Shown: piece after piece, positions 1-64,000 of the stretch
Position numbering within the stretch: the stretch's first letter is position 1
Layout of the letters: each line of letters begins with the position of its first letter
NCBI RefSeq assembly: GCF_025685655.1
Contig: NZ_JAGSYG010000001.1
Span: 1,426,001-1,490,000, forward strand
DNA: 64,000 nt
From: Acidicapsa ligni
GTDB lineage: Bacteria > Acidobacteriota > Terriglobia > Terriglobales > Acidobacteriaceae
Direction of reading: 5' to 3'
Made by a program: the position numbers and the translations under genes
Notes under the pieces: model-generated
Database searches by the model: none
What the model saw: the letters and a program-made list of their open reading frames with translations, nothing else
What the model was told of the DNA's origin: nothing

Positions 1-567
1 CTTTCCGCTCTTTGCGCCCAAATGCCTGGAATCATGGCGTCTCTGGAGGAGGCTGTCGAGGTGCCCGATTATGGGAGCCATAGCTATCTGCGTAAGGCTA
101 GGATACGAGCTCTCCACAGGACCTTTCAGGATGCTGCCGATCAACTGCAAGCCAGCGGCGTCCCGGACACATTGGTTCATTCGGATATCAGTACGGAAAA
201 TATCCTCATCGCAGATGGTACTTGCATCTTCACCGATTGGGCACAAGCTGCGATCGGCAATCCGTTTGCGAACTTCGAGCAACTGAGGATGCAAGTGGCA
301 CAGCATCAGAATGCAGCGGTCGTCCAGGAAAGACTGCTTGCTGCTTACATGCGCACATGGTCAAGTCAGCTCAGTGCTCCGCAAATTCGACAAGCGTTTA
401 CGGCTATACCACCCATCGCGATTGCCATGTATCTGAGCACGCGGCGCGATTGGCTTAGCCCCGAGAAATTGCGAGAGCAACAGTTTGTGCGTTATGCAAG
501 GAGTATGGCACGTCAAATGGATCGTGCCGTTCAGGAGTACGAGGCACGGGAAGCACTGACAGCTTGA
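1..567 (+). CDS. Phosphotransferase (APH/choline-kinase-like), 5'-truncated by window edge
   Basis: The frame is open from base 1, so the N-terminus lies outside the window; the first internal ATG is at 22. The remaining 180 or so residues carry the kinase-like catalytic loop HSDISTEN (H-x-D-x4-N) followed by a metal-binding Asp in FTDW, the signature of the aminoglycoside phosphotransferase/choline kinase fold. Such enzymes transfer phosphate from ATP to a small hydroxyl substrate; the substrate cannot be read from sequence. It is followed 18 bp later by a gene on the other strand. No fluoride riboswitch lies nearby, so I regard it as outside the cluster. Confidence 0.7.
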   Translation, partial: LSALCAQMPGIMASLEEAVEVPDYGSHSYLRKARIRALHRTFQDAADQLQASGVPDTLVHSDISTENILIADGTCIFTDWAQAAIGNPFANFEQLRMQVAQHQNAAVVQERLLAAYMRTWSSQLSAPQIRQAFTAIPPIAIAMYLSTRRDWLSPEKLREQQFVRYARSMARQMDRAVQEYEAREALTA

Positions 568-585
568 AGGAGGTTCCACACCTGG

Positions 586-1329
586 TTAGTTGATGGTTAC
601 GGGATAGTAATATGGCGCTCCGTCTCCAAGGCGCTGAGTCCCGAGAAGGTAGTTTCCGGCTTGTACCTGGTTAAGGTTCATCTCAACATGTAGTTCGAGG
701 TGTGGCCCATCTGCCGTAGCGGTGCCTTCGGCCGATGCTACCAACGAAGACGTGCTCTTATCTCGGGTCAGGAAGATGCGATAGGTTCCGGATGGACTGT
801 AGTAGGGGAGGATAAGATGCAAATTCAGGAGCCTGCTTGGTAACAGGATCGGATGTGGCGCCGATGCCTCGGTTCCTCGCGAGACGCCATCGCCGCTCAG
901 ATCAACTAACATCGAGACGGAGTTGTTCGACGCGCTGGAGAGACGCGCTACCTCTTCGGTCCGCTCCCGCTGGTGCAACGCAGACCACGTGAAAGCAATC
1001 AGGCTGAGGCATGCAGCGATGCCAGCAAGCTTCCAGTTCCAAATGATCGACCGAGCCAGTCGGATCCGCGGTGACTGCATATCCCTCGTGCGTTGACGTC
1101 GCAATTCGATGAGGTCGCGGGTGCATTCGGCACACCGCATAATGTGGAGTCCGTTCAATTCGGCGAGTTCGACATTCCTCGGCGCTTCGACGAACGCTCG
1201 AAGAGTGGCAGGGCCAGGGCAGCCAATCCGATCGGGGTTCGGATGGTTCTTCAGCACATACTCCTCTGCTTTGGTAAACAGAAGCGTATCGTTCTCGTCG
1301 TCCTCCTGGAAAGTTCGGGAGTTGTTCAC
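586..1329 (-). CDS. Putative anti-sigma factor, single-pass membrane protein
   Basis: 247 residues. The N-terminal third contains a Cys/His pattern (H-IMRCAEC, around residues 63-69) resembling the zinc-binding anti-sigma domain. One hydrophobic segment follows (about residues 100-120, LAGIAACLSLIAFTW), then an extracytoplasmic C-terminal domain. It lies 41 bp downstream of an ECF-like sigma factor on the same strand, the usual sigma/anti-sigma order. Likely role: sequester the sigma factor at the membrane until a signal arrives. The signal is unknown. The assignment rests on topology, the Cys motif and the neighbour. Confidence 0.6.
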   Translation of the reverse strand: MNNSRTFQEDDENDTLLFTKAEEYVLKNHPNPDRIGCPGPATLRAFVEAPRNVELAELNGLHIMRCAECTRDLIELRRQRTRDMQSPRIRLARSIIWNWKLAGIAACLSLIAFTWSALHQRERTEEVARLSSASNNSVSMLVDLSGDGVSRGTEASAPHPILLPSRLLNLHLILPYYSPSGTYRIFLTRDKSTSSLVASAEGTATADGPHLELHVEMNLNQVQAGNYLLGTQRLGDGAPYYYPVTIN

Positions 1330-1370
1330 GTAACCCTTTCCTGGCTTTCACCGGCGTATGCCGGTATCTA

Positions 1371-1937
1371 CTATGGCCGCACTTGAATGCCCAGCCTCTT
1401 TCGTATACGAGCGAGTTCACGTCGGCATCGAATGCGGATCGATTCCTGTGACGTCTGTACCTCTTCGGCCACTTCGTCCCATCTGCTACGAGCACCATAG
1501 CGCATCATCAGGGCGCGTTGTAGCTCTGGAGGAGTGTCGCGGAGAAGTGTGGCGAGATCGTGTTCTGCATGAATGGCGTCGGCCGCGGGGGCGACCGGCG
1601 ACAGTAAGAATTCGACATCGTCGCTCGTTCCTTCCAACGTTAGTTTTGATCTTGCGCGGCGCTCTCGGCGTACTGCATTTCGATAAGCGCGCACAAGCAT
1701 CGTCTGCGCCTCTTCGACGTCGACTGGTGACAGGTCCGCAAGTTCTTCCTTCACCTGCTGAATGGCAGCTTCCATTAGTTCGTGGGCAAGAGATTCGTCG
1801 CCCAACAAGGTCGATGCCATGTGTTTGGCATCAGGCCATTCCGCCCTCACGGCAGCCCGCATGATCGGCGCAATCCAACGCCCGTGGGGTGTAAACCCAA
1901 TTACCCAGACGAGATCTGAAGGCGAAGGGGATGCCAT
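1371..1937 (-). CDS. ECF-type RNA polymerase sigma factor (probable)
   Basis: 188 residues from the ATG at 1937. An upstream extension to 2120 is open but reads low-complexity leader sequence, and the inner ATG begins a plausible protein (MASPSPSD). The C-terminal part, about residues 130-185, reads as a sigma region-4 helix-turn-helix: TPPELQRALMMRYGARSRWDEVAEE followed by an Arg-rich recognition helix. The N-terminal region is only weakly sigma-2-like. It is paired with the putative anti-sigma factor downstream. Its leader region from 1938 to 2138 is shared with the divergent HTH gene. Alternative: a sigma-like regulator of another class. Confidence 0.55.
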   Translation of the reverse strand: MASPSPSDLVWVIGFTPHGRWIAPIMRAAVRAEWPDAKHMASTLLGDESLAHELMEAAIQQVKEELADLSPVDVEEAQTMLVRAYRNAVRRERRARSKLTLEGTSDDVEFLLSPVAPAADAIHAEHDLATLLRDTPPELQRALMMRYGARSRWDEVAEEVQTSQESIRIRCRRELARIRKRLGIQVRP

Positions 1938-2138
1938 AGGGGGCCCACAGAAGAGCTTAGAGGGAAGCACTGTTGCTTCGACCTTGCCCTGTCTAAATCC
2001 AAAATACCCAACTCTCAAGGAAAAATCCACATAGTCGCTTATTTTTCCAGATTGACATGTCCGGTTTTCTCTTTCTCGATGGCTTAAAGAGTGTAGGGGT
2101 TTTTTCCCTTGTTCACCCAATCATTCGAAGAGGTGCAT

Positions 2139-2879
2139 ATGGCTGCCCTTCCCCAAGTGCAAGAACAGCAGCAGTCGTGGAGTAAAGAAGCCTTCGCTAT
2201 GGCTCGTCAGGCGAAGGTGCTTTCCGGGAACAAGCTGGAACAACTGGTCGTTCGATTGCAACGCCACAGCGGTCGCTCTAAAGAGGCGTGCTGGAAATTC
2301 ATTATTCAGCAAGGCCTCCAGGAAAAAATGGATCATCGACGCTGGACCGGCGACGAAATCGAGACGTTGAGAGAAGAGCTGGTTAAGCGATCCATCGAGG
2401 AAGTCGCTAAGAAACTCGATCGGACGCCCGAGGCAATCCGCAGCATTCTCAAGCGGAACAAACTCAGGGTCCGGGACATTCGCTGCGATCTTTTTTCAGT
2501 GGAGAGCCTCGCGGCGGCCCTCCATATCAGAAAGTCTGAGATTCAATACTGGATCGATCAAAATTGGCTTCCGGCAACGATGAGAAGCAAAGGACGCATG
2601 CGGTTCTACACCATTACGCCGGAAGCTCTCCTTCACCTCCACAAACATCACCACATGGACGTCCTTCGCCGTGGCCTTCCAAATCAGTCGCTCTTTGAGG
2701 CTTACGTTCAATACTGCTACTCCCCGAAGCATACGGTCGGCGAACAGCTCCTGGATGTGCGTCGAGATAAACGTGAACGAGCCGCCTTTTCTGCAATCTC
2801 AAAATCGAGGCAAGAAAATCAGAAAGACCCGGAGGATGAAGATGCTGGTGAAGAAGGAAGATATCAAATCCGGATCTGA
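2139..2879 (+). CDS. DNA-binding protein with Myb/SANT-like and MerR-like HTH segments
   Basis: 246 residues from the ATG at 2139, which has a GAAGAGGTG Shine-Dalgarno; a TTG 30 bp upstream is also in frame. Residues about 65-105 look like a Myb/SANT-type repeat (RRWTGDEIETLREEL...IEEVAKKLDRTPEAIRSILKR). Residues about 120-160 resemble a MerR-type winged HTH (FSVESLAAALHIRKSEIQYWIDQ) with a wing ending in RFYTIT. The C-terminus is charged. Probably a transcription or DNA-partition factor; the target is unknown. It overlaps the next gene by 38 bp. Confidence 0.5.
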   Translation: MAALPQVQEQQQSWSKEAFAMARQAKVLSGNKLEQLVVRLQRHSGRSKEACWKFIIQQGLQEKMDHRRWTGDEIETLREELVKRSIEEVAKKLDRTPEAIRSILKRNKLRVRDIRCDLFSVESLAAALHIRKSEIQYWIDQNWLPATMRSKGRMRFYTITPEALLHLHKHHHMDVLRRGLPNQSLFEAYVQYCYSPKHTVGEQLLDVRRDKRERAAFSAISKSRQENQKDPEDEDAGEEGRYQIRI

Positions 2880-3105
2880 GGCAGGGCGTCGCCAGTCCCT
2901 TCCGGCAGAGGCTTGTCCCTACTGCGGGCGTCAGAAGGAATATGATCGCATCTCACTTGGTGAGCTAGCGACAAGTATTCTTTGTGTCATTCTCCTCATG
3001 GCCATCGCTATACCTCTTGTTTGCATAACTGAGCATTGGCTGGAGCATCAGGGGCAGAAGTCGTTCGACAACTTGATCTGGCGGGAACGGATCGAGAACT
3101 GGTAA
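2842..3105 (+). CDS. Small membrane protein with CxxC motif
   Basis: 87 residues. I chose the ATG at 2842 because a GGAGG lies 6 bp upstream; the ATG at 2836 directly abuts that SD. The N-terminal half has CPYCGRQ, a one-half zinc-ribbon-like motif, and the C-terminal half has one long hydrophobic helix (SILCVILLMAIAIPLVCI). The family is unrecognised. Its start overlaps the end of the upstream HTH gene, suggesting translational coupling. It converges with the KH gene, with only 4 bp between the stops. Confidence 0.5.
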   Translation: MLVKKEDIKSGSEAGRRQSLPAEACPYCGRQKEYDRISLGELATSILCVILLMAIAIPLVCITEHWLEHQGQKSFDNLIWRERIENW

Positions 3106-3109
3106 TCCA

Positions 3110-3421
3110 TCAGGCAGACGGTTGTTGGCTCCGCAACTTAGGTGGGTTGTAATCTTCTTCAATGTTGAGAGCATACCGTCGGCGTAATTTCATTCCGGCT
3201 GCCGAGATGATGGTCCGAATCGAACGCGCCGTCCGTCCTTGCTTTCCGATAATCTTGCCGGCATCTTCGTTGGCCACGTGCAAATTCAGAGTTATCGCTC
3301 CGCCTTCTTCAAAACACTCGACAGTTACTGCATCGGACTCGTCGACAAGACTTTGCGCGATCATCAGTACTAGCTGTTGCACTGACTCATCCGCAGAGCA
3401 CTGAGAATTCGAAGTTGTCAT
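3110..3421 (-). CDS. KH-domain RNA-binding protein (KhpA/YlqC-like)
   Basis: 103 residues with a GGAGACAAC ribosome-binding site. The middle carries the KH signature GKIIGKQGRTARSIRTII with the GxxG loop (GKQG), preceded by beta strands. This fits KhpA (YlqC) in size and domain position. KhpA proteins bind RNA, often with KhpB, and influence cell division and translation. The C-terminal tail is longer and more basic than in the canonical 75-80 residue protein. It stands alone here, away from the usual rpsP-rimM context, which suggests an additional paralogue. Confidence 0.75.
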   Translation of the reverse strand: MTTSNSQCSADESVQQLVLMIAQSLVDESDAVTVECFEEGGAITLNLHVANEDAGKIIGKQGRTARSIRTIISAAGMKLRRRYALNIEEDYNPPKLRSQQPSA

Positions 3422-3666
3422 TTCGTTGTCTCCTTCGCATGTCTTCGGTGCGATACCACGCTATGAATAGCTGGGCGCATAGTCCCGCGTCGAGGCTTGC
3501 AGCGTGTTTCCTATTCACCGTGAGGAGCAGGTGAACTGGCATTCAAATCACCGTACCAACAACTCCCTCCATTCTACAAATCTGTTCTTAGCGGCACGAA
3601 ATAGGCGTCGTGTCGCCATTCCGTTCAGTGAAACTCACTTTCCCCTTTCAAAGAAGGAGCTTCGAA

Positions 3667-3927
3667 ATGTCTCCCGTTGAGAACGTGCGCCTAAAACTGG
3701 CCGTAGCTTATGACAGGTTCCGTCGCAGTCCCGTTCGATCGTTGTTTAACCTAACCCTTCGCCTGGCGGGTGCATTCCTCGTGACCGAGATCGGGCATCG
3801 AACTGGCGTGTCCGACCTGATTATCTTTCCGATGACGTTGTTGGTCATCATCGTCATCTCCCTTTTGTGCCACGTAACATGGCGATGGTGCGATGAAAAG
3901 CCATTCCCCTCACGGCCTAAGGACTGA
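3667..3927 (+). CDS. Hypothetical small membrane protein
   Basis: 86 residues from the ATG at 3667, preceded by AAGAAGGAG. Two hydrophobic stretches are visible: a weak one around SLFNLTLRLAGAFLVTE and a strong one around LIIFPMTLLVIIVISLLC. The C-terminus is short and charged. No family is recognised. The 245 bp before it (3422-3666) show no gene or riboswitch. Confidence 0.45.
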   Translation: MSPVENVRLKLAVAYDRFRRSPVRSLFNLTLRLAGAFLVTEIGHRTGVSDLIIFPMTLLVIIVISLLCHVTWRWCDEKPFPSRPKD

Positions 3928-3982
3928 TCTCGCGCGGGCGTGGGGAAATTGCGACACGTCTTGCAGAAGTCGGTGCCGAAAC

Positions 3983-5308
3983 TCAGCCCGACGATGATCT
4001 CTTTGCCGGCGTTTCCCCGAGGTCCGATGCCCGAATGCCGCGAGGTCCCCGCGGGGTGCGCAGTTTGTCGGCAGTATCATCGAACTCTTCGAGTGGTGGC
4101 GGAGGACCAAAGGGGATGCGTGTCGGCGCTTCCTTGCGGACCTCATGGATCGACCCTAGGTAGATCGTATTGAGTCCATAACGAGCGTTGAGACTATCAA
4201 GGGCAGTCATCACTCGTTCTCTTGCGCTCTCTTGCTGGAAGGGATCAATGCCGAAGAGGTCCGGCGACGGCGCTCCATCAAGATGGGTGAGAGCTACCGA
4301 TAGGTCTGATGGGATGTAAGCGGGAACGCGGGGCCAGATCGCAATCAAGTGTTCCTGAAGTGTGTATGGATCGTGGCACGGCTCGATCCGGATATTGCAT
4401 GCAAACGTGGGATGTTCGCGGAAGCCGACCTGCAAGGAAATTCCTCCTGCCCAAAGATCGTTACGACGCATCTTGCGGGCCGTCGAGTGAAGCAACTTCA
4501 ACGCCACAGCTCGTGCTTTATCGAGAGTCCTGCAATCCGGAGGCAGGATATGCTGGCGGCTCAGGGTTTGTAATGGCCGCGCGGGAGGCTCAAGAAAATC
4601 TTCTCCACGCAGCCAAAGCCAAAGCCGGTCACCTAAGACACCACCCCAGATCGTGTGCATCCGTTCTCGTGTCAGGGCGCATAGTTGGCGCATGGTGTTG
4701 ACTCCTTCGGTATGAAGTCGTTCCTCCATCCGCTTTCCTATTCCGGGAATGTCGCCGAGCTGCAGGCTGTACAGCGACTGGGGCAGGTAGCGATGCTCGA
4801 AGATCATCAGCCCATCTGGCTTTTGCATGTCGCCAGCGATCTTGGCGAGCAAGCGATTCGGTGCAAGGCCGACCGAACAGCGCAATGTGATGCCTACGGT
4901 GCGAAGCTCGTGCTTAATTTCATAGGCGATCGCTGTTGCACGTTGCAGCGTGCGCTCCCGGCCGATGAGCTGACAGGCGAATTCGTCGCAGGACATGACC
5001 TGTTGGATAGGGATACACCGTTCGATCGCAGCTGCTATGCGGTGATGGTACTCGACATAAAGTCGGGGGCGAGCTTCAACGACGATCAAGTGAGGGCATA
5101 ATGCCTTCGCGTCGGCGACGCCGGTGCCCGTCTTGATGCCGTATGCCTTGGCCTGGTAGCTGGCGGCAATACAGCAGGTCGAATCAACATCCACTGGAAC
5201 GATCCCGACAGGCTGGCCACGCAGTTCCGGACGCAACTCTTGTTCGATCGAGGCAAAATAGGAATTTAGATCGACAAACAGCCAATTGATCGAGGAATCG
5301 GCCATCAT
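3983..5308 (-). CDS. dinB: Y-family DNA polymerase (DinB/Pol IV-like)
   Basis: 441 residues from the ATG at 5308, which overlaps the upstream stop by 4 bp (ATGA), so the pair is coupled. The palm begins FVDLNSYFASIE, the DinB motif that in the family supplies the first metal-binding Asp. The second catalytic motif is SCDEFACQL (S-x-D-E). Later come RCSVGLAPNRLLAKIAGDMQKPDG and the helix-hairpin-helix LGDIPGIGKRMEERL, then a little-finger domain and a Pro/Arg-rich tail. Members perform translesion synthesis. Length fits the acidobacterial DinB relatives that are partnered with a small upstream protein, as here. Confidence 0.85.
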   Translation of the reverse strand: MMADSSINWLFVDLNSYFASIEQELRPELRGQPVGIVPVDVDSTCCIAASYQAKAYGIKTGTGVADAKALCPHLIVVEARPRLYVEYHHRIAAAIERCIPIQQVMSCDEFACQLIGRERTLQRATAIAYEIKHELRTVGITLRCSVGLAPNRLLAKIAGDMQKPDGLMIFEHRYLPQSLYSLQLGDIPGIGKRMEERLHTEGVNTMRQLCALTRERMHTIWGGVLGDRLWLWLRGEDFLEPPARPLQTLSRQHILPPDCRTLDKARAVALKLLHSTARKMRRNDLWAGGISLQVGFREHPTFACNIRIEPCHDPYTLQEHLIAIWPRVPAYIPSDLSVALTHLDGAPSPDLFGIDPFQQESARERVMTALDSLNARYGLNTIYLGSIHEVRKEAPTRIPFGPPPPLEEFDDTADKLRTPRGPRGIRASDLGETPAKRSSSG

Positions 5309-5748
5309 TTCCCCGCCAAACGCGCATACTGTTCCGGGGTCAGCCAAAGATCCACGTTGCCACGGCCCGCATGCATAGCTTGCTCGACGGCCTGCCTGGA
5401 TGCCAAATCACGGAAGCCGTTGCTTCGCCCGATCATCTCAACTATCGCGTCAGGGGCGGTAAACGTGCGCGGGCGCGCTGCCGGCGTTCGAAGGTCCCCC
5501 TCCAGGAATGTGCAATGCCATTGATCCCGGCGAGCGAACGACATATGGACGCGGTGAAGTTTCGGCGTGGGATTGCGTTCGGCTGAGCATTTGTCGCAGG
5601 CTCGTTCTCCCGGAGGCTGCCAAAGCAGAACATCAAGGTGGCGTCCGCAGAAACAACAAATCTTCCCTGCGGCTCGCATTCGGGTTGTCGAAGCTCGTTC
5701 GCCGCCCATGACCCTAAGATAGGCGAAGAAAGAGCGAAAATCATCCAC
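5305..5748 (-). CDS. Hypothetical zinc-ribbon-like protein coupled to dinB
   Basis: 147 residues if the GTG at 5748 is used; an ATG at 5709 with AGGGT upstream is an alternative (134 residues). Two Cys pairs, CCFCGR and CDKC, about 20 residues apart, suggest a zinc ribbon. The C-terminal half ends WLTPEQYARLAGK. It overlaps dinB by 4 bp, so the two are almost certainly co-translated; it may be an accessory factor for the polymerase. No family name is known to me. Confidence 0.55.
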   Translation of the reverse strand: MDDFRSFFAYLRVMGGERASTTRMRAAGKICCFCGRHLDVLLWQPPGERACDKCSAERNPTPKLHRVHMSFARRDQWHCTFLEGDLRTPAARPRTFTAPDAIVEMIGRSNGFRDLASRQAVEQAMHAGRGNVDLWLTPEQYARLAGK

Positions 5749-5863
5749 AAACTACATCTAATTGATCCAACAGGAGTTAGTCATTCGAATTCCGAGCAGG
5801 AGCTGGCCAGGCGTGCCGAGCCTGAGAAATTCGAAGACTGGACCTGGAGAGTGTTCGTTTCGT

Positions 5864-7111
5864 TCACCTCGTGAGCAGATCCAAAGCATTTCCCATCGCC
5901 TCGTAGCCTGCGTCACTCGGATGCAGATGGTCGCCGTGGTCATATTTCGGTAGATACTGCTGCGGATTTCCCGGATCCCGAGTGACCTGATCAAAATCGG
6001 CGACGCCATCAAAGGTTCCACTGGTACGAATCCATTGGTTGAGAGCGGAACGGACCGCCTCACCTTTCTCGGAGTAGTAGCCCGCGCCCTTATAGGGAGT
6101 CAACGTAGCTCCAATCACTTTGATGTGAAACGTATGCGCTCTATCGACAAGCTGCTTCATTCCAGTTTCGAGGTCGATCACCGAGACGTCATCTGCAGGA
6201 GCACGCGGATGCGATAACCTGCCGATATCGTTGATACCCTCAAGAACGATCAGATACTTGACGCCGCTCTGCGTGAGGACGTCCCGATCGAAACGGGCCA
6301 ACGCATTCTGCGCCCAGCCATCATTCAAAATGCGGTTTCCATCAATTCCTTCATCCAGCACGCTGAGTTGCGCAGAACTCCTATTCTTACTTAGCTTGAC
6401 TGCTAGATAGTCGGGCCATCGATGGTTCGCATCGACGGTCGAGTAGGCACCGTCCGTAATCGAATCCCCAAACGCGACAACAGCCCCCGCATCGTCATTG
6501 CCCGCGAGCACATCGATTCCGTCCAGAAAATACCATGAGGTCTGTTTGCGGGCATCATGAAGCGTGGCCGCAGTGGTTTCATTTCCCTCGACCATGTAGT
6601 TTGTCTGTCTTGCGTCGGAATGGTAGGTATAGTTCGGCAAATCCTGACTAGGTAGATAGAAGCTCACCGTCACATCGGAAAAGGCGGGCAAGTTTATATC
6701 CACCGGGTCGCTATACATCTCGGCTCCGGCTGGGATCTTTACTGTGATCTGCCCGTTGAACATGAGCGGACGATCTGACCCTTGCTGAGTATCGCCATTA
6801 CCAGCACTGAGAGCGATGTGTGCGCTGCTGATTTGCAATGGCAATATACCGTACCGATTCGTGAAACGGACCCGAACCCGGTTACCACTGATCGATGTAT
6901 GCACAATCTCGCGTAAGGTTGCGTTGCTGAAAGGGAGAAGCCCGCTGTCGTTCATCGGGATCATCGGCGCTGTGGCCCAGGTGCCTACCCAATGAGAATG
7001 AGGCTGTTGAACGTTCCGGCCTGCTTCTTGTGGGAAGGCCTGAACGGCAGCCAACGCCAACAGTCCGAATATTCCCACGCTGTGAATCCACTCTTGTTTC
7101 AATCGGTGCAT
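5864..7111 (-). CDS. Secreted SGNH/GDSL-family hydrolase
   Basis: 415 residues with an N-terminal signal peptide (SVGIFGLLALAAVQAF). A beta-rich N-terminal domain precedes the SGNH hydrolase domain. Blocks visible are VAFGDSITDGA with the nucleophilic Ser, LEGINDIG (the G-x-N-D block) and DHLHPSDAGY with the catalytic Asp/His. This fits exported acyl- or carbohydrate-esterases common in Acidobacteriota. It is divergent in function from its AraC neighbour but on the same strand, 43 bp downstream. No riboswitch is nearby. Confidence 0.85.
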   Translation of the reverse strand: MHRLKQEWIHSVGIFGLLALAAVQAFPQEAGRNVQQPHSHWVGTWATAPMIPMNDSGLLPFSNATLREIVHTSISGNRVRVRFTNRYGILPLQISSAHIALSAGNGDTQQGSDRPLMFNGQITVKIPAGAEMYSDPVDINLPAFSDVTVSFYLPSQDLPNYTYHSDARQTNYMVEGNETTAATLHDARKQTSWYFLDGIDVLAGNDDAGAVVAFGDSITDGAYSTVDANHRWPDYLAVKLSKNRSSAQLSVLDEGIDGNRILNDGWAQNALARFDRDVLTQSGVKYLIVLEGINDIGRLSHPRAPADDVSVIDLETGMKQLVDRAHTFHIKVIGATLTPYKGAGYYSEKGEAVRSALNQWIRTSGTFDGVADFDQVTRDPGNPQQYLPKYDHGDHLHPSDAGYEAMGNALDLLTR

Positions 7112-7154
7112 GCTCTCTCCTTTGTGGTCTGATTCTCTAGCTTCGTTGGCCTAG

Positions 7155-7943
7155 TCATACATTGCCCTCCATCGAAAAGTAGCGGCTTGGGGCAATGCCA
7201 GTCACGCGTTTGAACATTGCAGTGAAGCTCCAGGCCGTCTCATAGCCGACGGTGCTCGCAATCTCCGTGAGCGGCCGCCCCTCAGCCATCAGCGGTAGCG
7301 CCGAAAAGGCGCAGATATGATCGCGCCATGCCTGAAAGGAGAGGTGCGCTTCGCGCTGAAGAAGACGGTTCAGTGTTCGTCGGGAAACTCCGAGACGTTT
7401 AGCCCATTGATCGAGTGTGCTCCTGTCGTTCGGAGTTCTCAGGAGTATCTCTTCCATGCTCTGAAGACGTCGATCGTGTAACTTTGGAAGGCCTACAGGA
7501 TTGATCGCAGCCCAGTTGATCTCACCGAGTAAAGCAGCGATAATTCGGGCGTCCTGCCCTTTCTCGTCATATTCAACGGGCATATCCATCACGCGGAGTA
7601 TCAATTCACGGAGCAAAGCCGAAACTCCGATCATCCTGGCAACTCCAGGCGCTTCGAAAGGACACGCGTCTGTTCGGATGTAGAGAGTCCTTATCTGCAC
7701 CGGACCGATGCTCCCGGTCCGATGAAGACACCCAGGGGGCAACCACACGGCCCTCTGCGGAGGAACGATCCAACAGCCGGAATCGAACGTTACCTTCATG
7801 CTGCCGGACGCGGCATAGAGAAACTGCGCGCGGGAGTTGGCATGCATGAAGCCGATATAACCACCGGCATGGTCCTTCGAGAGCGCCGAAACCGGTCGCG
7901 CGACCGTCTGCAGATACTCATGTTCATCGGGTCTCATTTCCAT
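7155..7943 (-). CDS. AraC-family transcriptional regulator with N-terminal cupin
   Basis: 262 residues. The N-terminal 90 residues read as a cupin-like sensor (AASGSMKVTFDSGCWIVPPQRAVWLPP). The C-terminal 100 residues hold the double HTH of AraC proteins, with LDQWAKRLGVSRRTLNRLLQRE and the family signature VGYETAWSFTAMFKRVTGIAPSRYF. It probably regulates the adjacent SGNH hydrolase or itself; the effector is unknown. The start may be the ATG at 7943 or the one two codons later. Confidence 0.85.
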   Translation of the reverse strand: MEMRPDEHEYLQTVARPVSALSKDHAGGYIGFMHANSRAQFLYAASGSMKVTFDSGCWIVPPQRAVWLPPGCLHRTGSIGPVQIRTLYIRTDACPFEAPGVARMIGVSALLRELILRVMDMPVEYDEKGQDARIIAALLGEINWAAINPVGLPKLHDRRLQSMEEILLRTPNDRSTLDQWAKRLGVSRRTLNRLLQREAHLSFQAWRDHICAFSALPLMAEGRPLTEIASTVGYETAWSFTAMFKRVTGIAPSRYFSMEGNV

Positions 7944-7970
7944 GGCCTGATCGACGTAAGGGTTAGTGCA

Positions 7971-8300
7971 CTACGAGGAATATCCCTTCTCTTTATTCCG
8001 CAGTGACTGACTCAGAACAATTCGAGAACGAGTCGCCATCATCCTCGACTGTCGCCTCACAACGGCCCCAAAGGATGCATCGTGACGCCTTCGCGATTCG
8101 ATCGCGTGAATCGACGCCACCCCCATTGGGAGAACAATCGCCGCAGCTACGGGAGGTTTGGGTGCACCTTTGTGTGGCGATGTCTTCACGAGGATCGCAA
8201 TCGTGAGCGCAAGAAAGGCAACCGCCAAGACCCAGAGGACGGGTCCTATCCACTTGTGTTTAGGTACAGCTCTTCTATGCCTTCGAATACGACCGTTCAT
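7971..8300 (-). CDS. Small membrane protein downstream of pyrophosphatase 1
   Basis: 109 residues. The start is at 8300, with GGAGGACGAGC just upstream inside the 3' end of ppa, so the two genes overlap by 26 bp and are probably coupled. A basic N-terminus is followed by one transmembrane helix (IGPVLWVLAVAFLALTIAILV), a Pro-rich linker and a basic tail. The family is unrecognised. A one-TM protein likewise follows the second pyrophosphatase at 63337, although the two are not obviously homologous. Confidence 0.55.
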   Translation of the reverse strand: MNGRIRRHRRAVPKHKWIGPVLWVLAVAFLALTIAILVKTSPHKGAPKPPVAAAIVLPMGVASIHAIESRRRHDASFGAVVRRQSRMMATRSRIVLSQSLRNKEKGYSS

Positions 8301-8841
8301 GCTCGTCCTCCGCAGCTACACGCCGATTCAGAAAACGCTCGTGGCAGGTCGTAATCATCTGGTGCGCCGCTGCGGTGTCTTTCCACCCCAAGGCTTTTGT
8401 TCGTTTTCCTTCGAGGTCTTTGTAGGTCGAGAAGAAGTGCGAAATCTCCCTCAAAATGTGAGGGGAAATTTCCGTAAAACACTCGATTTCGCCGTAGCGT
8501 GGATTTCCGGTAGCGTAGGCTAAGATCTTTTCGTCAGGTACGCCCTGATCCAACATCTCGAACATGCCAATCGGGCGTGCATGAAACACGCAGCCAGGAA
8601 ACGTCGGCGATTCCCCGAGCACAAGAATGTCGAGCGGGTCACCATCCTCGGCGAGCGTCTGTGGAATGAAGCCATAATCGGCCGGGTAGTGTATAGGTGA
8701 ATGTAAATTTCGATCTAGCCGAAAGACATGGAGGATCTTGTCGTATTCGTACTTGTTCGAGGAGTCTTTAGGGATCTCGATGACCGCAGTGACAATCTCA
8801 GGCGACTGTTTGCCGATCGGAAGGTGGAGATAATTGGTCAT
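8275..8841 (-). CDS. ppa: Inorganic pyrophosphatase, family I (copy 1)
   Basis: 188 residues. It hydrolyses PPi to 2 Pi in the cytoplasm using Mg2+; the family is classically inhibited by fluoride. The signature EDGDPLDILVL supplies the three metal-binding Asp residues, preceded by KYEYDKILHVFRLDR and HYPADYGFIPQT. The C-terminal active-site Tyr/Lys block is present (TYKDLEGKRTKALGW). A second copy sits at 62799. A fluoride riboswitch with a terminator lies 31 bp upstream, so synthesis should rise with fluoride, matching the idea of replacing poisoned enzyme. Confidence 0.95.
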   Translation of the reverse strand: MTNYLHLPIGKQSPEIVTAVIEIPKDSSNKYEYDKILHVFRLDRNLHSPIHYPADYGFIPQTLAEDGDPLDILVLGESPTFPGCVFHARPIGMFEMLDQGVPDEKILAYATGNPRYGEIECFTEISPHILREISHFFSTYKDLEGKRTKALGWKDTAAAHQMITTCHERFLNRRVAAEDEHERSYSKA

Positions 8842-8872
8842 TTGTGCTCCCTCTCAATGCGAGTGCGGGAGC

Positions 8873-8954
8873 ACAAAAAAAGACACTCCTACACGAAGGT
8901 GTAGGAGTCATCAGTCATCCATTTCGGAAGACGGTTTCGGCGGATTCCATCGCC
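8873..8954 (-). promoter_or_regulatory. Fluoride riboswitch 1 (with intrinsic terminator), controls ppa copy 1
   Basis: Read on the minus strand: P1 hairpin GGCGATGGAATCCGCC, then AAACCG, a central arm, and CTGATGACTCCTACAC. The tail forms a perfect 10-bp hairpin (8885-8908) followed by a run of seven T, an intrinsic terminator overlapping the aptamer's 3' strand. Fluoride binding should favour the aptamer pseudoknot over the terminator. A sigma70-like promoter lies upstream: TTGAGT (8992-8997), an 18-bp spacer and TAAAAT (8968-8973). Confidence 0.95.
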
Positions 8955-9038
8955 AGTTGCTAAAACGATTTTAGCTTCAAAGAGAGCTTCCACTCAAGCA
9001 GCTGAATCGATCCGGGCCTGTTGCGCTCTCAGACATCT

Positions 9039-10148
9039 TCAATCCACGCGCTGCATGAGGCGTTTTGCCAAAGACCCTCTACCATCCAATTCAACCCCTT
9101 CTCCGTCACGCAGCCATGCCGGCAAGGGGAGAAGAAGATAAGAAGACAGGCCTTGCAGCATTGGTTCATAAGTGCCGCGCAGCAATCTCATTGTCTCCTC
9201 GACCTCGGCACCACTCTTCCACTCAAACCCTGAAGCTACGAGCAGAGCAGCCAATTGCTCAAATTTCTCCTTGGGAAGACGTCCATCAGGTTGCGGTATA
9301 GGTTTTACATTTAGAGAGCGCCCAATTTCGATGAGCATGCGACGTGCAGCAGCGAAGGTCCCTCCAGCCTGGAGAGGAGACATTTTGTCCACCCCGGCTA
9401 CGATAATCGTGCAGCAATCAAGGATGATCGCCAGGGAAGCAAGCCAGGACTGTTTCTCGTGCTGAGATCGATAGAAGCCCAACATTGGGTAGGAGGAGTG
9501 GCTCTCGATCAACTCTGCAGCCCAGGCCTCCCACTCTCGAAGCCATTCATTCAATTCATGAAGATTCCCTTCTGTCCCATATCGGGAGAGCACAGTTCCG
9601 GCTGTAGGAGGCGATCCGGCACGAGCGTCCAATTGAATTAGCTGCAGATCGCGTTGCGAGAAGTGGTGATAGAGGACCGGGAGGTATCCCACCATGAGGC
9701 CAATGAATCCAAACCCGATTCCCGCTTCTACGAAGATGAGGAGGTGCGAACCGAGCGTCTGTGCTGTAGGCACCTCTGCTCCGAGGGTAAAGAAGGCATC
9801 ACCGCTCATGTACATCTGATGAGCGAGTGTAGCCGTCACACCGGAGCTGGCGCCGACTTGAAGAGCATACTGCAGAAACCCGAAGCCTGTAATAAGGCCG
9901 ACCCCCCAGCAAGCGAACAGCAATACCATCGAAAGCGGACCGTAGATGCCCAGGAAGCTTTCACGGGCCGTCCCCACGCGCAAAATCGCTCCCATACGGG
10001 ACCAGACCGCCCAGGTCGCGCGATAGAAATAGTGGACGAACCGAAAATTGCGTTCCACTCGCCGCGGAAGCAGGACAACTTCGAAGGCATCCTGAAGGGA
10101 GGCCATGATCAGGATGATTCCCACGAGCGCTGCAAGGCGGTAGCTCAC
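9039..10148 (-). CDS. Two-TM ion-channel-like membrane protein
   Basis: 369 residues from a GTG. The first part has an N-terminal helix and later LSMVLLFACWGVGLITGF, then a pore-like re-entrant segment MSGDAFFTLGAEVPT and a second helix (FVEAGIGFGFIGLMVGYLPVLY), as in two-TM potassium-channel folds. The filter reads TLGAEVP rather than TVGYGD, so ion selectivity cannot be assumed. A long cytoplasmic domain follows. The Shine-Dalgarno is weak. It lies 164 bp behind the YkoP-like gene on the same strand and may be transcribed from fluoride riboswitch 2. Confidence 0.6.
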   Translation of the reverse strand: MSYRLAALVGIILIMASLQDAFEVVLLPRRVERNFRFVHYFYRATWAVWSRMGAILRVGTARESFLGIYGPLSMVLLFACWGVGLITGFGFLQYALQVGASSGVTATLAHQMYMSGDAFFTLGAEVPTAQTLGSHLLIFVEAGIGFGFIGLMVGYLPVLYHHFSQRDLQLIQLDARAGSPPTAGTVLSRYGTEGNLHELNEWLREWEAWAAELIESHSSYPMLGFYRSQHEKQSWLASLAIILDCCTIIVAGVDKMSPLQAGGTFAAARRMLIEIGRSLNVKPIPQPDGRLPKEKFEQLAALLVASGFEWKSGAEVEETMRLLRGTYEPMLQGLSSYLLLPLPAWLRDGEGVELDGRGSLAKRLMQRVD

Positions 10149-10312
10149 GTGTGAGAAGTATACTTACCCGCGCGACGCCGGGTCGCCAGCCGACCGAACT
10201 ACACTCTGGCAGATCGACCGACCATACAGACCCTGCTTTGCATCATGTATCGATTTGCGGAAGTCTTCTCCTATCCTGTCCTCAAAGCGCCCAATCGATG
10301 AAAGCTGGCCTC

Positions 10313-11011
10313 TTAGGCGGTCCGATCAGAGGAAGCGTATATGGCCCGTCCGTAGATGCGCAGGAAGTCAGATCTCGAAATCCAAAGCTCCGTTCTCCTC
10401 GGCACACGTTTTCCCTTTCGCGCACCATACGGATGAAAGGCCCACATCAACCCACCGACGAGGACGTTGTCTAGGAAATCGTGAATCCGCTGGGGAGCAG
10501 TCCTCTTTGGGTACTCGATCGTGAAGCCCAGTTCACGAAAAACTCTCTCTACACGGTCCAATGAGACTGTCAAAGAGGCGTGGACTCCCTCGAAGTCCGC
10601 TAAATCGCCATCTGCCATCGCCCAGTCGGCCAGCAGCATGAGCGAGAAGCGAATTCGTCGTTGCAGGCAGAACCCCCAACCGAAGAGTTCATGCGGGCCA
10701 AGACAATGAATAAGGTGTTCATTCCAAAAGTGCAGTTCCAGCAGTCGGGCACCTTGCGTTATCACTCTGGCATCGGGAAGAACAACCTCGGACGGACATC
10801 GGCTGACCGATACTCTCAGAATGCAGTCAGAGCGCTTCGAGAACTCCCGTATGCCGGTGCAGAATCGCAACAAGAAGTCGATGATCCGAACGCCGAGAAC
10901 GACCGCTTCCCGTCCATAGCGCGAAAGAGGTTCGGGAATGGTAAACCTGCGCTGGGTAAGTTCAGGTTGCAAGGGAATGGAACTTGGCGATTGCTTGAGC
11001 TGGCTGGACAT
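10313..11011 (-). CDS. Hypothetical protein, possibly YkoP-domain-like
   Basis: 232 residues from the ATG at 11011, which has AGGAGAGG upstream. The longer in-frame start at 11044 lies inside the riboswitch and is not used. The sequence has a beta-rich middle (VITQGARLLELHFWNEHLIH) and helices SLMLLADWAMA and VSLDRVERVFRELGFTIEY. The arrangement reminds me of the YkoP domain often fused to deacetylases and glycosyltransferases; this is a weak recognition. Its expression should be fluoride dependent because its SD is paired within riboswitch 2. Confidence 0.5.
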   Translation of the reverse strand: MSSQLKQSPSSIPLQPELTQRRFTIPEPLSRYGREAVVLGVRIIDFLLRFCTGIREFSKRSDCILRVSVSRCPSEVVLPDARVITQGARLLELHFWNEHLIHCLGPHELFGWGFCLQRRIRFSLMLLADWAMADGDLADFEGVHASLTVSLDRVERVFRELGFTIEYPKRTAPQRIHDFLDNVLVGGLMWAFHPYGARKGKRVPRRTELWISRSDFLRIYGRAIYASSDRTA

Positions 11012-11017
11012 ACACCT

Positions 11018-11079
11018 CTCCTGACATACATCAGAAGGGGTCATCAGTCCGGGGACGTTTCAGGGCGAACCCCATCGCC
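11018..11079 (-). promoter_or_regulatory. Fluoride riboswitch 2 (translational type)
   Basis: Minus strand: P1 GGCGATGGGGTTCGCC, CTGAAACG, a short arm, GGACTGATGACCCCTT. The P1 loop GGGGT can pair with the tail ACCCC, showing covariation relative to the usual GGAGT/ACTCC pseudoknot. Downstream, CTTCTGA pairs with TCAGGAG, hiding the Shine-Dalgarno of the gene starting at 11011. A possible promoter (TTGACA at 11129-11134, CATTCT at 11105-11110) lies upstream. Confidence 0.88.
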
Positions 11080-11245
11080 ATCAACAATTCTCAGTCGACT
11101 TCAGAGAATGCCAGTTTCTTTCGCCCGCTGTCAATGGCATCTCCATGCCCGTGCGTAATTGCTTTCCTGCACGAGCGTGGCTGTTCAACGCCATTCTGAT
11201 TGCCTCCAAGCCACAATCTCAAGAGAGGGGCGTCTGGTGGCGAGC

Positions 11246-11275
11246 TTGACAGCACCAAAGCTCATTGGATATACG
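11246..11275 (+). promoter_or_regulatory. Putative sigma70 promoter of the cfa1 riboswitch unit
   Basis: TTGACA (11246-11251), an 18-bp spacer and TATACG (11270-11275). The predicted start point near 11282 is about 9 bp before the first base of riboswitch 3. Consensus match only. Confidence 0.5.
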
Positions 11276-11290
11276 TTGAAGTCAATCCAA

Positions 11291-11364
11291 GGGTGATGGA
11301 GTCCACCCCGCTGCCGTCGCTATCGTACGGATGATGACTCCTATGAATCTTGAATTCATAGGAG
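11291..11364 (+). promoter_or_regulatory. Fluoride riboswitch 3 (translational type), controls cfa copy 1
   Basis: P1 GGGTGATGGAGTCCACCC, a central arm with GCTGCCG, then GGATGATGACTCCTATG. The tail CTCCTATGAAT forms a perfect 11-bp hairpin with ATTCATAGGAG (11338-11364), whose 3' strand contains the AGGAG Shine-Dalgarno of the ATG at 11370. The P1 loop GGAGT complements ACTCC in the tail (pseudoknot). No T-tract, so control is read as translational. Confidence 0.94.
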
Positions 11365-11369
11365 CCGCT

Positions 11370-12680
11370 ATGTCCGCTACGTTCCCACTTACGCCTCAGG
11401 CGCAAAGTCCTTCCCCGTCTCTTCATAAGGGTCAAGCCGAAAGAGTCTCTTCCCTCTTGAGTGGAATTTTTGACGATTACTCTGGCCCTCCATTTTCAAT
11501 CAGGTTTTGGGATGATTCCGTCTGGCGTTCGGCGGTGGACGAAAGCGTCTTCGAGATCTTTCTTTGCAATCAAAACGCATGGCATACCTTGTCAACCGCA
11601 CCCGACCAAGTATCGCTCGGCGAGAAGTACATTAAGGGTGAAATTGAGGTTGCTGGAGATCTGTTTCTAGCCCTTCGAGCACTCCCCCAAATTGAGCAAG
11701 CGCTGCAAGACTACCTGCCGGGAACCTCATTCCGAACTGCCGCAAAGCAGCTGATTAACCGGACATCACGGGCTTTGCACTGGGGCGCCGTGCATTCAAA
11801 ACGGCGGGATGCGGCAGCCATTTCCCACCATTACGATCTACCTCCGGAGTTTTACAAACTGTTTCTTGGTCCGTCGATGGTGTATTCGTGCGCCTACTTT
11901 CGAGATTGGAGAAACGATCTATACACAGCACAGTGCGACAAGATGGATTTGATTTGTCGCAAGCTTGACCTGAGCGGTCGTGATCGCTTCATGGATATCG
12001 GATGCGGTTGGGGAAGCCTTGTACTTCATGCTGTCGAAAAGTATGAAGTGGTTGGCTATGGGGCTTCCCTCAGCCAGAGGCAAGTGGACTATGCCAATGA
12101 GCGGATCGCCGGTGCAAATCGGAAAGGGCAAGCGCAGGTTTACCTGAGTGACTTCCGTGATTTAAGCGAAGTCCAGGCGCCGGTGACGAAGCTGGCAAGC
12201 GTCGGCATGTGCGAGCACGTCGGACAGACCCACATCGATGCATATTTTCGAGAGGCATATCGTTTGCTCCTGCCAGGAGGGCTCTTCTTGAACCACGGCA
12301 TCACGCAGTCGACCCATGCAGCGAATGATCGACCGTCATTCATGGATCAGTATGTCTTTCCAGACGGTGAATTGTTGACACTCACGGAGATGACCCGGGC
12401 GGCCGAAGGCGCAGGGTTTGAAGTCCGTGACGTGGAAGACCTGCGAGAACACTATGAAGAAACGCTTCATCGGTGGGTTGAGGCGCTGTGCCTTCATGAA
12501 CGAGAAGCCATTGCGTTGACAGATCACGAGACCTTCCGCATCTGGAAGTTATACATGACGGGATCTGCGGAAGCCTTTAGAAGAGGCGATATCGCGATCC
12601 TTCAGCTTCTCTTGAGCAAGAATGCCGAGGGGCAAAGCGCAGCTTCTAAAGTGCGGGAAGACTGGTATCGCCATTTCTAG
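11370..12680 (+). CDS. cfa: Cyclopropane-fatty-acyl-phospholipid synthase family protein, copy 1
   Basis: 436 residues from the ATG at 11370, which has AGGAG 5 bp upstream; the earlier in-frame ATGs at 11331 and 11334 lie inside the riboswitch. CFA synthases transfer a methylene group from S-adenosylmethionine to unsaturated acyl chains of membrane lipids. Family features are intact: HHYDLPPEFY, YSCAYF, the SAM-binding DIGCGWGS, SVGMCEHVG and FLNHGI. In E. coli Cfa the corresponding Cys, Glu and His bind bicarbonate. Two paralogues lie downstream. The metK gene 113 bp downstream would supply the methyl donor. Confidence 0.92.
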   Translation: MSATFPLTPQAQSPSPSLHKGQAERVSSLLSGIFDDYSGPPFSIRFWDDSVWRSAVDESVFEIFLCNQNAWHTLSTAPDQVSLGEKYIKGEIEVAGDLFLALRALPQIEQALQDYLPGTSFRTAAKQLINRTSRALHWGAVHSKRRDAAAISHHYDLPPEFYKLFLGPSMVYSCAYFRDWRNDLYTAQCDKMDLICRKLDLSGRDRFMDIGCGWGSLVLHAVEKYEVVGYGASLSQRQVDYANERIAGANRKGQAQVYLSDFRDLSEVQAPVTKLASVGMCEHVGQTHIDAYFREAYRLLLPGGLFLNHGITQSTHAANDRPSFMDQYVFPDGELLTLTEMTRAAEGAGFEVRDVEDLREHYEETLHRWVEALCLHEREAIALTDHETFRIWKLYMTGSAEAFRRGDIAILQLLLSKNAEGQSAASKVREDWYRHF

Positions 12681-12793
12681 TGTCGTTCTTTGACGCGCAA
12701 TACAACCTTGGCGATGGAGTTCGCCGGTGACGCGCGTCGATTGGGCTCAAGAGAGGGCCAGCGAGTTCATAAATTCAACAAGGAGCAACAAAT

Positions 12794-13945
12794 TTGATTA
12801 CTAATGACCACTTCCTCTTTACCAGCGAATCTGTCACGGAAGGTCATCCGGACAAGATCGCTGATCAGATCTCTGACGCTATTCTCGATGCTTGCTTGGC
12901 GCAGGATCCGTTTAGCCGCGTGGGTTGCGAGACGCTCACGTGCACTGGTCTTGTCGTCGTCGCAGGCGAGATCACGACGAATGCATATGTCGATTTCCAG
13001 ACCGTAGTCCGCAATACCGTGAAGGAAATTGGTTATGACCACGGACTCAAAGGCTTTGACTCCAATACCTGTGCGGTGATTTCTACCATCAACCGCCAGT
13101 CTCCTGACATCGCCCAGGGCGTAGATACAGGGGGCGCGGGCGATCAGGGGATGATGTTCGGTTACGCCACCAACGAGACTCCAGAGATGATGCCGATGCC
13201 CATCGTTCTGGCACATAAGCTGGCCTCAAAGCTCAGCGAAGTTCGAAAGAGTGGGAAGATGGGTTATCTGCGGCCCGATGGAAAGAGCCAGGTAACAGTT
13301 GAGTATGACGACAACCACGAGCCGGTCCGCGTAGATGCCGTCGTTATCTCGACGCAGCACGCGGAAGATGTCGGCATTGACCAGCTTCACAAGGAGATCA
13401 TGGAACATGTGATCAAGGCTGTGATCCCCGTCGAATTGCTGGATGAGAACACGAAATACCACATCAATCCAACCGGACGCTTTGTAATCGGCGGACCAAT
13501 GGGTGACGCGGGATTGACGGGTCGCAAGATCATCGTCGATACCTACGGTGGTATGGGCCGTCATGGCGGCGGCGCGTTCTCGGGGAAAGATCCGACCAAG
13601 GTCGATCGCTCTGCGGCCTACATGGCTCGCTACATCGCAAAGAATATTGTGGCATCCGGTCTGGCGCGGCGATGCGAAGTGCAGCTTGCGTATGCGATCG
13701 GCGTCGCTGAGCCGGTATCAATTCGCGTAGGCACTTTTGGCACTGGCGAAGTCGCCGAGTCGAAGCTCGTTGAACTCGTTCGCAAGAACTTCGCTCTGAC
13801 CCCGGCCGGCATTATCGAAAGCCTGAATCTGAGACGGCCCATCTTCCAGAAAACCGCTGCATATGGCCATTTTGGAAGAGAGGGCGACACCTTCACATGG
13901 GAAGTGACCGACAAAGCCCAAGTCATCAGAGATGGCACGAGGTAA
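12794..13945 (+). CDS. metK: S-adenosylmethionine synthetase
   Basis: 383 residues. The start is a TTG with AAGGAG upstream; no in-frame ATG fits the conserved N-terminus ([13 protein letters not shown]). It makes SAM from methionine and ATP, releasing PPi and Pi, with Mg2+ and K+. The family blocks [12 protein letters not shown] and [19 protein letters not shown] are both present, and length is normal. It is sandwiched between CFA synthase copies that consume SAM and near pyrophosphatase genes that remove PPi. The leader at 12709-12724 contains a lone riboswitch-like P1 hairpin (see findings). It may be co-transcribed with cfa copy 1. Confidence 0.96.
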
Positions 13946-13975
13946 GTCCCCATGAATCCGATCAGAGAGAGGAGC

Positions 13976-14191
13976 ATGGTGTCGAATAGTAAAAAAGGCG
14001 CAGCCAAGAATAAGCGAGAGCAACCTGCGGAGTCCCCAGTCGCGGTCGAGCCGGCAGTCTTTCATCCGTCGCATGACGAGGTGGCACGACTGGCTTATCG
14101 ATTCTGGGAGAACGAAGGTCGATCAGACGGCGATCAGGAACACTACTGGCATAAGGCGGAAGCGCAATTGCGAGCGATTGGACCATCCTAA
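13976..14191 (+). CDS. DUF2934-family small protein
   Basis: 71 residues from the ATG at 13976, preceded by GAGAGGAGC; an ATG at 13952 is also in frame but less well placed. The C-terminal half reads VARLAYRFWENEGRSDGDQEHYWHKAE, the DUF2934 pattern (A-Y-x-h-W-E...G...HW..AE) that is frequent in Acidobacteriota and Proteobacteria. Function is unknown. It lies 30 bp behind metK and is probably in the same transcript. The N-terminus is Lys-rich and probably disordered. Confidence 0.7.
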   Translation: MVSNSKKGAAKNKREQPAESPVAVEPAVFHPSHDEVARLAYRFWENEGRSDGDQEHYWHKAEAQLRAIGPS

Positions 14192-14277
14192 TCACCGCGG
14201 AGCGGAGACCGACCGTGTGAAGTAATGCAGGATTCTCTCCTTATAGTTTGCGGCTACTTTCGAGGTAACGTTGATTT

Positions 14278-14712
14278 ATGGAGTGCTGGGCCATTTGCGA
14301 CTTGGGGCACGTTCATTGGGGGACCGCCGGAGGTGCTGGCTTTCTCTTCCGCTACGTGCCGTTGGAAGGAGAACCCTGCTTTCTGCTTCAACAGCGTTCG
14401 TCTGCCGTTGATTATCCGGGCACATGGGGCATACCTGGCGGGGCCATTCGTGATCGAGAGTCGCCTGAAGCAGCTGCCAAACGAGAGTTTGGCGAAGAGA
14501 TCGGGCGGCTGCCTTCCTATCGCATCACGGGGATAAAGATCCAGGATTGCGGAGGAAATTGGCAATTCCATGTGATCCAGGCGGACGTTGAAGAACCGTT
14601 TTCCGCTTACTGTAGTGCGGAAACGGATGCGACCGGATGGTTTACGCAAAACAACATGAGCAGTCTTCGGCTGCACCCGGGGCTCCAGAGCTGGCTTAGG
14701 GAACAGACTTGA
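14278..14712 (+). CDS. NUDIX hydrolase
   Basis: 144 residues. The Nudix box is clear: GAIRDRESPEAAAKREFGEE (G-x5-E-x7-REFGEE), preceded by WGIPGG. Nudix enzymes cleave nucleoside-diphosphate-linked compounds with Mg2+ or Mn2+ held by the REUxEE glutamates; fluoride inhibits several of them. The substrate is not predictable. It follows the DUF2934 gene by 86 bp and may be the last gene of the riboswitch 3 transcript; riboswitch 4 begins 118 bp later. Confidence 0.85.
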   Translation: MECWAICDLGHVHWGTAGGAGFLFRYVPLEGEPCFLLQQRSSAVDYPGTWGIPGGAIRDRESPEAAAKREFGEEIGRLPSYRITGIKIQDCGGNWQFHVIQADVEEPFSAYCSAETDATGWFTQNNMSSLRLHPGLQSWLREQT

Positions 14713-14830
14713 GCTACCTAGTTGTTGCACTCGATGAGGCTCGCTCGACCACGTCATCCCATGTCTTGCGAAACTAAATTGGAAGCTGATAAGATGGTGG
14801 CCGCATCGATTGATGTCAACCAGATGCGAC

Positions 14831-14911
14831 GGCGAAGGAGTTCGCCAAAACTGCTGTTCCATCCTGCTGCTTGATGGTCAGATGATGACTCCTGACGAGG
14901 CTCTCGTCGGG
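14831..14911 (+). promoter_or_regulatory. Fluoride riboswitch 4 (GAAGG-type aptamer)
   Basis: P1 GGCGAAGGAGTTCGCC, AAAACTGC, a central arm, then AGATGATGACTCCT. The loop GGAGT is complementary to ACTCC. P1 has GAAGG where most copies here have GATGG. The tail CCTGACGAG pairs with CTCGTCGGG (9 bp). There is no T-tract, and the next gene starts 85 bp later, so the output mechanism is unclear. It leads the phosphoesterase-cfa2-HEAT/HAD operon. Confidence 0.88.
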
Positions 14912-14996
14912 GTGTCTCCTGCCCATGTGAGAACCTCGATCAAATTTGAAGCCGCGCAAGGTTTCCAGTAAATCCTTGCGCCTCGAGGGCGGGCGT

Positions 14997-15728
14997 ATGA
15001 AGATCGTTGTCGTCTCTGATATCCACGCCAATTTGGCTGCCATCAAGGCCCTTCCCGAAGAGAACTACGACTCGCTTTGGTGTCTTGGTGACCTAGTGGG
15101 TTATGGTCCTCGCCCCCACGAAACCATAAGGTGGGTGGACATACATGCCTCTGCAGTTGTCCGTGGCAATCACGACCACGCTGCAGGTTTCAACGTAACG
15201 CCGGACTGCTCTCCACCTTATCGCAGCCTAGCTGACGCTACGCGCCACTACACCCAAGAGGTCTGCACCAAGAACGACTTTGCGTTTCTACGGGAGCTGC
15301 CTCTCCGGAAGCAAGTCATCATCGACAAAACGAAGTTTCATCTCGTTCATGCGGTTCCATCGGATCCTTTGTTTGGATACCTCGCGGAAGACTCGGATCA
15401 GTGGTCCAACGAGGTGCAAAGGATCGATGCTGATGTTCTGTTTGTCGGCCACACTCACAAACCTTTTATTCGGCAAATCGACAGTTGTGTCGTCGTTAAT
15501 CCGGGCAGCGTGGGACAGCCGAAAACAGGCCGCCCACTCGCCTGTTACGCCGTATGGGAAGACGGCCGGCTCGCACTCAAGGAGTACGAGTATCCGATCG
15601 AAGAGACGATCGAGGAGATCTCCCAGATGACAATTTCGGAACGGGATCGGCGCGCACTGACCTCGATTCTACTGACCGGTCAACTCGCTACTAACGGCGA
15701 CATGATGGGGACATTCATCGGCTCTTAG
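14997..15728 (+). CDS. Metallophosphoesterase, calcineurin-like (copy 1)
   Basis: 243 residues; I chose the ATG at 14997 because the metal-binding SDIHAN motif then sits at residues 7-12 as in the family. Further motifs: GDLVGYGP, RGNHDHA and VGHTH. These bind the dinuclear metal centre that hydrolyses phosphoesters. A close paralogue (same SD-HAN, GDLV-YGP, VVRGNHDHA-GF blocks) starts at 63629. The short gap of 35 bp to cfa copy 2 suggests an operon under riboswitch 4. The physiological substrate is unknown. Confidence 0.9.
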   Translation: MKIVVVSDIHANLAAIKALPEENYDSLWCLGDLVGYGPRPHETIRWVDIHASAVVRGNHDHAAGFNVTPDCSPPYRSLADATRHYTQEVCTKNDFAFLRELPLRKQVIIDKTKFHLVHAVPSDPLFGYLAEDSDQWSNEVQRIDADVLFVGHTHKPFIRQIDSCVVVNPGSVGQPKTGRPLACYAVWEDGRLALKEYEYPIEETIEEISQMTISERDRRALTSILLTGQLATNGDMMGTFIGS

Positions 15729-15763
15729 GAGCCATGCTGAGTCATTTCATAAAGGAGCGTTTG

Positions 15764-17050
15764 ATGATGCAGGTACTAGGAAAAGAACAAAGAACAAAAG
15801 CATTCAATAGCTTGTTCGGCGATTACGGTGGTCCGACTTTTGCCATTCATTTATGGGATGGATGGTGCTGGCATTCCTCAGAGAATCAAAAGCCCGCGTG
15901 CACGATTGATGTCCGCAGTGCCGATGCGCTCGGTCTGCTCATTGAGAATCCCGATGAAGTCGGCCTGGGAGAGGCTTTCGTTCGGGGCGATATCGATGTC
16001 AAGGGCGACCTCTTTTCTGTCTTCTCCGTCGGAGAGCATGTGCTAACCCGTCCGAGTACTCTTCGGCAAGAGCTATTTCAACTGCTCGCGGCGACCCTCG
16101 TCGGCGTCGGTAATTTCTTCCGCAATGGATCGCGCCACTCACCTTCCCGGGATCGTTCCGCAATCGAACACCACTACGATCAGCCGTTTGAGTTTTACCA
16201 ACCCTGGCTTGGAAAGACGTTGACTTATTCCTGCGCCTATTTTCACGAAGAGGGTGAAACTCTGGATTCTGCACAAGAGCACAAGATCGATCTGCTCTGT
16301 CGTAAACTCCGGCTTCAACCGTTCGAGCAATTTCTCGACATCGGATGCGGGTGGGGCAGTCTCATCCTCCATGCCGCGAAGGAGTATGGAGCATACGCTC
16401 AGGGAATCACGCTCAGCAAGGAACAGGCTCGCGTGGCGGAGATGCGTATCGAGGAAGCCCACCTTACCCAGAGCTGCAAAGTGGAGCTGAGGGACTACCG
16501 CACACTAGACAATGTGACGGTCCCCTTTGACAAGATCGCGAGCGTCGGAATGTTCGAGCACGTTGGTCTCAAGAATCTGCCACAATACTTCACTACTGTC
16601 CGGAAGGCACTCAAACCAGGGGGTACTTTCCTCAATCACGGAATTGCCCGTGCCCATCATTCTCCAGCTCGGAAATCCTCGTTCATTGATCGCTATGTCT
16701 TTCCAGACGGGGAGCTCGTGACTCTATCGCAGGCTCTCACAGCGGCCGAGTCTGCGGGTTTCGAGGTAAGAGACGTCGAGAACCTGCGGGAGCATTATGA
16801 CCTTACGCTGCGCCGTTGGGTTGAGCACCTGCAGCGTCATGCCAATGCAGTTCTTGAACATGTGCCTGAGTCTACCTACCGGACCTGGCTGCTTTACATG
16901 GCCGGTTCGGCTGCCGCATTTCGTCGAGGGGACATCGAGCTCTACCAGACTCTGCTCAGCCGTAGTACGGACCGAGGACAGTGCCATCTGCCTTTGACGC
17001 GGGAGGACTGGTATCTTCCCTCCGTTTGCAACGAAGGAGTAAAAGTATGA
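15764..17050 (+). CDS. cfa: Cyclopropane-fatty-acyl-phospholipid synthase family protein, copy 2
   Basis: 428 residues from the ATG at 15764, which has AAAGGAG 6 bp upstream; an ATG at 15734 is an alternative. Catalytic features are intact: EHHYDQPFEFY, YSCAYF, DIGCGWGSL, SVGMFEHVG, FLNHGIA and RYVFPDGEL. It would modify unsaturated membrane acyl chains with SAM. It overlaps the next gene by 4 bp (ATGA). It is clearly paralogous to copy 1 and to the degenerate copy 3. Confidence 0.92.
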   Translation: MMQVLGKEQRTKAFNSLFGDYGGPTFAIHLWDGWCWHSSENQKPACTIDVRSADALGLLIENPDEVGLGEAFVRGDIDVKGDLFSVFSVGEHVLTRPSTLRQELFQLLAATLVGVGNFFRNGSRHSPSRDRSAIEHHYDQPFEFYQPWLGKTLTYSCAYFHEEGETLDSAQEHKIDLLCRKLRLQPFEQFLDIGCGWGSLILHAAKEYGAYAQGITLSKEQARVAEMRIEEAHLTQSCKVELRDYRTLDNVTVPFDKIASVGMFEHVGLKNLPQYFTTVRKALKPGGTFLNHGIARAHHSPARKSSFIDRYVFPDGELVTLSQALTAAESAGFEVRDVENLREHYDLTLRRWVEHLQRHANAVLEHVPESTYRTWLLYMAGSAAAFRRGDIELYQTLLSRSTDRGQCHLPLTREDWYLPSVCNEGVKV

Positions 17051-18810
17051 ATGCCATCCCTCTCACTGCTCCTGAAGAATCGATCAAGCTTCTGATTCAC
17101 GGCCTGGAATCACTGCATGACGGCGAAGGCGCCGAACGTGAACTTCTTTCCGCGGGCCAGCCAGCCGTACCTTTTCTGGCAGACTTTTTGCTGCACACAC
17201 GTCCAAGGACCATCGCCGAACCGCGTTGCAGAGCGGTCCGGATCCTAGCAGGATTGGGGGCGTATGAGACCTTGACCGCCTATTTTCGTGAAGGGAAACT
17301 AGCAGCCGATGCCCAGGTCCTCTTTGCGGAGGACGCCGTGCGCAGTGCGGTGGCACACGCGCTTCTCCGATGGAAGACTCAGGAGACCTATGATGTCTTG
17401 CTGCATGCTGCAGAGCGGCGATCTACGGAAGGACTACTTTTCGCAATCGGAGAGTTCTGCCGCCCAGAGACTATACCTCTGCTATTCCGTTCTTTGGAGG
17501 ATGACCTCTGCCGAGAAGCCGCGTTGGCCGCCTTGCGTAAGGTACCGGAGCAAGCCCGAACATATGCTGTGCATTCGCTCAAGGAGCTGACAAATGTCCA
17601 GGTCCGAGGAGGAAATGCACGATGGCGCTGCCGGGCGACCATGAAACTGCTACGGGAACTTGGTGTATCGGCGCATGACTGGCAAAAGATCCACGGCTTC
17701 CTTTTCGAGGAAGATGCAGGAATCGTGTTGAATGCCGCGCAGATCGGCTTGAAAATCGCTCCGAGCACCGAACACCCGGCGATCCTTCAAGCAGTTATAC
17801 GTGTTGCAGACCGGTTCAATTGCTTCGAAGAACAAGAGGCTACAGAACTTTTCTTGTCCAATGGGCCTCTTGCGCGAAAAGCAGCGTCCTTAGCCGAGCA
17901 ACAACGCATTAACCGCGGAGAAGAGCCGCGCTGGCAATTACCGTCGTGGAGAATTCTTCGGCATGTTCTCGATGGCAGCATAAAGGGAGGGACTATGGAA
18001 CCGCATGAAACTCGACTGTTTGTCTCCGATGTAGATGGCACTCTTCTCAACGCACAGAAGGAGTTGACGGATGCTACCCGCAAAGCAATCAAGCGCCTGC
18101 GGGACGCAGGAATTCTCGTTTCCCTCATAAGTTCCCGCCCAGCCCGAGGATTGAAATGGTTGATTGACGAGCTTGAGCTCCAGCACGCGTGCGCGGCGCT
18201 CAATGGAGGCGTCATTATCGATCCACAATTGGACATTCTGTCGGCCTACCCTCTCCGCCCTGCGCTGGCTGAGGAAATCCACGGACTTGTCGAATCTCAA
18301 GGACTTTGGCCCTGGATCTATACCGAGACCAGTTGGTACGTACCGAATCTAGATGCAGACCATGTGCGCCACGAGACGGACGTGGTCAGATTCGAGCCCC
18401 TGCCATTCAAGACATTGGCTGACCTCGATGGTCCAATCATCAAGATCACGGGGATCAGCGATGACCATGACACGATCCTTGCAGCCCAAAATCTGCTGGC
18501 TAATAAGTTTGGTGAGCAGATCTCGCTTTCATGCTCTCTTGCGAACAGATTGGAGATCACTCATGCCGATGCCAACAAAGGGAGCGCCATCGAAGCGATC
18601 GGTGCAACGATCAACATTGCTCCCGAGGCGATCACGACGGCGGGGGATGGAGAGAATGACATCCTGATGTTCCGAAAGAGCGGCTTCAGTATCGCGATGG
18701 GCCAAGCTCCCGCAGAAGTAAGGCGTGCTGCTACTGTAACCGCGACGACATCCTCTCAGGATGGGCTGGCGTGGGCTATTGAGGAATTTCTTCTCAAACG
18801 TCGGACATAA
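17047..18810 (+). CDS. HEAT-like repeat / Cof-type HAD phosphatase fusion
   Basis: 587 residues from the ATG at 17047 (GAAGGAG upstream; 4-bp overlap with cfa copy 2). Residues 1-300 are helical repeats, probably HEAT-like (ALAALRKVPEQ, AQIGLKIAPS). Residues about 320-587 are a complete Cof-type HAD hydrolase: FVSDVDGTLLN with the nucleophilic Asp, SSRPARG, the Cof cap, ADANKGSAIEAIG and TAGDGENDILMF. HAD enzymes are Mg-dependent and inhibited by fluoride complexes. An ATG at 17995 with AGGGAGGG in front starts exactly at the HAD domain, so a separate HAD product is possible. Confidence 0.8.
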   Translation: MNAIPLTAPEESIKLLIHGLESLHDGEGAERELLSAGQPAVPFLADFLLHTRPRTIAEPRCRAVRILAGLGAYETLTAYFREGKLAADAQVLFAEDAVRSAVAHALLRWKTQETYDVLLHAAERRSTEGLLFAIGEFCRPETIPLLFRSLEDDLCREAALAALRKVPEQARTYAVHSLKELTNVQVRGGNARWRCRATMKLLRELGVSAHDWQKIHGFLFEEDAGIVLNAAQIGLKIAPSTEHPAILQAVIRVADRFNCFEEQEATELFLSNGPLARKAASLAEQQRINRGEEPRWQLPSWRILRHVLDGSIKGGTMEPHETRLFVSDVDGTLLNAQKELTDATRKAIKRLRDAGILVSLISSRPARGLKWLIDELELQHACAALNGGVIIDPQLDILSAYPLRPALAEEIHGLVESQGLWPWIYTETSWYVPNLDADHVRHETDVVRFEPLPFKTLADLDGPIIKITGISDDHDTILAAQNLLANKFGEQISLSCSLANRLEITHADANKGSAIEAIGATINIAPEAITTAGDGENDILMFRKSGFSIAMGQAPAEVRRAATVTATTSSQDGLAWAIEEFLLKRRT

Positions 18811-19051
18811 GGCCGCATGCAAATCGGAGTGACCTCCGCTGCCCGGATGTTTCGTTCTAGCGATGATCATAGGGGGCTGGCGTGATACGGAAAACGAGCG
18901 CCTAAACGTGAAGACAAGACGGGCGCCGTCGCTTAAGACTTTACTGATCAGAATGTTCTGTCTTTCGGATATTAGGTCTTTCGCATATGGAATGGTTGCA
19001 ATGTGACGCACACGACTTGATATAGCAGTCAAACCTCCATAGAATGGAGAC

Positions 19052-19130
19052 GGCGATGGAATCCGCCCCAACTGCTTCCGACATGGAAAGCTGATGACTC
19101 CTACCTAATCGGGTAGGAGTTTGTATTTTC
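19052..19130 (+). promoter_or_regulatory. Fluoride riboswitch 5 (with intrinsic terminator)
   Basis: P1 GGCGATGGAATCCGCC, CCAACTGC, arm, AAAGCTGATGACTCCTACC. ACTCCTACC pairs with GGGTAGGAGT (19098-19120) followed by a T-rich stretch TTGTATTTT, an intrinsic terminator. It precedes the LysR-type gene at 19256 and the transhydrogenase after it. The stretch 18811-19051 in front shows no gene. Confidence 0.94.
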
Positions 19131-19255
19131 CCACCTAAAACGAAGCCGCACACGACGTCAGTGGATGTGTGCGATGAACGTTCAAGCATCTTCCCGTCGT
19201 TCCGGAGAGGAGGATCGCTTGGAGTTGTGTGCATCGAAAGGTGGTATCTGCCTTC

Positions 19256-20260
19256 ATGAATCACGATCCTAGACTCTATTTTCTTGCCCTGGCAGAAGAG
19301 CGGGACCTGAAGCGCGCCGCACTTCGTTGGGGCGTAACTCAGCGCACGATCCGAATCTCCATCGCACAGCTGGAGAAGGATTACGGGACTGAATTGTGTG
19401 TTATTCAGACAAAAACAGCAAGTTTGACCGAGGCGGGAAGGCGTCTTCGCCGCTCATTATGTTCAGTTGATGTTGACGATGATGTCTTCCGTCGCATTGG
19501 CATCATGGAGGACGCTCAATCGGAACATGACATCGCGGACTGGATGAAACAGGCAGCAGTCGCCTCATGGCCTTTTATCAGAATCGGGGTATCGAGAGGC
19601 AACTTCAAAGAACAGGTTAGGGGGATCTACTCTGGAGCGATCGATATCGCATTGCTTTACGGCTGGCCAGCGGTTGACTTCTCCAGGCTGAGCTTTCGAA
19701 AGCTCTACGACCAGGAGATGATGGTTTTTTTGGTGCAGGAGCTGGCGAACAACGTTCGGCCCATTGACCTCGCATCGCTACGTCAAAGGACATGGGTGGT
19801 ACCGTCAACCACCGTCATGCCGGGCGTCGACGATCTTCTTTCGTGGGAATGCAGGAAGGAAGGCTTTCGCCCGCGGCGGTCGGCCGCTCGTATCAAATCA
19901 CATTTCCTCGAAGCGATTCGCCATGAGAGAGCGGTCGGTTTTGCGCCCGCTAATTTTCTAGCGGTCCTTCCGCCTGGTGTTGCGAGGCTTCCTTTGGACC
20001 GGCGAATCACCATCCCCTTTGGGTGTCTGCACAGAACTCATGAAGCCTCGACCTCGGTCCACCGATTTATTAACCTCATGTGCCGGTTGACCTCCATACA
20101 GAAAGGGACGGTACAACCGCTATTTCAGTCGCACGAGCTGACAACAGAGACAAGCGCTTCTGGAGAGGACGACCAAACGGCACTCGTCGTTGCGGGATCA
20201 AGATGCCGCAACGAGGCGCCACAAGACATTCAGTCAGACGATACAACGTACACAAGCTAG
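19256..20260 (+). CDS. LysR-type transcriptional regulator
   Basis: 334 residues from the ATG at 19256. The N-terminal 60 residues are a LysR winged HTH: FLALAEERDLKRAALRWGVTQRTIRISIAQLEKDYG, with LTEAGRRL. A substrate-binding-like domain follows (IRIGVSRGNFKEQVRGIYSGAIDIALLYG; FLVQELANN). The effector is unknown. Being behind a fluoride riboswitch terminator it should be made mainly when fluoride is present, adding a possible second regulatory tier. It lies 31 bp in front of sthA. Confidence 0.8.
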   Translation: MNHDPRLYFLALAEERDLKRAALRWGVTQRTIRISIAQLEKDYGTELCVIQTKTASLTEAGRRLRRSLCSVDVDDDVFRRIGIMEDAQSEHDIADWMKQAAVASWPFIRIGVSRGNFKEQVRGIYSGAIDIALLYGWPAVDFSRLSFRKLYDQEMMVFLVQELANNVRPIDLASLRQRTWVVPSTTVMPGVDDLLSWECRKEGFRPRRSAARIKSHFLEAIRHERAVGFAPANFLAVLPPGVARLPLDRRITIPFGCLHRTHEASTSVHRFINLMCRLTSIQKGTVQPLFQSHELTTETSASGEDDQTALVVAGSRCRNEAPQDIQSDDTTYTS

Positions 20261-20291
20261 CAACCAAAACTTCGGAGGCATTGCAGTCCCC

Positions 20292-21686
20292 ATGAATACA
20301 TATGACCTATTCGTAATCGGTTCCGGACCTGCGGGACAGCGTGCGGCTATCGCCGGTGTTAAGAAGGGAAAGCGTGTCGCTCTTGCGGAGACACGAAATG
20401 TTGTTGGTGGAGTTTGTATCAACACTGGCACGATTCCAAGCAAAACTCTTCGTGAAGCCGTTCTCCATTTCTCCGGATATAGTTACCGGTCTATCTATGG
20501 TCTGAACTATCGCGTGAAGGAGAAGATCTCGATGGATGACCTCACGTTCCGAGTCCAGCATGTGATCAAAACGGAGATCGAGGTGATCCAATCCCAGTTG
20601 TCTAGAAATGGGGTCGAAGTCATGAATGGAACTGCGTCATTCCAAGACCCACACACAGTGCATATAGCCGGCCCGGACGGCGCGAATCTCATCCAAGCGG
20701 AAAACATCGTTATCGCGGTCGGGACCAAACCGGCAGCTTCACCGAAGGTCTCCCTCAACGGGAGGAACATCATCAACAGCGATCAGATCTTGGAGCTTAG
20801 GGAACTCCCAAAGACACTGATTGTGGTTGGCGGTGGCGTGATCGGTGTCGAATATACCTGCATGTTCGCGGCGCTCGGTATCCGTGTCGTGTTGATTGAG
20901 AAACGGCCAACATTGCTGGAGTTCGCGGACCACGAGATCGTTGAAGCTCTCAGCTATCACCTGCGGGATAGCCGAGTCACGATGCGATTGAATGAAGAGG
21001 TAGAGAGCGTCGCAGAGCAGGAAGATGGAACAGTGGTTGCAAATCTCGAAAGCAGGAAAAAGGTTTCAGGCGCAGCCTTACTTTATGCCGTAGGACGATC
21101 AGGAAATATCGAAGAACTCAACCTGACGGCCGCCGGAATCGAAGCAGACGCTCGAGGCAGAATTCCGGTTGATAAGGACTATCGTACCAACACCCCAAAC
21201 ATCTTCGCCGTTGGAGATGTCATCGGATTTCCCAGTCTGGCTTCCGTGTCGATGGAACAAGGCCGGATTGCAGTGGCTCGGATATTTGTTGATGAAACCG
21301 TGCGATCCCATGCGGAGGCATACCCATATGGTATCTACACGATCCCCGAGATCTCATTCATCGGGAAAACGGAGGAACAGCTCACAGAGGAAGACGTGCC
21401 CTACGAAGTAGGGGTGGCATATTACCGAGAGATTGCCAGAGGTCAGATCAGCGGCGACACAACCGGGAGATTGAAGCTCATTTTTCATCGCGAAACACGA
21501 GCGATTCTAGGGGTGCATATCATCGGAGAGGGCGCTACCGAGCTGGTACACATCGGCCAGGCGGTGATGGTGCTGAATGGAACGATCGACTACTTCGTCA
21601 ATACTGTCTTCAATTATCCAACCCTCGCCGAATGCTACAAAGCGGCTGCATTCAATGGGATTAATCGCCTGGCCAGATTCGACTAG
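20292..21686 (+). CDS. sthA: Soluble pyridine nucleotide transhydrogenase
   Basis: 464 residues from the ATG at 20292. A flavoprotein exchanging hydride between NADPH and NAD+. N-terminal FAD motif FVIGSGPAGQRAAI; then GVCINTGTIPSKTLREAV, with a single Cys as in SthA rather than the CxxxxC of disulfide reductases; NAD(P) motif VVGGGVIGVEYTCMFAALG; and the FAD-binding FAVGDVIG. The C-terminal dimerisation domain has GEGATELVHIGQAVM. It is behind the LysR gene and riboswitch 5, so NADPH/NADH balance may be adjusted under fluoride. Confidence 0.93.
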   Translation: MNTYDLFVIGSGPAGQRAAIAGVKKGKRVALAETRNVVGGVCINTGTIPSKTLREAVLHFSGYSYRSIYGLNYRVKEKISMDDLTFRVQHVIKTEIEVIQSQLSRNGVEVMNGTASFQDPHTVHIAGPDGANLIQAENIVIAVGTKPAASPKVSLNGRNIINSDQILELRELPKTLIVVGGGVIGVEYTCMFAALGIRVVLIEKRPTLLEFADHEIVEALSYHLRDSRVTMRLNEEVESVAEQEDGTVVANLESRKKVSGAALLYAVGRSGNIEELNLTAAGIEADARGRIPVDKDYRTNTPNIFAVGDVIGFPSLASVSMEQGRIAVARIFVDETVRSHAEAYPYGIYTIPEISFIGKTEEQLTEEDVPYEVGVAYYREIARGQISGDTTGRLKLIFHRETRAILGVHIIGEGATELVHIGQAVMVLNGTIDYFVNTVFNYPTLAECYKAAAFNGINRLARFD

Positions 21687-21804
21687 TTGCTGCTCGGCTC
21701 AAATAAAACCGTCAGAGCGCGTTGGCATCAGGAAGCAGTCTGTTCTAAACCAGAAGCTTGACTTTCAAACTCGAGAACAGCTACGCTTCCCATGATGATC
21801 GGAC

Positions 21805-21885
21805 GGTGATGGAATCCACCGGAACCGCTGATGTTTCCCGCAGAGAGATCAGCTGATGACTCCTATGAAGGTTTCTTCAAGGAGC
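21805..21885 (+). promoter_or_regulatory. Fluoride riboswitch 6 (translational type), upstream of a leader ORF and cfa copy 3
   Basis: P1 GGTGATGGAATCCACC, GGAACCGC, arm, ATCAGCTGATGACTCCTATG. CTCCT-TGAAG pairs with CTTCA-AGGAG across one bulged A (21860-21884), hiding the AAGGAG in front of the ATG at 21892. A promoter TTGACT (21758-21763), 17 bp, CTACGC (21781-21786) is possible; its -10 is weak. Confidence 0.92.
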
Positions 21886-21891
21886 GCGTCT

Positions 21892-21966
21892 ATGCCTATT
21901 TCTGTGCCCGGCTGCATCATCCTCATTTCAGCTTCCGTAAAGTCTACTGTCTGCGTGGGAGGTTGA
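21892..21966 (+). CDS. Short leader ORF (24 residues) coupled to cfa copy 3
   Basis: ATG at 21892 has an AAGGAG 7 bp upstream that is the sequestered strand of riboswitch 6. The ORF encodes a hydrophobic 24-residue peptide beginning MPISVPGC and ends with TGA at 21964-21966, one base before the cfa3 ATG (21968). The cfa3 SD (GGGAGG) lies inside the end of this ORF, so ribosomes translating the leader would open or re-initiate at cfa3. The role is inferred from layout; the peptide itself may have no function. Confidence 0.5.
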   Translation: MPISVPGCIILISASVKSTVCVGG

Positions 21967-21967
21967 A

Positions 21968-23296
21968 ATGCCCACCTCTCAGGCTTTCTTGTCTTCTTCT
22001 GATACTGAGACAGCGACCCGCTCGCTGCCGGCCAACTTCCGCCATTACGCGGGGCCGCACTTCTCGTTTCGATTCTGGGACGGATCGATCTGGAGTTCGT
22101 CCTGCCAGCCAGCAACATTCATCATTTCGTTCCGGATTGAGGGTGCCTGGCAACAATTCATATCCTCGGCGAGCGACACCGCTGTCGCGGACTCTTTCAT
22201 CACCGGAGAAATAGATGTTGAAGGAGACCTCTACACGGCGCTTCGTTCGTACAGGCTTATACGTGAAACGAGCGGTGGGGGTACTCACGCAATCATCCGC
22301 CGCGGGATTCGAACAGCCGAGAACCTGGCGATGCACGTTCGCACGTTTCTCCATCTCCGGCAGCAACGGGCAGTGGTCTCATCTTCCATTCGCCCCGAAC
22401 GTCCTTATGAGTTTTACCGGCTGTGGCTTGGAAGCTCTATGGTCTTCTCTTCGGCGTATTTCCAGACACCTGAAGAAGACCTGAATCATGCGCAGGAGAC
22501 CGGACTTGAACGAATATGCAACAAGTTGCAGCTAACCAAGACCGATCGGTTTCTGGACCTCAATTGCAACTGGGGAAGCCTCCTTCTACACGCGGGAGCA
22601 TTTCACGAAACCCCGTCCCACGGGTTTTCGCAAAGCAACGAGCAGCTTACGACCGTCGAACTGAGACTTGTCGAGACCGGGCTCACTTCTCGTTGCGCTG
22701 TCCATCGTGGAACGTACAAAGATCTTCAGGAGGTCCGAGTTCCATTTACCAAGATCGCGAGTGTTGGGTTTACGGAACTGGCATTGGACGTTCAGCATTT
22801 GGATTACTTTCGGAGCATCTATCAGAAGCTGAGTCCGGGGGGCCTCTTTCTGGTTGATTTTGTTACGAGATCCTCTTCGCCGCTCGACCTTGAATTCGAA
22901 ACAGGCTCGGGCTTCGCGTATCGCACCCTCCCGAAGCTTTCTCTAATTCTTGAGTCTGTAGAGAAGGCGGGTTTTGTCATTGCGAACATTGAGGAACTGA
23001 GAGATCAATTCGAAGCGACCCTCCGTCTTTGGTTTAGTGCCCTAGCGAAACATCGGCACGAATTATCGCGAATGACATGTCGAAGGTCGGTGAGAGCATG
23101 GGAGCTTTGTTTGGCTTGTGCCGTGGAATCGACACGAGCGGGTCAAATATCGCTTTATCAGATTTTGCTGAGACGGCCACTTGAGTATTCTCCTCAAAAG
23201 GAGGCCTCTGCTGCGGCGTCCCAAGCAGGCGGCGACCTCTATCCGCTGCCGGACAGCATGCCGGTTCGAGCAAGACGCGAAACTGGAAGTTGGTGA
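21968..23296 (+). CDS. Degenerate CFA-synthase homologue (copy 3), probable pseudoenzyme
   Basis: 442 residues, full length and uninterrupted, with recognisable similarity to copies 1 and 2 over the whole protein (FRFWDGSIW, VADSFITGEIDVEGDLYTA, WLGSSMVFSSAYF, NWGSLLLHAG). Key residues are changed: the SAM motif DIGCGWGS reads DLNCNWGS, HHYD is lost, YSCAYF is FSSAYF, the EHVG motif is TELAL, and FLNHGI is FLVDFV. The residues corresponding to the bicarbonate Cys, Glu and His of E. coli Cfa are therefore absent. It may be a regulatory or structural subunit of the other copies. Confidence 0.8.
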   Translation: MPTSQAFLSSSDTETATRSLPANFRHYAGPHFSFRFWDGSIWSSSCQPATFIISFRIEGAWQQFISSASDTAVADSFITGEIDVEGDLYTALRSYRLIRETSGGGTHAIIRRGIRTAENLAMHVRTFLHLRQQRAVVSSSIRPERPYEFYRLWLGSSMVFSSAYFQTPEEDLNHAQETGLERICNKLQLTKTDRFLDLNCNWGSLLLHAGAFHETPSHGFSQSNEQLTTVELRLVETGLTSRCAVHRGTYKDLQEVRVPFTKIASVGFTELALDVQHLDYFRSIYQKLSPGGLFLVDFVTRSSSPLDLEFETGSGFAYRTLPKLSLILESVEKAGFVIANIEELRDQFEATLRLWFSALAKHRHELSRMTCRRSVRAWELCLACAVESTRAGQISLYQILLRRPLEYSPQKEASAAASQAGGDLYPLPDSMPVRARRETGSW

Positions 23297-23390
23297 GCGG
23301 TCGAGTCACTTGCAGTATCTGCAGCGTTGGACAGCTTTTCCGTTCGTCTTGCGAAGTCTTGAACACACACCTCAGAAGAATGGTCGATCG

Positions 23391-23648
23391 ATGATTCCAT
23401 CCGGAACACCAGCAAAGGTTCACTTGCGAGCGATCCTTTTGATCGCCTCCTATAGCCTCATGTTTTGGCTATCTCTCATGGGGTTCGTGTTGAGCTTAAT
23501 CGGGGCGTTCGTCAAACCCCAGCCTGAATTCGCATTCGGCTATGCATTCTTCGGCATCCTTCTTTCTGCTAGCCTCTTTGCTGCTGCCGCGGAATATCGC
23601 CGAAATGGTACGCAACACTTTGAACGTCGGGATAATGACATCGATTAG
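23391..23648 (+). CDS. Hypothetical small membrane protein
   Basis: 85 residues if the ATG at 23391 is used; the start is uncertain because the SD is poor and the frame is open upstream. Two transmembrane helices, ILLIASYSLMFWLSLMGFVL and AFGYAFFGILLSASLFAAAA, are followed by a short charged tail (RRDNDID). It lies behind cfa copy 3 and may share its transcript. Family not recognised. Confidence 0.4.
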   Translation: MIPSGTPAKVHLRAILLIASYSLMFWLSLMGFVLSLIGAFVKPQPEFAFGYAFFGILLSASLFAAAAEYRRNGTQHFERRDNDID

Positions 23649-23666
23649 AAGCAACGGAGAGACTTA

Positions 23667-23957
23667 TTGCTGGACAGGATCTATCAACTAGACGCGTACG
23701 AATATCGTTTGAGATACGCACTCCGGACCATCATGCGCGACCGCATCGTCAATGAGGGGGCCTTCAACAACTGCTTCGAAATGGGAGATGGAGGCAGGAT
23801 CATTCTGGCCATCCTAAGGCGCGGCTTAAAAAATCCAAAGCTTCGCGTCGCGCTAGAAGGCAGCCATGTCATCGATCTGAATTCCTGGCTAATACGTTAC
23901 CCGGAGTTCGTCATGAGATATCAGGAAGGTGGTAAGCGTCCGTTTGTCGCCGTATAG
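23667..23957 (+). CDS. Hypothetical protein
   Basis: 96 residues from a TTG with GGAGAG 7 bp upstream, 18 bp after the previous stop. A soluble, mixed alpha/beta-looking protein with short conserved-looking stretches (FEMGDGGRIILAILRRG, WLIRYPEFVMRY). No family recognised. The 240 bp after it hold a decayed look-alike of its 3' end (see findings) and no intact gene. Confidence 0.4.
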   Translation: MLDRIYQLDAYEYRLRYALRTIMRDRIVNEGAFNNCFEMGDGGRIILAILRRGLKNPKLRVALEGSHVIDLNSWLIRYPEFVMRYQEGGKRPFVAV

Positions 23958-24197
23958 ACGGACTTCCGGAAGCAGTTGCGGCGTAGGTCTCGGAACCAAC
24001 CTGCAAACCTATCTCCGCCAGCTTCGCGTCGGGGTGGCAGTAAAGCGCTCGGCGTATCGTCGAAATACTCATCACTGGCTCGTCCACGAATAAATAAGCA
24101 GCTTGCGCTCCATCCTCAAGGCCCGAGTTCGTCATGGGATACAAGAAGACGATTCCTCCGAGATAGCAGTCAGGGAGTCCCAGGGATAGTCTTGAGT

Positions 24198-25826
24198 CTA
24201 TGCAATGACTTGATAAGGCCGCATCATGTCGTTAGCCTCATGCTCCAAAATATGACAATGCCAAAGATATCTCCCCGAGTAGCCGTGGAAGGGTACGATG
24301 ATTCGGGTGACCGTTCCTGCAGGGCATTGGACTACGTCCTTCCACCCAAGCTCATGAGGTTCAGGGAGCATCGACTCCCCCGTGTATCGCAGATTTCCGT
24401 CTGAGAGATAATCGTAGGTCGAGAAACTCCTCCGATCGAGAATTTGAAAACGCACCAGATGTAAGTGGATCGGATGAGTGTCTTCGGTCAGGTTGATCAA
24501 ACTCCATATTTCAGTGGAATCCAGTTTCACGATCTCGGTCACGGGCTCTGCCCAATGCTTGCGGTTCAGCAACATGACCATCGCTTCGCCATTGTCGCTA
24601 TCGAACTCGTTCAGGGTCAGCTCACGGGTCCGCACCGCCTTCGTTACATCGATCCGCTCGATCGGACGCAGCGCCATGGGAATTTGGTTATCATCGACTA
24701 CGTGGTCACTGCCAACCCGGAACTGCATCAGCTGCAGATGATCGCTCATCAGGACGACAGCTTGACCGCGTGCCAGGCTAAAGTCCACGACGATGTCTGT
24801 GCGTTCGGCGGGAGCAAGCACCAGCCGCTTCATCTCCACCGGCGCAGAGAGCAGCCCCTGGTCAGATCCGATCACCTGAAAGCTCTGCCCATTCGAAAAC
24901 GCAAGCGAAAAGAACCGCGAGTTTGCCGTATTGGCAATCCGTAATCGATACCGTCGCGGTTCGACATCGTGATACGGCTGGACCTTGCCGTTGACGATCA
25001 TCGCATCCCCGATGAACTCCTGCGCCCACGCGCCTTCGTCGGGCGGATTCGGGTAGTAGAGCTGGCCGCGAGGATCGAAGCTCCTGTCATAGATCAGGAG
25101 CGGCAACTCATATTTCCCGGCCGGAAGGCGAAGCTTGTCCTCCACTTCATCGCGGATCAGATGCCAACCCATCAGGCCGGCGAATACGTTCATCCGGCTC
25201 ACGCCCATCGCATGGTCATGCACCCATAGCCCCGCGGCGTCCTGATGGTTCGGGTAAAAGCACAACTTGTTCCGGCCGGGACCAAACCAATCTTCGGGAT
25301 AGCCATCGCTGTCGGACGGCACGCGCGCACCATGCATATGTGCCACAGTGCGTGTCTCGGGAGCATCCTGCATATGAGGCATTGGGGCGTCGAGCGGCAG
25401 GAAGTGTTTCTCCGGCAACTCGTTCCACCAATCGATGAGGACGCCCTCGGCGCTACGGGTCTCAAAAACCACCGGAGCAGACGTTTCTCCATAACTCCAC
25501 ATCCGTGCCGGCGGGAGGTCACGATGCATGCTGCACGCGATCTCACGGATGTGGACGCGATAGTACGGAGCATTGACCGCCCGATGGATCTCTGAGGAAC
25601 GCCGTCCGGCGGCGTGGAGGCGTTGCGGGAGTGGCAGAGGATCAACAAAAGCTTCCAGCTTCGTCGCATCCATCGTGCGAGGACGATGGGCAGGTGTTTC
25701 TTTCCTTCCACCCATCGCCATCCCGCCGCGTTGCATGGCGCGCACTTTTCTGCCGAACAGTCCGCTACCCGCGAGCATCCATCCTGCCTGTTTCATCAGG
25801 CGTCTGCGAGTCCACCTCTTCACCAC
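24198..25826 (-). CDS. Multicopper oxidase (CotA/laccase-like), probably Tat-exported
   Basis: 542 residues from a GTG. The N-terminus RRRLMKQAGWMLAGSG is compatible with a Tat signal. Copper motifs are in order: HMHGARV, VHDHAMG, HPIHLHLVRF and LWHCHILEHEANDMM, so the type 1 and trinuclear ligands are complete, with Met as axial ligand. Substrates oxidised may be metals, phenols or bilirubin-like compounds. It ends the long minus-strand RND operon region, 56 bp after the phosphoesterase gene. Confidence 0.9.
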   Translation of the reverse strand: MVKRWTRRRLMKQAGWMLAGSGLFGRKVRAMQRGGMAMGGRKETPAHRPRTMDATKLEAFVDPLPLPQRLHAAGRRSSEIHRAVNAPYYRVHIREIACSMHRDLPPARMWSYGETSAPVVFETRSAEGVLIDWWNELPEKHFLPLDAPMPHMQDAPETRTVAHMHGARVPSDSDGYPEDWFGPGRNKLCFYPNHQDAAGLWVHDHAMGVSRMNVFAGLMGWHLIRDEVEDKLRLPAGKYELPLLIYDRSFDPRGQLYYPNPPDEGAWAQEFIGDAMIVNGKVQPYHDVEPRRYRLRIANTANSRFFSLAFSNGQSFQVIGSDQGLLSAPVEMKRLVLAPAERTDIVVDFSLARGQAVVLMSDHLQLMQFRVGSDHVVDDNQIPMALRPIERIDVTKAVRTRELTLNEFDSDNGEAMVMLLNRKHWAEPVTEIVKLDSTEIWSLINLTEDTHPIHLHLVRFQILDRRSFSTYDYLSDGNLRYTGESMLPEPHELGWKDVVQCPAGTVTRIIVPFHGYSGRYLWHCHILEHEANDMMRPYQVIA

Positions 25827-25882
25827 TACCCGTCCCTCTGTTGGCCAGCGAATACTTGTCGCATCCGTCGAATCTCTCGCGA

Positions 25883-27517
25883 TTACTTTGCCGAAGAAAC
25901 CTCTCCCGTCTCCGGGTCGAGAAGTATTTTTCGCAGGTTTTGCGGTTTGCCCTTACTGAAGTCCAGCATACCCTTCAACGAGCCCGCCTTCTCATCGAAG
26001 GAGCCACCACCGAGACGCGCGCCATTCAGAAACGTGTCCTCAATCAGTCGCAGGATGGAGGTCTGGTCGGTCACGCTGTGGTCGACGTAGTTCGGCCTGG
26101 CCCACGGAGAGATCACAAGCAACGGAAGACGAGGGCCGTATCCACAGCGGCCAGCCGCGTGTTTTGTCTCGGGGCTAATGCCTCCTAGAGCGGTGGACAT
26201 ATCGCCACACTTGCCGGCGCCGCTTAGCTGGTCCAGTTTCGATTCGGAGCCATTCACCAATGGCCCCGTGAGATGGTCATACCAACCGTCCGAATCGTCG
26301 TAGGCAATGATCACCACGGTATGCTTCCACTCCGGCTGCTGCTGAAGGAAGTTGATCATCCCGACCACAAACTTCTGTTCGTCCAAGGGTGTCGAATATC
26401 CCGCGTGACCGTCCTGGTAGGCGGGTGCCTTCAGGAAGCTGACGGCGGGGAAGTTGCCGGCCTTCACAGCATCGACAAAATCATGCAGGTCGTACTGATG
26501 ATTCGCGGCTCCATCCTGATTGGTGCCGATCGTCGCGACCGACTTCGGGCGAACATGTTCCGGGTTAGCGGTCGACTTGTAATACTGGAAGGGCTCATGA
26601 TGCGGCAGATAGTCCCGCTTATTCAGCCCGGTCAGAGAGACCGAGCTGCGACGACAGCCCGTTGTCCCGTTGGGATTCACCACCGACAGGTCGAACCCTC
26701 CCTGGAAGAAACCCCAGGAGATATCCGCCTTGGTCAGCAGATCACCAACATTGCGGCCGGTCATATGAACCAGCGCGTCGGACGTGCTGGAGCAGACATC
26801 GCCCGATGGCTGCGGATCGGCGATGATGGTGAATCCGCCGCTCCCATCGGCAACGATGCCGCCTTGCGCGTTCTGGTCATTCACCACACCGTTCGTCTGG
26901 CCGGATGCGAGACTGATCGCGCCCGGTGTCGAAGGGCCAAATACCGTGTCAAACTGGTGGTCGCTCATTGCGTAATGCTGCGCATAGTTCCAGTACGCGG
27001 TCACCGTATTGCCGTCGTAGTACCCCATCGTCAGGCCTGTCGTGGAAGGAACTCCCGCTTTCTCACCGGGAATGCGCGGTCCGTCTGCGCTGCCAACCGA
27101 CTTGGGAAACAGATCCATCTTGCCGCCGTCGTATGCAAGTTGTTCGGCCTGATAGTTGTGGTCCTGATCGGCAGTTGCCGCCTGATCGCGGCGGAGCCGG
27201 AACGGGTTCGCGCGACCGTTGCCATTCTCTTCATTGAGAAAATTGGGATTCCGGGTCAGCAGATCGCCGGAGAGACCCTCTACCTCCGGCGTCCCTGGCT
27301 GCGGAATGAACCTGGGATCTCCCGGTGGATTCAGAGCGACCGGATAGGTGGCGAAATAATGATCGAAGGAGACGTTCTCCTGATAGATCACGACGACGTG
27401 CCGGATAGCGTCTTTGGGCAGCACTTCGCTGGCACCATACATCGGAGCCGTCGCCGAAACTACGGTCGTAACGACCGCGACAAATTCACGCAAACTCTTC
27501 ACCGCTCTCTTCTCCAC
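25883..27517 (-). CDS. AcpA/phospholipase C-type phosphoesterase, exported
   Basis: 544 residues with an N-terminal signal (REFVAVVTTVVSATAPMYG). Family motifs of the AcpA/PlcC phosphoesterase family are present: VVIYQENVSFDHYFATYP near the start with the metal-binding Glu-Asn, then SDHQFDTVFGPSTPGA, IAYDDSDGWYDH and LPLLVISPWA. Members hydrolyse phosphomonoesters or phospholipid head groups in the periplasm. It is 44 bp downstream of the beta-propeller gene and probably co-transcribed. The precise substrate is not predictable. Confidence 0.87.
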   Translation of the reverse strand: MEKRAVKSLREFVAVVTTVVSATAPMYGASEVLPKDAIRHVVVIYQENVSFDHYFATYPVALNPPGDPRFIPQPGTPEVEGLSGDLLTRNPNFLNEENGNGRANPFRLRRDQAATADQDHNYQAEQLAYDGGKMDLFPKSVGSADGPRIPGEKAGVPSTTGLTMGYYDGNTVTAYWNYAQHYAMSDHQFDTVFGPSTPGAISLASGQTNGVVNDQNAQGGIVADGSGGFTIIADPQPSGDVCSSTSDALVHMTGRNVGDLLTKADISWGFFQGGFDLSVVNPNGTTGCRRSSVSLTGLNKRDYLPHHEPFQYYKSTANPEHVRPKSVATIGTNQDGAANHQYDLHDFVDAVKAGNFPAVSFLKAPAYQDGHAGYSTPLDEQKFVVGMINFLQQQPEWKHTVVIIAYDDSDGWYDHLTGPLVNGSESKLDQLSGAGKCGDMSTALGGISPETKHAAGRCGYGPRLPLLVISPWARPNYVDHSVTDQTSILRLIEDTFLNGARLGGGSFDEKAGSLKGMLDFSKGKPQNLRKILLDPETGEVSSAK

Positions 27518-27561
27518 TTTCGCGCCTTCGTATGCTGCATCAGATAATCGAATTTATTGGG

Positions 27562-28581
27562 CTAATGCACATCGAAGACATCGATGTGGGCCTTTTCGGC
27601 CTTTGAGGATGGGATCGCGAGCAGATATCTTCGTTGCCCAGGCAGCAGCAGCCCAGTCTTTGCGTCCTTCGCCGTGGCGACCCGTTGGATCAGCTCCACA
27701 TGATTGGAGCGGGACACGTCATAGACATTCAATGAGCCGTCTCCGGGAACGAATAGCCGATTTGCCGAAGGATCGAGGTCCATATCATCTGGATCGGGTG
27801 GCGTCGGGATCGAAGTCTTTACCGATCCGCTGTCAGAATCCAATACGAACAAGACACCGGGATCGCCACACACGACAAACAGCCGATGATGTTCCCCGTC
27901 GAAGATGATGGGCGAGTTTTTCTTACACCCTGGGATCTTCCACGTCGAGATCCTTTGCAAGCTGTCGGCGTTGAAGATGCCGACTGCATTCTGATCGGCG
28001 AGATTGACAAAAAGCCGGTTGGTGGCGAGATCGAGAGCCATCGGCTGGAGGTGAAGCGCGTTCACAGTCACCGATTTCACGATCTCGCCCGTATCGGGGT
28101 TGATCGATTGCAGGATCGAAGAGGACTGATGCACACGATCGCCGCCAGCGGTCACATAGAGGCGCTTGCGCTGCGAATCGAAGAGGATGCAGTTTGCGCC
28201 TAGAGCAAGCTTGAGCTGACGAGTCTTCTTCAAGGTGACCGAGTTCACCAAAGCAGAAGCATCCGGGCCGCTGTCGGTGACCAGGATGGTTGAAGAGCCG
28301 GGACGCACGAGGATGCTGTGCGGGCTTTGAAATCCGGGGATATTCGCGATCCGCACCGCTTTCTGGAGATCGATCACTTCGATGCTTCCATTGTCTTCAG
28401 CAGCGACAAAGACCCTCTTTCCGACAGAGTCGTAGGCAAGATGATCGAATCCTCCCTGAACATTGGGAAGCTCAATCGATTGGGAGAGTCGCAGTATCGG
28501 CCGGCTCTCTGTCTGGCCGAGCCCAGCCATTGAAATGCTGGTGAGGACAATAGTCGAGAAAACGAAAGTCGAAACCTTCAC
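27562..28581 (-). CDS. YVTN-type beta-propeller protein, exported
   Basis: 339 residues with an N-terminal signal-like segment (VFSTIVLTSISMAGLG). Repeated blades with patterns such as VFVAAEDNGSIEVIDLQKA, NRLFVNLADQNAVGIFNAD and RLFVVCGDPGVLFVLDSDSG are typical of YVTN/lactonase-like propellers. It is 9 bp behind the RND pump gene. Possible roles are scaffold or quinoprotein-like sensor; no catalytic residues can be assigned. Confidence 0.8.
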   Translation of the reverse strand: MKVSTFVFSTIVLTSISMAGLGQTESRPILRLSQSIELPNVQGGFDHLAYDSVGKRVFVAAEDNGSIEVIDLQKAVRIANIPGFQSPHSILVRPGSSTILVTDSGPDASALVNSVTLKKTRQLKLALGANCILFDSQRKRLYVTAGGDRVHQSSSILQSINPDTGEIVKSVTVNALHLQPMALDLATNRLFVNLADQNAVGIFNADSLQRISTWKIPGCKKNSPIIFDGEHHRLFVVCGDPGVLFVLDSDSGSVKTSIPTPPDPDDMDLDPSANRLFVPGDGSLNVYDVSRSNHVELIQRVATAKDAKTGLLLPGQRRYLLAIPSSKAEKAHIDVFDVH

Positions 28582-28590
28582 GCCGTCACC

Positions 28591-31500
28591 TCAAAGACCT
28601 TTCTTGCGCAGGGAGTAGAAGAGCGCCGGTGTAATCACCAACGACAGGATCATTGAGATGACGACGCCCCCGATGACGGCAATCGCCAGCGGCTGAAGCA
28701 GCTGGGCACCGGAACCGACTCCGATTGCCAGTGGGAGCATTCCACAAACGGTGGCAAGCGCCGTCATCAGGATCGGGCGAAGCCGCCGGCGGCCGGCATG
28801 GAAGATCGCATCCCGAAGCGCATAGCCCTTCCCCGTAAAGTGGCTTTCGGAGTCCAGCATCAGAATTCCGTTCTTGTGCACGATGCCGATCACCATGATG
28901 ATCCCCATAAAGGAAGAGATATTCAACGTTGTCTGGGTTATGAACAATGCGAGGAGACTTCCCGAGGTGCAGAGAACCGTCGCGATCAGGATCGCAATGG
29001 GATGGGAGAAGGACCGGAACTCAAATACTAGAATGATGAAGATCAAAAGCATGGAAGCCAGCAGGACGCGTGTGAGGCCGCTGAAGGATTCCTGTTGAAT
29101 CTGGTACAGGCCACCAAACTCGATCTCTGTCCCTGGGGGAAGTTGAACTTCTTTATAGAGCCGTCGCTGAATCTCCTTCATCGCCGATCCAAGGTCCCGT
29201 CCCTCCAAATGTGCTGTTACTGCATCGAGGTTGCGAAGGTTTTCGCGATGGATCTCAGTTTGTTCCGGAGCCATCTCTTCATTGACCAGCGTGGAGAGGG
29301 CTACCGTCTTCCCCGTCGGGGACGTAATCAACTGGTCCTGAAGGTTCCGAAAGGAAGCACGATCTGCCAACGGATAACGCACGCGTAAACCGACGAGACG
29401 ATCTCCCTGAATGATGTTCGACGCAAGCTTTCCGTCAAGAATCGTGGACTCGATATCGGCGATGTCACGAACGGAGAAGCCTGCCAACCCTGCCCGCTGC
29501 GGATCGACACGGAAGTTCATGCTGGGACCGATGGTTACGGTCTGATTTTCTACATCGACAACCCCCTTCACCTTCGGGAGCCATTCTTCAATGGACTTTG
29601 CTGCGGCTTTATAGGCGGCTTCATCCTGGTTGTAGATTTTGATTTCGATCGGTTGCGGGGACCAGGCGAGATCGCCTACGAGATCTTCGAGGATGTGGGG
29701 GAATTCAACCTGGATCGCAGGCTCTGTGTGATTGATCTTTTCCCGCAAGTCGGAGGTCACCTCCTCCAGCGAACGGGATCGCTTCTTCTTCAATTTGATG
29801 AGGAAGTCCCCGGTGTTGGGCTCCGCAATCGCGAGGGCGAGACGCGCACCGGTGCGCCGCGAATAGCTCTCGACCTCCGGCGTTTGCCGAAGAAATTGCT
29901 CGACGTGATTCAGGATGCGGTTGGACTCCTGCAGAGAGGTTCCCGGGGGCGTTCTGTAGTCCAGAACAAAGGCTCCTTCATCCATATCCGGTAGAAAACC
30001 GCTCCCCAGCCCGTTGTAAAGCAGAATACTCAGGACCAGGATTCCGGCCGCGATGTACATGATGGTTCGGGTATGGCTAAGACTCCACTCCAGGAGGCGC
30101 TCGTACTTTTCGGAGAAGAAGCGCAGGATTCGTCCCTCCTCCTGCTTCTCAGCCTCTTCTATCGTGGCGACACCTTCGCGCCGGTTTGGCCGAAGAAAGA
30201 TCCCAGCCAAAACCGGCGTAAAGAAGATCGCGAGCACGAGCGAGGCGGCGAGGGCGGTCACGAGGGTCATCGCGAGCGCCCGGAAGAAGACGGCGGTGAT
30301 GCCTCCAAGAAAGACGAGAGGGACGAATACGACGATGGGAGTAAGCGTCGAGCCAATGAGCGCAGGCGTGAGCTCCTGAATCGCGGTCTTCGAAGCATCC
30401 CAAGGGGAATTTCCGAGTGCCAGGTGAATGGAGATATTCTCAACGATCACGATGGCATCGTCGATGACCACGCCGATACATGCTGCAATACCTCCAAGCG
30501 TCATGAGGTTGAAGCTCATGCCTGTGAGCTTCATGAATACGATCGCGATCAGGACGGCGATGGGGATGACGACCGCGGCGACGATGGTCGTACGCCAGTT
30601 CTTCAGGAACAACAGGAGAACAATGACCGCGAGAAACAAGCCAATCACGATGCTCTCTGTCACACCGTCGATCGATTCGCTCACAAGCTGCGATTGATCG
30701 TAGTACGTCGACAGATGAATACCAGGCGGGAGTGACCGCTGCGCCTCCGCCAGAACTTCATTCACCGATCTCGCGATCTGGACGGTATTTCCGTCAGGCT
30801 GCTGCAAAACATTGACTAGCACCGAAGGCCGGCCGTTTGCAGTAACGATGTTGTACACCGGCTCTTCGCCGGGTACGACGGTGGCGATGTCTTTAATCTG
30901 AATGGGTGTGCCTTTGGACACATCCACTACCACGGACTCGACCTGCTCTTTGCTCTTGAGCATCCCAGTGACCGTGGTGAGGTAGAGATGATAATTCTCC
31001 TGAACCATCCCTGCGGGCTCGATAATGTTGCTGTTGCGTATCGCGTCCACGACCTTGGTGAGGGGCATATTCAGCGCGTTCAGCTTCGCTGGATCGACCA
31101 GGATGTGGAACTCGGGTTTGCGGCCCCCAACGATACGGGTATCGGCAACTCCCGGAAGGCGGTACAGGCGCGGCGCCAGATCGTAGTACGCAAGCGACCA
31201 AAGGTCAGACAGACTGCGCGTCTCCGATGTAATGCTGAAGCCAACGATCGGGAAGACCGAGAATGTCAGACGGTTGACATAGAAGTGCGCGGTGGGAGGC
31301 AATGTCGGAGCGATTTGCGCGATCCGGCCCTGCACCAGGTGAAGCGCATTCAGGATGTCTACATCCCAGCGAAAGAAGATATTGATCTCGGTCGAACCTC
31401 TTCCAGTGACCGATCGCACCGTTGTCACGCCAGGGACAAAGCGGACTGCCTCTTCGATGGGCCTCGTCACAGTCAGCATTTGGACATCGGTTGGGGTGAT

Positions 31501-31662
31501 GCCGTTATCCACCAGGATGACGATGCGCGGGAAGTTCGTCTCCGGAAAGATTGAGACGGGTATCGAGGGGATCATGAGTGCGCCCGCGACGGCAAAAGTC
31601 AGCGCGACCAGCACGAGCGCCCGCCCATTGGATCTTACGAACTCTGCGAGCCGTCCGGTCAT
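28591..31662 (-). CDS. RND-family efflux transporter, inner-membrane pump
   Basis: 1023 residues, normal for the AcrB/CusA superfamily. N-terminal TM, a large porter loop, then VVIDDAIVIVENISIHLALG with the paired Asp of TM4 used in proton relay; a second half repeats this architecture (VIGIVHKNGILMLDSESHF). The DD pair and overall motifs place it with HAE/CzcA-like pumps; substrate class is unresolved. It overlaps the membrane-fusion gene by 4 bp. It is driven from fluoride riboswitch 7 through the upstream genes. Confidence 0.95.
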   Translation of the reverse strand: MTGRLAEFVRSNGRALVLVALTFAVAGALMIPSIPVSIFPETNFPRIVILVDNGITPTDVQMLTVTRPIEEAVRFVPGVTTVRSVTGRGSTEINIFFRWDVDILNALHLVQGRIAQIAPTLPPTAHFYVNRLTFSVFPIVGFSITSETRSLSDLWSLAYYDLAPRLYRLPGVADTRIVGGRKPEFHILVDPAKLNALNMPLTKVVDAIRNSNIIEPAGMVQENYHLYLTTVTGMLKSKEQVESVVVDVSKGTPIQIKDIATVVPGEEPVYNIVTANGRPSVLVNVLQQPDGNTVQIARSVNEVLAEAQRSLPPGIHLSTYYDQSQLVSESIDGVTESIVIGLFLAVIVLLLFLKNWRTTIVAAVVIPIAVLIAIVFMKLTGMSFNLMTLGGIAACIGVVIDDAIVIVENISIHLALGNSPWDASKTAIQELTPALIGSTLTPIVVFVPLVFLGGITAVFFRALAMTLVTALAASLVLAIFFTPVLAGIFLRPNRREGVATIEEAEKQEEGRILRFFSEKYERLLEWSLSHTRTIMYIAAGILVLSILLYNGLGSGFLPDMDEGAFVLDYRTPPGTSLQESNRILNHVEQFLRQTPEVESYSRRTGARLALAIAEPNTGDFLIKLKKKRSRSLEEVTSDLREKINHTEPAIQVEFPHILEDLVGDLAWSPQPIEIKIYNQDEAAYKAAAKSIEEWLPKVKGVVDVENQTVTIGPSMNFRVDPQRAGLAGFSVRDIADIESTILDGKLASNIIQGDRLVGLRVRYPLADRASFRNLQDQLITSPTGKTVALSTLVNEEMAPEQTEIHRENLRNLDAVTAHLEGRDLGSAMKEIQRRLYKEVQLPPGTEIEFGGLYQIQQESFSGLTRVLLASMLLIFIILVFEFRSFSHPIAILIATVLCTSGSLLALFITQTTLNISSFMGIIMVIGIVHKNGILMLDSESHFTGKGYALRDAIFHAGRRRLRPILMTALATVCGMLPLAIGVGSGAQLLQPLAIAVIGGVVISMILSLVITPALFYSLRKKGL

Positions 31663-32891
31663 CGACTCACACCCGCCGGATTGACCTCTGTGCCGTCGGG
31701 CAATCCATATTCACCTGCGGTGATGACGACTTCGCCCGGCCTGACCCCAGAGAAGATGCGGACGCGTCCATCATCGAGAGCGACAGCTTTGACCTCTCTC
31801 AGATGAGCGATGTGGTGCTCATCGACGATAAATACTTTGGCCTGCTGAGTTCCTTCTTCGAACTCGACAGCGGATGCAGGCAGGACGATGGCGTTCGAGG
31901 CTTGCCCTGTAGCGATCTTCGCTGCACCAAAGAGCCCGGATTTAAGGACGTGGTCCTGATTGGGGATCTCGCACCACACCTCAATGGTGCGTCGGGCGGG
32001 GTCGACAGCCTGATTGACCACTGTCACCTTTCCGAAGCGCATCGTGTTGTTGATATCGCTGACAGAGAAGGAGCAGGCTTGACCGGTCTTGATCTCCGCG
32101 GCATCGTCGGCGTTGACCTGTGCCCGGGCAACGGCAGACGAGAGATCAACCACGGTGAACATGGCGGTTCCAGGGCTTGCGAGGTCACCGGGAAACACGA
32201 GTTGTTCTGTGACTGCGCCGTCGAAAGGGCTCCGCAACTCGGCGAAACTGAGATTCGCACTCGCGAGCGCTTCCCGCGCCTGCGATTGGGAGAGCGAATT
32301 CTGTGCCATGCGCAAATCCTCAGCGCTCGTATGCTTCTCCATCACATCGAGGTTCACGCGTGCCGCCTCGTAGTTCGCTTTCGCTTGAGCGAGATCGGAT
32401 TCGCTGATCTGCAGCTCTCTACCCGAGATTGCGCCCTGGCCGAACAGCTGCTTGCGGCGGTCGTAGACCTTTTGCGCCAGATCCAGTGCCGCAGTCCTCG
32501 CGTTGAGCTCGCCGCGTACCTGGGTGAGTTGCGCGGGAATCGTGCCGGACTGCGTCCGCTGGAGCTGCGCTTCGGAACTCGAAACCGCCGCGGCGGCATC
32601 GGCTCTCTGCGCAGTGAGGTCCCTTTGGTCAAGGACGGCAAGCAGTTGCCCCTTCTTGACCATCTCGCCTTTGTGAACGAGTAATCGCTGGACGGTTGCC
32701 GTGATCCGCGCCGAGATATGCGCCTCCGATTTCCCTGAGATAGAAGCGGGTGCGCTCACCGAGAGAGGCACATTCGCCGTGACAACCCTTTGTACCGACA
32801 CATTCACAACAGGCTTGGTGTCAGCCTTATCGCCCGACTTGCACCCCCACAGCAAGAGGCTCAACAGTAGTCCCGCAATAGGCCGTTTCAT
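31659..32891 (-). CDS. RND efflux membrane fusion protein (periplasmic adaptor)
   Basis: 410 residues. Lipoprotein-type signal (GLLLSLLLWGCKSG, lipobox Cys at about residue 17). A biotinyl-lipoyl half motif, a long coiled-coil hairpin (about 90-210, Ala/Gln-rich), then beta-barrel segments (LRSPFDGAVTEQLVFPGD). It joins the inner-membrane pump to the outer-membrane channel. Overlaps of 4 bp on both sides tie it to the tolC-like and RND genes. Confidence 0.93.
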   Translation of the reverse strand: MKRPIAGLLLSLLLWGCKSGDKADTKPVVNVSVQRVVTANVPLSVSAPASISGKSEAHISARITATVQRLLVHKGEMVKKGQLLAVLDQRDLTAQRADAAAAVSSSEAQLQRTQSGTIPAQLTQVRGELNARTAALDLAQKVYDRRKQLFGQGAISGRELQISESDLAQAKANYEAARVNLDVMEKHTSAEDLRMAQNSLSQSQAREALASANLSFAELRSPFDGAVTEQLVFPGDLASPGTAMFTVVDLSSAVARAQVNADDAAEIKTGQACSFSVSDINNTMRFGKVTVVNQAVDPARRTIEVWCEIPNQDHVLKSGLFGAAKIATGQASNAIVLPASAVEFEEGTQQAKVFIVDEHHIAHLREVKAVALDDGRVRIFSGVRPGEVVITAGEYGLPDGTEVNPAGVSR

Positions 32892-34273
32892 TGTCCACTC
32901 GCCACTTTCAGCGCCGATTGCGCATTGAGATAGTTTGCCCGGGTCGTATAGAAATCGATTTGCGCCTGCACCAGAGAACTCTGAGCCGAGACCACTTCAA
33001 GCGCTGTTCCTTCGCCGCCTTCAAAGCGGAGACGGCTCAAATTCAGATTGCTTCTCGCCAACTCGACCTGGTGCTCTGCAACAGGGATTTGGGCATAGCT
33101 CCCGCTAACCTGGCTGAGCGCGTCCTCATACTCCTTCGAGAACAGCCTCTTGCCGAGATTCATCCCGATCTCGGCTTGACCTGCGAGGGATTGAAACTGG
33201 CGTTGTTCGTTACGGGCTCGAAGGAAGTCGAAAACCGGGATATCGAGATGAACAAAGCCGGCATAGCCTCTGTCTCTACTGGTGACGTGCAGTGAGTCGA
33301 TGCCATACTGAAACCCCAGATTGAGCTGCGGCAACATACGCGCCCGCGCCTGTCGAGCATCCGCTCGAAAGCCTTCGATCTGTGAAGAGAAAAGTTGAAA
33401 CTCAGGCCTCTTGAGGTAAGGATTCTCCAGTTGGGGAAGGGATGGAGCCACGGGCAGGCTGTCGAGGTCGTCTGCAAGAACAAGAGGCGTTGCCCCATCT
33501 GTGGTCCAGAATGAGGCGAGATCATGGTTCGCTAGCTCTGCCTCCAAGGTCATCGCCTGCGCCGTCCGCTCGAGCAAGGCACTCTCTAAGGACGCTTTGG
33601 TCAAATCCGCTTCGGATGCTTCTCCGCCACGCACTAACTGGCTAACCTTGCTCTCAAAGTCTTTGGCCGCCTGCAGATTTTCAGTTGTCGAGGAGGCAAG
33701 TTGCCGGGCGAGCAGAAGGTGGTAGTAAGCAACAGAAACGTCCCGCTGCAAATCTCTCTCACTGATCACGACATTCACTTCGGCGGAGTGTCTGTTGGCC
33801 GAAGCGCGATCATAGATGGCACGAAGCCTTCCCGAAGTATCGACTTCTAGACTCGAGGTCGCCAAAGAGGAATACTCGCGCACTCCGTTGAGAGCCACAA
33901 AGCTGAAAGCGTTCCTGTCATAGAGGAGCGGGCTGTTATAGGTGAACCCATTCGAAATGGAGAGCTGTGGAAGGAAATTTGCTTTCGCGCCTCTCACTAC
34001 GAATTTTGCGGCGTCCAATTGAGCGCGCGCCTGCTTAACGCTTGAGGGGGCATTCTTCGCCAGTTGAATGCATTGGGAGACGCTGAGAGGTTCTGTTGGA
34101 GATTTAGCTTGGACCGCTTGCCCAAGAGATGTGGCTCCGGCGAATACAAAGAGGAGACACAGGAGGACCTGAAAGGGTCGGATCGTGGGGGATTTGAGAT
34201 TCGCCAGCTTGCAATGAGTCAGCGGCCGCTCTGAGCGGCCGACCGGCTCCAATAACGAATTCCTAAGACGCAA
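32888..34273 (-). CDS. TolC-family outer membrane efflux protein
   Basis: 461 residues from a TTG at 34273; its SD (GAGGAG) is the strand paired in riboswitch 7. Signal-like VLLCLLFVFAGATSLGQA. The two repeats of the outer-membrane efflux domain are visible as long Ala/Gln/Leu helices (AYYHLLLARQLASSTTENL; FEGGEGTALEVVSAQSSLVQAQIDFY). First gene of the efflux operon. It overlaps the adaptor gene by 4 bp. Confidence 0.92.
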   Translation of the reverse strand: MRLRNSLLEPVGRSERPLTHCKLANLKSPTIRPFQVLLCLLFVFAGATSLGQAVQAKSPTEPLSVSQCIQLAKNAPSSVKQARAQLDAAKFVVRGAKANFLPQLSISNGFTYNSPLLYDRNAFSFVALNGVREYSSLATSSLEVDTSGRLRAIYDRASANRHSAEVNVVISERDLQRDVSVAYYHLLLARQLASSTTENLQAAKDFESKVSQLVRGGEASEADLTKASLESALLERTAQAMTLEAELANHDLASFWTTDGATPLVLADDLDSLPVAPSLPQLENPYLKRPEFQLFSSQIEGFRADARQARARMLPQLNLGFQYGIDSLHVTSRDRGYAGFVHLDIPVFDFLRARNEQRQFQSLAGQAEIGMNLGKRLFSKEYEDALSQVSGSYAQIPVAEHQVELARSNLNLSRLRFEGGEGTALEVVSAQSSLVQAQIDFYTTRANYLNAQSALKVASGQ

Positions 34274-34278
34274 GAGGG

Positions 34279-34345
34279 CTCCTCAATTTGCACCGTAGGA
34301 GTCATCAGCCAGATTTCCGGCGGTTGCGGTGGAACCCCATCACCC
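34279..34345 (-). promoter_or_regulatory. Fluoride riboswitch 7 (translational type), controls the RND efflux operon
   Basis: Minus strand: P1 GGGTGATGGGGTTCCACC, GCAACCGCC, arm, TGGCTGATGACTCCTACGG. CTCCT can pair with AGGAG of the GAGGAG at 34279-34284, the Shine-Dalgarno of the TTG at 34273. Promoter upstream: TTGATT (34383-34388), 17 bp, TAGCAT (34360-34365). Confidence 0.92.
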
Positions 34346-34388
34346 TCGAATGTGAACCGATGCTATCAACTCTGGATTGCAAAATCAA

Positions 34389-34730
34389 CGAACCCGGAAG
34401 CCTGCGCTCAACAGGCGGCCGCACTGCGTTAGATACTTATTATGTAAGTACCGACGAAATCATATGGTTCTCGAGGCTACATTCCACAGCTCATACTTGC
34501 TCGGCAACAGCCAAGGCACGCTCGATTCACTGCTCACGGCTCAAACTCAGCAAATCGCTCCGACGTTGGTGTCGGTCGCGGTTGTCTCCATACGCCGCGC
34601 CGCGTCTCTGGACATGGATAAGGTCGAGGATCCGTGCATGTGCTCCCGCCGCAGAATTGAAATGCTCAAATGGGTAACCCGTCTTCAGATCTCCAAATGG
34701 CGGTTATATGTTCAACGGGCAGAACATACT
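34389..34730. other. Intergenic stretch without a supported gene
   Basis: About 340 bp between the promoter of the RND operon and the 40-residue microprotein gene, both on the minus strand. Open frames occur here but none has a convincing start, codon pattern or recognisable product. No repeat or riboswitch seen. Confidence 0.5.
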
Positions 34731-34853
34731 TCAGCGCCGGATGAGCGCCATCGCAGAGTGCAATGTCTGAAAGATACCCCAGAGAAATGGGATCATCACA
34801 ACGGTCCAGGCTCCGATAATCTTCCAATTAGGCGTTCTTGCTTTAGCTTCCAT
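34731..34853 (-). CDS. 40-residue single-TM microprotein (MFS-transporter small-subunit-like)
   Basis: The ATG at 34853 is preceded by GGAGGGAAG. The peptide has a short polar N-terminus and one helix with the pattern NWKIIGAW...IPFLWGIFQTL. I recognise this from short proteins annotated next to some MFS transporters as a small subunit, but the attribution is from memory. It is the only gene behind riboswitch 8. A 41-residue protein at 62371, directly behind the MFS gene, aligns with it without gaps (W-K, P, G-I, T-L, A, L). Confidence 0.65.
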   Translation of the reverse strand: MEAKARTPNWKIIGAWTVVMIPFLWGIFQTLHSAMALIRR

Positions 34854-34918
34854 CTTCCCTCCACTTCCTCGTTCGGCAGCAGATGCTGCATGTTCATCGT
34901 CGAGGCAATATGGCAGGA

Positions 34919-35001
34919 CTAAAAATGAAAATGACTCCGGCCAGTTGCCAGGAGTCATCAGCCTCCCATTTCGGGAGGCGGTTACGGTGGATTCCATCAC
35001 C
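34919..35001 (-). promoter_or_regulatory. Fluoride riboswitch 8 (with intrinsic terminator)
   Basis: Minus strand: P1 GGTGATGGAATCCACC, GTAACCGCC, a 6-bp arm, AGGCTGATGACTCCTGGC. ACTCC-GGC pairs with GCCGGAGT and is followed by CATTTTCATTTTT, an intrinsic terminator. Controls the 40-residue microprotein gene at 34731. Confidence 0.94.
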
Positions 35002-35107
35002 TCTCGACTTTCGCCGAGTGCAAGAAAGTTAGCACGCGCGCGGAGCAATCGGCAAGTGACTGCTCCCTGCGACGTCGGCTAGACGGGGAAAATATAGGGG
35101 GCAGCTT

Positions 35108-35371
35108 TTACTGGATATCAGCCTGATCGTTCTTCTTGACACTGGGCACATGCGACGCCCAAATCCGCGCATAGCCTGACTTCCTCCATTCGAAGAAGCC
35201 CATGACGAGCAACGCAGCGAAGAAGCCTCCGCCCAACAAAAAAATGGGCCCCCGTTTCAGGTAGTACTCAACGACGCAGAATGGAAAGCCGAGGATACCC
35301 GCGCGAAAATTGATCTGGTTAAATCTCGACATCTGCTTCGGCTGGGGCTTATTGGTCTTGTCGTTTTCCAT
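35108..35371 (-). CDS. Hypothetical two-TM membrane protein
   Basis: 87 residues. Polar N-terminus, then hydrophobic segments FRAGILGFPFCVVEYYL and PIFLLGGGFFAALLVMGFF, and a polar C-terminus. Thirteen bases behind the Cys/His protein gene and probably in the CLC-F transcript. Family not recognised. Confidence 0.5.
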   Translation of the reverse strand: MENDKTNKPQPKQMSRFNQINFRAGILGFPFCVVEYYLKRGPIFLLGGGFFAALLVMGFFEWRKSGYARIWASHVPSVKKNDQADIQ

Positions 35372-35384
35372 AGTTTCTCCTGCC

Positions 35385-35939
35385 CTACCGATATAACCCT
35401 CTCTGCCCGGCCAAAAACTCCGCGGCGTGGCCCAGGACGCCCCACCCCGCTCCCTCGATGTCTACCCCTTGTTGCTCCTGCAGACTGCGGATGAGCTTAT
35501 CGCGGTAACGGGCAACCGCCCTATCGATCACAGGCGTATGAACCAGCGAGACCTGTTTCCGCAACTCAATGCTGTGCGGAATACATATCTCCCCATAGGT
35601 GTTCAGCCAATGCACCGTTGATAGTGTCTTGAAGGAAGCGCTGACCAGTCGAAGCTGTGTCCCATCTTCCTTAGCCAGCCGCAGGCAGATATCACAATCC
35701 ATGGTACCCCCCAGCGACGCAGAAGAAAGCAGGTTCAGAAATACCTGAGACGCATCGAGACGATCATGGATCGCCGCGATTGCCCATGCGTGAAAGTTAC
35801 AGATACCCTTGGGCCTGGGGTCTAGACTCGCCTGTACACACTTGGCCTGATAGTTTCGCATGTAACGGCAGAGCGGGCAGCCAGGTCCCGCGATGGCATC
35901 GAAAACTGACCGGTAAGGCTCGATTTTATGAGGCCTCAT
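35385..35939 (-). CDS. DUF6062-like Cys/His protein
   Basis: 184 residues. The pattern GCPLCRYM, GICNFHAW, DCDICLRL and GEICIPHSIELRK (CxxC and CxxH pairs) is that of the DUF6062-type metal-binding proteins. The same arrangement (CTICG, GFCQLH, SCPMCEQ, SCLYHL) forms the C-terminal domain of the dynamin-like GTPase at 45481. It lies 97 bp behind the CLC-F gene. Function unknown; the Cys and His residues probably bind Zn or another metal. Confidence 0.6.
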   Translation of the reverse strand: MRPHKIEPYRSVFDAIAGPGCPLCRYMRNYQAKCVQASLDPRPKGICNFHAWAIAAIHDRLDASQVFLNLLSSASLGGTMDCDICLRLAKEDGTQLRLVSASFKTLSTVHWLNTYGEICIPHSIELRKQVSLVHTPVIDRAVARYRDKLIRSLQEQQGVDIEGAGWGVLGHAAEFLAGQRGLYR

Positions 35940-36036
35940 ACTTGTGGCCTCCTTCGCTTAGGAGTACCAACTCTTCCAACAAGGAAGAGCTTCGATCTCG
36001 GAACGACGCTACAAATCCTACATCACGAACCATGGG

Positions 36037-37812
36037 TTAGTCGTCGTCGCCCTTCTTCATAAAACTCTCCGAGTGCTCAATCTCGAGAGCTGCTTCCAGC
36101 TCTTCCTTCTCTATCTCCGCTTCGTACTTCGCCTCTTCTCCTCGCAGAAAGACGGTGCGAACGGTCTTGAGATGGTCGCGATTGTGTTTCAGGAACGATT
36201 GCAAATCCTCTTCCTCGCCTACGAGCTCCAAACACTGCGGCAACCGCGCTGGAGGCATGTCGCTTGTGTCCATGACTAGATCCTGGTTCTTCAGGTATCC
36301 ACCGATGACCCGATGCAGAAGAGCCTGCTCGATCCCATGGTCTTTCGCCTGGCGAAGCAAATAAGCGCCGAGACTCTGAGGTGCAAGTTTCTTCCACCAC
36401 GAATCGGCACGCCGCATCTCCGATGCGGAAAAATAGAGCCTGAGTACACTGAGATGATCCATACGACTCCCTTCCATAAAACCGAAATTATCGATCTCCG
36501 CAAGGAGATCGTCATCAGGTCCTTCTCGCATCTTTGCCACCAACGCGAGTGACATACCTTCCTCTGCGGAATGATCGAGGTGTTTACTGCGACCGACGCG
36601 CTGCGCATGATAGATGCCGGCGTGCCCGGAAAACAGGTAGCTGACCACACAGGCGATTCCCGCATAGGCACCCGCTTCCGGCCCAAAGAGTTCCATCGCC
36701 ATCAACGTCGATGAGATTGGAGTATTTGCTGCCCCGGCGAAGACGGCAACAAATCCCATCGCCGCGAGCAAAGACGAAGGCAAAGGCAGAATGTGGGACA
36801 GCGCGTTACCTAAGGTGGACCCGATGAAGAACAAAGGTGTAACTTCACCACCCTTGAAGCTGGCACCGAGCGTGACCGCGGTAAATGCGAATTTGCCGGC
36901 AAAATCATAGACGGGCAATTTGCTATTGAAGGCGGCCACGATCGTCGGTATGCCAAGACCGATATATTTCGTGGTTCCCAGGCCGAAGACGGCAGCGGTG
37001 ACGATCAGGCCTCCGACAAACGGACGAAACGGCGCCGAGGCGATGTATTTCCGAGCAAGGTGGGAGACTGCGTGCGTTGCCTTCGCAAACGCCATACCCA
37101 CCAAACCGAAAGCCATGCCTGCAACCATCGAAGACAAAATGCCGATGATGTTCAGTTGGGGAACGTTGGTCACATGATAAATCGTGTGGTGGACGCCCCA
37201 GGCTTTGGTTACGAGGTCTCCGATGAAGGCTGCGATAAAGCAAGGACCGATAGCGTCGTAGCTGAGTTTGCCAATCGCGAGCACTTCGATTCCAAAGACT
37301 GCGCCCGCTAGCGGCGTTCCGAAAACAGAGGCAAAGCCTGCGCTGATACCGGCCATCAGGAGAATACGACGATCGCTGTCGATCATCCGGAACGGCCGTG
37401 TGAGCTGGTCTGCGAGCGAAGCTCCGGTTTGAATAGCCGTGCCTTCTCGACCCGCCGAACCACCAAAGAGGTGCGTCAGGATCGTGCCGAGAAGAATGAG
37501 CGGCGTCATGCGGATGGGGATAACCGCGCGCGGATCATGAACCTCTTCGAGGATCATGTTATTGCCGGCTTCAACCGTACTGCCGAAATACTTGTACAGG
37601 TAACCTACCAGCAGACCAGCAGGCGCAAGGAACAGAATCATCCAGATGTGCTTCTCGCGAAAGTCCGTAGCCCAAACAAGAGACACAAGAAGAAATGCTG
37701 ATGCTGTCCCACCCATGACACCGGCAAGCGCGGCGGGGGGGATCCAGCGGACCAGATCGATAAGGAGCCGAAACTGCTCGCCCCATACTTTTCTAAATGG
37801 TATTTCAGGCAA
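36037..37812 (-). CDS. eriC: CLC-type fluoride/proton antiporter (CLC-F/EriC-F) with DUF190-like C-terminal tail
   Basis: 591 residues from a TTG at 37812, whose SD AGGAGG is the sequestered strand of riboswitch 9. Residues about 20-420 are the CLC membrane domain with roughly ten helices; the filter/gate motif reads GGSAGREGTAIQTGAS. GREGT with Thr rather than Pro, and residence behind a fluoride riboswitch, fit the CLC-F clade that exchanges F- for H+. Instead of CBS domains, residues about 465-575 resemble DUF190 (VLRLYF, HGIEQALLHRVIGGY, ARLPQCLELVGEEEDLQSFL). The C-terminus is acidic. Confidence 0.92.
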   Translation of the reverse strand: MPEIPFRKVWGEQFRLLIDLVRWIPPAALAGVMGGTASAFLLVSLVWATDFREKHIWMILFLAPAGLLVGYLYKYFGSTVEAGNNMILEEVHDPRAVIPIRMTPLILLGTILTHLFGGSAGREGTAIQTGASLADQLTRPFRMIDSDRRILLMAGISAGFASVFGTPLAGAVFGIEVLAIGKLSYDAIGPCFIAAFIGDLVTKAWGVHHTIYHVTNVPQLNIIGILSSMVAGMAFGLVGMAFAKATHAVSHLARKYIASAPFRPFVGGLIVTAAVFGLGTTKYIGLGIPTIVAAFNSKLPVYDFAGKFAFTAVTLGASFKGGEVTPLFFIGSTLGNALSHILPLPSSLLAAMGFVAVFAGAANTPISSTLMAMELFGPEAGAYAGIACVVSYLFSGHAGIYHAQRVGRSKHLDHSAEEGMSLALVAKMREGPDDDLLAEIDNFGFMEGSRMDHLSVLRLYFSASEMRRADSWWKKLAPQSLGAYLLRQAKDHGIEQALLHRVIGGYLKNQDLVMDTSDMPPARLPQCLELVGEEEDLQSFLKHNRDHLKTVRTVFLRGEEAKYEAEIEKEELEAALEIEHSESFMKKGDDD

Positions 37813-37816
37813 TGAA

Positions 37817-37885
37817 CCTCCTACGTTCTGTAGGAGTCATCAGCACCGGCAGAGGAGCCGGGCGGTTCAGGCGAACCCCATCGCA
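37817..37885 (-). promoter_or_regulatory. Fluoride riboswitch 9 (translational type), controls the CLC-F antiporter
   Basis: Minus strand: P1 GGCGATGGGGTTCGC-like stem (here GCGATGGGGTTCGC), CTGAACCGCC, a long arm, GGTGCTGATGACTCCTAC. CTCCTAC pairs with GTAGGAG across AGAAC, masking the SD of the antiporter. Promoter: TTGACC (37928-37933), 17 bp, TAAACT (37905-37910), start near 37898. Confidence 0.94.
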
Positions 37886-37992
37886 TGAGGATTTTTCAAG
37901 CCCAAGTTTACATTGCCGCATAGGCATGGTCAACGATGCCTGCAGCCAATTTGTACTTCGCATCGATATTCGTTCTCCCTTCTCCGCTACAG

Positions 37993-38760
37993 TCAATTTG
38001 CTACCTTAGAGATCGTTCCCCCTGGAGCGCCTCTCATTCTGAAATCGAGATACAGGATGTGAACCTTAATCTGTTCCTCGAGCCGGTATTGCGGCAGTTT
38101 GGCCATCTCGATCATCTGCACGATTGCACCCGGATTCCCGTGGCTCATCTCGACCATCTCGTGTAAGGCCGAATCGAGATTTGCGGCCACGAGTTTGGCG
38201 TCCACCGCACGGTGGCGCGCAAACTCCAGGGCGACGACCTCTGGCCAGTTTTTGAGTTCGAGCCGCTCGCTTTTGTCAGAGCACAGAGAGCGCAACGAAC
38301 CAATTTCCTCCATGTGTTGCGATCGAGCGGCGAAGATGATGGGCGTTCGTCCGTAGTAATTCAATTCCTTAATCAGGTGACTGAGCGCCATCGTCGGACT
38401 CTGCACGTGATCGATCACTAAAGTTCGATTGCCAGTTTCCAGGCCCCTCTGAGCGATTCCCTTCAAAGAGAGAACACTCAAACCCTGAGGATTCTTCACA
38501 CGGACGGCTTTCGGCCCGCGTCCTCGCTCCAAAGCATCTATCAACGCGAGCAGAAACTCGCGCGGCGCATGGCCCTTGGCGACGTACAGAATATCTTTGT
38601 CGCCCGTAGCAAGCTGCTGAAGAAGGCGGGTTTTGCCCACTCCCTGGTCTCCGAAGAGCAGCAGGGATTTTCGCTGTGTGATTCGCTGGCGAAGATGGAC
38701 GAGTTCCGCCGATCGCTCCAGGAGAGCATCGCTGCTGAATGGTGTCAGGAGTTTCGACAT
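37993..38760 (-). CDS. AAA/STAND-like ATPase
   Basis: 255 residues from the ATG at 38760, which has AAAGGAG upstream; a longer open frame only reads the riboswitch. Walker A GDQGVGKTRLLQQ at about residues 38-50, Walker B-like TLVIDHV, a sensor-like PIIFAAR and a C-terminal helical lid (SHGNPGAIVQMIEMAKLP). This matches small TniB/ORC-like AAA proteins or STAND NTPase cores. No partner domain is present. It is separately controlled by riboswitch 10. Biological role unknown. Confidence 0.65.
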   Translation of the reverse strand: MSKLLTPFSSDALLERSAELVHLRQRITQRKSLLLFGDQGVGKTRLLQQLATGDKDILYVAKGHAPREFLLALIDALERGRGPKAVRVKNPQGLSVLSLKGIAQRGLETGNRTLVIDHVQSPTMALSHLIKELNYYGRTPIIFAARSQHMEEIGSLRSLCSDKSERLELKNWPEVVALEFARHRAVDAKLVAANLDSALHEMVEMSHGNPGAIVQMIEMAKLPQYRLEEQIKVHILYLDFRMRGAPGGTISKVAN

Positions 38761-38762
38761 GG

Positions 38763-38871
38763 GGCTCCTTTGGATTGCCTGCGCAGGAGCGACGCAGCCT
38801 CCTACGGTCGTAGGAGTCATTAGCCTTCCATTTCGGAGGCGGTCCGGAGAGCCGGGGCGGATTCCATCGCC
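38763..38871 (-). promoter_or_regulatory. Fluoride riboswitch 10, upstream of the AAA ATPase
   Basis: Minus strand: P1 GGCGATGGAATCCGCC, then an unusually long CCGG-rich insertion, ACCGCC, arm, AAGGCTAATGACTCCTACG. CTCCTACG pairs with CGTAGGAG; a second pairing, GCTCCT with AGGAGC, encloses the SD at 38764-38770. No T-tract, so control is read as translational with two consecutive hairpins. Confidence 0.88.
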
Positions 38872-38939
38872 AGTTAAAGAGGTAGCACAGTACATCCAGG
38901 CTCCGCAATGAGGTAGCAGGTTGGTGGCGGAGGTGGAAG

Positions 38940-39119
38940 TCACTTCTGAATCACCTGACGAATCTCGACGATGACACTCGATATCACGAGGTAGCCGAAT
39001 AACCCAATCCCAATGAGGAATGGGGCACTACTCTGCGATCGACGCGCATAGAAGATGCAGATCGGTAAACCAATGATTCCCACGGCAAGCAAGATCCGGT
39101 TCAGGATCATCGCATTCAT
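38940..39119 (-). CDS. Small two-TM membrane protein
   Basis: 59 residues from the ATG at 39119 with GAGGAGG upstream. Two short helices, ILLAVGIIGLPICIFYA and APFLIGIGLFGYLVISSVIV. It is 100 bp behind the dynamin-like GTPase and may be the last gene of the CrcB operon. No family recognised. Confidence 0.5.
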   Translation of the reverse strand: MNAMILNRILLAVGIIGLPICIFYARRSQSSAPFLIGIGLFGYLVISSVIVEIRQVIQK

Positions 39120-39219
39120 AAATTCCTCCTCTGTCGTATCAAGCAATGTAACCTCTTGATTTCTTGCTCCAGGCTTCAACCATCCAGCGTTCCTTAAGTT
39201 CCTACTTCCCGGCGCAGAT

Positions 39220-40896
39220 TCATTGATTTAGGAGGTACACACAGGATCGAGCAGCCTGAAGCTTGTTCCACATCCCAACGTCGCTGCATGGCGCTTCCAG
39301 GGACTCCGCGAGCGTTTGGCGAGCGTCTTCAATCTGCGATGTGAGAGAGCGTTCCAACTGTAGAAAGCTTCGTTCCATCCGTTCCAGATAATCGAATCGA
39401 ATGCGTCCCGAGTTCCGGTCGAGCCTATCAGGGATACTGGCCCTCGCGCGTCGAAATACGAGTGGGCGCTGCAGCAACGGAGGGACTGCGAGAAGAAAGC
39501 TGTCCAGCGAATAAAAGATTCGTTCGATCGAATACGACACCCTGCTATCCATCGCTAAGCCACAGTTGACCTTCAGTTTCGTCACTGGCAGGTCGGTGAG
39601 CATACCAATACCCTCTGTCAGCGTACTTAGAATCTGATTTGCTCTTGCCGTATATCTCGAGACAATCTCGTCCAGCATCGCTGACATCTGAGCGTCTTCC
39701 CGCATTCTCCAATCGCGAAAGATCGTGGTGATCTCCTTATTGAAGAACTCCTCCAGAAGGAGGCCCAACGAGCGGCCCGAGGAAGAGGGATTGGCCCGTT
39801 GCAGGCTCGATAACCGCTCCTCAAGATAGGGCGTCGACATCCTTACGTGCGTTTCGAGATCCGTGCCAATCTTTTGCATCAAGCCCTGCTGTTCTTCGCG
39901 AAGTAAGGCTTGGATAGCAGCTCTACCTCTCGTCGTTTCTTCCAGCAGAAGTTGCATCGCCATTCGTTTCTCATGAATTTGGGATGCGCTCAGCGCCCCG
40001 AAGCTTCGACGTAGCGACAATGCAAACGACGCAAGATCGAGAACCTGCCCGGCGCCTCGAAGGACCGACAAAAGGAGCGTTTGGTCATGGCTGTACGTGG
40101 CAAACTCACGCAAATGATCTATGAAACTCGCCAATCCTGACGAAGGTGCTTCACCCGGGCCGCGAGTACGAGTTGTCAGCGGAAACACGTCGAAGTGCGA
40201 TAACCCTAGTCGGTTCCCGAGTTCGTTCCGCAAAAAGGTGCACGCATCCTCAACATCCGCCTTCGAGACCAGATCGACTTTGTTCAGAACGAAGAAAAGC
40301 TTGGGTATGTCTTTCCGGAGCTCCCGGATAAAGTTCGCTTCGACTTCGGTGATAGGAGGATCGACAGAGAAGACAACAACCGCCGCGTCCACTTTTTCCA
40401 GGTACCCGAGGGTTGCGGCAGTATTGTGCGAGTACGTGGATCCGAAACCTGGAGTGTCAACGAGGACAAGACCATTCCGCAAGAGTTCGTTGGGATAAAG
40501 AAGATGGAGCGCGAGTACCCGCTTGCGATTCCCGGGATTCCTCAACTCTGTCACATATTCGGGAATATCAAAGAGGGCTATCTCTTCCAGGTTGCCACTC
40601 TGGTAGCGAACGCTGGCTTTCGGGGTCGATCCATATCGGATTTCGGTGACGACAGAGGTCAGGGGTAAGACGCCGGTTGGCAGGATGCTCTCCCCGAGCA
40701 AAGAGTTGAGTAAAGAGCTCTTGCCTCGTTTCATCTGTCCCAGAACCGCAAGGCGGACTTCGTCCGTCCTGAGCTTTTCCTTAAGACCGACGATGCGCGG
40801 GAGCAAACGCCGAAGCGGAGTAGCTTCGAAGATCGTCGAGATCTCGTCGAGAAGAGCCTCCATGGCCGCCTTGCGATCTGTTCTCTTTTCTCCCAC
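39220..40896 (-). CDS. Dynamin-like GTPase 1
   Basis: 558 residues from a GTG at 40896 (the ATG at 40863 is an alternative). G1 motif GQMKRGKSSLLNSLLG (G-x4-GKS), the dynamin-type switch region LPTGVLPLTSVVTEI, G3 VDTPGFGS and G4 NKVDL. Long helical segments follow, with a moderately hydrophobic region (SLDSFLLAVPPLLQ) that could be a membrane paddle. Bacterial dynamin-like proteins remodel or protect membranes. GTPase transition states are mimicked by fluoride-metal complexes. It is in line with crcB and two DUF190 genes under riboswitch 11. Confidence 0.88.
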   Translation of the reverse strand: MGEKRTDRKAAMEALLDEISTIFEATPLRRLLPRIVGLKEKLRTDEVRLAVLGQMKRGKSSLLNSLLGESILPTGVLPLTSVVTEIRYGSTPKASVRYQSGNLEEIALFDIPEYVTELRNPGNRKRVLALHLLYPNELLRNGLVLVDTPGFGSTYSHNTAATLGYLEKVDAAVVVFSVDPPITEVEANFIRELRKDIPKLFFVLNKVDLVSKADVEDACTFLRNELGNRLGLSHFDVFPLTTRTRGPGEAPSSGLASFIDHLREFATYSHDQTLLLSVLRGAGQVLDLASFALSLRRSFGALSASQIHEKRMAMQLLLEETTRGRAAIQALLREEQQGLMQKIGTDLETHVRMSTPYLEERLSSLQRANPSSSGRSLGLLLEEFFNKEITTIFRDWRMREDAQMSAMLDEIVSRYTARANQILSTLTEGIGMLTDLPVTKLKVNCGLAMDSRVSYSIERIFYSLDSFLLAVPPLLQRPLVFRRARASIPDRLDRNSGRIRFDYLERMERSFLQLERSLTSQIEDARQTLAESLEAPCSDVGMWNKLQAARSCVYLLNQ

Positions 40897-40934
40897 GAAT
40901 TTGGTCTCGCTCTATCACTGGTGCCAGCTAGGGG

Positions 40935-41279
40935 TTACGCCTGAGAGGAGGCGGTGTAAAGAACAACATGCACATCGGAGATCGCCACAATCCCTTCAGC
41001 GACCATGGAATCGAGATGCGGTAGCAAGGAATCCACCTGCAGCTGAGTATCGATCACGCTGACCATGATGGGGGCGTCTTTGGAGAAGGGCCAACTCCTT
41101 GCATGATGGACTCTGGCACTGGTCCCGAAGCCCTCCAGGCCCCGATACACGGTTACGCCCGCAATTCCCAACTCCAGACACTTGGCGAGAATCGCTTCAT
41201 GTACCGGTTTGTCATGCCACTTGTCGGATTCACTCAAATGGATACGCACCATCTTGGCTTCAAACTCCTTCTTAGCCAT
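40935..41279 (-). CDS. DUF190 protein, single domain
   Basis: 114 residues from the ATG at 41279 (AGGAAGG upstream). Core pattern: MVRIHLSESDKWHDKPVHEAI, GIAGVTVYRGLEGFG and PIMVSVIDTQLQVDSLLPHL. DUF190 has a ferredoxin/PII-like fold and is repeatedly found beside or fused to CrcB; it may sense or gate the channel. It starts 1 bp after the stop of the tandem DUF190 gene. Confidence 0.88.
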   Translation of the reverse strand: MAKKEFEAKMVRIHLSESDKWHDKPVHEAILAKCLELGIAGVTVYRGLEGFGTSARVHHARSWPFSKDAPIMVSVIDTQLQVDSLLPHLDSMVAEGIVAISDVHVVLYTASSQA

Positions 41280-41280
41280 A

Positions 41281-42003
41281 TCAACCTTCCTGTTCTGCCG
41301 CTTCTCCAGGGGCCGTGCTGCCATATCTGTACTTGATGATGTCGACGTCGGAGATAACTGCCATCCCTTCCCGCACCATCTTTTCGAGGATCGGCATAAA
41401 GGCCGAGATGCGATCCTCGACATCGATGACCGAGAGCATCAAGGACGCATTGTGGGACATCGTCTTCTGTTCATGCAACTCTCGGTGAACGCCGTATCCA
41501 AGAATGCCCTTGTAGACGGTGACACCGGCCATCTCATTGGCGCGCAAGGCTTCGACCAACGCCTCGTGGAGCGGTTTATCGTTCCAGCGGTCCGCCTCGT
41601 CGATATAGATGCGCAGCAGTTTCGCCTTACCGGAGACCTTGCGGTGAGGTAGTTCCTCGTCCGTCTTTACCTTCGTAAGCGCAGGCTTTGCAATCAAGGT
41701 TTCCTGGATCTCGATCATTCCTGTGCCTGCGAGTTCCGAGAGTTTGCCCAGCAACTCATCGACCTTCTCTTTGGTCTCGATAAACTCGACCTTTACGGGT
41801 AGACGATCGGACAGTTCGACGGTTGAAGCGGTATGCAGATGATGGTCGACTCCGAACCCGGCAACCCCCTTCAGGACTGTTGCCCCGGCAACCCCACGGT
41901 AAAAGAGGAAATCCAGGATGCTCGCCTCGGTCGCGGCGCCATGATGTCTGGACCCTTCGCTAAGGTAGATCGATACTTTGAGTGCTTTGCCGGCTTCTAA
42001 CAT
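41281..42003 (-). CDS. Tandem DUF190 protein (two copies of the domain)
   Basis: 240 residues from the ATG at 42003 (GGGAGG 5 bp upstream). Two DUF190 units are visible: residues about 1-105 (LKVSIYLSEGSRHHG, GVAGATVLKGVAGFG, LPVKVEFIETKEKVDELL) and about 125-235 (LLRIYIDEADRWNDKPLHEAL, MAGVTVYKGILGYG, SLMLSVIDVEDRISAF). It is 64 bp behind crcB. Fits the known CrcB-DUF190 association and may form an internal heterodimer. Confidence 0.88.
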   Translation of the reverse strand: MLEAGKALKVSIYLSEGSRHHGAATEASILDFLFYRGVAGATVLKGVAGFGVDHHLHTASTVELSDRLPVKVEFIETKEKVDELLGKLSELAGTGMIEIQETLIAKPALTKVKTDEELPHRKVSGKAKLLRIYIDEADRWNDKPLHEALVEALRANEMAGVTVYKGILGYGVHRELHEQKTMSHNASLMLSVIDVEDRISAFMPILEKMVREGMAVISDVDIIKYRYGSTAPGEAAEQEG

Positions 42004-42067
42004 AAACACCTCCCGCTACAGAGCGCATTTGCGATGATGAGTCATGCGCGAGCGCTGTTTTCAGTTC

Positions 42068-42445
42068 TTATGAGAGCGCCTTCGCCAGTGCCACGCCGAG
42101 CGCGACAGAAATCAGTCCAGAGATCAGGCTGACCGCGACATAGAGAATAGCGATCCAAAACGTGCCATGGCTTAAGTTGGAAAATGTCTCCCACTCGAAG
42201 GTTGAAAAGGTCGAGTAGGCTCCGACAAAGCCAATGGGAACCAGAAACCTCCATGACGGGCTCAGATCGGCATGGTGGTTCAGGAACTCAAGAGACAAAC
42301 CGATAATGAAACAGGCTGTAATGTTGATGACCAATGTTCCAAATGGAAACCGTGTGCCCATTCGACCGGCGACCGTTGTGCCAACCCAAAAGCGAGCTGC
42401 GGAACCCAAAGCGCCGCCGATCATGATGAAGAGATACTTCTGCAA
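42068..42445 (-). CDS. crcB: Fluoride channel Fluc/CrcB
   Basis: 125 residues from a TTG (GGAG 9 bp upstream, 3 bp after the GTPase 2 stop). Four hydrophobic helices with the Fluc pattern: IGGALGSAARFWVG, GTLVINITACFIIGL with the conserved Asn, and the FxxF-box GAYSTFSTFEWET. Fluc channels work as antiparallel dimers allowing F- to leave the cytoplasm. It is the only crcB in the window and sits between two dynamin-like GTPase genes. Confidence 0.96.
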   Translation of the reverse strand: MQKYLFIMIGGALGSAARFWVGTTVAGRMGTRFPFGTLVINITACFIIGLSLEFLNHHADLSPSWRFLVPIGFVGAYSTFSTFEWETFSNLSHGTFWIAILYVAVSLISGLISVALGVALAKALS

Positions 42446-42448
42446 GAT

Positions 42449-44578
42449 TTATGCTCCTATCTGTTGAGCAATTTCTTTTGGATCTCTGTAAGAATCCGTC
42501 CATTGCTGCAAAAGTTCAAGATCCTGCTTCATCTTGTTGATATCTGATTCGGCGCTGCTGTGTCCGCTCAGCTCTTGAATCTCGGCGCGGTAACCGTCGG
42601 CGTACGAGCTGATCAAAAGTTCCAGTCGCTGGCTGAATTGCCGCATCCACTGCCAGAGCACGTGACTGTAGTCTTCCAGCTCTTGTTTGAGCAAACGATA
42701 GGTCGCATGATGCAACTTCTTTCGAATCTGCGTTCGCATAATAGACGTTCCGAACGCTGCCCAAATCCCCATGTCGATGTCGGCCGGGAGGGCGGCGATC
42801 TCGAACCTCGGCATATCTCGTAGAAGTGAATCGAGATCCTTCTCGTCGGGAACATCGGCTCTTCCGAGATCTTTGGCGACGCTCTTCAGACGTGATATTG
42901 CGTCCTTTCCAACCTCCCGGGCCGCTGTCGTAAGAGGGTCGATCTGATTGCTGACAGCGGTGTGCAACATCTCAGATAGGTACATCGATTCCAGTCTGTT
43001 CTGTTTTGTTTGGCGAAGCGAACTCGTTGCCTCATCAGCTACTCGGGAAAGAATGGAATCAGCCGAACCTCTAAGCTCATTGACCTGCCGATCAAGCGAC
43101 GCGGCCAACACGCCCACGCGCCCCGAAATATCTCGAAGATCAACCTCTAGCTTGGATAGATCATCAGTGTTTCTACTGTCATGTCTCTCGTGTCTTCCGA
43201 GCCGGGAACGGAGGGTCGAAATCAGGGCTTGTCTCAGCAGTTCAGCCTTCCGGCTCACGGATTCATCTCTGAGCCTGCGCGCCTGCTGAAAACGGGGAAG
43301 AAGCTCCTGCTGGAAAAATCGATCGAGCAAGCCTGCAGAGGCGGGCATGGCACTGACAGCGTGTACAGCGATGTCCCGATGGAGTTCGCGCTTGAGCTGT
43401 TCTTGAATATATGAGATCGCATGCTCCAGGTCCTTCTCGCTGAGGAGATCGGATTTGCTGAGCAGGACGAGCGAAGGAATTCCGGCTTCCTCGATGATGC
43501 GAAGTGTTCCGACGTCCTCTTCGTTGAGTGTGCTTCCAGCGTCGACGAGGACGAGAGCAAGGTCGCAGGACGGCAGGTAGGCGAGTGTTTCGGCGGCTCC
43601 TCGTTTCGCCAGCGAGCCAAGACCTGGGGTGTCAACAAGAACAATTCCCTCACTGAGCCTTTCTGAAGGGACCTGGATCATGGCACGGGCTACATTCTTT
43701 TGATTTCCGGGATTACCTCTTTCAGAGACCAGATCCGCAAACTCCTGAATGGAAACTTCGTGCGCAGAACCGGTGCCGAAGGTCACGACGGCTTTGACGG
43801 CTGGACCATACTGCAGTCTTGTAGGCACTGCTGTGATCGGATTGATTCCAACGGGCAATAGATCATGGCCCAACAATCGATTCAACAGAGAGGACTTCCC
43901 GGAACTGACCCGGCCGAACAAAGCGACCTCGAAGTTATTGTCTTCGAGCCTAGAGATCAAGCCATCAAGACGCGGCCTGAATTCGACCATGCCGTGCCGG
44001 CTGGCGATCTCTTCCACTGTTCGAAGCAGCTGAACCTCGTGGCCTGCTGACTCCAGATGATCAAACCGCACTTTCAGATTGGAGTTCTGCCCCTGATAGA
44101 TGTATGTACTGAGGCCCTCCGAAAGCGCTCTCAACTCTCGGACGACTCCCGTGAGTTCTAGCGCGACCTCTGGCGCAACGCTTCCGGAACCCCGCATTGT
44201 GCTGGGGCGGAGCTCATCCAGAGCGATATCGACGAATGTAGTACGGGTAGTAATGGCTCGGGAGGCGGGTATGGTTGGGGCGGGGATGTCGATGTGTTGC
44301 CACGCAAGCGTCCGGACCAACTGTGTTCGAAGACGCCGAATATAGTCCTCGATCACCCTGATCTGAGCGGGGCTCAGGTCCACAACATACCTGGGAAAGG
44401 GGGACTTTGAGCTTGCCGATTGAAGGATCTCTTCGACGCCCTCTAATAAATCGTCGATGTGCTGACAGCTAACGCGGAGGTACAGCTTCTGTGAGCTGTT
44501 CATTGTTCCCGCCGCCTCCGTGCTCGGAGGCGAAGTATCTTCTGGATCTGATTGCGGATTAGTACCGAATTCCGTCAT
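42449..44578 (-). CDS. Dynamin-like GTPase 2
   Basis: 709 residues from the ATG at 44578 (GGAG 7 bp upstream); a TTG 15 bp earlier is also in frame. An N-terminal helical extension of about 210 residues precedes G1 GRVSSGKSSLLNRLLG, LLPVGINPITAVPT, G3 VDTPGLGS and G4 SKSDLL. Long coiled-coil-like helices follow (LRDISGRVGVLAASLDRQV). It is the first gene behind riboswitch 11 and is followed by crcB after 3 bp. Confidence 0.88.
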   Translation of the reverse strand: MTEFGTNPQSDPEDTSPPSTEAAGTMNSSQKLYLRVSCQHIDDLLEGVEEILQSASSKSPFPRYVVDLSPAQIRVIEDYIRRLRTQLVRTLAWQHIDIPAPTIPASRAITTRTTFVDIALDELRPSTMRGSGSVAPEVALELTGVVRELRALSEGLSTYIYQGQNSNLKVRFDHLESAGHEVQLLRTVEEIASRHGMVEFRPRLDGLISRLEDNNFEVALFGRVSSGKSSLLNRLLGHDLLPVGINPITAVPTRLQYGPAVKAVVTFGTGSAHEVSIQEFADLVSERGNPGNQKNVARAMIQVPSERLSEGIVLVDTPGLGSLAKRGAAETLAYLPSCDLALVLVDAGSTLNEEDVGTLRIIEEAGIPSLVLLSKSDLLSEKDLEHAISYIQEQLKRELHRDIAVHAVSAMPASAGLLDRFFQQELLPRFQQARRLRDESVSRKAELLRQALISTLRSRLGRHERHDSRNTDDLSKLEVDLRDISGRVGVLAASLDRQVNELRGSADSILSRVADEATSSLRQTKQNRLESMYLSEMLHTAVSNQIDPLTTAAREVGKDAISRLKSVAKDLGRADVPDEKDLDSLLRDMPRFEIAALPADIDMGIWAAFGTSIMRTQIRKKLHHATYRLLKQELEDYSHVLWQWMRQFSQRLELLISSYADGYRAEIQELSGHSSAESDINKMKQDLELLQQWTDSYRDPKEIAQQIGA

Positions 44579-44691
44579 GTCATTCTCCGCCAAATTCCGT
44601 CCACACGCTCAATTATTCCTCCAGCCGCGACTTCGCGCCGGAGGATAAGAAGCGTTCGATTGTGAAGGGATCTTGCTGGGGCGAAGAACAT

Positions 44692-44773
44692 CCTCAGCAG
44701 GGGATCCCTGCGAGGAGTCATCATCTGCTCCCCGGAGGGAGCAGCAGTTAAGAAAGGGTGAACTCCTTCACCC
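44692..44773 (-). promoter_or_regulatory. Fluoride riboswitch 11 (GAAGG-type), controls GTPase 2-crcB-DUF190-GTPase 1
   Basis: Minus strand: P1 GGGTGAAGGAGTTCACCC, arm of GCTGCTCC with GGGGAGCAG, then ATGATGACTCCTCGCAGGG. CCTC-GCAGGG pairs with CCCTGC-GAGG across ATC. Promoter with a perfect -35: TTGACA (44815-44820), 16 bp, TATCAA (44793-44798). The GTPase ATG lies 114 bp further on, overlapping the end of a 38-codon frame by ATGA. Confidence 0.92.
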
Positions 44774-44968
44774 GCTAACCATCTGCAACTACTTGATATT
44801 GAGATGCCCGTCTTTGTCAAGAGGGTTCCTCGCTGGGGCAGTTTCTGGTCGAGCGACCGGATCGAAGATTGCGATGTCCAATCCGACGTGATAAACCTCC
44901 GCATGGCAATCAGATACTCGAAACTGCGTTTTGGGGTAGCGATTTGGCTGAATTTCTCGGAGGAGTGA

Positions 44969-45445
44969 ATGCAAGGCCCGACCACCCACAAATCCATCGT
45001 CGTCACGGAAAGCGTCCAGACTGGCAACCCGAACCGCCTCTCGATCCAGATCGGCGGGCGTACCTTTGTCGCGAAATTCGAAGATCAGGACGCCCCCAAA
45101 ACCTGTGAGTTGTTTCGCCGGATGCTTCCCTTGCATAGTTCGCTGGTGCATTGCCGCTGGAGTGGCGAATCCATGTGGGTGCCGTACGACCCGCCATCGA
45201 TCCCTGTCGCCTACGAAAATCAAACCAGCTATCCGCATCCTGGCCAGATTCTCCTCTACGCTCAGGAGATGAGCGAGCCGGAGATTCTGATCCCATATGG
45301 GGCCTGCCGCTTTTCGAGTAAGGTTGGACAACTCGCCGGCAATCATTTCCTGACGGTGATCGAGGGAGCCGAACACTTACGAGAGGTGGGACGATCGATT
45401 CTTTGGAGCGGCGCTCAGGAGATCCGCTTCGAATTGATGGATTAG
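44969..45445 (+). CDS. DUF3830-family (cyclophilin-like) protein
   Basis: 158 residues, ATG preceded by GGAGGAG. Pattern FVAKFEDQDAPKTCELFRRMLPL and VHCRWSGESMWVP matches DUF3830, a cyclophilin-like barrel family. It is the only plus-strand gene between 39 and 49 kb, and its open antisense frame (44789-45376) is judged a shadow. Function unknown; no riboswitch is associated with it. Confidence 0.75.
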   Translation: MQGPTTHKSIVVTESVQTGNPNRLSIQIGGRTFVAKFEDQDAPKTCELFRRMLPLHSSLVHCRWSGESMWVPYDPPSIPVAYENQTSYPHPGQILLYAQEMSEPEILIPYGACRFSSKVGQLAGNHFLTVIEGAEHLREVGRSILWSGAQEIRFELMD

Positions 45446-45480
45446 GCCGTCCTGTGAGCGTGGAGTGATGCCAAACCGAT

Positions 45481-47190
45481 TCAAATGATGGTTTCGACGA
45501 CCCATGGAGAGGTCACACTACGATGACCTGCGAGCAAAACCATTGCTAACATGGCCGCCTGACGCTCTTCCGCACTGGTCAAGTAGCGCCGCAGCCCCTC
45601 AAATTTGATTGCAAATCTCTGGAGGTCTTCGGCAGTTCGTTCCAATAGACTGGCCTGCGATTGCACCAGCCTGCGCGCAGGCACTTCATCACCCAAGGAT
45701 TTAACCACCATAGACAGGTGATACAAGCAAGAAACTGGCAAATGCTTTTCGTCCGTCTCCTTCCACTGCCGGATCATCTTGACGATCTCTTCGACGGCGC
45801 CTGCCTCTGTAGCGGTTCGTTGTTCACACATCGGACATGAGGTCTTAGTCGGAAGTAGTTTTTGGATGGCCTGATGCATTGCCTCGGTGTCCGCCGACGT
45901 TTTGGCCGCGCGTTGAAGTTCCTTTGCGATTCGGTGCGTGATGGTTGGATACGCTTCGCAGACACCTTGCGGAGACGCTATGGTCTCGTACTGCCACGTG
46001 TGCAATTGGCAAAAGCCGCCTCTTTCGGCGTGATCGCGCTGCACCTCTGGATCAATGGTGAGGTCATATTGATAATGGCTCAGAAACTTAAAACCGGCCT
46101 TCAGGATGATGCCGCAGATAGTACAGCCAGTACTCTTATCCACCTGCAACAGCGGGAACTCAAGGATACTTTCCTCTCCCGGCTCAGGAGCAAATCCCCC
46201 CTCTTGGACGGCAGTTCCAAACATCGCATCTCGCAATGCTCGGAGTCGCTTGACCAATGTCTTCAGAACTTCTGTGCTCTCGGATCCAGTATCGGCGCCT
46301 ATTCTTCGTACAAGCAGCGCTAAAGTCCGCTCGTACATATTTTTTAAGAATGACTGCGCTCGTTCCTCAGTCAAAAAACGATGGAGTTCCTCCTCGAGCC
46401 CCGGCAACCCGCTCTTGTCGAGCAGTTCCGCCTGTTTCGCCATCTTTGCATCCAGCGCCTGTCGTGCCGACACCGAGAACACCGGGGGCATCTCACGGAA
46501 GGAATAGCTCTTTAGTCGCTCTTGTACAAACTGAACGGCCTCCGCGCGCTCTTCGACGTTTACGGTGTCCTGCTTGTTGACCACGACGTAGATTTTCTTG
46601 TCGGTGTTCTTGATTCGTTGAAGGATGCGGTCTTCGTCATCTGTCAACGGGCTCTCGAAACTCGTCACGAGGACGAAGGCATCTGCCTCTGGCAGGAATC
46701 TCTCTGTTGTTAGCGTGTTCTCAACGATGGGGGATCCTAACCCAGGAGTATCCACGAAGAAGAAGCCTCGGCGCAGGATCTCAACAGGCAACTCGATCTC
46801 GGCATAGGCGAGATTCTTCTCATTTCCCGGATTGCCCTTCTGTGTCACGTACGCGGGCAACTCAGAGAGAGGAATCTCTCGGCGCATACCGCTGTTGTTG
46901 AAGTTAAGTACAGCCTGTTTTCGGGTCCCATATCGAACCGTCGTAATCACGGATGTCAAAGGAACGATCCCTGTCGGAAGATGTTCGCCCCCCAGGATGG
47001 CATTCATGAGGGTCGATTTTCCTCGGCTGAACCTGCCCACGACGAGCAGATTGAATTTATCTTCGGCCAATCGGGCTTGGAGAGAGACACATTCCGATCG
47101 AAGAGGCTCGTCCTTTGTATCGAGAGCCCGAGCACTTCTAAGAATATCGGCGAAGCCAAACTTCCATTGCTCGTATTGCTTCAGATCCAT
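45481..47190 (-). CDS. Dynamin-like GTPase 3 with C-terminal DUF6062-like domain
   Basis: 569 residues. GTPase domain about 1-240: G1 GRFSRGKSTLMNAILG, LPTGIVPLTSVITTVRYG, G3 VDTPGLGSP, G4 NKQD. Helical middle, then a Cys/His-rich domain about 355-510: GCTICG, GFCQLHTWQY, SCPMCEQ and SCLYHL. That is the DUF6062-type pattern also seen in the separate protein at 35385. It is 62 bp behind enolase, so probably under riboswitch 12. Confidence 0.85.
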   Translation of the reverse strand: MDLKQYEQWKFGFADILRSARALDTKDEPLRSECVSLQARLAEDKFNLLVVGRFSRGKSTLMNAILGGEHLPTGIVPLTSVITTVRYGTRKQAVLNFNNSGMRREIPLSELPAYVTQKGNPGNEKNLAYAEIELPVEILRRGFFFVDTPGLGSPIVENTLTTERFLPEADAFVLVTSFESPLTDDEDRILQRIKNTDKKIYVVVNKQDTVNVEERAEAVQFVQERLKSYSFREMPPVFSVSARQALDAKMAKQAELLDKSGLPGLEEELHRFLTEERAQSFLKNMYERTLALLVRRIGADTGSESTEVLKTLVKRLRALRDAMFGTAVQEGGFAPEPGEESILEFPLLQVDKSTGCTICGIILKAGFKFLSHYQYDLTIDPEVQRDHAERGGFCQLHTWQYETIASPQGVCEAYPTITHRIAKELQRAAKTSADTEAMHQAIQKLLPTKTSCPMCEQRTATEAGAVEEIVKMIRQWKETDEKHLPVSCLYHLSMVVKSLGDEVPARRLVQSQASLLERTAEDLQRFAIKFEGLRRYLTSAEERQAAMLAMVLLAGHRSVTSPWVVETII

Positions 47191-47252
47191 TGATACTCCC
47201 CATCTTTTGGCCCAAGCGTGTCATCGTCTCAAAGAAGGTAAAGCCGCCTCCT

Positions 47253-48584
47253 CTATTGCCGCGAGGCCGTTTCCAGTGTCTGCGGTTCTTTACCTTCTTT
47301 CCACCGTTTGTAGACGTGCCTTCCCGCATAGCTTGCCTGGTTGCCCAGCTCGTGTTCGATTTCAAGAAGCCGGTTGTACTTGGCAATACGTTCACCCCGG
47401 CTGGCGGAACCGGCCTTAATCTGGCCCACGCCCGTCGCTACGGCAAGATCAGCAATGCTCGTATCATCGGTCTCGCCGGAACGGTGGGAGATGACCGCGG
47501 TGTATCCATGTTCGCGAGCCATGGCGATGCAATCCAAGGTTTCAGTCACCGTGCCGATCTGATTCAATTTGATCAAGATAGAGTTTGCGATGCCAGACTC
47601 AATTCCACGAAGAAAGAGCTCTGGATTGGTTACAAAGTTATCGTCCCCGACGAGCTGAATCTTGTCGCCCAATTCATTGGTCAGCTGTTGCCAACCGCTT
47701 CGATCATCCTCAGCAAGGCCATCTTCGAGGGACCAGATTTGGGGGTACTGACTTAGCCAATGTTTCCAGAGCGCGATCATCTCCTCTGAGGTTTTTGTGC
47801 TGCAGTCAGACTTGCGAAAGACGTACCCCGTCTCTTCATAGAACTCGCTCGCAGCCGGATCGAGCATTAGCGCAATGTCCTCGCCCGGCTTATATCCAGC
47901 TTTGAGAATGGCCTCAAGAATTAGTTCAATCGGCTCTTCGTTAGACTTGAGTTCCGGAGCGAATCCGCCTTCGTCGCCCACAGCGGTGTTATAGCCCTTA
48001 TTTTGCAGTACAGCTTTAAGAACGTGAAAGGTCTCAACGGCACTTCTTAAGCCATCTCGAAATGATGGTGCGCCGACTGGAGCGATCATGAACTCCTGAA
48101 AATCGACGCTATTGTCCGCATGTCTCCCACCATTCAGTACGTTTAGCATCGGGACTGGCAATAGGTGGCCATGCTCGGTCGCAAGATCCAGGTAGAGCGG
48201 GAGGCCACGGTACGCCGCTCCGGCGCGGGCAACGGCGAGGGAAACGCCCAGGATCGCGTTCGCTCCAAGCCGGGACTTATTGGGGGTGCCATCCAACGCC
48301 CGGAGTTCATCGTCAAGTTCGCGTTGATTGCCTGCATACATCCCCCGCACCTTAGCTGCGATCTCGCCTTCGACATTCGCGCAGGCAACCAGAACACCCT
48401 TCCCCCCGTAACGAGACTTGTCACCGTCGCGCAACTCTACGGCCTCACGCTTTCCGGTGGAAGCGCCAGACGGTACCTTGGCAGTCCCGGTCGTCCCACT
48501 CGATAGCGTTGCCGTTACAGACAGAGTTGGGTTGCCGCGTGAGTCCAGAATCTCGAGGGCTGACAGTTTGGTTATTTCCGACAT
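47253..48584 (-). CDS. eno: Enolase
   Basis: 443 residues from the ATG at 48584 (AAGGTG 8 bp upstream); in-frame ATGs at 48590 and further up cannot be excluded. Converts 2-phosphoglycerate to phosphoenolpyruvate with two Mg2+; the textbook fluoride-inhibited glycolytic enzyme. Conserved blocks: [18 protein letters not shown], the metal site [42 protein letters not shown] and SHRSGETDD. Upregulation through riboswitch 12 would compensate for fluorophosphate inhibition. Confidence 0.96.
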
Positions 48585-48749
48585 TTCCATCACCTTTTCC
48601 AACCGGGCCATCTTCCGGTTTACAAGAAAGTCAGATTGGGAATTGCCCAATCTGCGCACATCCACGCCACCACATGCAGAGCGACCGGTCAAAGACGGAG
48701 GCCTGCAGGTTCCACGCTTTAGATTTTCTTGGGGATCGCGCCGTAGACA

Positions 48750-48835
48750 TGACTCCGCGACAGGATCCCCTGCCAGGAGTCATCATCTGTTCCACCTATT
48801 GGCAAAACAGCGGTTATAAGGTGAACTCCTTCACC
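48750..48835 (-). promoter_or_regulatory. Fluoride riboswitch 12 (GAAGG-type), controls enolase
   Basis: Minus strand: P1 GGTGAAGGAGTTCACC, TTATAACCGC, arm, CAGATGATGACTCCTGGCAGG. ACTCC-GCAGG pairs imperfectly with CCTG-GGAGT. No T-tract. Promoter: TTGACA (48873-48878), 17 bp, TAGGTT (48850-48855). The enolase start lies 165 bp downstream of the hairpin; the intervening 48591-48749 contains only a 39-codon frame of doubtful meaning. 48880-48988 shows no gene. Confidence 0.92.
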
Positions 48836-49036
48836 GCTACACACACCATAACCTAAAGGTCACGGTGAGGCTTGTCAACCAGACCGTCTGATGGAGCGCA
48901 CCGGATCATGCGTTCTTTCGCGGAATATTTCGCATCTCAAGGAGCGCAAGGTCACGCAGGCCGGGATGATGCTAAGTCGTTTCTTCACTTGACAGAGCGA
49001 TCCGAGGCTGCGAGATTTGAAAGACACAATTCGCTC

Positions 49037-49096
49037 GGTGATGAGGTCCACCTTTAACCGCCCCTTGGGCTGATGACTCCTACCCCCCTAGGAGTC
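49037..49096 (+). promoter_or_regulatory. Fluoride riboswitch 13, controls the Ehr complex operon
   Basis: P1 GGTGATGAGGTCCACC, TTTAACCGCC, CTT, GGGCTGATGACTCCTA. GACTCCTA pairs perfectly with TAGGAGTC (49075-49096) across a C-run, hiding the AGGAG in front of the ATG at 49102. Upstream TTGACA (48989-48994) with a weak -10 about 17-18 bp on. The shortest central arm of the 16 copies. Confidence 0.92.
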
Positions 49097-49101
49097 GTAC
49101 G

Positions 49102-49209
49102 ATGAAAAAAGGTCTGGCCCTTCAACTCGATCGACCTCAGAGAACACACAGTCCTCCCTCGCTTGATGCTCTCGTCGGCCCTTATCTCCGGCCGGGGAGG
49201 TCCACGTGA
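49102..49209 (+). CDS. Short leader ORF (35 residues) coupled to the Ehr operon
   Basis: ATG at 49102 with the AGGAG of riboswitch 13 seven bp upstream. The frame runs 35 codons (MKKGLALQLDRPQ...) and its TGA overlaps the GTG start of the first Ehr gene as GTGA (49206-49209). The layout implies that fluoride frees the leader's SD and that the ribosome then re-initiates at the GTG. Peptide function, if any, is unknown. Confidence 0.5.
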   Translation: MKKGLALQLDRPQRTHSPPSLDALVGPYLRPGRST

Positions 49210-50153
49210 TCCTTCCCAATCTGATCCTCCAGATCGGACAGGTCCTCTGCGTTCTTCTGCTCGCCCCGCTCCTGCAAGGATTCATCCTGAAGGCCGAGGA
49301 ACGGGTACAGCGGAGCTCTGGACCCAGCATTTTCCAACCCTACCGCGATCTGTGGAAGTTATTCCATAAACAGACCGTTGCGCCAGAGTCTGCGTCGTGG
49401 ATTTATTTTGTCGCTCCGATCATTGCATTTACCGCAATGCTGATCGTCCCGATCTTGATTCCAGTGCTCACGGACCGCCCGCTGCCGCTATCCGATATGG
49501 GAGACATGCTCGGCGGCGGCATGGTTCTGACGCTCGGTTCGTTCATCGTGATCCTGGCCGGGTTGGACACGGGAAATGTTTACGGTGGAATTGGGTCCAG
49601 CCGAGCAGTGATGTTGACCATTCTTGCCGAGCCGACCCTGATTCTGGTCCTGGTCGGCATTAGCCTACTCGCCAAAGCGATGCTGCCGTTCGTCGTGAAC
49701 CATCTGTTGCTGTCCAGCCCCTCTCTTTATTGGAATCCTGCGCATCTCTTTCTGATCCTCGCGTTCTTCGCACTGTTGCTGGTCGAAACGGACCGGCTGC
49801 CCATCCATTCGAGTACGCATCTCGAGATCTACATGATCGATGAGGCGCGGATTCTCGAATACTCGGGTCCCCTACTTGGTTTGCTCAAGTGGTCATCCAT
49901 GATGAAGCAGTTCATCCTGTACACCATCTTCTGCAACGTTTTCCTGCTTCCGTGGGGTATGTCACAACTCGGGACGGCGCTCGGTGAACTCGGTTCCGTA
50001 ATCGCCATATTGCTCAAATTCCTTTTGGTAGCTCTGACCGTCGTTGTGGTGGAGACCGTGCAGTCCCGTCTCCGCTTCTACCGTTATCAGGAACCCTTGG
50101 CCGCGGGATTCCTTTTCGCGGTACTAGCCATTGTTTCGAGCCAGATGCTGTAG
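49206..50153 (+). CDS. Ehr complex membrane subunit, NuoH/HyfC-like
   Basis: 315 residues from a GTG overlapping the leader stop. About eight TM helices. The NuoH/HycD pattern is clear: FILKAEERVQRSSGP near the start, PYRDLWKLFHKQ, then the acidic loop ETDRLPIHSSTHLEIYMIDEARILEYSGP. In complex I and group 4 hydrogenases this subunit connects the redox arm to the antiporter-like modules. Confidence 0.9.
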   Translation: MILPNLILQIGQVLCVLLLAPLLQGFILKAEERVQRSSGPSIFQPYRDLWKLFHKQTVAPESASWIYFVAPIIAFTAMLIVPILIPVLTDRPLPLSDMGDMLGGGMVLTLGSFIVILAGLDTGNVYGGIGSSRAVMLTILAEPTLILVLVGISLLAKAMLPFVVNHLLLSSPSLYWNPAHLFLILAFFALLLVETDRLPIHSSTHLEIYMIDEARILEYSGPLLGLLKWSSMMKQFILYTIFCNVFLLPWGMSQLGTALGELGSVIAILLKFLLVALTVVVVETVQSRLRFYRYQEPLAAGFLFAVLAIVSSQML

Positions 50154-50164
50154 AGGAAAATACG

Positions 50165-50845
50165 ATGTTCCTGGCACACGTCAATCCGCTTCAGGCTTCG
50201 ATCTTCAGCTCGCTGGCGATCTTAAGCCTCCTGCTGACCTTCGTCATGCTGGGATCCCACTGGCTGCGCAACTATGTCTACGCGTTCGCGGTGCAATCGT
50301 GGCTGATCGCCGCGCTCTCTGCATCGGTGGGCTACTTTGCGGGATATTCCGAACTGTATGTCATTGCGGGGCTGACGGCGCTATTTCGTGGGCTGATCCT
50401 GCCGTACCTCCTGATGCGCATTATCGGCAGACTGAATGTGAAACGCGAACTGCATGCGGTTCTGCAACCGAGTTCCAGCCTTGTGGTCGGTGCTTTTTTG
50501 GTCATGTTCGCGTTCGTCATCTCCAACCACATGAACCGGCAACCGCCCCCAGCAGCCCATGTGGTGATCCTGGCTCTCACGATCATGCTCTCGATGAAGT
50601 TCCTGGGCTTCCTCATGCTATCGGTCCGGGACGAAGCGGTCAGCCAGATCCTCGGCCTGCTAGTACTAGAAAATGGCATCTTTCTAGGTTCGCAGATCCT
50701 TGTTCCCGGGATGCCACTGTTGATCGAGATAGTGATCCTGTTTGACCTGCTCATCGTTGTGGCGTGCTTTGGGATGCTCGTTCGCTTCCTGGTGGTGCAC
50801 GCCGGCACCACCAGCAGCCGTGAACTCAATCGGCTGGTAGGTTGA
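50165..50845 (+). CDS. Ehr complex membrane subunit, HyfE-like
   Basis: 226 residues, six to seven TM helices, with the NuoK-like core (LGLLVLENGIFLGSQILVPGMPLLIEIVILFDLLIVV). HyfE subunits combine a NuoK-like segment with an additional helical region. It lies 11 bp after the NuoH-like gene and overlaps the next gene. Confidence 0.85.
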   Translation: MFLAHVNPLQASIFSSLAILSLLLTFVMLGSHWLRNYVYAFAVQSWLIAALSASVGYFAGYSELYVIAGLTALFRGLILPYLLMRIIGRLNVKRELHAVLQPSSSLVVGAFLVMFAFVISNHMNRQPPPAAHVVILALTIMLSMKFLGFLMLSVRDEAVSQILGLLVLENGIFLGSQILVPGMPLLIEIVILFDLLIVVACFGMLVRFLVVHAGTTSSRELNRLVG

Positions 50846-52314
50846 TGCCCATGACACAACGCTTATTGATCGTCCTATTTGCCGCGCCGTTTGCAGCCAT
50901 CGTTCTTTCGTTGGCGCTACGCCGGTCGCGGGTCGCGGAATACGCCACGGTCGCGGCGGCAATCGTGGACCTGCTTGTCAGTGGGCCTTTGCTCCTTCGA
51001 GCATTGCAAGGCGATGCTCTCTTTGCACATGGATACCTTCGGGTGGACACGCTCGCCGCCTGGGTAATCGTCTGCATCTCGATTGTGTATACGCTTTCGT
51101 CCATCTATGCCGTCGGCTACATGCGACTCCTCAATGAAGAGCCGCGCCTTCCAGTGTTCTACGCTTTGTTTTCGGGCTTTGCCGCTACGATGCTGGCTGC
51201 GTGTGTCATGAACAATGTCGGCGTCTTCTGGATCGCCATCGAGCTGACGACGCTCATCAGTACATTCCTGGTTGGATTCGAGCGCGAGGCCGAGAGTACC
51301 GAAGCCGCCTGGAAGTACATCGTCGTCGTCTCCGGCGGTATCAGTCTCGCTCTCCTTGGGACGGTTTTCTTCTACTGGGGCGGCACATTTGTGCTGGGTC
51401 CAACCTACGCAATGACGTGGGCCGCGCTCCACGGGTCGGCTCCTGCGGTGTATCCACCGCTGCTCCTTGTCTCGTTCTTACTCGTCCTTGTGGGATACGG
51501 CACGAAGGCTGGCCTGGCGCCGATGCACACCTGGTTGCCGGACGCTCACAGTGAGTCTCCCGCACCCGTCTCCGCGATGCTGTCGGGAGCCTTGCTGAAC
51601 ACATCGATGCTTGGTATTGCGCGTTTCCTCGGCATAGTGAATGGAACTTCCGTCGCGCAGTTCGCGCATTCCGCGGTCGTGGCGCTTGGAATCTTCTCGT
51701 TTGTGATTGCAACACTGTTCATCGTTCGGCAAACGGGAATCAAGCGTCTGATGGCCTATTCCAGCGTCGAACACATCGGCGTCATTGCGCTGGGCCTGGG
51801 TTTCGGAGGCATCCTCGGTGTAGCGGGGTCCCTCTACCACATGCTGAATCACTCGCTGAACAAGTCCTTGATGTTCTTCGGCTCCGGCAATGCTATGCGA
51901 GCATATGGCACCAAAGAAATCTCGGGCATTCGACGTGTGCTCAGGGTCTTTCCTGTAAGCGGGACGCTCTGGCTGCTGGGCGCAGTAGGAATCGCCGGTG
52001 CACCGCCATTCGCGCTGTTTCTCAGTGAATTCACCATCCTGCGAGCCGGAATCGGAGGGCGCTATCGATGGGCAGCGCTTATCTTTGTCCTGTTCCTGAT
52101 CGTCGTCTTCATCGGGTTTCTTGCTCACTTCCGTGCGATGTACTTTGACGAGGCTCCAGAACAAGAGATACAGCCTTTACCTTGGACGATCTGGCGAACA
52201 CTCCCCATGTGGCTGGCTTTTGTTCCGCTGGTGGTGCTCGGCCTTTGGTGGCCTCACGGTTTGTGGAGCATCTTTACCCAGATCTCGTCTGAGTTGACTG
52301 GAGGTGCGCGATGA
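50845..52314 (+). CDS. Ehr complex antiporter-like subunit, HyfF/NuoL-MrpD family
   Basis: 489 residues from the ATG at 50845 (overlap TGATG with the previous stop). About 14 TM helices. Proton-translocating segments resemble NuoL/M/N: NVGVFWIAIELTTLISTFLVGFE with the conserved Glu, YGTKAGLAPMHTWLPDAHSESPAPVSAMLSG with the Lys-Pro-His region, and SVEHIGVIALGLGF. It overlaps the large subunit gene by 4 bp. Confidence 0.9.
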   Translation: MPMTQRLLIVLFAAPFAAIVLSLALRRSRVAEYATVAAAIVDLLVSGPLLLRALQGDALFAHGYLRVDTLAAWVIVCISIVYTLSSIYAVGYMRLLNEEPRLPVFYALFSGFAATMLAACVMNNVGVFWIAIELTTLISTFLVGFEREAESTEAAWKYIVVVSGGISLALLGTVFFYWGGTFVLGPTYAMTWAALHGSAPAVYPPLLLVSFLLVLVGYGTKAGLAPMHTWLPDAHSESPAPVSAMLSGALLNTSMLGIARFLGIVNGTSVAQFAHSAVVALGIFSFVIATLFIVRQTGIKRLMAYSSVEHIGVIALGLGFGGILGVAGSLYHMLNHSLNKSLMFFGSGNAMRAYGTKEISGIRRVLRVFPVSGTLWLLGAVGIAGAPPFALFLSEFTILRAGIGGRYRWAALIFVLFLIVVFIGFLAHFRAMYFDEAPEQEIQPLPWTIWRTLPMWLAFVPLVVLGLWWPHGLWSIFTQISSELTGGAR

Positions 52315-53804
52315 AGGGCGCATCCGAACAGATTCTTCAGGCCTCGGAGATCACCGCCGCCTGCGAACGTCTAGTGGCAGAAGGGGCTCGGCTCCAGATG
52401 GCCTATGCCTGGTTTCCGGAAGCTGGTGGCCCGGCCGAGGTTGTCTACCTGGCGGATCAAGGTCGGCATAAGCCCTTCCCGTTGCTACGTTGCCGTCTCC
52501 CCGAGAATGCACCATCACTCCCATCGCTCGCAACGAAGATTCCCCTTCTGAGCTGGTATGAGCGGGAGATGACCGATCTTTGTGGTCTCACCTTTTCGGG
52601 ACATCCAGACCCTCATCCGTTAGTGCTGCACGAAGGAGCTCATCCTTCCATGCCTCCCCTCGACCCACGCTACCCGAAAGATGAGCCGATGCCGTATTCC
52701 GAACAGCCTTGGGACTTGCCACCGATAGAGGGCAGCGATGTGCAGGTCCTGCCCTTCGGCCCGGTGCGAGCGGACGTCCTCGAATCGGCACAGATCGTCT
52801 TCTACTATGTGGGCGAAGCGATCCTGCACTGCCATCCACGTCTGTTCTTCAAGCATCGCGGCATGGAGAAGCGGTTCGAAGGCCTTGATCCTGCGTTCGG
52901 AGTCCTCATCGCCGAACGCATATCAGGCGTCGACAGTGTTGCCCACTCCTTGGCCTTCTGCCAGGCCGTTGAAATCGCGAGCCAGTGTGAGGTCCCGGAG
53001 CGAGCGCTCCATCTGCGAACCGTCCTGGCCGAACTGGAGCGGCTCTATAACCATCTGCACTATCTCGGATATTTGTGCCATACAACGACGCTCAAAGTCG
53101 GCGAGGCGGAGGGCAGGCTGCTCGAGGAGCGATGCAAGAAACTGAATGGCATCTTTACCGGGAGCAGATTTCTCAGGGGTCTGCTTAAGCCGGGCGGTCT
53201 GCGACGGGATCTCGATCTGCACGATCTGCCGCACGAGCTACGAATGCTTGAACCGGAGATAGCGGGGTATATCGAGAAACTTGAAAAGACAAATAGTCAT
53301 CTGGATCGGTTGATCACGACCGGCCATCTACCCGAGAACGTCGCTTTCGACCAGGGCGCTACGGGACCTATCAAGCGTGCTTCCGGCATCGAACGTGATC
53401 TGCGTCGTGATCACCCCTATGCCGCCTATGACCGATTTGAGATGGCGATTCCGATGCGCACAGAGGGAGACGCGCATGCTCGCGCGCAGGTTCGTATGGA
53501 GGAGATTAGGAACAGTATTACGCTCATCCTCAAAGCACTCGCGAGAATGCCACAAGGACCTGTGGCCACTCCCATCGAATATCCCGGAGGTGGAGAGGGA
53601 CTCGGATGGTGCGAAGGCTCTCGAGGGTCGATTTATTATGCTGTGCATTTCGACAAGGATGGGAGATTGGGGCGTGTGAAAGTGAAGTCCGCCTCATTCT
53701 CAAACTGGCGCGTCTTTCCCTATACCGTGCACGACACCAACATGATGGATTACGCAATTAACGAAGCAAGCTTCGGCCTAACGATGGCCGGATGCGATCG
53801 CTAG
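52311..53804 (+). CDS. Ehr complex large subunit, HyfG-like, lacking NiFe cysteine ligands
   Basis: 497 residues: N-terminal NuoC-like part (SWYEREMTDLCGLTFSGHPDPHPLVLHE) and NuoD/HycE-like part (FKHRGMEKRFEGL). The N-terminal ligand motif of group 4 hydrogenases, R-x-C-G-x-C, reads ERISGVDSVAHS here, with both Cys replaced. The C-terminal D-P-C-x-x-C motif reads ASFGLTMAGCDR, with one Cys left. It therefore should not hold a NiFe site, and it belongs with the energy-converting hydrogenase-related proteins of unknown electron source. Confidence 0.88.
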   Translation: MKGASEQILQASEITAACERLVAEGARLQMAYAWFPEAGGPAEVVYLADQGRHKPFPLLRCRLPENAPSLPSLATKIPLLSWYEREMTDLCGLTFSGHPDPHPLVLHEGAHPSMPPLDPRYPKDEPMPYSEQPWDLPPIEGSDVQVLPFGPVRADVLESAQIVFYYVGEAILHCHPRLFFKHRGMEKRFEGLDPAFGVLIAERISGVDSVAHSLAFCQAVEIASQCEVPERALHLRTVLAELERLYNHLHYLGYLCHTTTLKVGEAEGRLLEERCKKLNGIFTGSRFLRGLLKPGGLRRDLDLHDLPHELRMLEPEIAGYIEKLEKTNSHLDRLITTGHLPENVAFDQGATGPIKRASGIERDLRRDHPYAAYDRFEMAIPMRTEGDAHARAQVRMEEIRNSITLILKALARMPQGPVATPIEYPGGGEGLGWCEGSRGSIYYAVHFDKDGRLGRVKVKSASFSNWRVFPYTVHDTNMMDYAINEASFGLTMAGCDR

Positions 53805-53818
53805 AGACAGGAGGACAC

Positions 53819-54625
53819 ATGCCGGTCTGGACACTGTTCGGCTTGAAGCACGGGATCGCGACGAATTCCTGGCCCGATAACGGGGGCACGGACGAGCAGA
53901 CGGGCGTCCTCGGGCTTCCGCGTCTTGAGCCCGATCGCTGTGAGGAGAACTGCAAAGCCTGCGTTGAGGTTTGCCTGCCCGGAGCGATAGGAATGAATTC
54001 ATCTGAGGACGGCGACCGTCTGACGATCGATTATGGGAAATGCATCGCGTGCCAACTCTGCACGGAATCCTGCCCCAACGAAGTGTTGACCAAATCCAAT
54101 GATTGGGCTTTTGGCGTAGGAAATCGGAAGGACTTGATCTGGGCAGAGACCTTGGCTTCTGAACCGGCACAGGAGCTTTCGGAGAACATCAAGAAATACT
54201 TTGGACGCAGTCTTCACATTCGTCATGTTGATGCCGGCTCCTGCAACGGTTGCGAGTCCGAACTCCAGGCACTCAACAACCCGTATTACAACCTCCATCG
54301 GTTAGGAATCTTCTTTACGCCCTCCCCGCGCTTCGCCGATCTGCTGCTGGTCACCGGATCCGTCACGTACGCGATGCATGAGCCATTGCTTGCAACCTAT
54401 CACGCCATGCCGGAACCTCGGTGGGTGATGGCAACGGGTACATGCGCCGTCTCCGGAGGCGTTACCGGGGGTGGCTACAGCGGTGGAAACGGTCTGGACG
54501 GCGTCCTTCCGGTCGATCTGTATGTGCCCGGATGTCCTCCAAATCCATCGGCCATGATTCAGGCAATTCTCCTGCTGCTCAATCGCTCCAAACAACATGT
54601 ATACGGAGGCCACTATGCAAAATGA
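53819..54625 (+). CDS. Ehr complex fused ferredoxin/small subunit, HyfH-HyfI-like
   Basis: 268 residues from the ATG at 53819 (AGGAGG upstream). N-terminal part has two 4Fe-4S ferredoxin motifs: CEENCKACVEVCLP (first spacing CX3C, not the usual CX2C) and CIACQLCTESCPNE. The C-terminal part is NuoB-like: GSCNGCESE, TGTCAVSGG and VPGCPPNP, retaining the ligands of the proximal cluster. In most complexes these are two proteins; here they are one chain. Confidence 0.88.
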   Translation: MPVWTLFGLKHGIATNSWPDNGGTDEQTGVLGLPRLEPDRCEENCKACVEVCLPGAIGMNSSEDGDRLTIDYGKCIACQLCTESCPNEVLTKSNDWAFGVGNRKDLIWAETLASEPAQELSENIKKYFGRSLHIRHVDAGSCNGCESELQALNNPYYNLHRLGIFFTPSPRFADLLLVTGSVTYAMHEPLLATYHAMPEPRWVMATGTCAVSGGVTGGGYSGGNGLDGVLPVDLYVPGCPPNPSAMIQAILLLLNRSKQHVYGGHYAK

Positions 54626-56609
54626 CCTCCTGTTGGCGATGGCCGTGCTCTGGGCCGTTTCGTTTCTGGCTGCTTTGCTGGATCCGAGTGCGAAGCTGGC
54701 GCGCATCGGAATCGTGCTTGGTTGCCTCTGTGGGATCGCGTCTTGCCTCACCGGCGGGACACACCCGACACCTGCCTCTTCCTTTGGATTTCGGGTAAGC
54801 GACACGTTGGTGCAGTTCCAGCTTGACGCCGGCGGCCACTGGCTTCTCCTGTTCGGCCTATTGCCCGCGCTCTTCGCCGCTGGCTTGAATACGACAGCAC
54901 CTTCGAAGCCTGAAAGACGTTACTGGCTCGCAGGCCTCGCGATGACGCTTCTCGGCGCACTCGGAGTCTTCGGCCTTCAGGATTCCATGTCGTTCCTGAT
55001 CGCTTGGGAGGTGATGAGCATTGGAGGAGCCGTCATGATTCTGGGCGAAGGTGTGTCGGCAAAGACCGGCACTCCGATGCTCTTCATGCTGTCCCTCCTC
55101 GAAGTGGGCGCGGTAGCCATCATGCTCGTGCTTCTGCTTCTGGGGAACCGCACCGGCTCCTGCGCCTTCGCGCTGTTCGCGGCGCCTGGAACCCTGGCGA
55201 CTCCTGCCACTCTGGTCGCCGGATTGTTGCTGCTGTTTGGCTTCGGCGCAAAACTCGGCGTTCTGCCGTTCTACGAGTGGTTTCCGGCCGCATATGGGTC
55301 CGGGAGTGGAGCCACCGGCGTTATCTTTTCCGGCATTGTGCTGAATGCAGCCTTCTACTCGCTCTCCCGCGGGATACTCCAATGGCTTCCGCATACCGGG
55401 GTTTGGGTGATGAGTGTGGCGCTTGTCATGATCATCGCGGGGGTGCTGACAGCGATTCTGGCGATCTTCAACGCTTTTCAGGAGGAGGACTGGCGGCGAA
55501 TGCTGAGTCTCTCCTCTGCCGAGAACGCAGGTGTCGCAGTGGCGATTCTCGGAACTTCTCTGCTCTTCGTTGCCAGTGGGCTGCCGGGTCCAGCTGCACT
55601 GGCGTGGATTGTCTGTCTGCTGCACCTCGCAGCGCATAGCCTGGCAAAGAGCACGCTCTTCCTGACTGCTGATGGAGTGTACGAAGCCAACCAAAGTTAT
55701 GTCATCCGTCAGACTGGTCTGCTACGGAATACCTCGGCGATCTTCGGAGTGGGCGCGCTTTTGGCGACCATGAGCCTCGCCGCGATGCCCCCTCAGTCAG
55801 GATTTGTCAGCGAATGGTATATCTTTCAGACGCTGTTCCAGGGGATGCAGGTTCGGATCGTTGCCGCAAGACTCACGATCGCTCTTGCCGCTGCCGGTTT
55901 GGCGCTGGTTGTGGCCGTGGCTTTGGCGACCTTCGCCAAGCTCTTTGGCATAGGCCTGCTCGGTGACGGAAACACTGAGCCCTCTCGCCTTTCGGTAGCT
56001 CGTTGTGGAAGTGTCTTCTTTCTTGGTCTGTGCGTTCTCGGCTTAGCTGTAGGGATGCCATGGTGGCTCCCAGCGCTCGGACAAGGGAGCCTGAGTTTAT
56101 TTGGGGTGGATGCGTCAGCTCCCATGAGGGACGGATGGCTGCTTGTGCCCCTGAGCGGAAAGTTCGCCTTCATCTCGCCCACAAAACTGATCATTGCCGG
56201 ACCGCTCTTGGCCCTGATTCCGATTGTCCTATTGCTGCTGGGCAGAAAGAGATTTCCGATTCGCCGCGCGCCTGTCTGGTCCGGTGGCCGTAGAGAGGAT
56301 TCTCAGCGCATTGCAACCACGTCGTTAGCTTTCTCAAATGCTCTGCGAACATTCTACGGATTCATCTATGGTCCGACCCACAACCTCGAGCGGGAGTACG
56401 ACCACGGACCATATTTTGTGACGCGCCTGATCTTCAATCAGGAGGTCGCGCCCATATTCGGTCCATATCTGTTTGCCCCCCTCACCCGTTTCGTCCAGGC
56501 ACTCGCGCGCAAAGTTAGCATTCTTCAATCTGGCTACCTCAACTTTTACAACGCGCTCATTGGGATGTTGCTGGTACTCATCCTCGGATTAGCACTGTTT
56601 TACAAATGA
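54615..56609 (+). CDS. Ehr complex antiporter-like subunit, HyfB/NuoL family
   Basis: 664 residues from the ATG at 54615, inside the end of the previous gene. About 16-18 TM helices. Motifs: DSMSFLIAWEVMSIGGAVMI with the conserved Glu, FGAKLGVLPFYEWFPAAYGSG, LSLSSAENAGVAVAIL, and a C-terminal extension with a long amphipathic stretch. Last gene of the six-gene complex. Confidence 0.9.
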   Translation: MQNDLLLAMAVLWAVSFLAALLDPSAKLARIGIVLGCLCGIASCLTGGTHPTPASSFGFRVSDTLVQFQLDAGGHWLLLFGLLPALFAAGLNTTAPSKPERRYWLAGLAMTLLGALGVFGLQDSMSFLIAWEVMSIGGAVMILGEGVSAKTGTPMLFMLSLLEVGAVAIMLVLLLLGNRTGSCAFALFAAPGTLATPATLVAGLLLLFGFGAKLGVLPFYEWFPAAYGSGSGATGVIFSGIVLNAAFYSLSRGILQWLPHTGVWVMSVALVMIIAGVLTAILAIFNAFQEEDWRRMLSLSSAENAGVAVAILGTSLLFVASGLPGPAALAWIVCLLHLAAHSLAKSTLFLTADGVYEANQSYVIRQTGLLRNTSAIFGVGALLATMSLAAMPPQSGFVSEWYIFQTLFQGMQVRIVAARLTIALAAAGLALVVAVALATFAKLFGIGLLGDGNTEPSRLSVARCGSVFFLGLCVLGLAVGMPWWLPALGQGSLSLFGVDASAPMRDGWLLVPLSGKFAFISPTKLIIAGPLLALIPIVLLLLGRKRFPIRRAPVWSGGRREDSQRIATTSLAFSNALRTFYGFIYGPTHNLEREYDHGPYFVTRLIFNQEVAPIFGPYLFAPLTRFVQALARKVSILQSGYLNFYNALIGMLLVLILGLALFYK

Positions 56610-56702
56610 GAAGATCATTACTTGGTTCCTGTCGCGCTCATGTCGCTTAGTTAGCCACTTCACCTGGTCACACGGTCATACAGAAAGGGTCAATCGATTT
56701 TC

Positions 56703-58382
<1,680 letters not shown>

Positions 58383-58454
58383 CATCATCGTTCTGCCAGT
58401 GTGATAGCTAAGTAGTTTCGCGATTCATAACCAGACGGGATGAAGGGCAGGCAG

Positions 58455-58904
58455 ATGATCGATACAGCATTCAAGACGATCTTGATCGGTGACAATGGCA
58501 GCACAGAAGCTGAGCGCGCAATGAAGGTAGCAGTTTCATTGGCCGGAAGTCTCAAATCGAAACTGATCGTTCTTGGCGTACTCACACCACCGAGCGCGGA
58601 ATCGCAGGCGGAAGGCTATGGATTAGATAGTGCCGAAAAGGCAAGGACGATGTTGCGGGAGAAGTTCTCTCGCCTGGAGGAAATGGGCCGACGGGACGGG
58701 ATCTCCATTGCGACAGAGATCGTCGAAGGAGACCCGGAGGAGATGATTGAACGCCGAGCGGAAGCGGACGACGTCGACTTGATCGTTGTCGGCCACCGGG
58801 ATGTCACTCGAATGAGGCGGTGGTTGGAAGGGTCCACATCAGAAACCTTGGTGAAAAAATCAAAGACTTCCGTTCTCGTAGTTCGGGATGGTGACACGGA
58901 TTAG
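58455..58904 (+). CDS. Universal stress protein (UspA family)
   Basis: 149 residues from the ATG at 58455 (AGGGCAGG upstream); 58440 is an alternative. Single Usp domain: FKTILIGDNGSTEAERAMKVAVSLA at the N-terminus and the nucleotide-loop pattern VVGHRDVTRMRRWLEGSTSETLVKKSKTSVLVV, close to G-x2-G-x9-G-(S/T). UspA-type genes are among those reported behind fluoride riboswitches in other bacteria. It is 72 bp behind ilvD. Confidence 0.88.
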   Translation: MIDTAFKTILIGDNGSTEAERAMKVAVSLAGSLKSKLIVLGVLTPPSAESQAEGYGLDSAEKARTMLREKFSRLEEMGRRDGISIATEIVEGDPEEMIERRAEADDVDLIVVGHRDVTRMRRWLEGSTSETLVKKSKTSVLVVRDGDTD

Positions 58905-58966
58905 AGAATTGTTTCTCACTTAGGTAGATCGCTGCTCAACCATGCTGGAAACACTGTTAGCCATGA

Positions 58967-59641
58967 ATGGCTGCTTATGATGGGGATTTATTGTCAAACA
59001 CTGAAAAGCATTTGGAACCACGCTGGCCGGCAATGCTCGGTCTGCTTGCGGTTGGTGGCCTTCGGCTTGCTCTTCCCGAAGCTCTCTCCATCGGCCCGAG
59101 TTGGCTGCTACTCTTGCTCGTTGCGATCCTCATCGTTCCCACAGTCTGGGCAAGAAAGCTAGGAAATGACAGGCTAAATCAGTTTCTAGGATATGTCCTT
59201 GCGGCTACCGTAACAGTAGATATGATCTGGTCGCTATGTCTTCTGGTGGCCGCTTTGCCTGCGCACAAGGAATCCCCGCTGGATCTTCTCCGTTCAGCAG
59301 CAGCCCTTTGGGTCACAAACATCCTTGTCTTTGCGTCCTGGTACTGGAGGCTGGACGCAGGTGGCCCGCGTGCCCGAGAATTACGCGTTGTTCATACTGA
59401 CGGAGCGTTTCTGTTTCCTCAGATGACCCTCAACCCGAAATCAAAGAAAGAGATGGGAGAAGATTGCTGGAGTCCGGGTTTCATCGACTATCTCTTTCTA
59501 GCATTCAACATCAGTACCGCGTTCTCACCAACTGATACTCCTGTTCTAACCAGGTGGGCCAAGATTCTGATGATTGTGCAGTCTCTCATCTCTTTGACAA
59601 CCTTAGCCCTACTTGCAGCTCGGGCGGTTAATATACTTTGA
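58967..59641 (+). CDS. Four- to five-TM membrane protein, DUF1345-like
   Basis: 224 residues. Helices at GLLAVGGLRLALPEA, WLLLLLVAILIVP, VTVDMIWSLCLLVAAL, WVTNILVFASWYW and MIVQSLISLTTLALLAARAV. The block FIDYLFLAFNISTAFSPTDTPVL recurs in a membrane protein family I associate with DUF1345; attribution is tentative. It is 55 bp in front of the histidine phosphatase. Confidence 0.55.
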   Translation: MAAYDGDLLSNTEKHLEPRWPAMLGLLAVGGLRLALPEALSIGPSWLLLLLVAILIVPTVWARKLGNDRLNQFLGYVLAATVTVDMIWSLCLLVAALPAHKESPLDLLRSAAALWVTNILVFASWYWRLDAGGPRARELRVVHTDGAFLFPQMTLNPKSKKEMGEDCWSPGFIDYLFLAFNISTAFSPTDTPVLTRWAKILMIVQSLISLTTLALLAARAVNIL

Positions 59642-59696
59642 CCGCACAAGCCAATTCTCACCCCGACCTAACATCAGTGCGCGATCGAGGAGAGTT

Positions 59697-60284
59697 ATGC
59701 CCAGCCTTGCGTCTAATGAATCTACAGAGATTTGGTTAATCCGGCACGGCGAGACCGCCTGGAGCAGAAGCGGTCGACATACAAGCCGGACGGACATTCC
59801 TCTCACGCCGGCGGGTGAAGCAAGTGCTCATGCACTTCGCGAGCGTCTGAAAGGCATCCAGTTCGGAGGCGTTCTCACTAGCCCCTCACTTCGCGCGTTG
59901 GATACATGTCGCTTGGCGGGCTTCGCCTGGCAGGCCAGGATAGAACCCAATTTGAGCGAGTGGAACTACGGAATTTATGAGGGCAAGAGGACAGCAGAGA
60001 TTCAAAGCGAGACTCCAGGATGGTCCGTGTGGACCGCGCCGATCCCGGACGGAGAATCGCTTGATCAGGTCGCGGCGAGGGCCAATCAGGTGATCGAGAC
60101 GGCAACCGGCATCGGAGGACGGGTCGCTCTCTTCGCGCATGCTCACATTCTGCGGATTCTTGCCACATGTTGGATCGGAAATGTGCCTTCGCTCGCGCAG
60201 AATCTCATACTTTCCACGGGATCCATCAGTGTCTTGGGATACGAACGCAGTACCAGAGCCATAACACGCTGGAACTGTGTTTGA
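59697..60284 (+). CDS. Histidine phosphatase superfamily protein
   Basis: 195 residues from the ATG at 59697 (GAGGAG upstream). RHG motif LIRHGETAW with the catalytic His, LTSPSLRALDTCRLA, EWNYGIYEG, and the second His in LFAHAHILRILA. Phosphoglycerate-mutase-like fold; substrate unknown. Being Mg-independent, it might be a fluoride-insensitive phosphatase, which is speculation. Confidence 0.88.
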   Translation: MPSLASNESTEIWLIRHGETAWSRSGRHTSRTDIPLTPAGEASAHALRERLKGIQFGGVLTSPSLRALDTCRLAGFAWQARIEPNLSEWNYGIYEGKRTAEIQSETPGWSVWTAPIPDGESLDQVAARANQVIETATGIGGRVALFAHAHILRILATCWIGNVPSLAQNLILSTGSISVLGYERSTRAITRWNCV

Positions 60285-60286
60285 TC

Positions 60287-60313
60287 GGGGGCTTCCATTG
60301 ACGGTGGAAGCCC
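60287..60313 (+). terminator. Terminator-like hairpin after the histidine phosphatase
   Basis: GGGCTTCCA and TGGAAGCCC form a perfect 9-bp stem with a 7-base loop just after the stop codon. The T-tract is missing, so it is not a classical intrinsic terminator. It overlaps the -35 of the next riboswitch promoter. Confidence 0.45.
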
Positions 60314-60326
60314 ATTACCATAGATG
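60298..60326 (+). promoter_or_regulatory. Putative sigma70 promoter of riboswitch 14
   Basis: TTGACG (60298-60303), 17 bp, TAGATG (60321-60326). The predicted start point is at or next to the first base of the aptamer (60334). Consensus match only. Confidence 0.5.
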
Positions 60327-60333
60327 CATCGAC

Positions 60334-60407
60334 GGCGATGGATTCCGCCGCTAACCGCCTTCCGAAACGGATGGCTGATGACTCCTACCAATCTGGTAGG
60401 GTTCTGT
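60334..60407 (+). promoter_or_regulatory. Fluoride riboswitch 14, upstream of the RpoZ-like gene
   Basis: P1 GGCGATGGATTCCGCC, GCTAACCGCC, arm TTCCG-CGGAT, GGCTGATGACTCCTACC. CCTACC pairs with GGTAGG followed by the pyrimidine-rich GTTCTGTCTCTCC, a weak terminator. The same GGTAGG can alternatively pair with CCTACC about 16 bases downstream, so two mutually exclusive hairpins exist. Confidence 0.9.
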
Positions 60408-60503
60408 CTCTCCTACCCAGCGCTAATCGAATACGTCACCACCGCCGTTCGTGGTGGAACGTTCCGTGCGTCTTCCAACGACGCGCAGAAACAGGGAGAG
60501 CCC

Positions 60504-60740
60504 TTGCGATCCAAAGCTGTCTTTGAGGCACATAACGTTATTCCTGGGCGCTTCGCCCTGTGCGCCATTGGGGCAAAAGCTGTCCGAGTTCTTCATCCGA
60601 AGAAAGAAAGAATGGGCAGGACGATCGATCGAGTTCTCAGAATTATCGGGGAAGGTACTCCGATCTCTGCAGACTCGGATGCCAACTCGTCACCCTCCCA
60701 CGCCCCGAGCGATCTCGATTCTTTATATCGACCTCATTAG
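60504..60740 (+). CDS. RNA polymerase omega subunit-like protein (RpoZ paralogue)
   Basis: 78 residues from a TTG at 60504 with GGGAG 6 bp upstream. The pattern RSKAVFEAH, GRFALCAIGAKAVRVLHP and RMGRTIDRVLRII matches RpoZ (N-R-[FY]-x-L-C-x-x-A-x-KA-x-R-x-L-H, then a second helix). Omega normally assists RNA polymerase assembly. The family assignment is from pattern memory, not a search. The longer open frame upstream only reads the riboswitch. A poorly conserved tail of about 25 residues follows. Confidence 0.65.
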   Translation: MRSKAVFEAHNVIPGRFALCAIGAKAVRVLHPKKERMGRTIDRVLRIIGEGTPISADSDANSSPSHAPSDLDSLYRPH

Positions 60741-60978
60741 GTAGCCTGCGGCTTAGAATTCGCAACCCTTCACTACTCGGACCTCATCGAGGGTGTGCTT
60801 AAACCGTTTGTCTTTGGTTCCATCATCAGTACATGCGGCTGCCACTACGGAGTTGCCACGCAAGGAGGAACGCAGGGGCGGTCGAAGTACGACCCGCGTA
60901 GTAGTGACAGCATCGATATTTATTGTCGTGACCAGCTTCCTCATCAGTCGGCTCATGATCGGAATCTTCGGACGCTGA
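60741..60978 (+). pseudogene. Remnant of an MlaE/YrbE-type ABC permease (C-terminal part, frameshifted)
   Basis: Translating after the RpoZ-like stop gives LHYSDLIEGVLKPFVFGSI and GCHYGVATQGGTQG, the last helices and loop of MlaE-type permeases. At about 60880 the frame breaks, and the match resumes in another frame as GRSTTRVVVTASIFIVVTSF and LISRLMIGIFGR then stop. Restoring two bases (expected GT) would join them as TQG-VGRSTTR. The N-terminal part of the permease is absent. Confidence 0.7.
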
Positions 60979-61044
60979 TTAATTTGCTCACGGGAAGCTT
61001 GCAAAACGGGATGCCAGATGCGACCCTGATAAGGACATTTTTAC

Positions 61045-61115
61045 GGCGAAGGGGTTCGCCGAAAACCGCTTCCTCGCGTGAGGAACGCTGATGACTCCTG
61101 GCATCCTGCTGGGAG
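61045..61115 (+). promoter_or_regulatory. Fluoride riboswitch 15 (GAAGG-type), controls the MFS transporter
   Basis: P1 GGCGAAGGGGTTCGCC, GAAAACCGC, arm TTCCTCGCGTGAGGAA, CGCTGATGACTCCT. CTCC pairs with GGAG of GGGAG (61111-61115), the SD of the ATG at 61120, so control is read as translational. Confidence 0.92.
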
Positions 61116-61119
61116 ACTC

Positions 61120-62343
61120 ATGTCCGAATCCATTCAGGTTTCAGCTCCATCAAAGCTCCGCTGGCTTACGCGCAATGTCTTTGCGATAGGTATGCTGAGC
61201 CTCTTCTCCGACACAGGTCACGAGCTGACGACAGCGATTCTTCCGCTCTTCCTGCAGAGCTTTGGCGGCGGCGCCATCGCTCTGGGAACCATCGAAGGGG
61301 TTTCGGACGCGTCCTCCAGCCTTCTGAAGATGTGGATGTCCCATTACTCCGACCGCGTGGGCAAACGTAAGCCCATTCTCATCTTTGGCTATCTGGTAAC
61401 AGCCCTGATGGGGTGCTTCGCGTTTGTGACACGTTGGTGGCAACTTGTCGCGATACGCGCGATAGCATGGATTGGACGAGGAGCACGCGGACCCGTTCGG
61501 GATGCTTTGCTCGCAGAAAGCGTCCCTGCCGAGGCGCACGGGCGGGCGTTCGGCTTCGAAACGGCAATGGATACCGTCGGAGCGATCCTTGGTCCGGCGA
61601 TTGCCCTTTCTCTCATCGGCATCATCAGCCTCAGACACATTTTCCTGATCAGCTTTATCCCAGGATCCATCACCGTCTTGATCGCCATCTTCCTGGTCAA
61701 GGACATCGCCCGCGCTCCGCAGCCTCATCTCGAGATATGGGGATCGCTTCGCGCACTTCCGAAGTCATTCTGGCGCTACGTCTCCGCGGTTGGAATATTC
61801 GGTTTGGGCAATTTCGCTCACACCTTGCTCGTCCTCCGTGCTGTGGTGCTGCTCACTCCGAGGTACGGCGCGGTCACGGCGGGGAGAATGGGAGTTGCTC
61901 TGTACATCCTTCATAACGTCATCTACGCAGCCATCTCTTACCCGATCGGAGTTCTTGGAGATAGAACGAATAAGAAACGAATCCTGGCGACTGGATATGC
62001 GCTGTTCGGCCTGATGTGTGTCCTATTCATGTACAACACCACCAACCTTGTCGTCCTCGCCATCGTCTTCATCCTCGCCGGGATTTATATCGGCATCGTT
62101 GACTCGATGGAGCGGGCGCTGGCTGCCGATCTTCTTCCGCTCAGTCAGCGAGGGACCGGGTACGGCGCTCTCGCCACCGTCAATTCCTTCGGTGACCTTC
62201 TGTCCAGCATCCTGGTGGGCTTACTTTGGAACCGCGTCTCCTACACGGCAGGCCTAAGCTATGCGGCGGTCCTAACTTTGTGTGGCTCAATTTTTCTTTT
62301 TGTTTGGAAACCACAACGTTTCGATGGCTTCACAGGTTCTTGA
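61120..62343 (+). CDS. MFS transporter
   Basis: 407 residues from the ATG at 61120; the earlier in-frame ATG lies in the riboswitch. Twelve TM helices. Loop 2-3 reads SHYSDRVGKRKPILIFG, the MFS signature, and the repeat in the second half is GVLGDRTNKKRILATGY. N-terminal SLFSDTGHELTTAILPLFL is typical of one bacterial MFS subgroup of unknown substrate. Because it has its own fluoride riboswitch, fluoride or a fluoride-stress metabolite export is possible but unproven. Confidence 0.9.
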   Translation: MSESIQVSAPSKLRWLTRNVFAIGMLSLFSDTGHELTTAILPLFLQSFGGGAIALGTIEGVSDASSSLLKMWMSHYSDRVGKRKPILIFGYLVTALMGCFAFVTRWWQLVAIRAIAWIGRGARGPVRDALLAESVPAEAHGRAFGFETAMDTVGAILGPAIALSLIGIISLRHIFLISFIPGSITVLIAIFLVKDIARAPQPHLEIWGSLRALPKSFWRYVSAVGIFGLGNFAHTLLVLRAVVLLTPRYGAVTAGRMGVALYILHNVIYAAISYPIGVLGDRTNKKRILATGYALFGLMCVLFMYNTTNLVVLAIVFILAGIYIGIVDSMERALAADLLPLSQRGTGYGALATVNSFGDLLSSILVGLLWNRVSYTAGLSYAAVLTLCGSIFLFVWKPQRFDGFTGS

Positions 62344-62370
62344 ATTCAATTCATCACGGAGGCGATTCCA

Positions 62371-62496
62371 ATGCAGCAATCTGGCAAGACATCCTGGTGG
62401 AAGGTTCTAGTGGTAACACTAACCTTCAGTGCGCCATACGCAATCGGAATCTATCTCACGCTAAGAGACGCCATCCCTCTACTCGCGGCAAAGTGA
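62371..62496 (+). CDS. 41-residue single-TM microprotein behind the MFS transporter
   Basis: ATG at 62371 with CACGGAGG upstream, 27 bp after the MFS stop. One hydrophobic helix. It aligns without gaps to the microprotein at 34731: W-K at positions 2-3 of the aligned block, P at 14, G-I at 18-19, T-L at 22-23, A at 26, L at 29. This position supports a role as an MFS-associated small subunit. Confidence 0.6.
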   Translation: MQQSGKTSWWKVLVVTLTFSAPYAIGIYLTLRDAIPLLAAK

Positions 62497-62680
62497 ACCG
62501 TCTAGGTAAGAGGCTGCTCGACATCGCGCCCCTCTACGAGCGGCGTGGAAGTGCGTGCCTCGGTTCAGGCACGTTTCGTCAATTCTTTCGAGACATTGTT
62601 CAGTGCACCATTCCGCCAACTGCGAACTCAGAGCTTCAGTGAAGGTTGCAGTCGCCGCGGAAATATGGTCTGCTTGTTAT

Positions 62681-62767
62681 GGCGATGGAATCCGCCCTCG
62701 GCTTGTCCGGGACGCCTCCGAAATGGAAGGCTAATGACTCCTACCTGTGCGTAGGAGTGTCCTTTTC
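62681..62767 (+). promoter_or_regulatory. Fluoride riboswitch 16 (with intrinsic terminator), controls ppa copy 2
   Basis: P1 GGCGATGGAATCCGCC, a CTCGGCTTGTCCGGG insertion, ACGCC, arm, AAGGCTAATGACTCCTAC. ACTCCTAC pairs with GTAGGAGT and is followed by GTCCTTTTCT, an intrinsic terminator. Leads ppa copy 2, a one-TM protein and the second phosphoesterase. Confidence 0.93.
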
Positions 62768-62798
62768 TGCTCCTGCCCACCTCAGCAGAAAGGACAAT

Positions 62799-63332
62799 AT
62801 GCCGGATTATCTTCGTTTAGAAATTGGCGACGAGTCTCCAAAGATCGTCACCGTTGTCATTGAAATTCCCCGCGACAGCACAAACAAGTACGAATACGAC
62901 AAGAAGCGTCATGTCTTCAAGCTGGACAGGACTCTCTTCTCGCCGGTCCACTACCCCGCAGATTATGGTTTTATTCCGCAGACGCTCGCGGAGGATGGAG
63001 ATCCGCTGGATATTCTCGTACTCGGAGAGCATCCTACGTTTCCGGGCTGCGTGTACGACGCTCTGCCAATTGGCCTCTTCCGCATGATCGACCAGGGCGT
63101 ACCCGATGAAAAGATTCTGGCGTACGCGACCGGTAATCCCCGATTCCACGGAACGAAGGAATATTCCGAGGTGCAGCCCCACATCCTTAAGGAAATGGAA
63201 CATTTCTTCTCCATTTACAAGGTGCTCGAAGGCAAGCAGACCAGCGTTCAGGGATGGAGTGATGCCGCAGAAGCTCAACGCATGATCGTGACCTGCCATA
63301 ACCGCTTTGTGGACGCTCATAAAGGAGAGTAG
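62799..63332 (+). CDS. ppa: Inorganic pyrophosphatase, family I (copy 2)
   Basis: 177 residues from the ATG at 62799 (AAAGGAC upstream). Active-site blocks: NKYEYDKKRHVFKLDR, HYPADYGFIPQT, EDGDPLDILVL, IDQGVPDEKILA and IYKVLEGKQ. It is highly similar to copy 1 over its length. Both copies have their own fluoride riboswitch with a terminator. Confidence 0.95.
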   Translation: MPDYLRLEIGDESPKIVTVVIEIPRDSTNKYEYDKKRHVFKLDRTLFSPVHYPADYGFIPQTLAEDGDPLDILVLGEHPTFPGCVYDALPIGLFRMIDQGVPDEKILAYATGNPRFHGTKEYSEVQPHILKEMEHFFSIYKVLEGKQTSVQGWSDAAEAQRMIVTCHNRFVDAHKGE

Positions 63333-63336
63333 GCAC

Positions 63337-63615
63337 ATGAATCCCCAGACGTTGAACAATGGATCCCATCGTGAAAGAGCGCGGGAATTGGATCCAGAAG
63401 CTCCGAAAACCATGACGGATGAAAAGATCGCCCGGAATATCAAGTCGATCATCTTCGCCGTCTTGGCGGTGCTTGGCTTAGGAGTTCTGATCGCCATCTG
63501 GATACTTCACCATCGTGGGCAGAAGATTGTTCCTCACGTCGCTCAAAAACAAGCAACTCATTTACGGCGCATCGAGCCTGCAAACCCGGGGCAGAGGCTA
63601 AGGAACCTGGCCTAG
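63337..63615 (+). CDS. Small one-TM protein downstream of pyrophosphatase 2
   Basis: 92 residues from the ATG at 63337 (AAAGGAG about 10 bp upstream; 4 bp after the ppa stop). Polar N-terminal 48 residues, one helix (SIIFAVLAVLGLGVLIAIWIL), basic tail. The arrangement mirrors the one-TM gene behind copy 1. Function unknown. Confidence 0.55.
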   Translation: MNPQTLNNGSHRERARELDPEAPKTMTDEKIARNIKSIIFAVLAVLGLGVLIAIWILHHRGQKIVPHVAQKQATHLRRIEPANPGQRLRNLA

Positions 63616-63628
63616 CTCGGAGGATCAC

Positions 63629-64000
63629 ATGAGAATTGCAATTATTTCCGATGTCCATGCAAATTTCCCCGCTCTTCGTGCCTTCTCGGAGACCTGGGAT
63701 GAACTATGGGTGATTGGGGACCTTGTGAACTATGGACCAAACCCAAACGAAGTGATCGATTGGGTACAGACGCACGCTCACTGTGTGGTGCGGGGCAATC
63801 ACGACCATGCGATCGGCTTCTCGACCGACCCGCGATGCTCCGCTCCCTATCGTGCAATGGCCTCCGAGACAGGAGCCTTCACGAACAAGGTTCTCTCCGA
63901 ACAATCGAAACGCTATCTCGAGAGACTCCCTTTAACCGTGGAGAGGCGGCTGCGCGAGCATACGTTCTACTTGGTCCATGCCACGCCATCTGATCCGCTG
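63629..64000 (+). CDS. Metallophosphoesterase, calcineurin-like (copy 2), cut by window edge
   Basis: At least 124 residues from the ATG at 63629 (CTCGGAGG upstream); the 3' end is outside the window. Metal-binding motifs SDVHAN, GDLVNYGP and VVRGNHDHA match copy 1 at 14997. Thirteen bp behind the small one-TM gene, so probably the third gene of riboswitch 16's transcript. Confidence 0.88.
   Translation, partial: MRIAIISDVHANFPALRAFSETWDELWVIGDLVNYGPNPNEVIDWVQTHAHCVVRGNHDHAIGFSTDPRCSAPYRAMASETGAFTNKVLSEQSKRYLERLPLTVERRLREHTFYLVHATPSDPL

Follow-up and report, generated by a model that had tools for sequence, protein, structure and literature searches.

Dynamin-like GTPases in fluoride-riboswitch operons of Acidicapsa ligni point to a possible membrane-related arm of fluoride resistance

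Gene content of the window

The window, a 64-kb stretch of Acidicapsa ligni contig NZ_JAGSYG010000001.1, contains 16 fluoride aptamers and three dynamin-like GTPases. Open reading frames and profile matches bore out the initial annotation in its placement of the GTPases, crcB, both DUF190 genes and enolase. The features relevant to this analysis are as follows.

11283..12680, plus strand: aptamer (11283-11350) and a cyclopropane fatty acid synthase
14822..18810, plus strand: aptamer (14822-14901), metallophosphoesterase, second cyclopropane fatty acid synthase and HAD phosphatase
21796..23296, plus strand: aptamer (21796-21872) and third cyclopropane fatty acid synthase
35385..35939, minus strand: small CxxC/CxxH protein, with homologues between crcB and tandem DUF190 in several relatives
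36037..37812, minus strand: CLC-type transporter, predicted as a probable fluoride exporter (Voltage_CLC, E 2e-74), behind an aptamer at 37824-37894
37993..38757, minus strand: AAA ATPase (AAA_22, E 5.6e-6), a recurrent neighbour of fluoride-linked dynamins
38804..38880, minus strand: fluoride riboswitch aptamer ahead of the AAA gene (RF01734, 43.7 bits)
39220..40896, minus strand: dynamin-like protein, GTPase 1 (Dynamin_N, E 1.3e-30)
40935..41279, minus strand: single DUF190 protein (PF02641, E 1.5e-30)
41281..42009, minus strand: tandem DUF190 protein (PF02641 in two stretches, E 6.6e-54; also weakly P-II-like, E 8.8e-10)
42068..42445, minus strand: crcB, predicted Fluc fluoride channel (PF02537, E 9.1e-26)
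42449..44593, minus strand: clade A dynamin-like protein, GTPase 2 (Dynamin_N, E 9.2e-26; likely start ATG at 44578)
44054..44506, minus strand: ND domain of GTPase 2, about residues 30-180, with free-standing homologues in crcB-DUF190 operons
44705..44781, minus strand: fluoride riboswitch aptamer of the dynamin-crcB operon (RF01734, 27.3 bits; R1, 49.9 bits, E 6e-11)
45481..47190, minus strand: clade C dynamin-like protein, GTPase 3 (Dynamin_N, E 6.4e-26)
45601-46173, minus strand: DUF6062-like Cys/His domain, C-terminal in the clade C dynamin (DUF6062, E 6.4e-9)
47253..48584, minus strand: enolase, second genome copy (profile match)
48632..48654, minus strand: terminator-like stem between aptamer and enolase, a possible expression platform (pattern match; six such stems in the region against 4.9 in shuffles)
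48767..48844, minus strand: fluoride riboswitch aptamer ahead of enolase and the third dynamin (RF01734, 33.9 bits; R1, 51.1 bits)

In the dynamin-crcB operon, the aptamer (readable in the sequence as GGTGAAGGAGTTCACC ... ATGATGACTCCT) is followed by a dynamin, crcB, the tandem DUF190 gene, the single DUF190 gene and a further dynamin, with gaps of 3, 58, 1 and 38 bp between successive genes; the 3 bp between GTPase 2 and crcB and the 1 bp between the DUF190 genes had been read correctly at the outset, as had the third dynamin-like GTPase after enolase, which has its own aptamer ahead of that gene. The product of crcB scored 90.6 bits against the CRCB domain, with a gathering cut-off of 32.9. 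The start of the single DUF190 gene was set at the Met preceding the domain, its true start lying inside a longer ORF. The Rfam gathering score of RF01734 is 34, and the aptamers of both dynamin operons fall below it; R1, our own model built from 28 aptamers, includes both in its training set. The aptamer ahead of GTPase 2 and crcB, noted as a riboswitch at the outset, scores weakly with Rfam and clearly with R1. In relatives, dynamins are preceded by aptamers that exceed the gathering score.

Window aptamers precede crcB, CLC, enolase, pyrophosphatase, Usp, phosphoglycerate mutase and hydrogenase-like genes, and MutS-like genes lie behind aptamers in relatives. Much of this resembles the described RF01734 regulon: excerpts of Weinberg 2010 (PMC2864571) name mutS, ion transport and formate hydrogen lyase for the crcB motif, and excerpts of the Enterobacter cloacae FRM paper (PMC5533749) name ppaC, uspA, eno, gpmA and crcB. 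The dynamins, the ND family and the AAA ATPase set the present case apart. Neither 'dynamin' nor 'GTPase' matched in PMC2864571, PMC7266159, PMC5533749 and PMC11139923. A full-text literature search returned no paper linking dynamins to fluoride riboswitches (the gene list of Baker 2012, which could mention such genes, lay outside its scope), none joining a fluoride riboswitch with DUF190 or with enolase, crcB and GTPase together, and none joining cyclopropane fatty acid, fluoride and riboswitch; for fluoride, crcB and dynamin together the sole result was an unrelated cancer paper.

The initial annotation had also suggested that extra copies offset fluoride inhibition of GTPases. On this account the additional GTPases would compensate for fluoride-inhibited housekeeping dynamins, as may hold for enolase and pyrophosphatase, of which the window carries one and two additional copies, respectively. 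The genome has one further enolase and two further pyrophosphatases outside the window, whereas a Dynamin_N search of the genome placed all three of its dynamins within it, and 53 of 61 relatives had no Dynamin_N match at E <= 1e-6 (two partial matches in relatives G003 and G004, over 45 of 168 positions, were set aside). Because the genome has no other dynamin, housekeeping or otherwise, the spare-copy idea is already contradicted; we rejected it and give it practically no credence.

Association of dynamins with fluoride aptamers

Linkage was assessed in a 250-genome sample of the class, with a dynamin as the sole criterion for taking up a locus. An aptamer lay within 5 kb of 85 of 97 dynamins, against 2.4 expected by chance when per-genome aptamer numbers were raised to 1.5 x + 2, allowing for weak sites. 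These counts exclude one truncated duplicate and eight dynamin ORFs of less than 450 aa. By genome, linkage was found in 40 of the 42 dynamin genomes of the sample; Dynamin_N matched in 47 genomes besides that of the window, three of which were missed by a stricter model and two of which held short fragments only. Among the unlinked dynamins, two lacked an aptamer despite ample upstream sequence and ten lay near contig ends, where linkage cannot be judged. The aptamer was found within 200 nt upstream of the called start, or overlapping it, in 38 of 43 clade A genes. Rfam agreed with R1 at eight of nine class loci given to it from the R1-marked ones, the aptamer of locus L115 being without Rfam confirmation. 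Outside the class, aptamers were present at 28/35 dynamin loci (27/32 genomes), and Rfam confirmed 20 of 22 phylum loci checked, likewise taken from R1-marked ones (L255 and L267 were not confirmed). Since linkage holds for 85/97 dynamins in a sample chosen by dynamin alone and for 28/35 loci outside the class, an association beyond chance is confirmed. Aptamers are nonetheless far commoner than dynamins (156 versus 48 of 250 genomes), and the dynamins are therefore best described as an optional extra.

Neighbouring genes were counted in 65 dynamin-locus units, leaving out the window itself and L084. DUF190 was the commonest family (39 units), followed by AAA (33), enolase (27) and CrcB (27). 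The initial annotation had looked to conserved co-occurrence of the GTPases with crcB or fluoride riboswitches, and had named independence from crcB as the result that would count against it. Dynamins and fluoride riboswitches do co-occur across the phylum and on some plasmids of proteobacteria, and independence from the riboswitch was not seen; the crcB link proved looser, at 27/65 units, and some dynamins outside the class had no recognised crcB in the fetched stretch, so that independence from crcB was seen in part. The tie of the dynamins to the riboswitch is stronger than their tie to crcB itself. AAA homologues occurred in five of the 61 relatives, four of which are dynamin genomes. A universal AAA partner was rejected, as the plasmid collection yielded no AAA homologue and the Burkholderia multivorans gene ahead of a dynamin is dissimilar to AAA. 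By eye, the Cys/His spacing of that B. multivorans gene resembles the small Cys/His protein of the window (19 % identity; no profile match).

At 21 loci outside the class the aptamer was situated at the dynamin 5' end, some of these having no other recognised gene behind it; in L245 and L258 the 5'-end aptamers are R1 hits of E 0.002-0.005 only, with a stronger aptamer elsewhere in both loci. On proteobacterial plasmids the link was present at three loci and absent at seven with other dynamins. In Lichenicola the dynamin neighbours the aptamer without lying behind it, since the aptamer shares its strand with crcB. The other plasmid dynamins were found among helicases, transposases, a methyltransferase or an abortive-infection gene, a setting that might suggest passenger genes, possibly antiphage and LeoA-like, that merely reside in a stress island. 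The best PADLOC match of GTPase 1 is indeed the LeoA model (E 9.5e-17). Aptamers directly ahead of most clade A genes and at the 5' ends just described argue against passengers, as do NCBIfam scores for the LeoA/HP0731 family (NF041922): GTPase 1 reached 18.4 bits and GTPase 2 16.7 bits, where the cut-off is 325, and GTPase 3 was not among the matches listed. The PADLOC LeoA hits cover only part of the protein, and the dynamins have a fluoride context in place of the defence genes that accompany LeoA/LeoBC. We regard passenger genes, a defence-gene identity included, as a minor and highly improbable rival.

Dynamin families and the ND domain

The G1 motif was present in 134/134 proteins of the dynamin tree, and G3 and G4 in 122/122 outside the plasmid outgroup. 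The structure model of GTPase 1 (pLDDT 77) places the G domain on a long helical stalk and matches IniA (Z 23.5 over 501 residues, rmsd 6.0) and BDLP (Z 18), both across most of the protein. The model of GTPase 2 is poor (pLDDT 62.8, with the ND part below 50), and Foldseek with it listed dynamins at low TM-scores. A two-headed DynA identity (NF052648) was rejected at 58.7, 42.4 and 42.5 bits against a cut-off of 1600, the window proteins being 558-714 aa. The present proteins thus share with IniA, BDLP, Cj-DLP1/2, DynA and SynDLP the G domain and helical stalk (as modelled for GTPase 1) and several paralogues per operon, but differ in the fluoride riboswitch ahead of the gene, in the ND domain and SKxD G4 motif of clade A, and in the DUF6062-like domain of clade C.

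The conserved G motifs were also counted in favour of another reading, the G domain itself as a fluoride-tuned switch: GDP together with aluminium fluoride or magnesium fluoride would imitate the transition state and hold the G domains as dimers, so that fluoride both induces and assembles the protein. By their titles, entries 6djq, 3w6p and 7c1o are GDP-AlF4 crystal structures of G domains from the dynamin family and related proteins. The same trapping would, however, affect other GTPases, and SKxD at G4 in clade A is the sole specialisation in sequence; we consider such a switch improbable.

Clade A comprises 43 rows of the tree, all 43 with SKxD, and its members carry the N-terminal ND domain fused to the dynamin. 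ND has no convincing family match: four ND stretches gave none in Pfam at E <= 0.01, and of three free ND proteins scanned against NCBIfam, two gave none and one matched EfeO weakly (E 0.0023), at 17 bits where the cut-off is 270, which we took to be chance or a shared helical shape. Of 20 standalone-ND loci inspected, 11 had the ND gene downstream of crcB and DUF190, and in dynamin-less genomes free ND lies downstream of aptamer, crcB and DUF190. Because ND is the N-terminus of clade A and, alone, comes after crcB and DUF190, the fusion is evidence for a link with the channel. The order crcB then DUF190 is that of known CrcB-DUF190 operons; dynamins framing the pair, as in the window, and ND as a third member in dynamin-less genomes are departures from them.

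The same observations could indicate that the dynamins act on the Fluc channel itself, with the ND-dynamin clustering CrcB into membrane domains (DUF190 being a regulatory subunit) or aiding dimer assembly, and with no general role in membrane integrity. An ND-dynamin stands directly ahead of crcB in the window and in L063, L076-L078 and L080-L083, and DUF190 is the most frequent neighbour. Against this, at six phylum loci (L238-L242, L244) no gene behind the aptamer other than the dynamin resembles a window protein, and the fetched stretch contains no crcB. Nor does crcB precede the clade C dynamin of the window, which lies behind enolase, or the relative of this dynamin in G001, which lies behind genes for metallophosphoesterase, cyclopropane synthase and HAD. 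An exclusively channel-directed role is a serious but unlikely alternative.

A proposed role in fluoride resistance

Fluoride-aptamer operons encode different dynamin-like proteins with a varying mix of CrcB, DUF190, AAA ATPase, ND and Cys/His (DUF6062-like) partners. Gene order and aptamer placement lend good support to these parts belonging to one fluoride-controlled module and to regulation of the dynamins by the fluoride riboswitch, which presumably switches their operons on; we infer the mechanism, and the contacts between the parts are a guess. A membrane or channel role fits the neighbouring genes, and the best reading is that dynamins assembled in response to fluoride protect the inner membrane or organise the channel. 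Specifically, we favour a dynamin arm of the fluoride resistance island whose induced assemblies keep the membrane tight and support fluoride exit (probability roughly 0.55). That three cyclopropane synthases of the window have aptamers ahead of them was counted in its favour; counted against it were the proximity of CrcB in only 27/65 units and the 3.8 kb between GTPase 1 and the aptamer of its own operon.

Under this dynamin-arm reading, fluoride would enter as HF and the riboswitch would permit operon expression. The dynamins would then form heterotypic complexes on the inner membrane via the helical stalk tip. ND would connect CrcB/DUF190 with the clade A dynamin, and the AAA protein may aid loading or recycling of the GTPases. 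The assembly would keep the membrane tight under acid and fluoride stress, thereby preserving the membrane potential that drives fluoride out via a passive channel, and the co-regulated cyclopropane fatty acid synthases would act alongside it. A fuller version, which we hold more tentatively, is a previously undescribed resistance system in which the riboswitch would induce a membrane machine built from one to four distinct dynamins, ND as a new adaptor domain, the Cys/His protein and the AAA ATPase. This machine would be in physical contact with the channel complex of Fluc and DUF190 and would remodel or seal the inner membrane at the sites of fluoride exit.

To our knowledge, a trigger is known for few bacterial dynamins; here it is named by the RNA ahead of the gene. 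Published work reports that bacterial dynamins act at damaged membranes (PMC8844932) and as heterotypic pairs (PMC6104087), and excerpts of reviews describe fluoride resistance as export and regulation with ion and metabolic adjustment, noting membrane or envelope changes but not dynamin. Dynamins beside fluoride-sensing RNA switches, and often beside the exit channel, in soil Acidobacteria and a few other bacteria point to an undescribed membrane-related arm of fluoride resistance. If true, such a membrane-remodelling arm adds a layer to fluoride resistance that would matter in acid soils, in which HF gets into cells, and for the engineering of fluoride-releasing organisms, with ND as a handle on the dynamin-channel connection.

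A similar island is carried by the cultured species Acidicapsa dinghuensis.

Fluoride-aptamer operons of the window

Dynamin genes of the Acidicapsa ligni window were positioned behind fluoride aptamers, and the order proposed in the initial annotation (aptamer, dynamin, crcB, tandem DUF190, DUF190, dynamin) was borne out, down to the short gaps between genes.

Main operon, adjoining operons (window coordinates)
44705-44781, minus strand: main-operon aptamer; Rfam 27.3 bits against a gathering score of 34
42449-44593, minus strand: dynamin (GTPase 2, clade A), first gene of the main operon
42068-42445, minus strand: crcB, 3 bp after this dynamin
41281-42009, minus strand: tandem DUF190, 58 bp after crcB
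40935-41279, minus strand: DUF190, 1 bp after the tandem gene
39220-40896, minus strand: dynamin (GTPase 1), 38 bp after DUF190, last gene of the main operon
48767-48844: aptamer of a second operon, followed by enolase and then dynamin 45481-47190 (clade C)
38804-38880: aptamer ahead of AAA ATPase 37993-38757

The 5.68 Mb genome of this acidobacterium (G000, same genus as its relative G001) contained 18 fluoride aptamers according to Rfam (E <= 0.001), 16 of them in the 64-kb window, where 14 exceeded the gathering score and two were weaker. Our own aptamer model, R1, was trained on an alignment of 28 aptamers, of which the window supplied 16 and nine loci of relatives the other 12, and is mainly a sequence profile, since it includes only four base pairs. 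It scored the main-operon aptamer at 49.9 bits, this site itself being part of the training set. A genome-wide R1 scan, in which the best 150 candidates were scored, returned 18 sites identical to those of Rfam and none extra; as 16 of the 18 were training members, this concordance points to few false hits rather than to sensitivity. Aptamer counts reported below are based on R1, with a subset checked against Rfam.

The window's aptamer island (1-64000) further included a hydrogenase-like complex, IlvD, Usp, phosphoglycerate mutase, RND efflux and MFS genes and two pyrophosphatases. The C-terminal part of a CLC protein (36037-37812, minus strand) weakly resembled DUF190 (E 3.7e-4, below the cut-off), hinting that DUF190-like domains may be common to both fluoride exporter types. 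A SAM-I/IV riboswitch match was present in the G001 fluoride island (locus L064, 1024-1141, minus strand; 41.5 against a gathering score of 41.1).

Dynamin-aptamer linkage in Acidobacteriota and on plasmids

We assembled three genome samples, each selected on dynamin and independent of the aptamer, and the co-occurrence of dynamins with fluoride riboswitches, which the initial annotation proposed as a check, was found in all three. In the first, 8 of 61 relatives had a Dynamin_N match (E <= 1e-6), six of them full-length, and dynamins lay next to an aptamer or within an aptamer island in five of these six; in the exception, G047, the dynamin gene was truncated by the contig start. In the class sample (Terriglobia), Dynamin_N (E <= 1e-10) was found in 48/250 genomes, representing 25/94 genera, and an aptamer in 156/250. 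For each of the 73 dynamin clusters listed beyond the window, the surrounding stretch was fetched, and unique ORFs of at least 450 aa were counted. An R1 aptamer lay within 5 kb of 85/97 dynamin ORFs, against 2.4 expected by a generous estimate that models aptamers as scattered, yet they cluster in islands; genomes within samples are also related, so that counts are not independent events. For 75/97 dynamins the aptamer shared the strand and lay no more than 5 kb upstream, and 40/42 genomes had at least one linked dynamin. Ten of the 12 unlinked dynamins had less than 4 kb of upstream contig. Rfam verified the fluoride aptamer in eight of nine rechecked loci (all but L115).

In the phylum sample, Dynamin_N (E <= 1e-12) was present in 36/297 genomes (26/167 genera), and 35 loci were fetched from 32 genomes outside the class sample. 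R1 detected an aptamer (E <= 0.005) in 28/35 loci and 27/32 genomes. Rfam placed 20 of 22 submitted R1-positive loci above the gathering score (L255 and L267 were unconfirmed), and likewise found no aptamer in four loci blank with R1. Read by eye, 21 loci had a same-strand aptamer that either overlapped the called dynamin 5' end or lay no more than 150 nt from it, four of them with weak aptamer matches (L245, L255, L267 and L258, whose dynamin frame is split). Among the seven aptamer-less loci, L243 and L253 were cut at contig ends; the dynamins of the remainder (L257, L264, L270-L272) probably represent other families, as their E-values against the dynamin model were 1e-23 to 1e-44, compared with <= 1e-68 for full-length linked dynamins.

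Three of ten hand-picked dynamin loci in plasmid records were aptamer-linked. In Lichenicola cladoniae (Alphaproteobacteria), a clade C dynamin was divergent from crcB, with the intervening aptamer on the crcB strand. Plasmids of Burkholderia multivorans and B. cenocepacia carried an aptamer followed by the gene for a small hypothetical protein, which is Cys/His-rich in B. multivorans, and then a dynamin with the clade A N-terminal domain (ND), in islands that also contained enolase, two pyrophosphatases, DUF190, MutS and hydrogenase-like genes. At the other seven loci, which carried other kinds of dynamin (Nocardia, two Pseudomonas, Anabaena, Calditerrivibrio, Paenibacillus and Rhodococcus), R1 found no aptamer at E <= 0.01.

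Dynamin clades and the ND family

A tree of 134 G domains placed aptamer-linked dynamins in several clades, with weak support for the deeper order.

Dynamin clades
Clade A: 43 rows, ~700 aa, includes window 42449
Clade B: 38 rows
Clade C: 22 rows, includes window 45481 and Lichenicola
Clade D: 11 rows
Window 39220 dynamin: pairs with one Acidicapsa protein

An aptamer lay within 200 nt upstream of, or overlapped, the called start in 38/43 clade A genes, compared with 5/38 in clade B, 0/22 in clade C and 5/11 in clade D, which marks clade A as the predicted direct riboswitch target. Clade B, C and D dynamins were mostly further downstream within the operon. A second dynamin clade was present in 34/42 clade A units; bacterial dynamin genes are mostly paired in operons, according to PMC6104087. 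Each of the 43 clade A proteins, window 42449-44593 plus its 42 relatives, had SKxD as its G4 motif, compared with NKxD (66) or TKxD (13) in the other 79; the clade A serine may change nucleotide choice.

ND spans residues ~30-180 of clade A dynamins and constitutes a family of roughly 150 aa with no family model: ND stretches matched no Pfam family, and NCBIfam returned for three free ND proteins a single weak match (EfeO, E 0.0023, far under the cut-off). In loci L085 and L086, a lone ND preceded crcB in the position of the full dynamin of relatives, and L085 retained a dynamin remnant. Lone ND genes also lay ahead of two DUF190 genes (L065) and behind Usp (L087). Of the 250 class genomes, 54 were positive in an ND model search, and 16 of these 54 had no Dynamin_N match. 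Twenty standalone ND loci were opened, 16 from dynamin-less genomes; 13/20 had an aptamer and 7/20 an MFS transporter. In 11/20, all from dynamin-less genomes, crcB and DUF190 preceded ND, forming compact operons (L200-L206, L208-L210 and L214; e.g. L204 3568-4868), with an AAA gene intervening in L203. Because ND is a separate gene in crcB operons and a dynamin N-terminus elsewhere, this fusion evidence suggests that it ties the dynamin functionally to the channel. Locus L192 (G020:C25, 6745-9798), possibly a decayed dynamin module, lacked a dynamin: its aptamer was followed by Usp-like frames, an AAA gene and a truncated ND.

Partner genes and a putative membrane role

Neighbours were counted in 65 genome/contig units with fetched dynamin loci outside the window; the counts are lower bounds, as many loci end at contig ends.

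Dynamin neighbours (units of 65)
DUF190 39; AAA 33; enolase 27; CrcB 27; metallophosphoesterase 22
MFS 15; HAD 15; hydrogenase-like subunits 13; MutS-like protein 12
Sodium/proton exchanger 11; pyrophosphatase 10; Usp 8
Cyclopropane synthase 7; SAM synthetase 6

Three cyclopropane fatty acid synthases lay behind fluoride aptamers in the window (11331-12680, 15734-17050 and 21968-23296); cyclopropane fatty acids reduce proton leak. The predicted fold of GTPase 1 (pLDDT 77) matched the bacterial dynamins IniA (Z 23.5 across 501 residues) and BDLP (Z 18); the GTPase 2 model was of poor quality. Two papers describe accumulation of bacterial dynamins at damaged membrane (PMC8844932), and a fall in pH and proton-motive force on HF entry, with export relying on that force (PMC11139923). 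Together with the IniA/BDLP-like model and the aptamer-linked synthases, these accounts favour a membrane role, in which fluoride would induce dynamin expression and the dynamins would assemble at the membrane and couple to CrcB. The alternative raised in the initial annotation, that the dynamins are spare GTPase copies, fared poorly: G000 had no dynamin outside the window, whereas enolase and pyrophosphatase do have other copies. Specific searches of the open-access literature found no paper linking dynamins with fluoride riboswitches and, as far as that literature shows, the link is new in print.

Small proteins with repeated CxxC/CxxH motifs also accompanied fluoride-linked dynamins (window 35385-35939, minus strand; L122 120-725; L121 6857-7465; L183 7197-7913), in several relatives between crcB and tandem DUF190. 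Some members weakly matched DUF6062 (E 0.0001 to 0.05), a domain fused to clade C dynamins, and the family is a possible metal or redox partner. In locus L113 (4089-5505), a SAM synthetase lay behind a weak R1 aptamer (24.7 bits); it would provide the methyl donor for cyclopropane fatty acid synthases.
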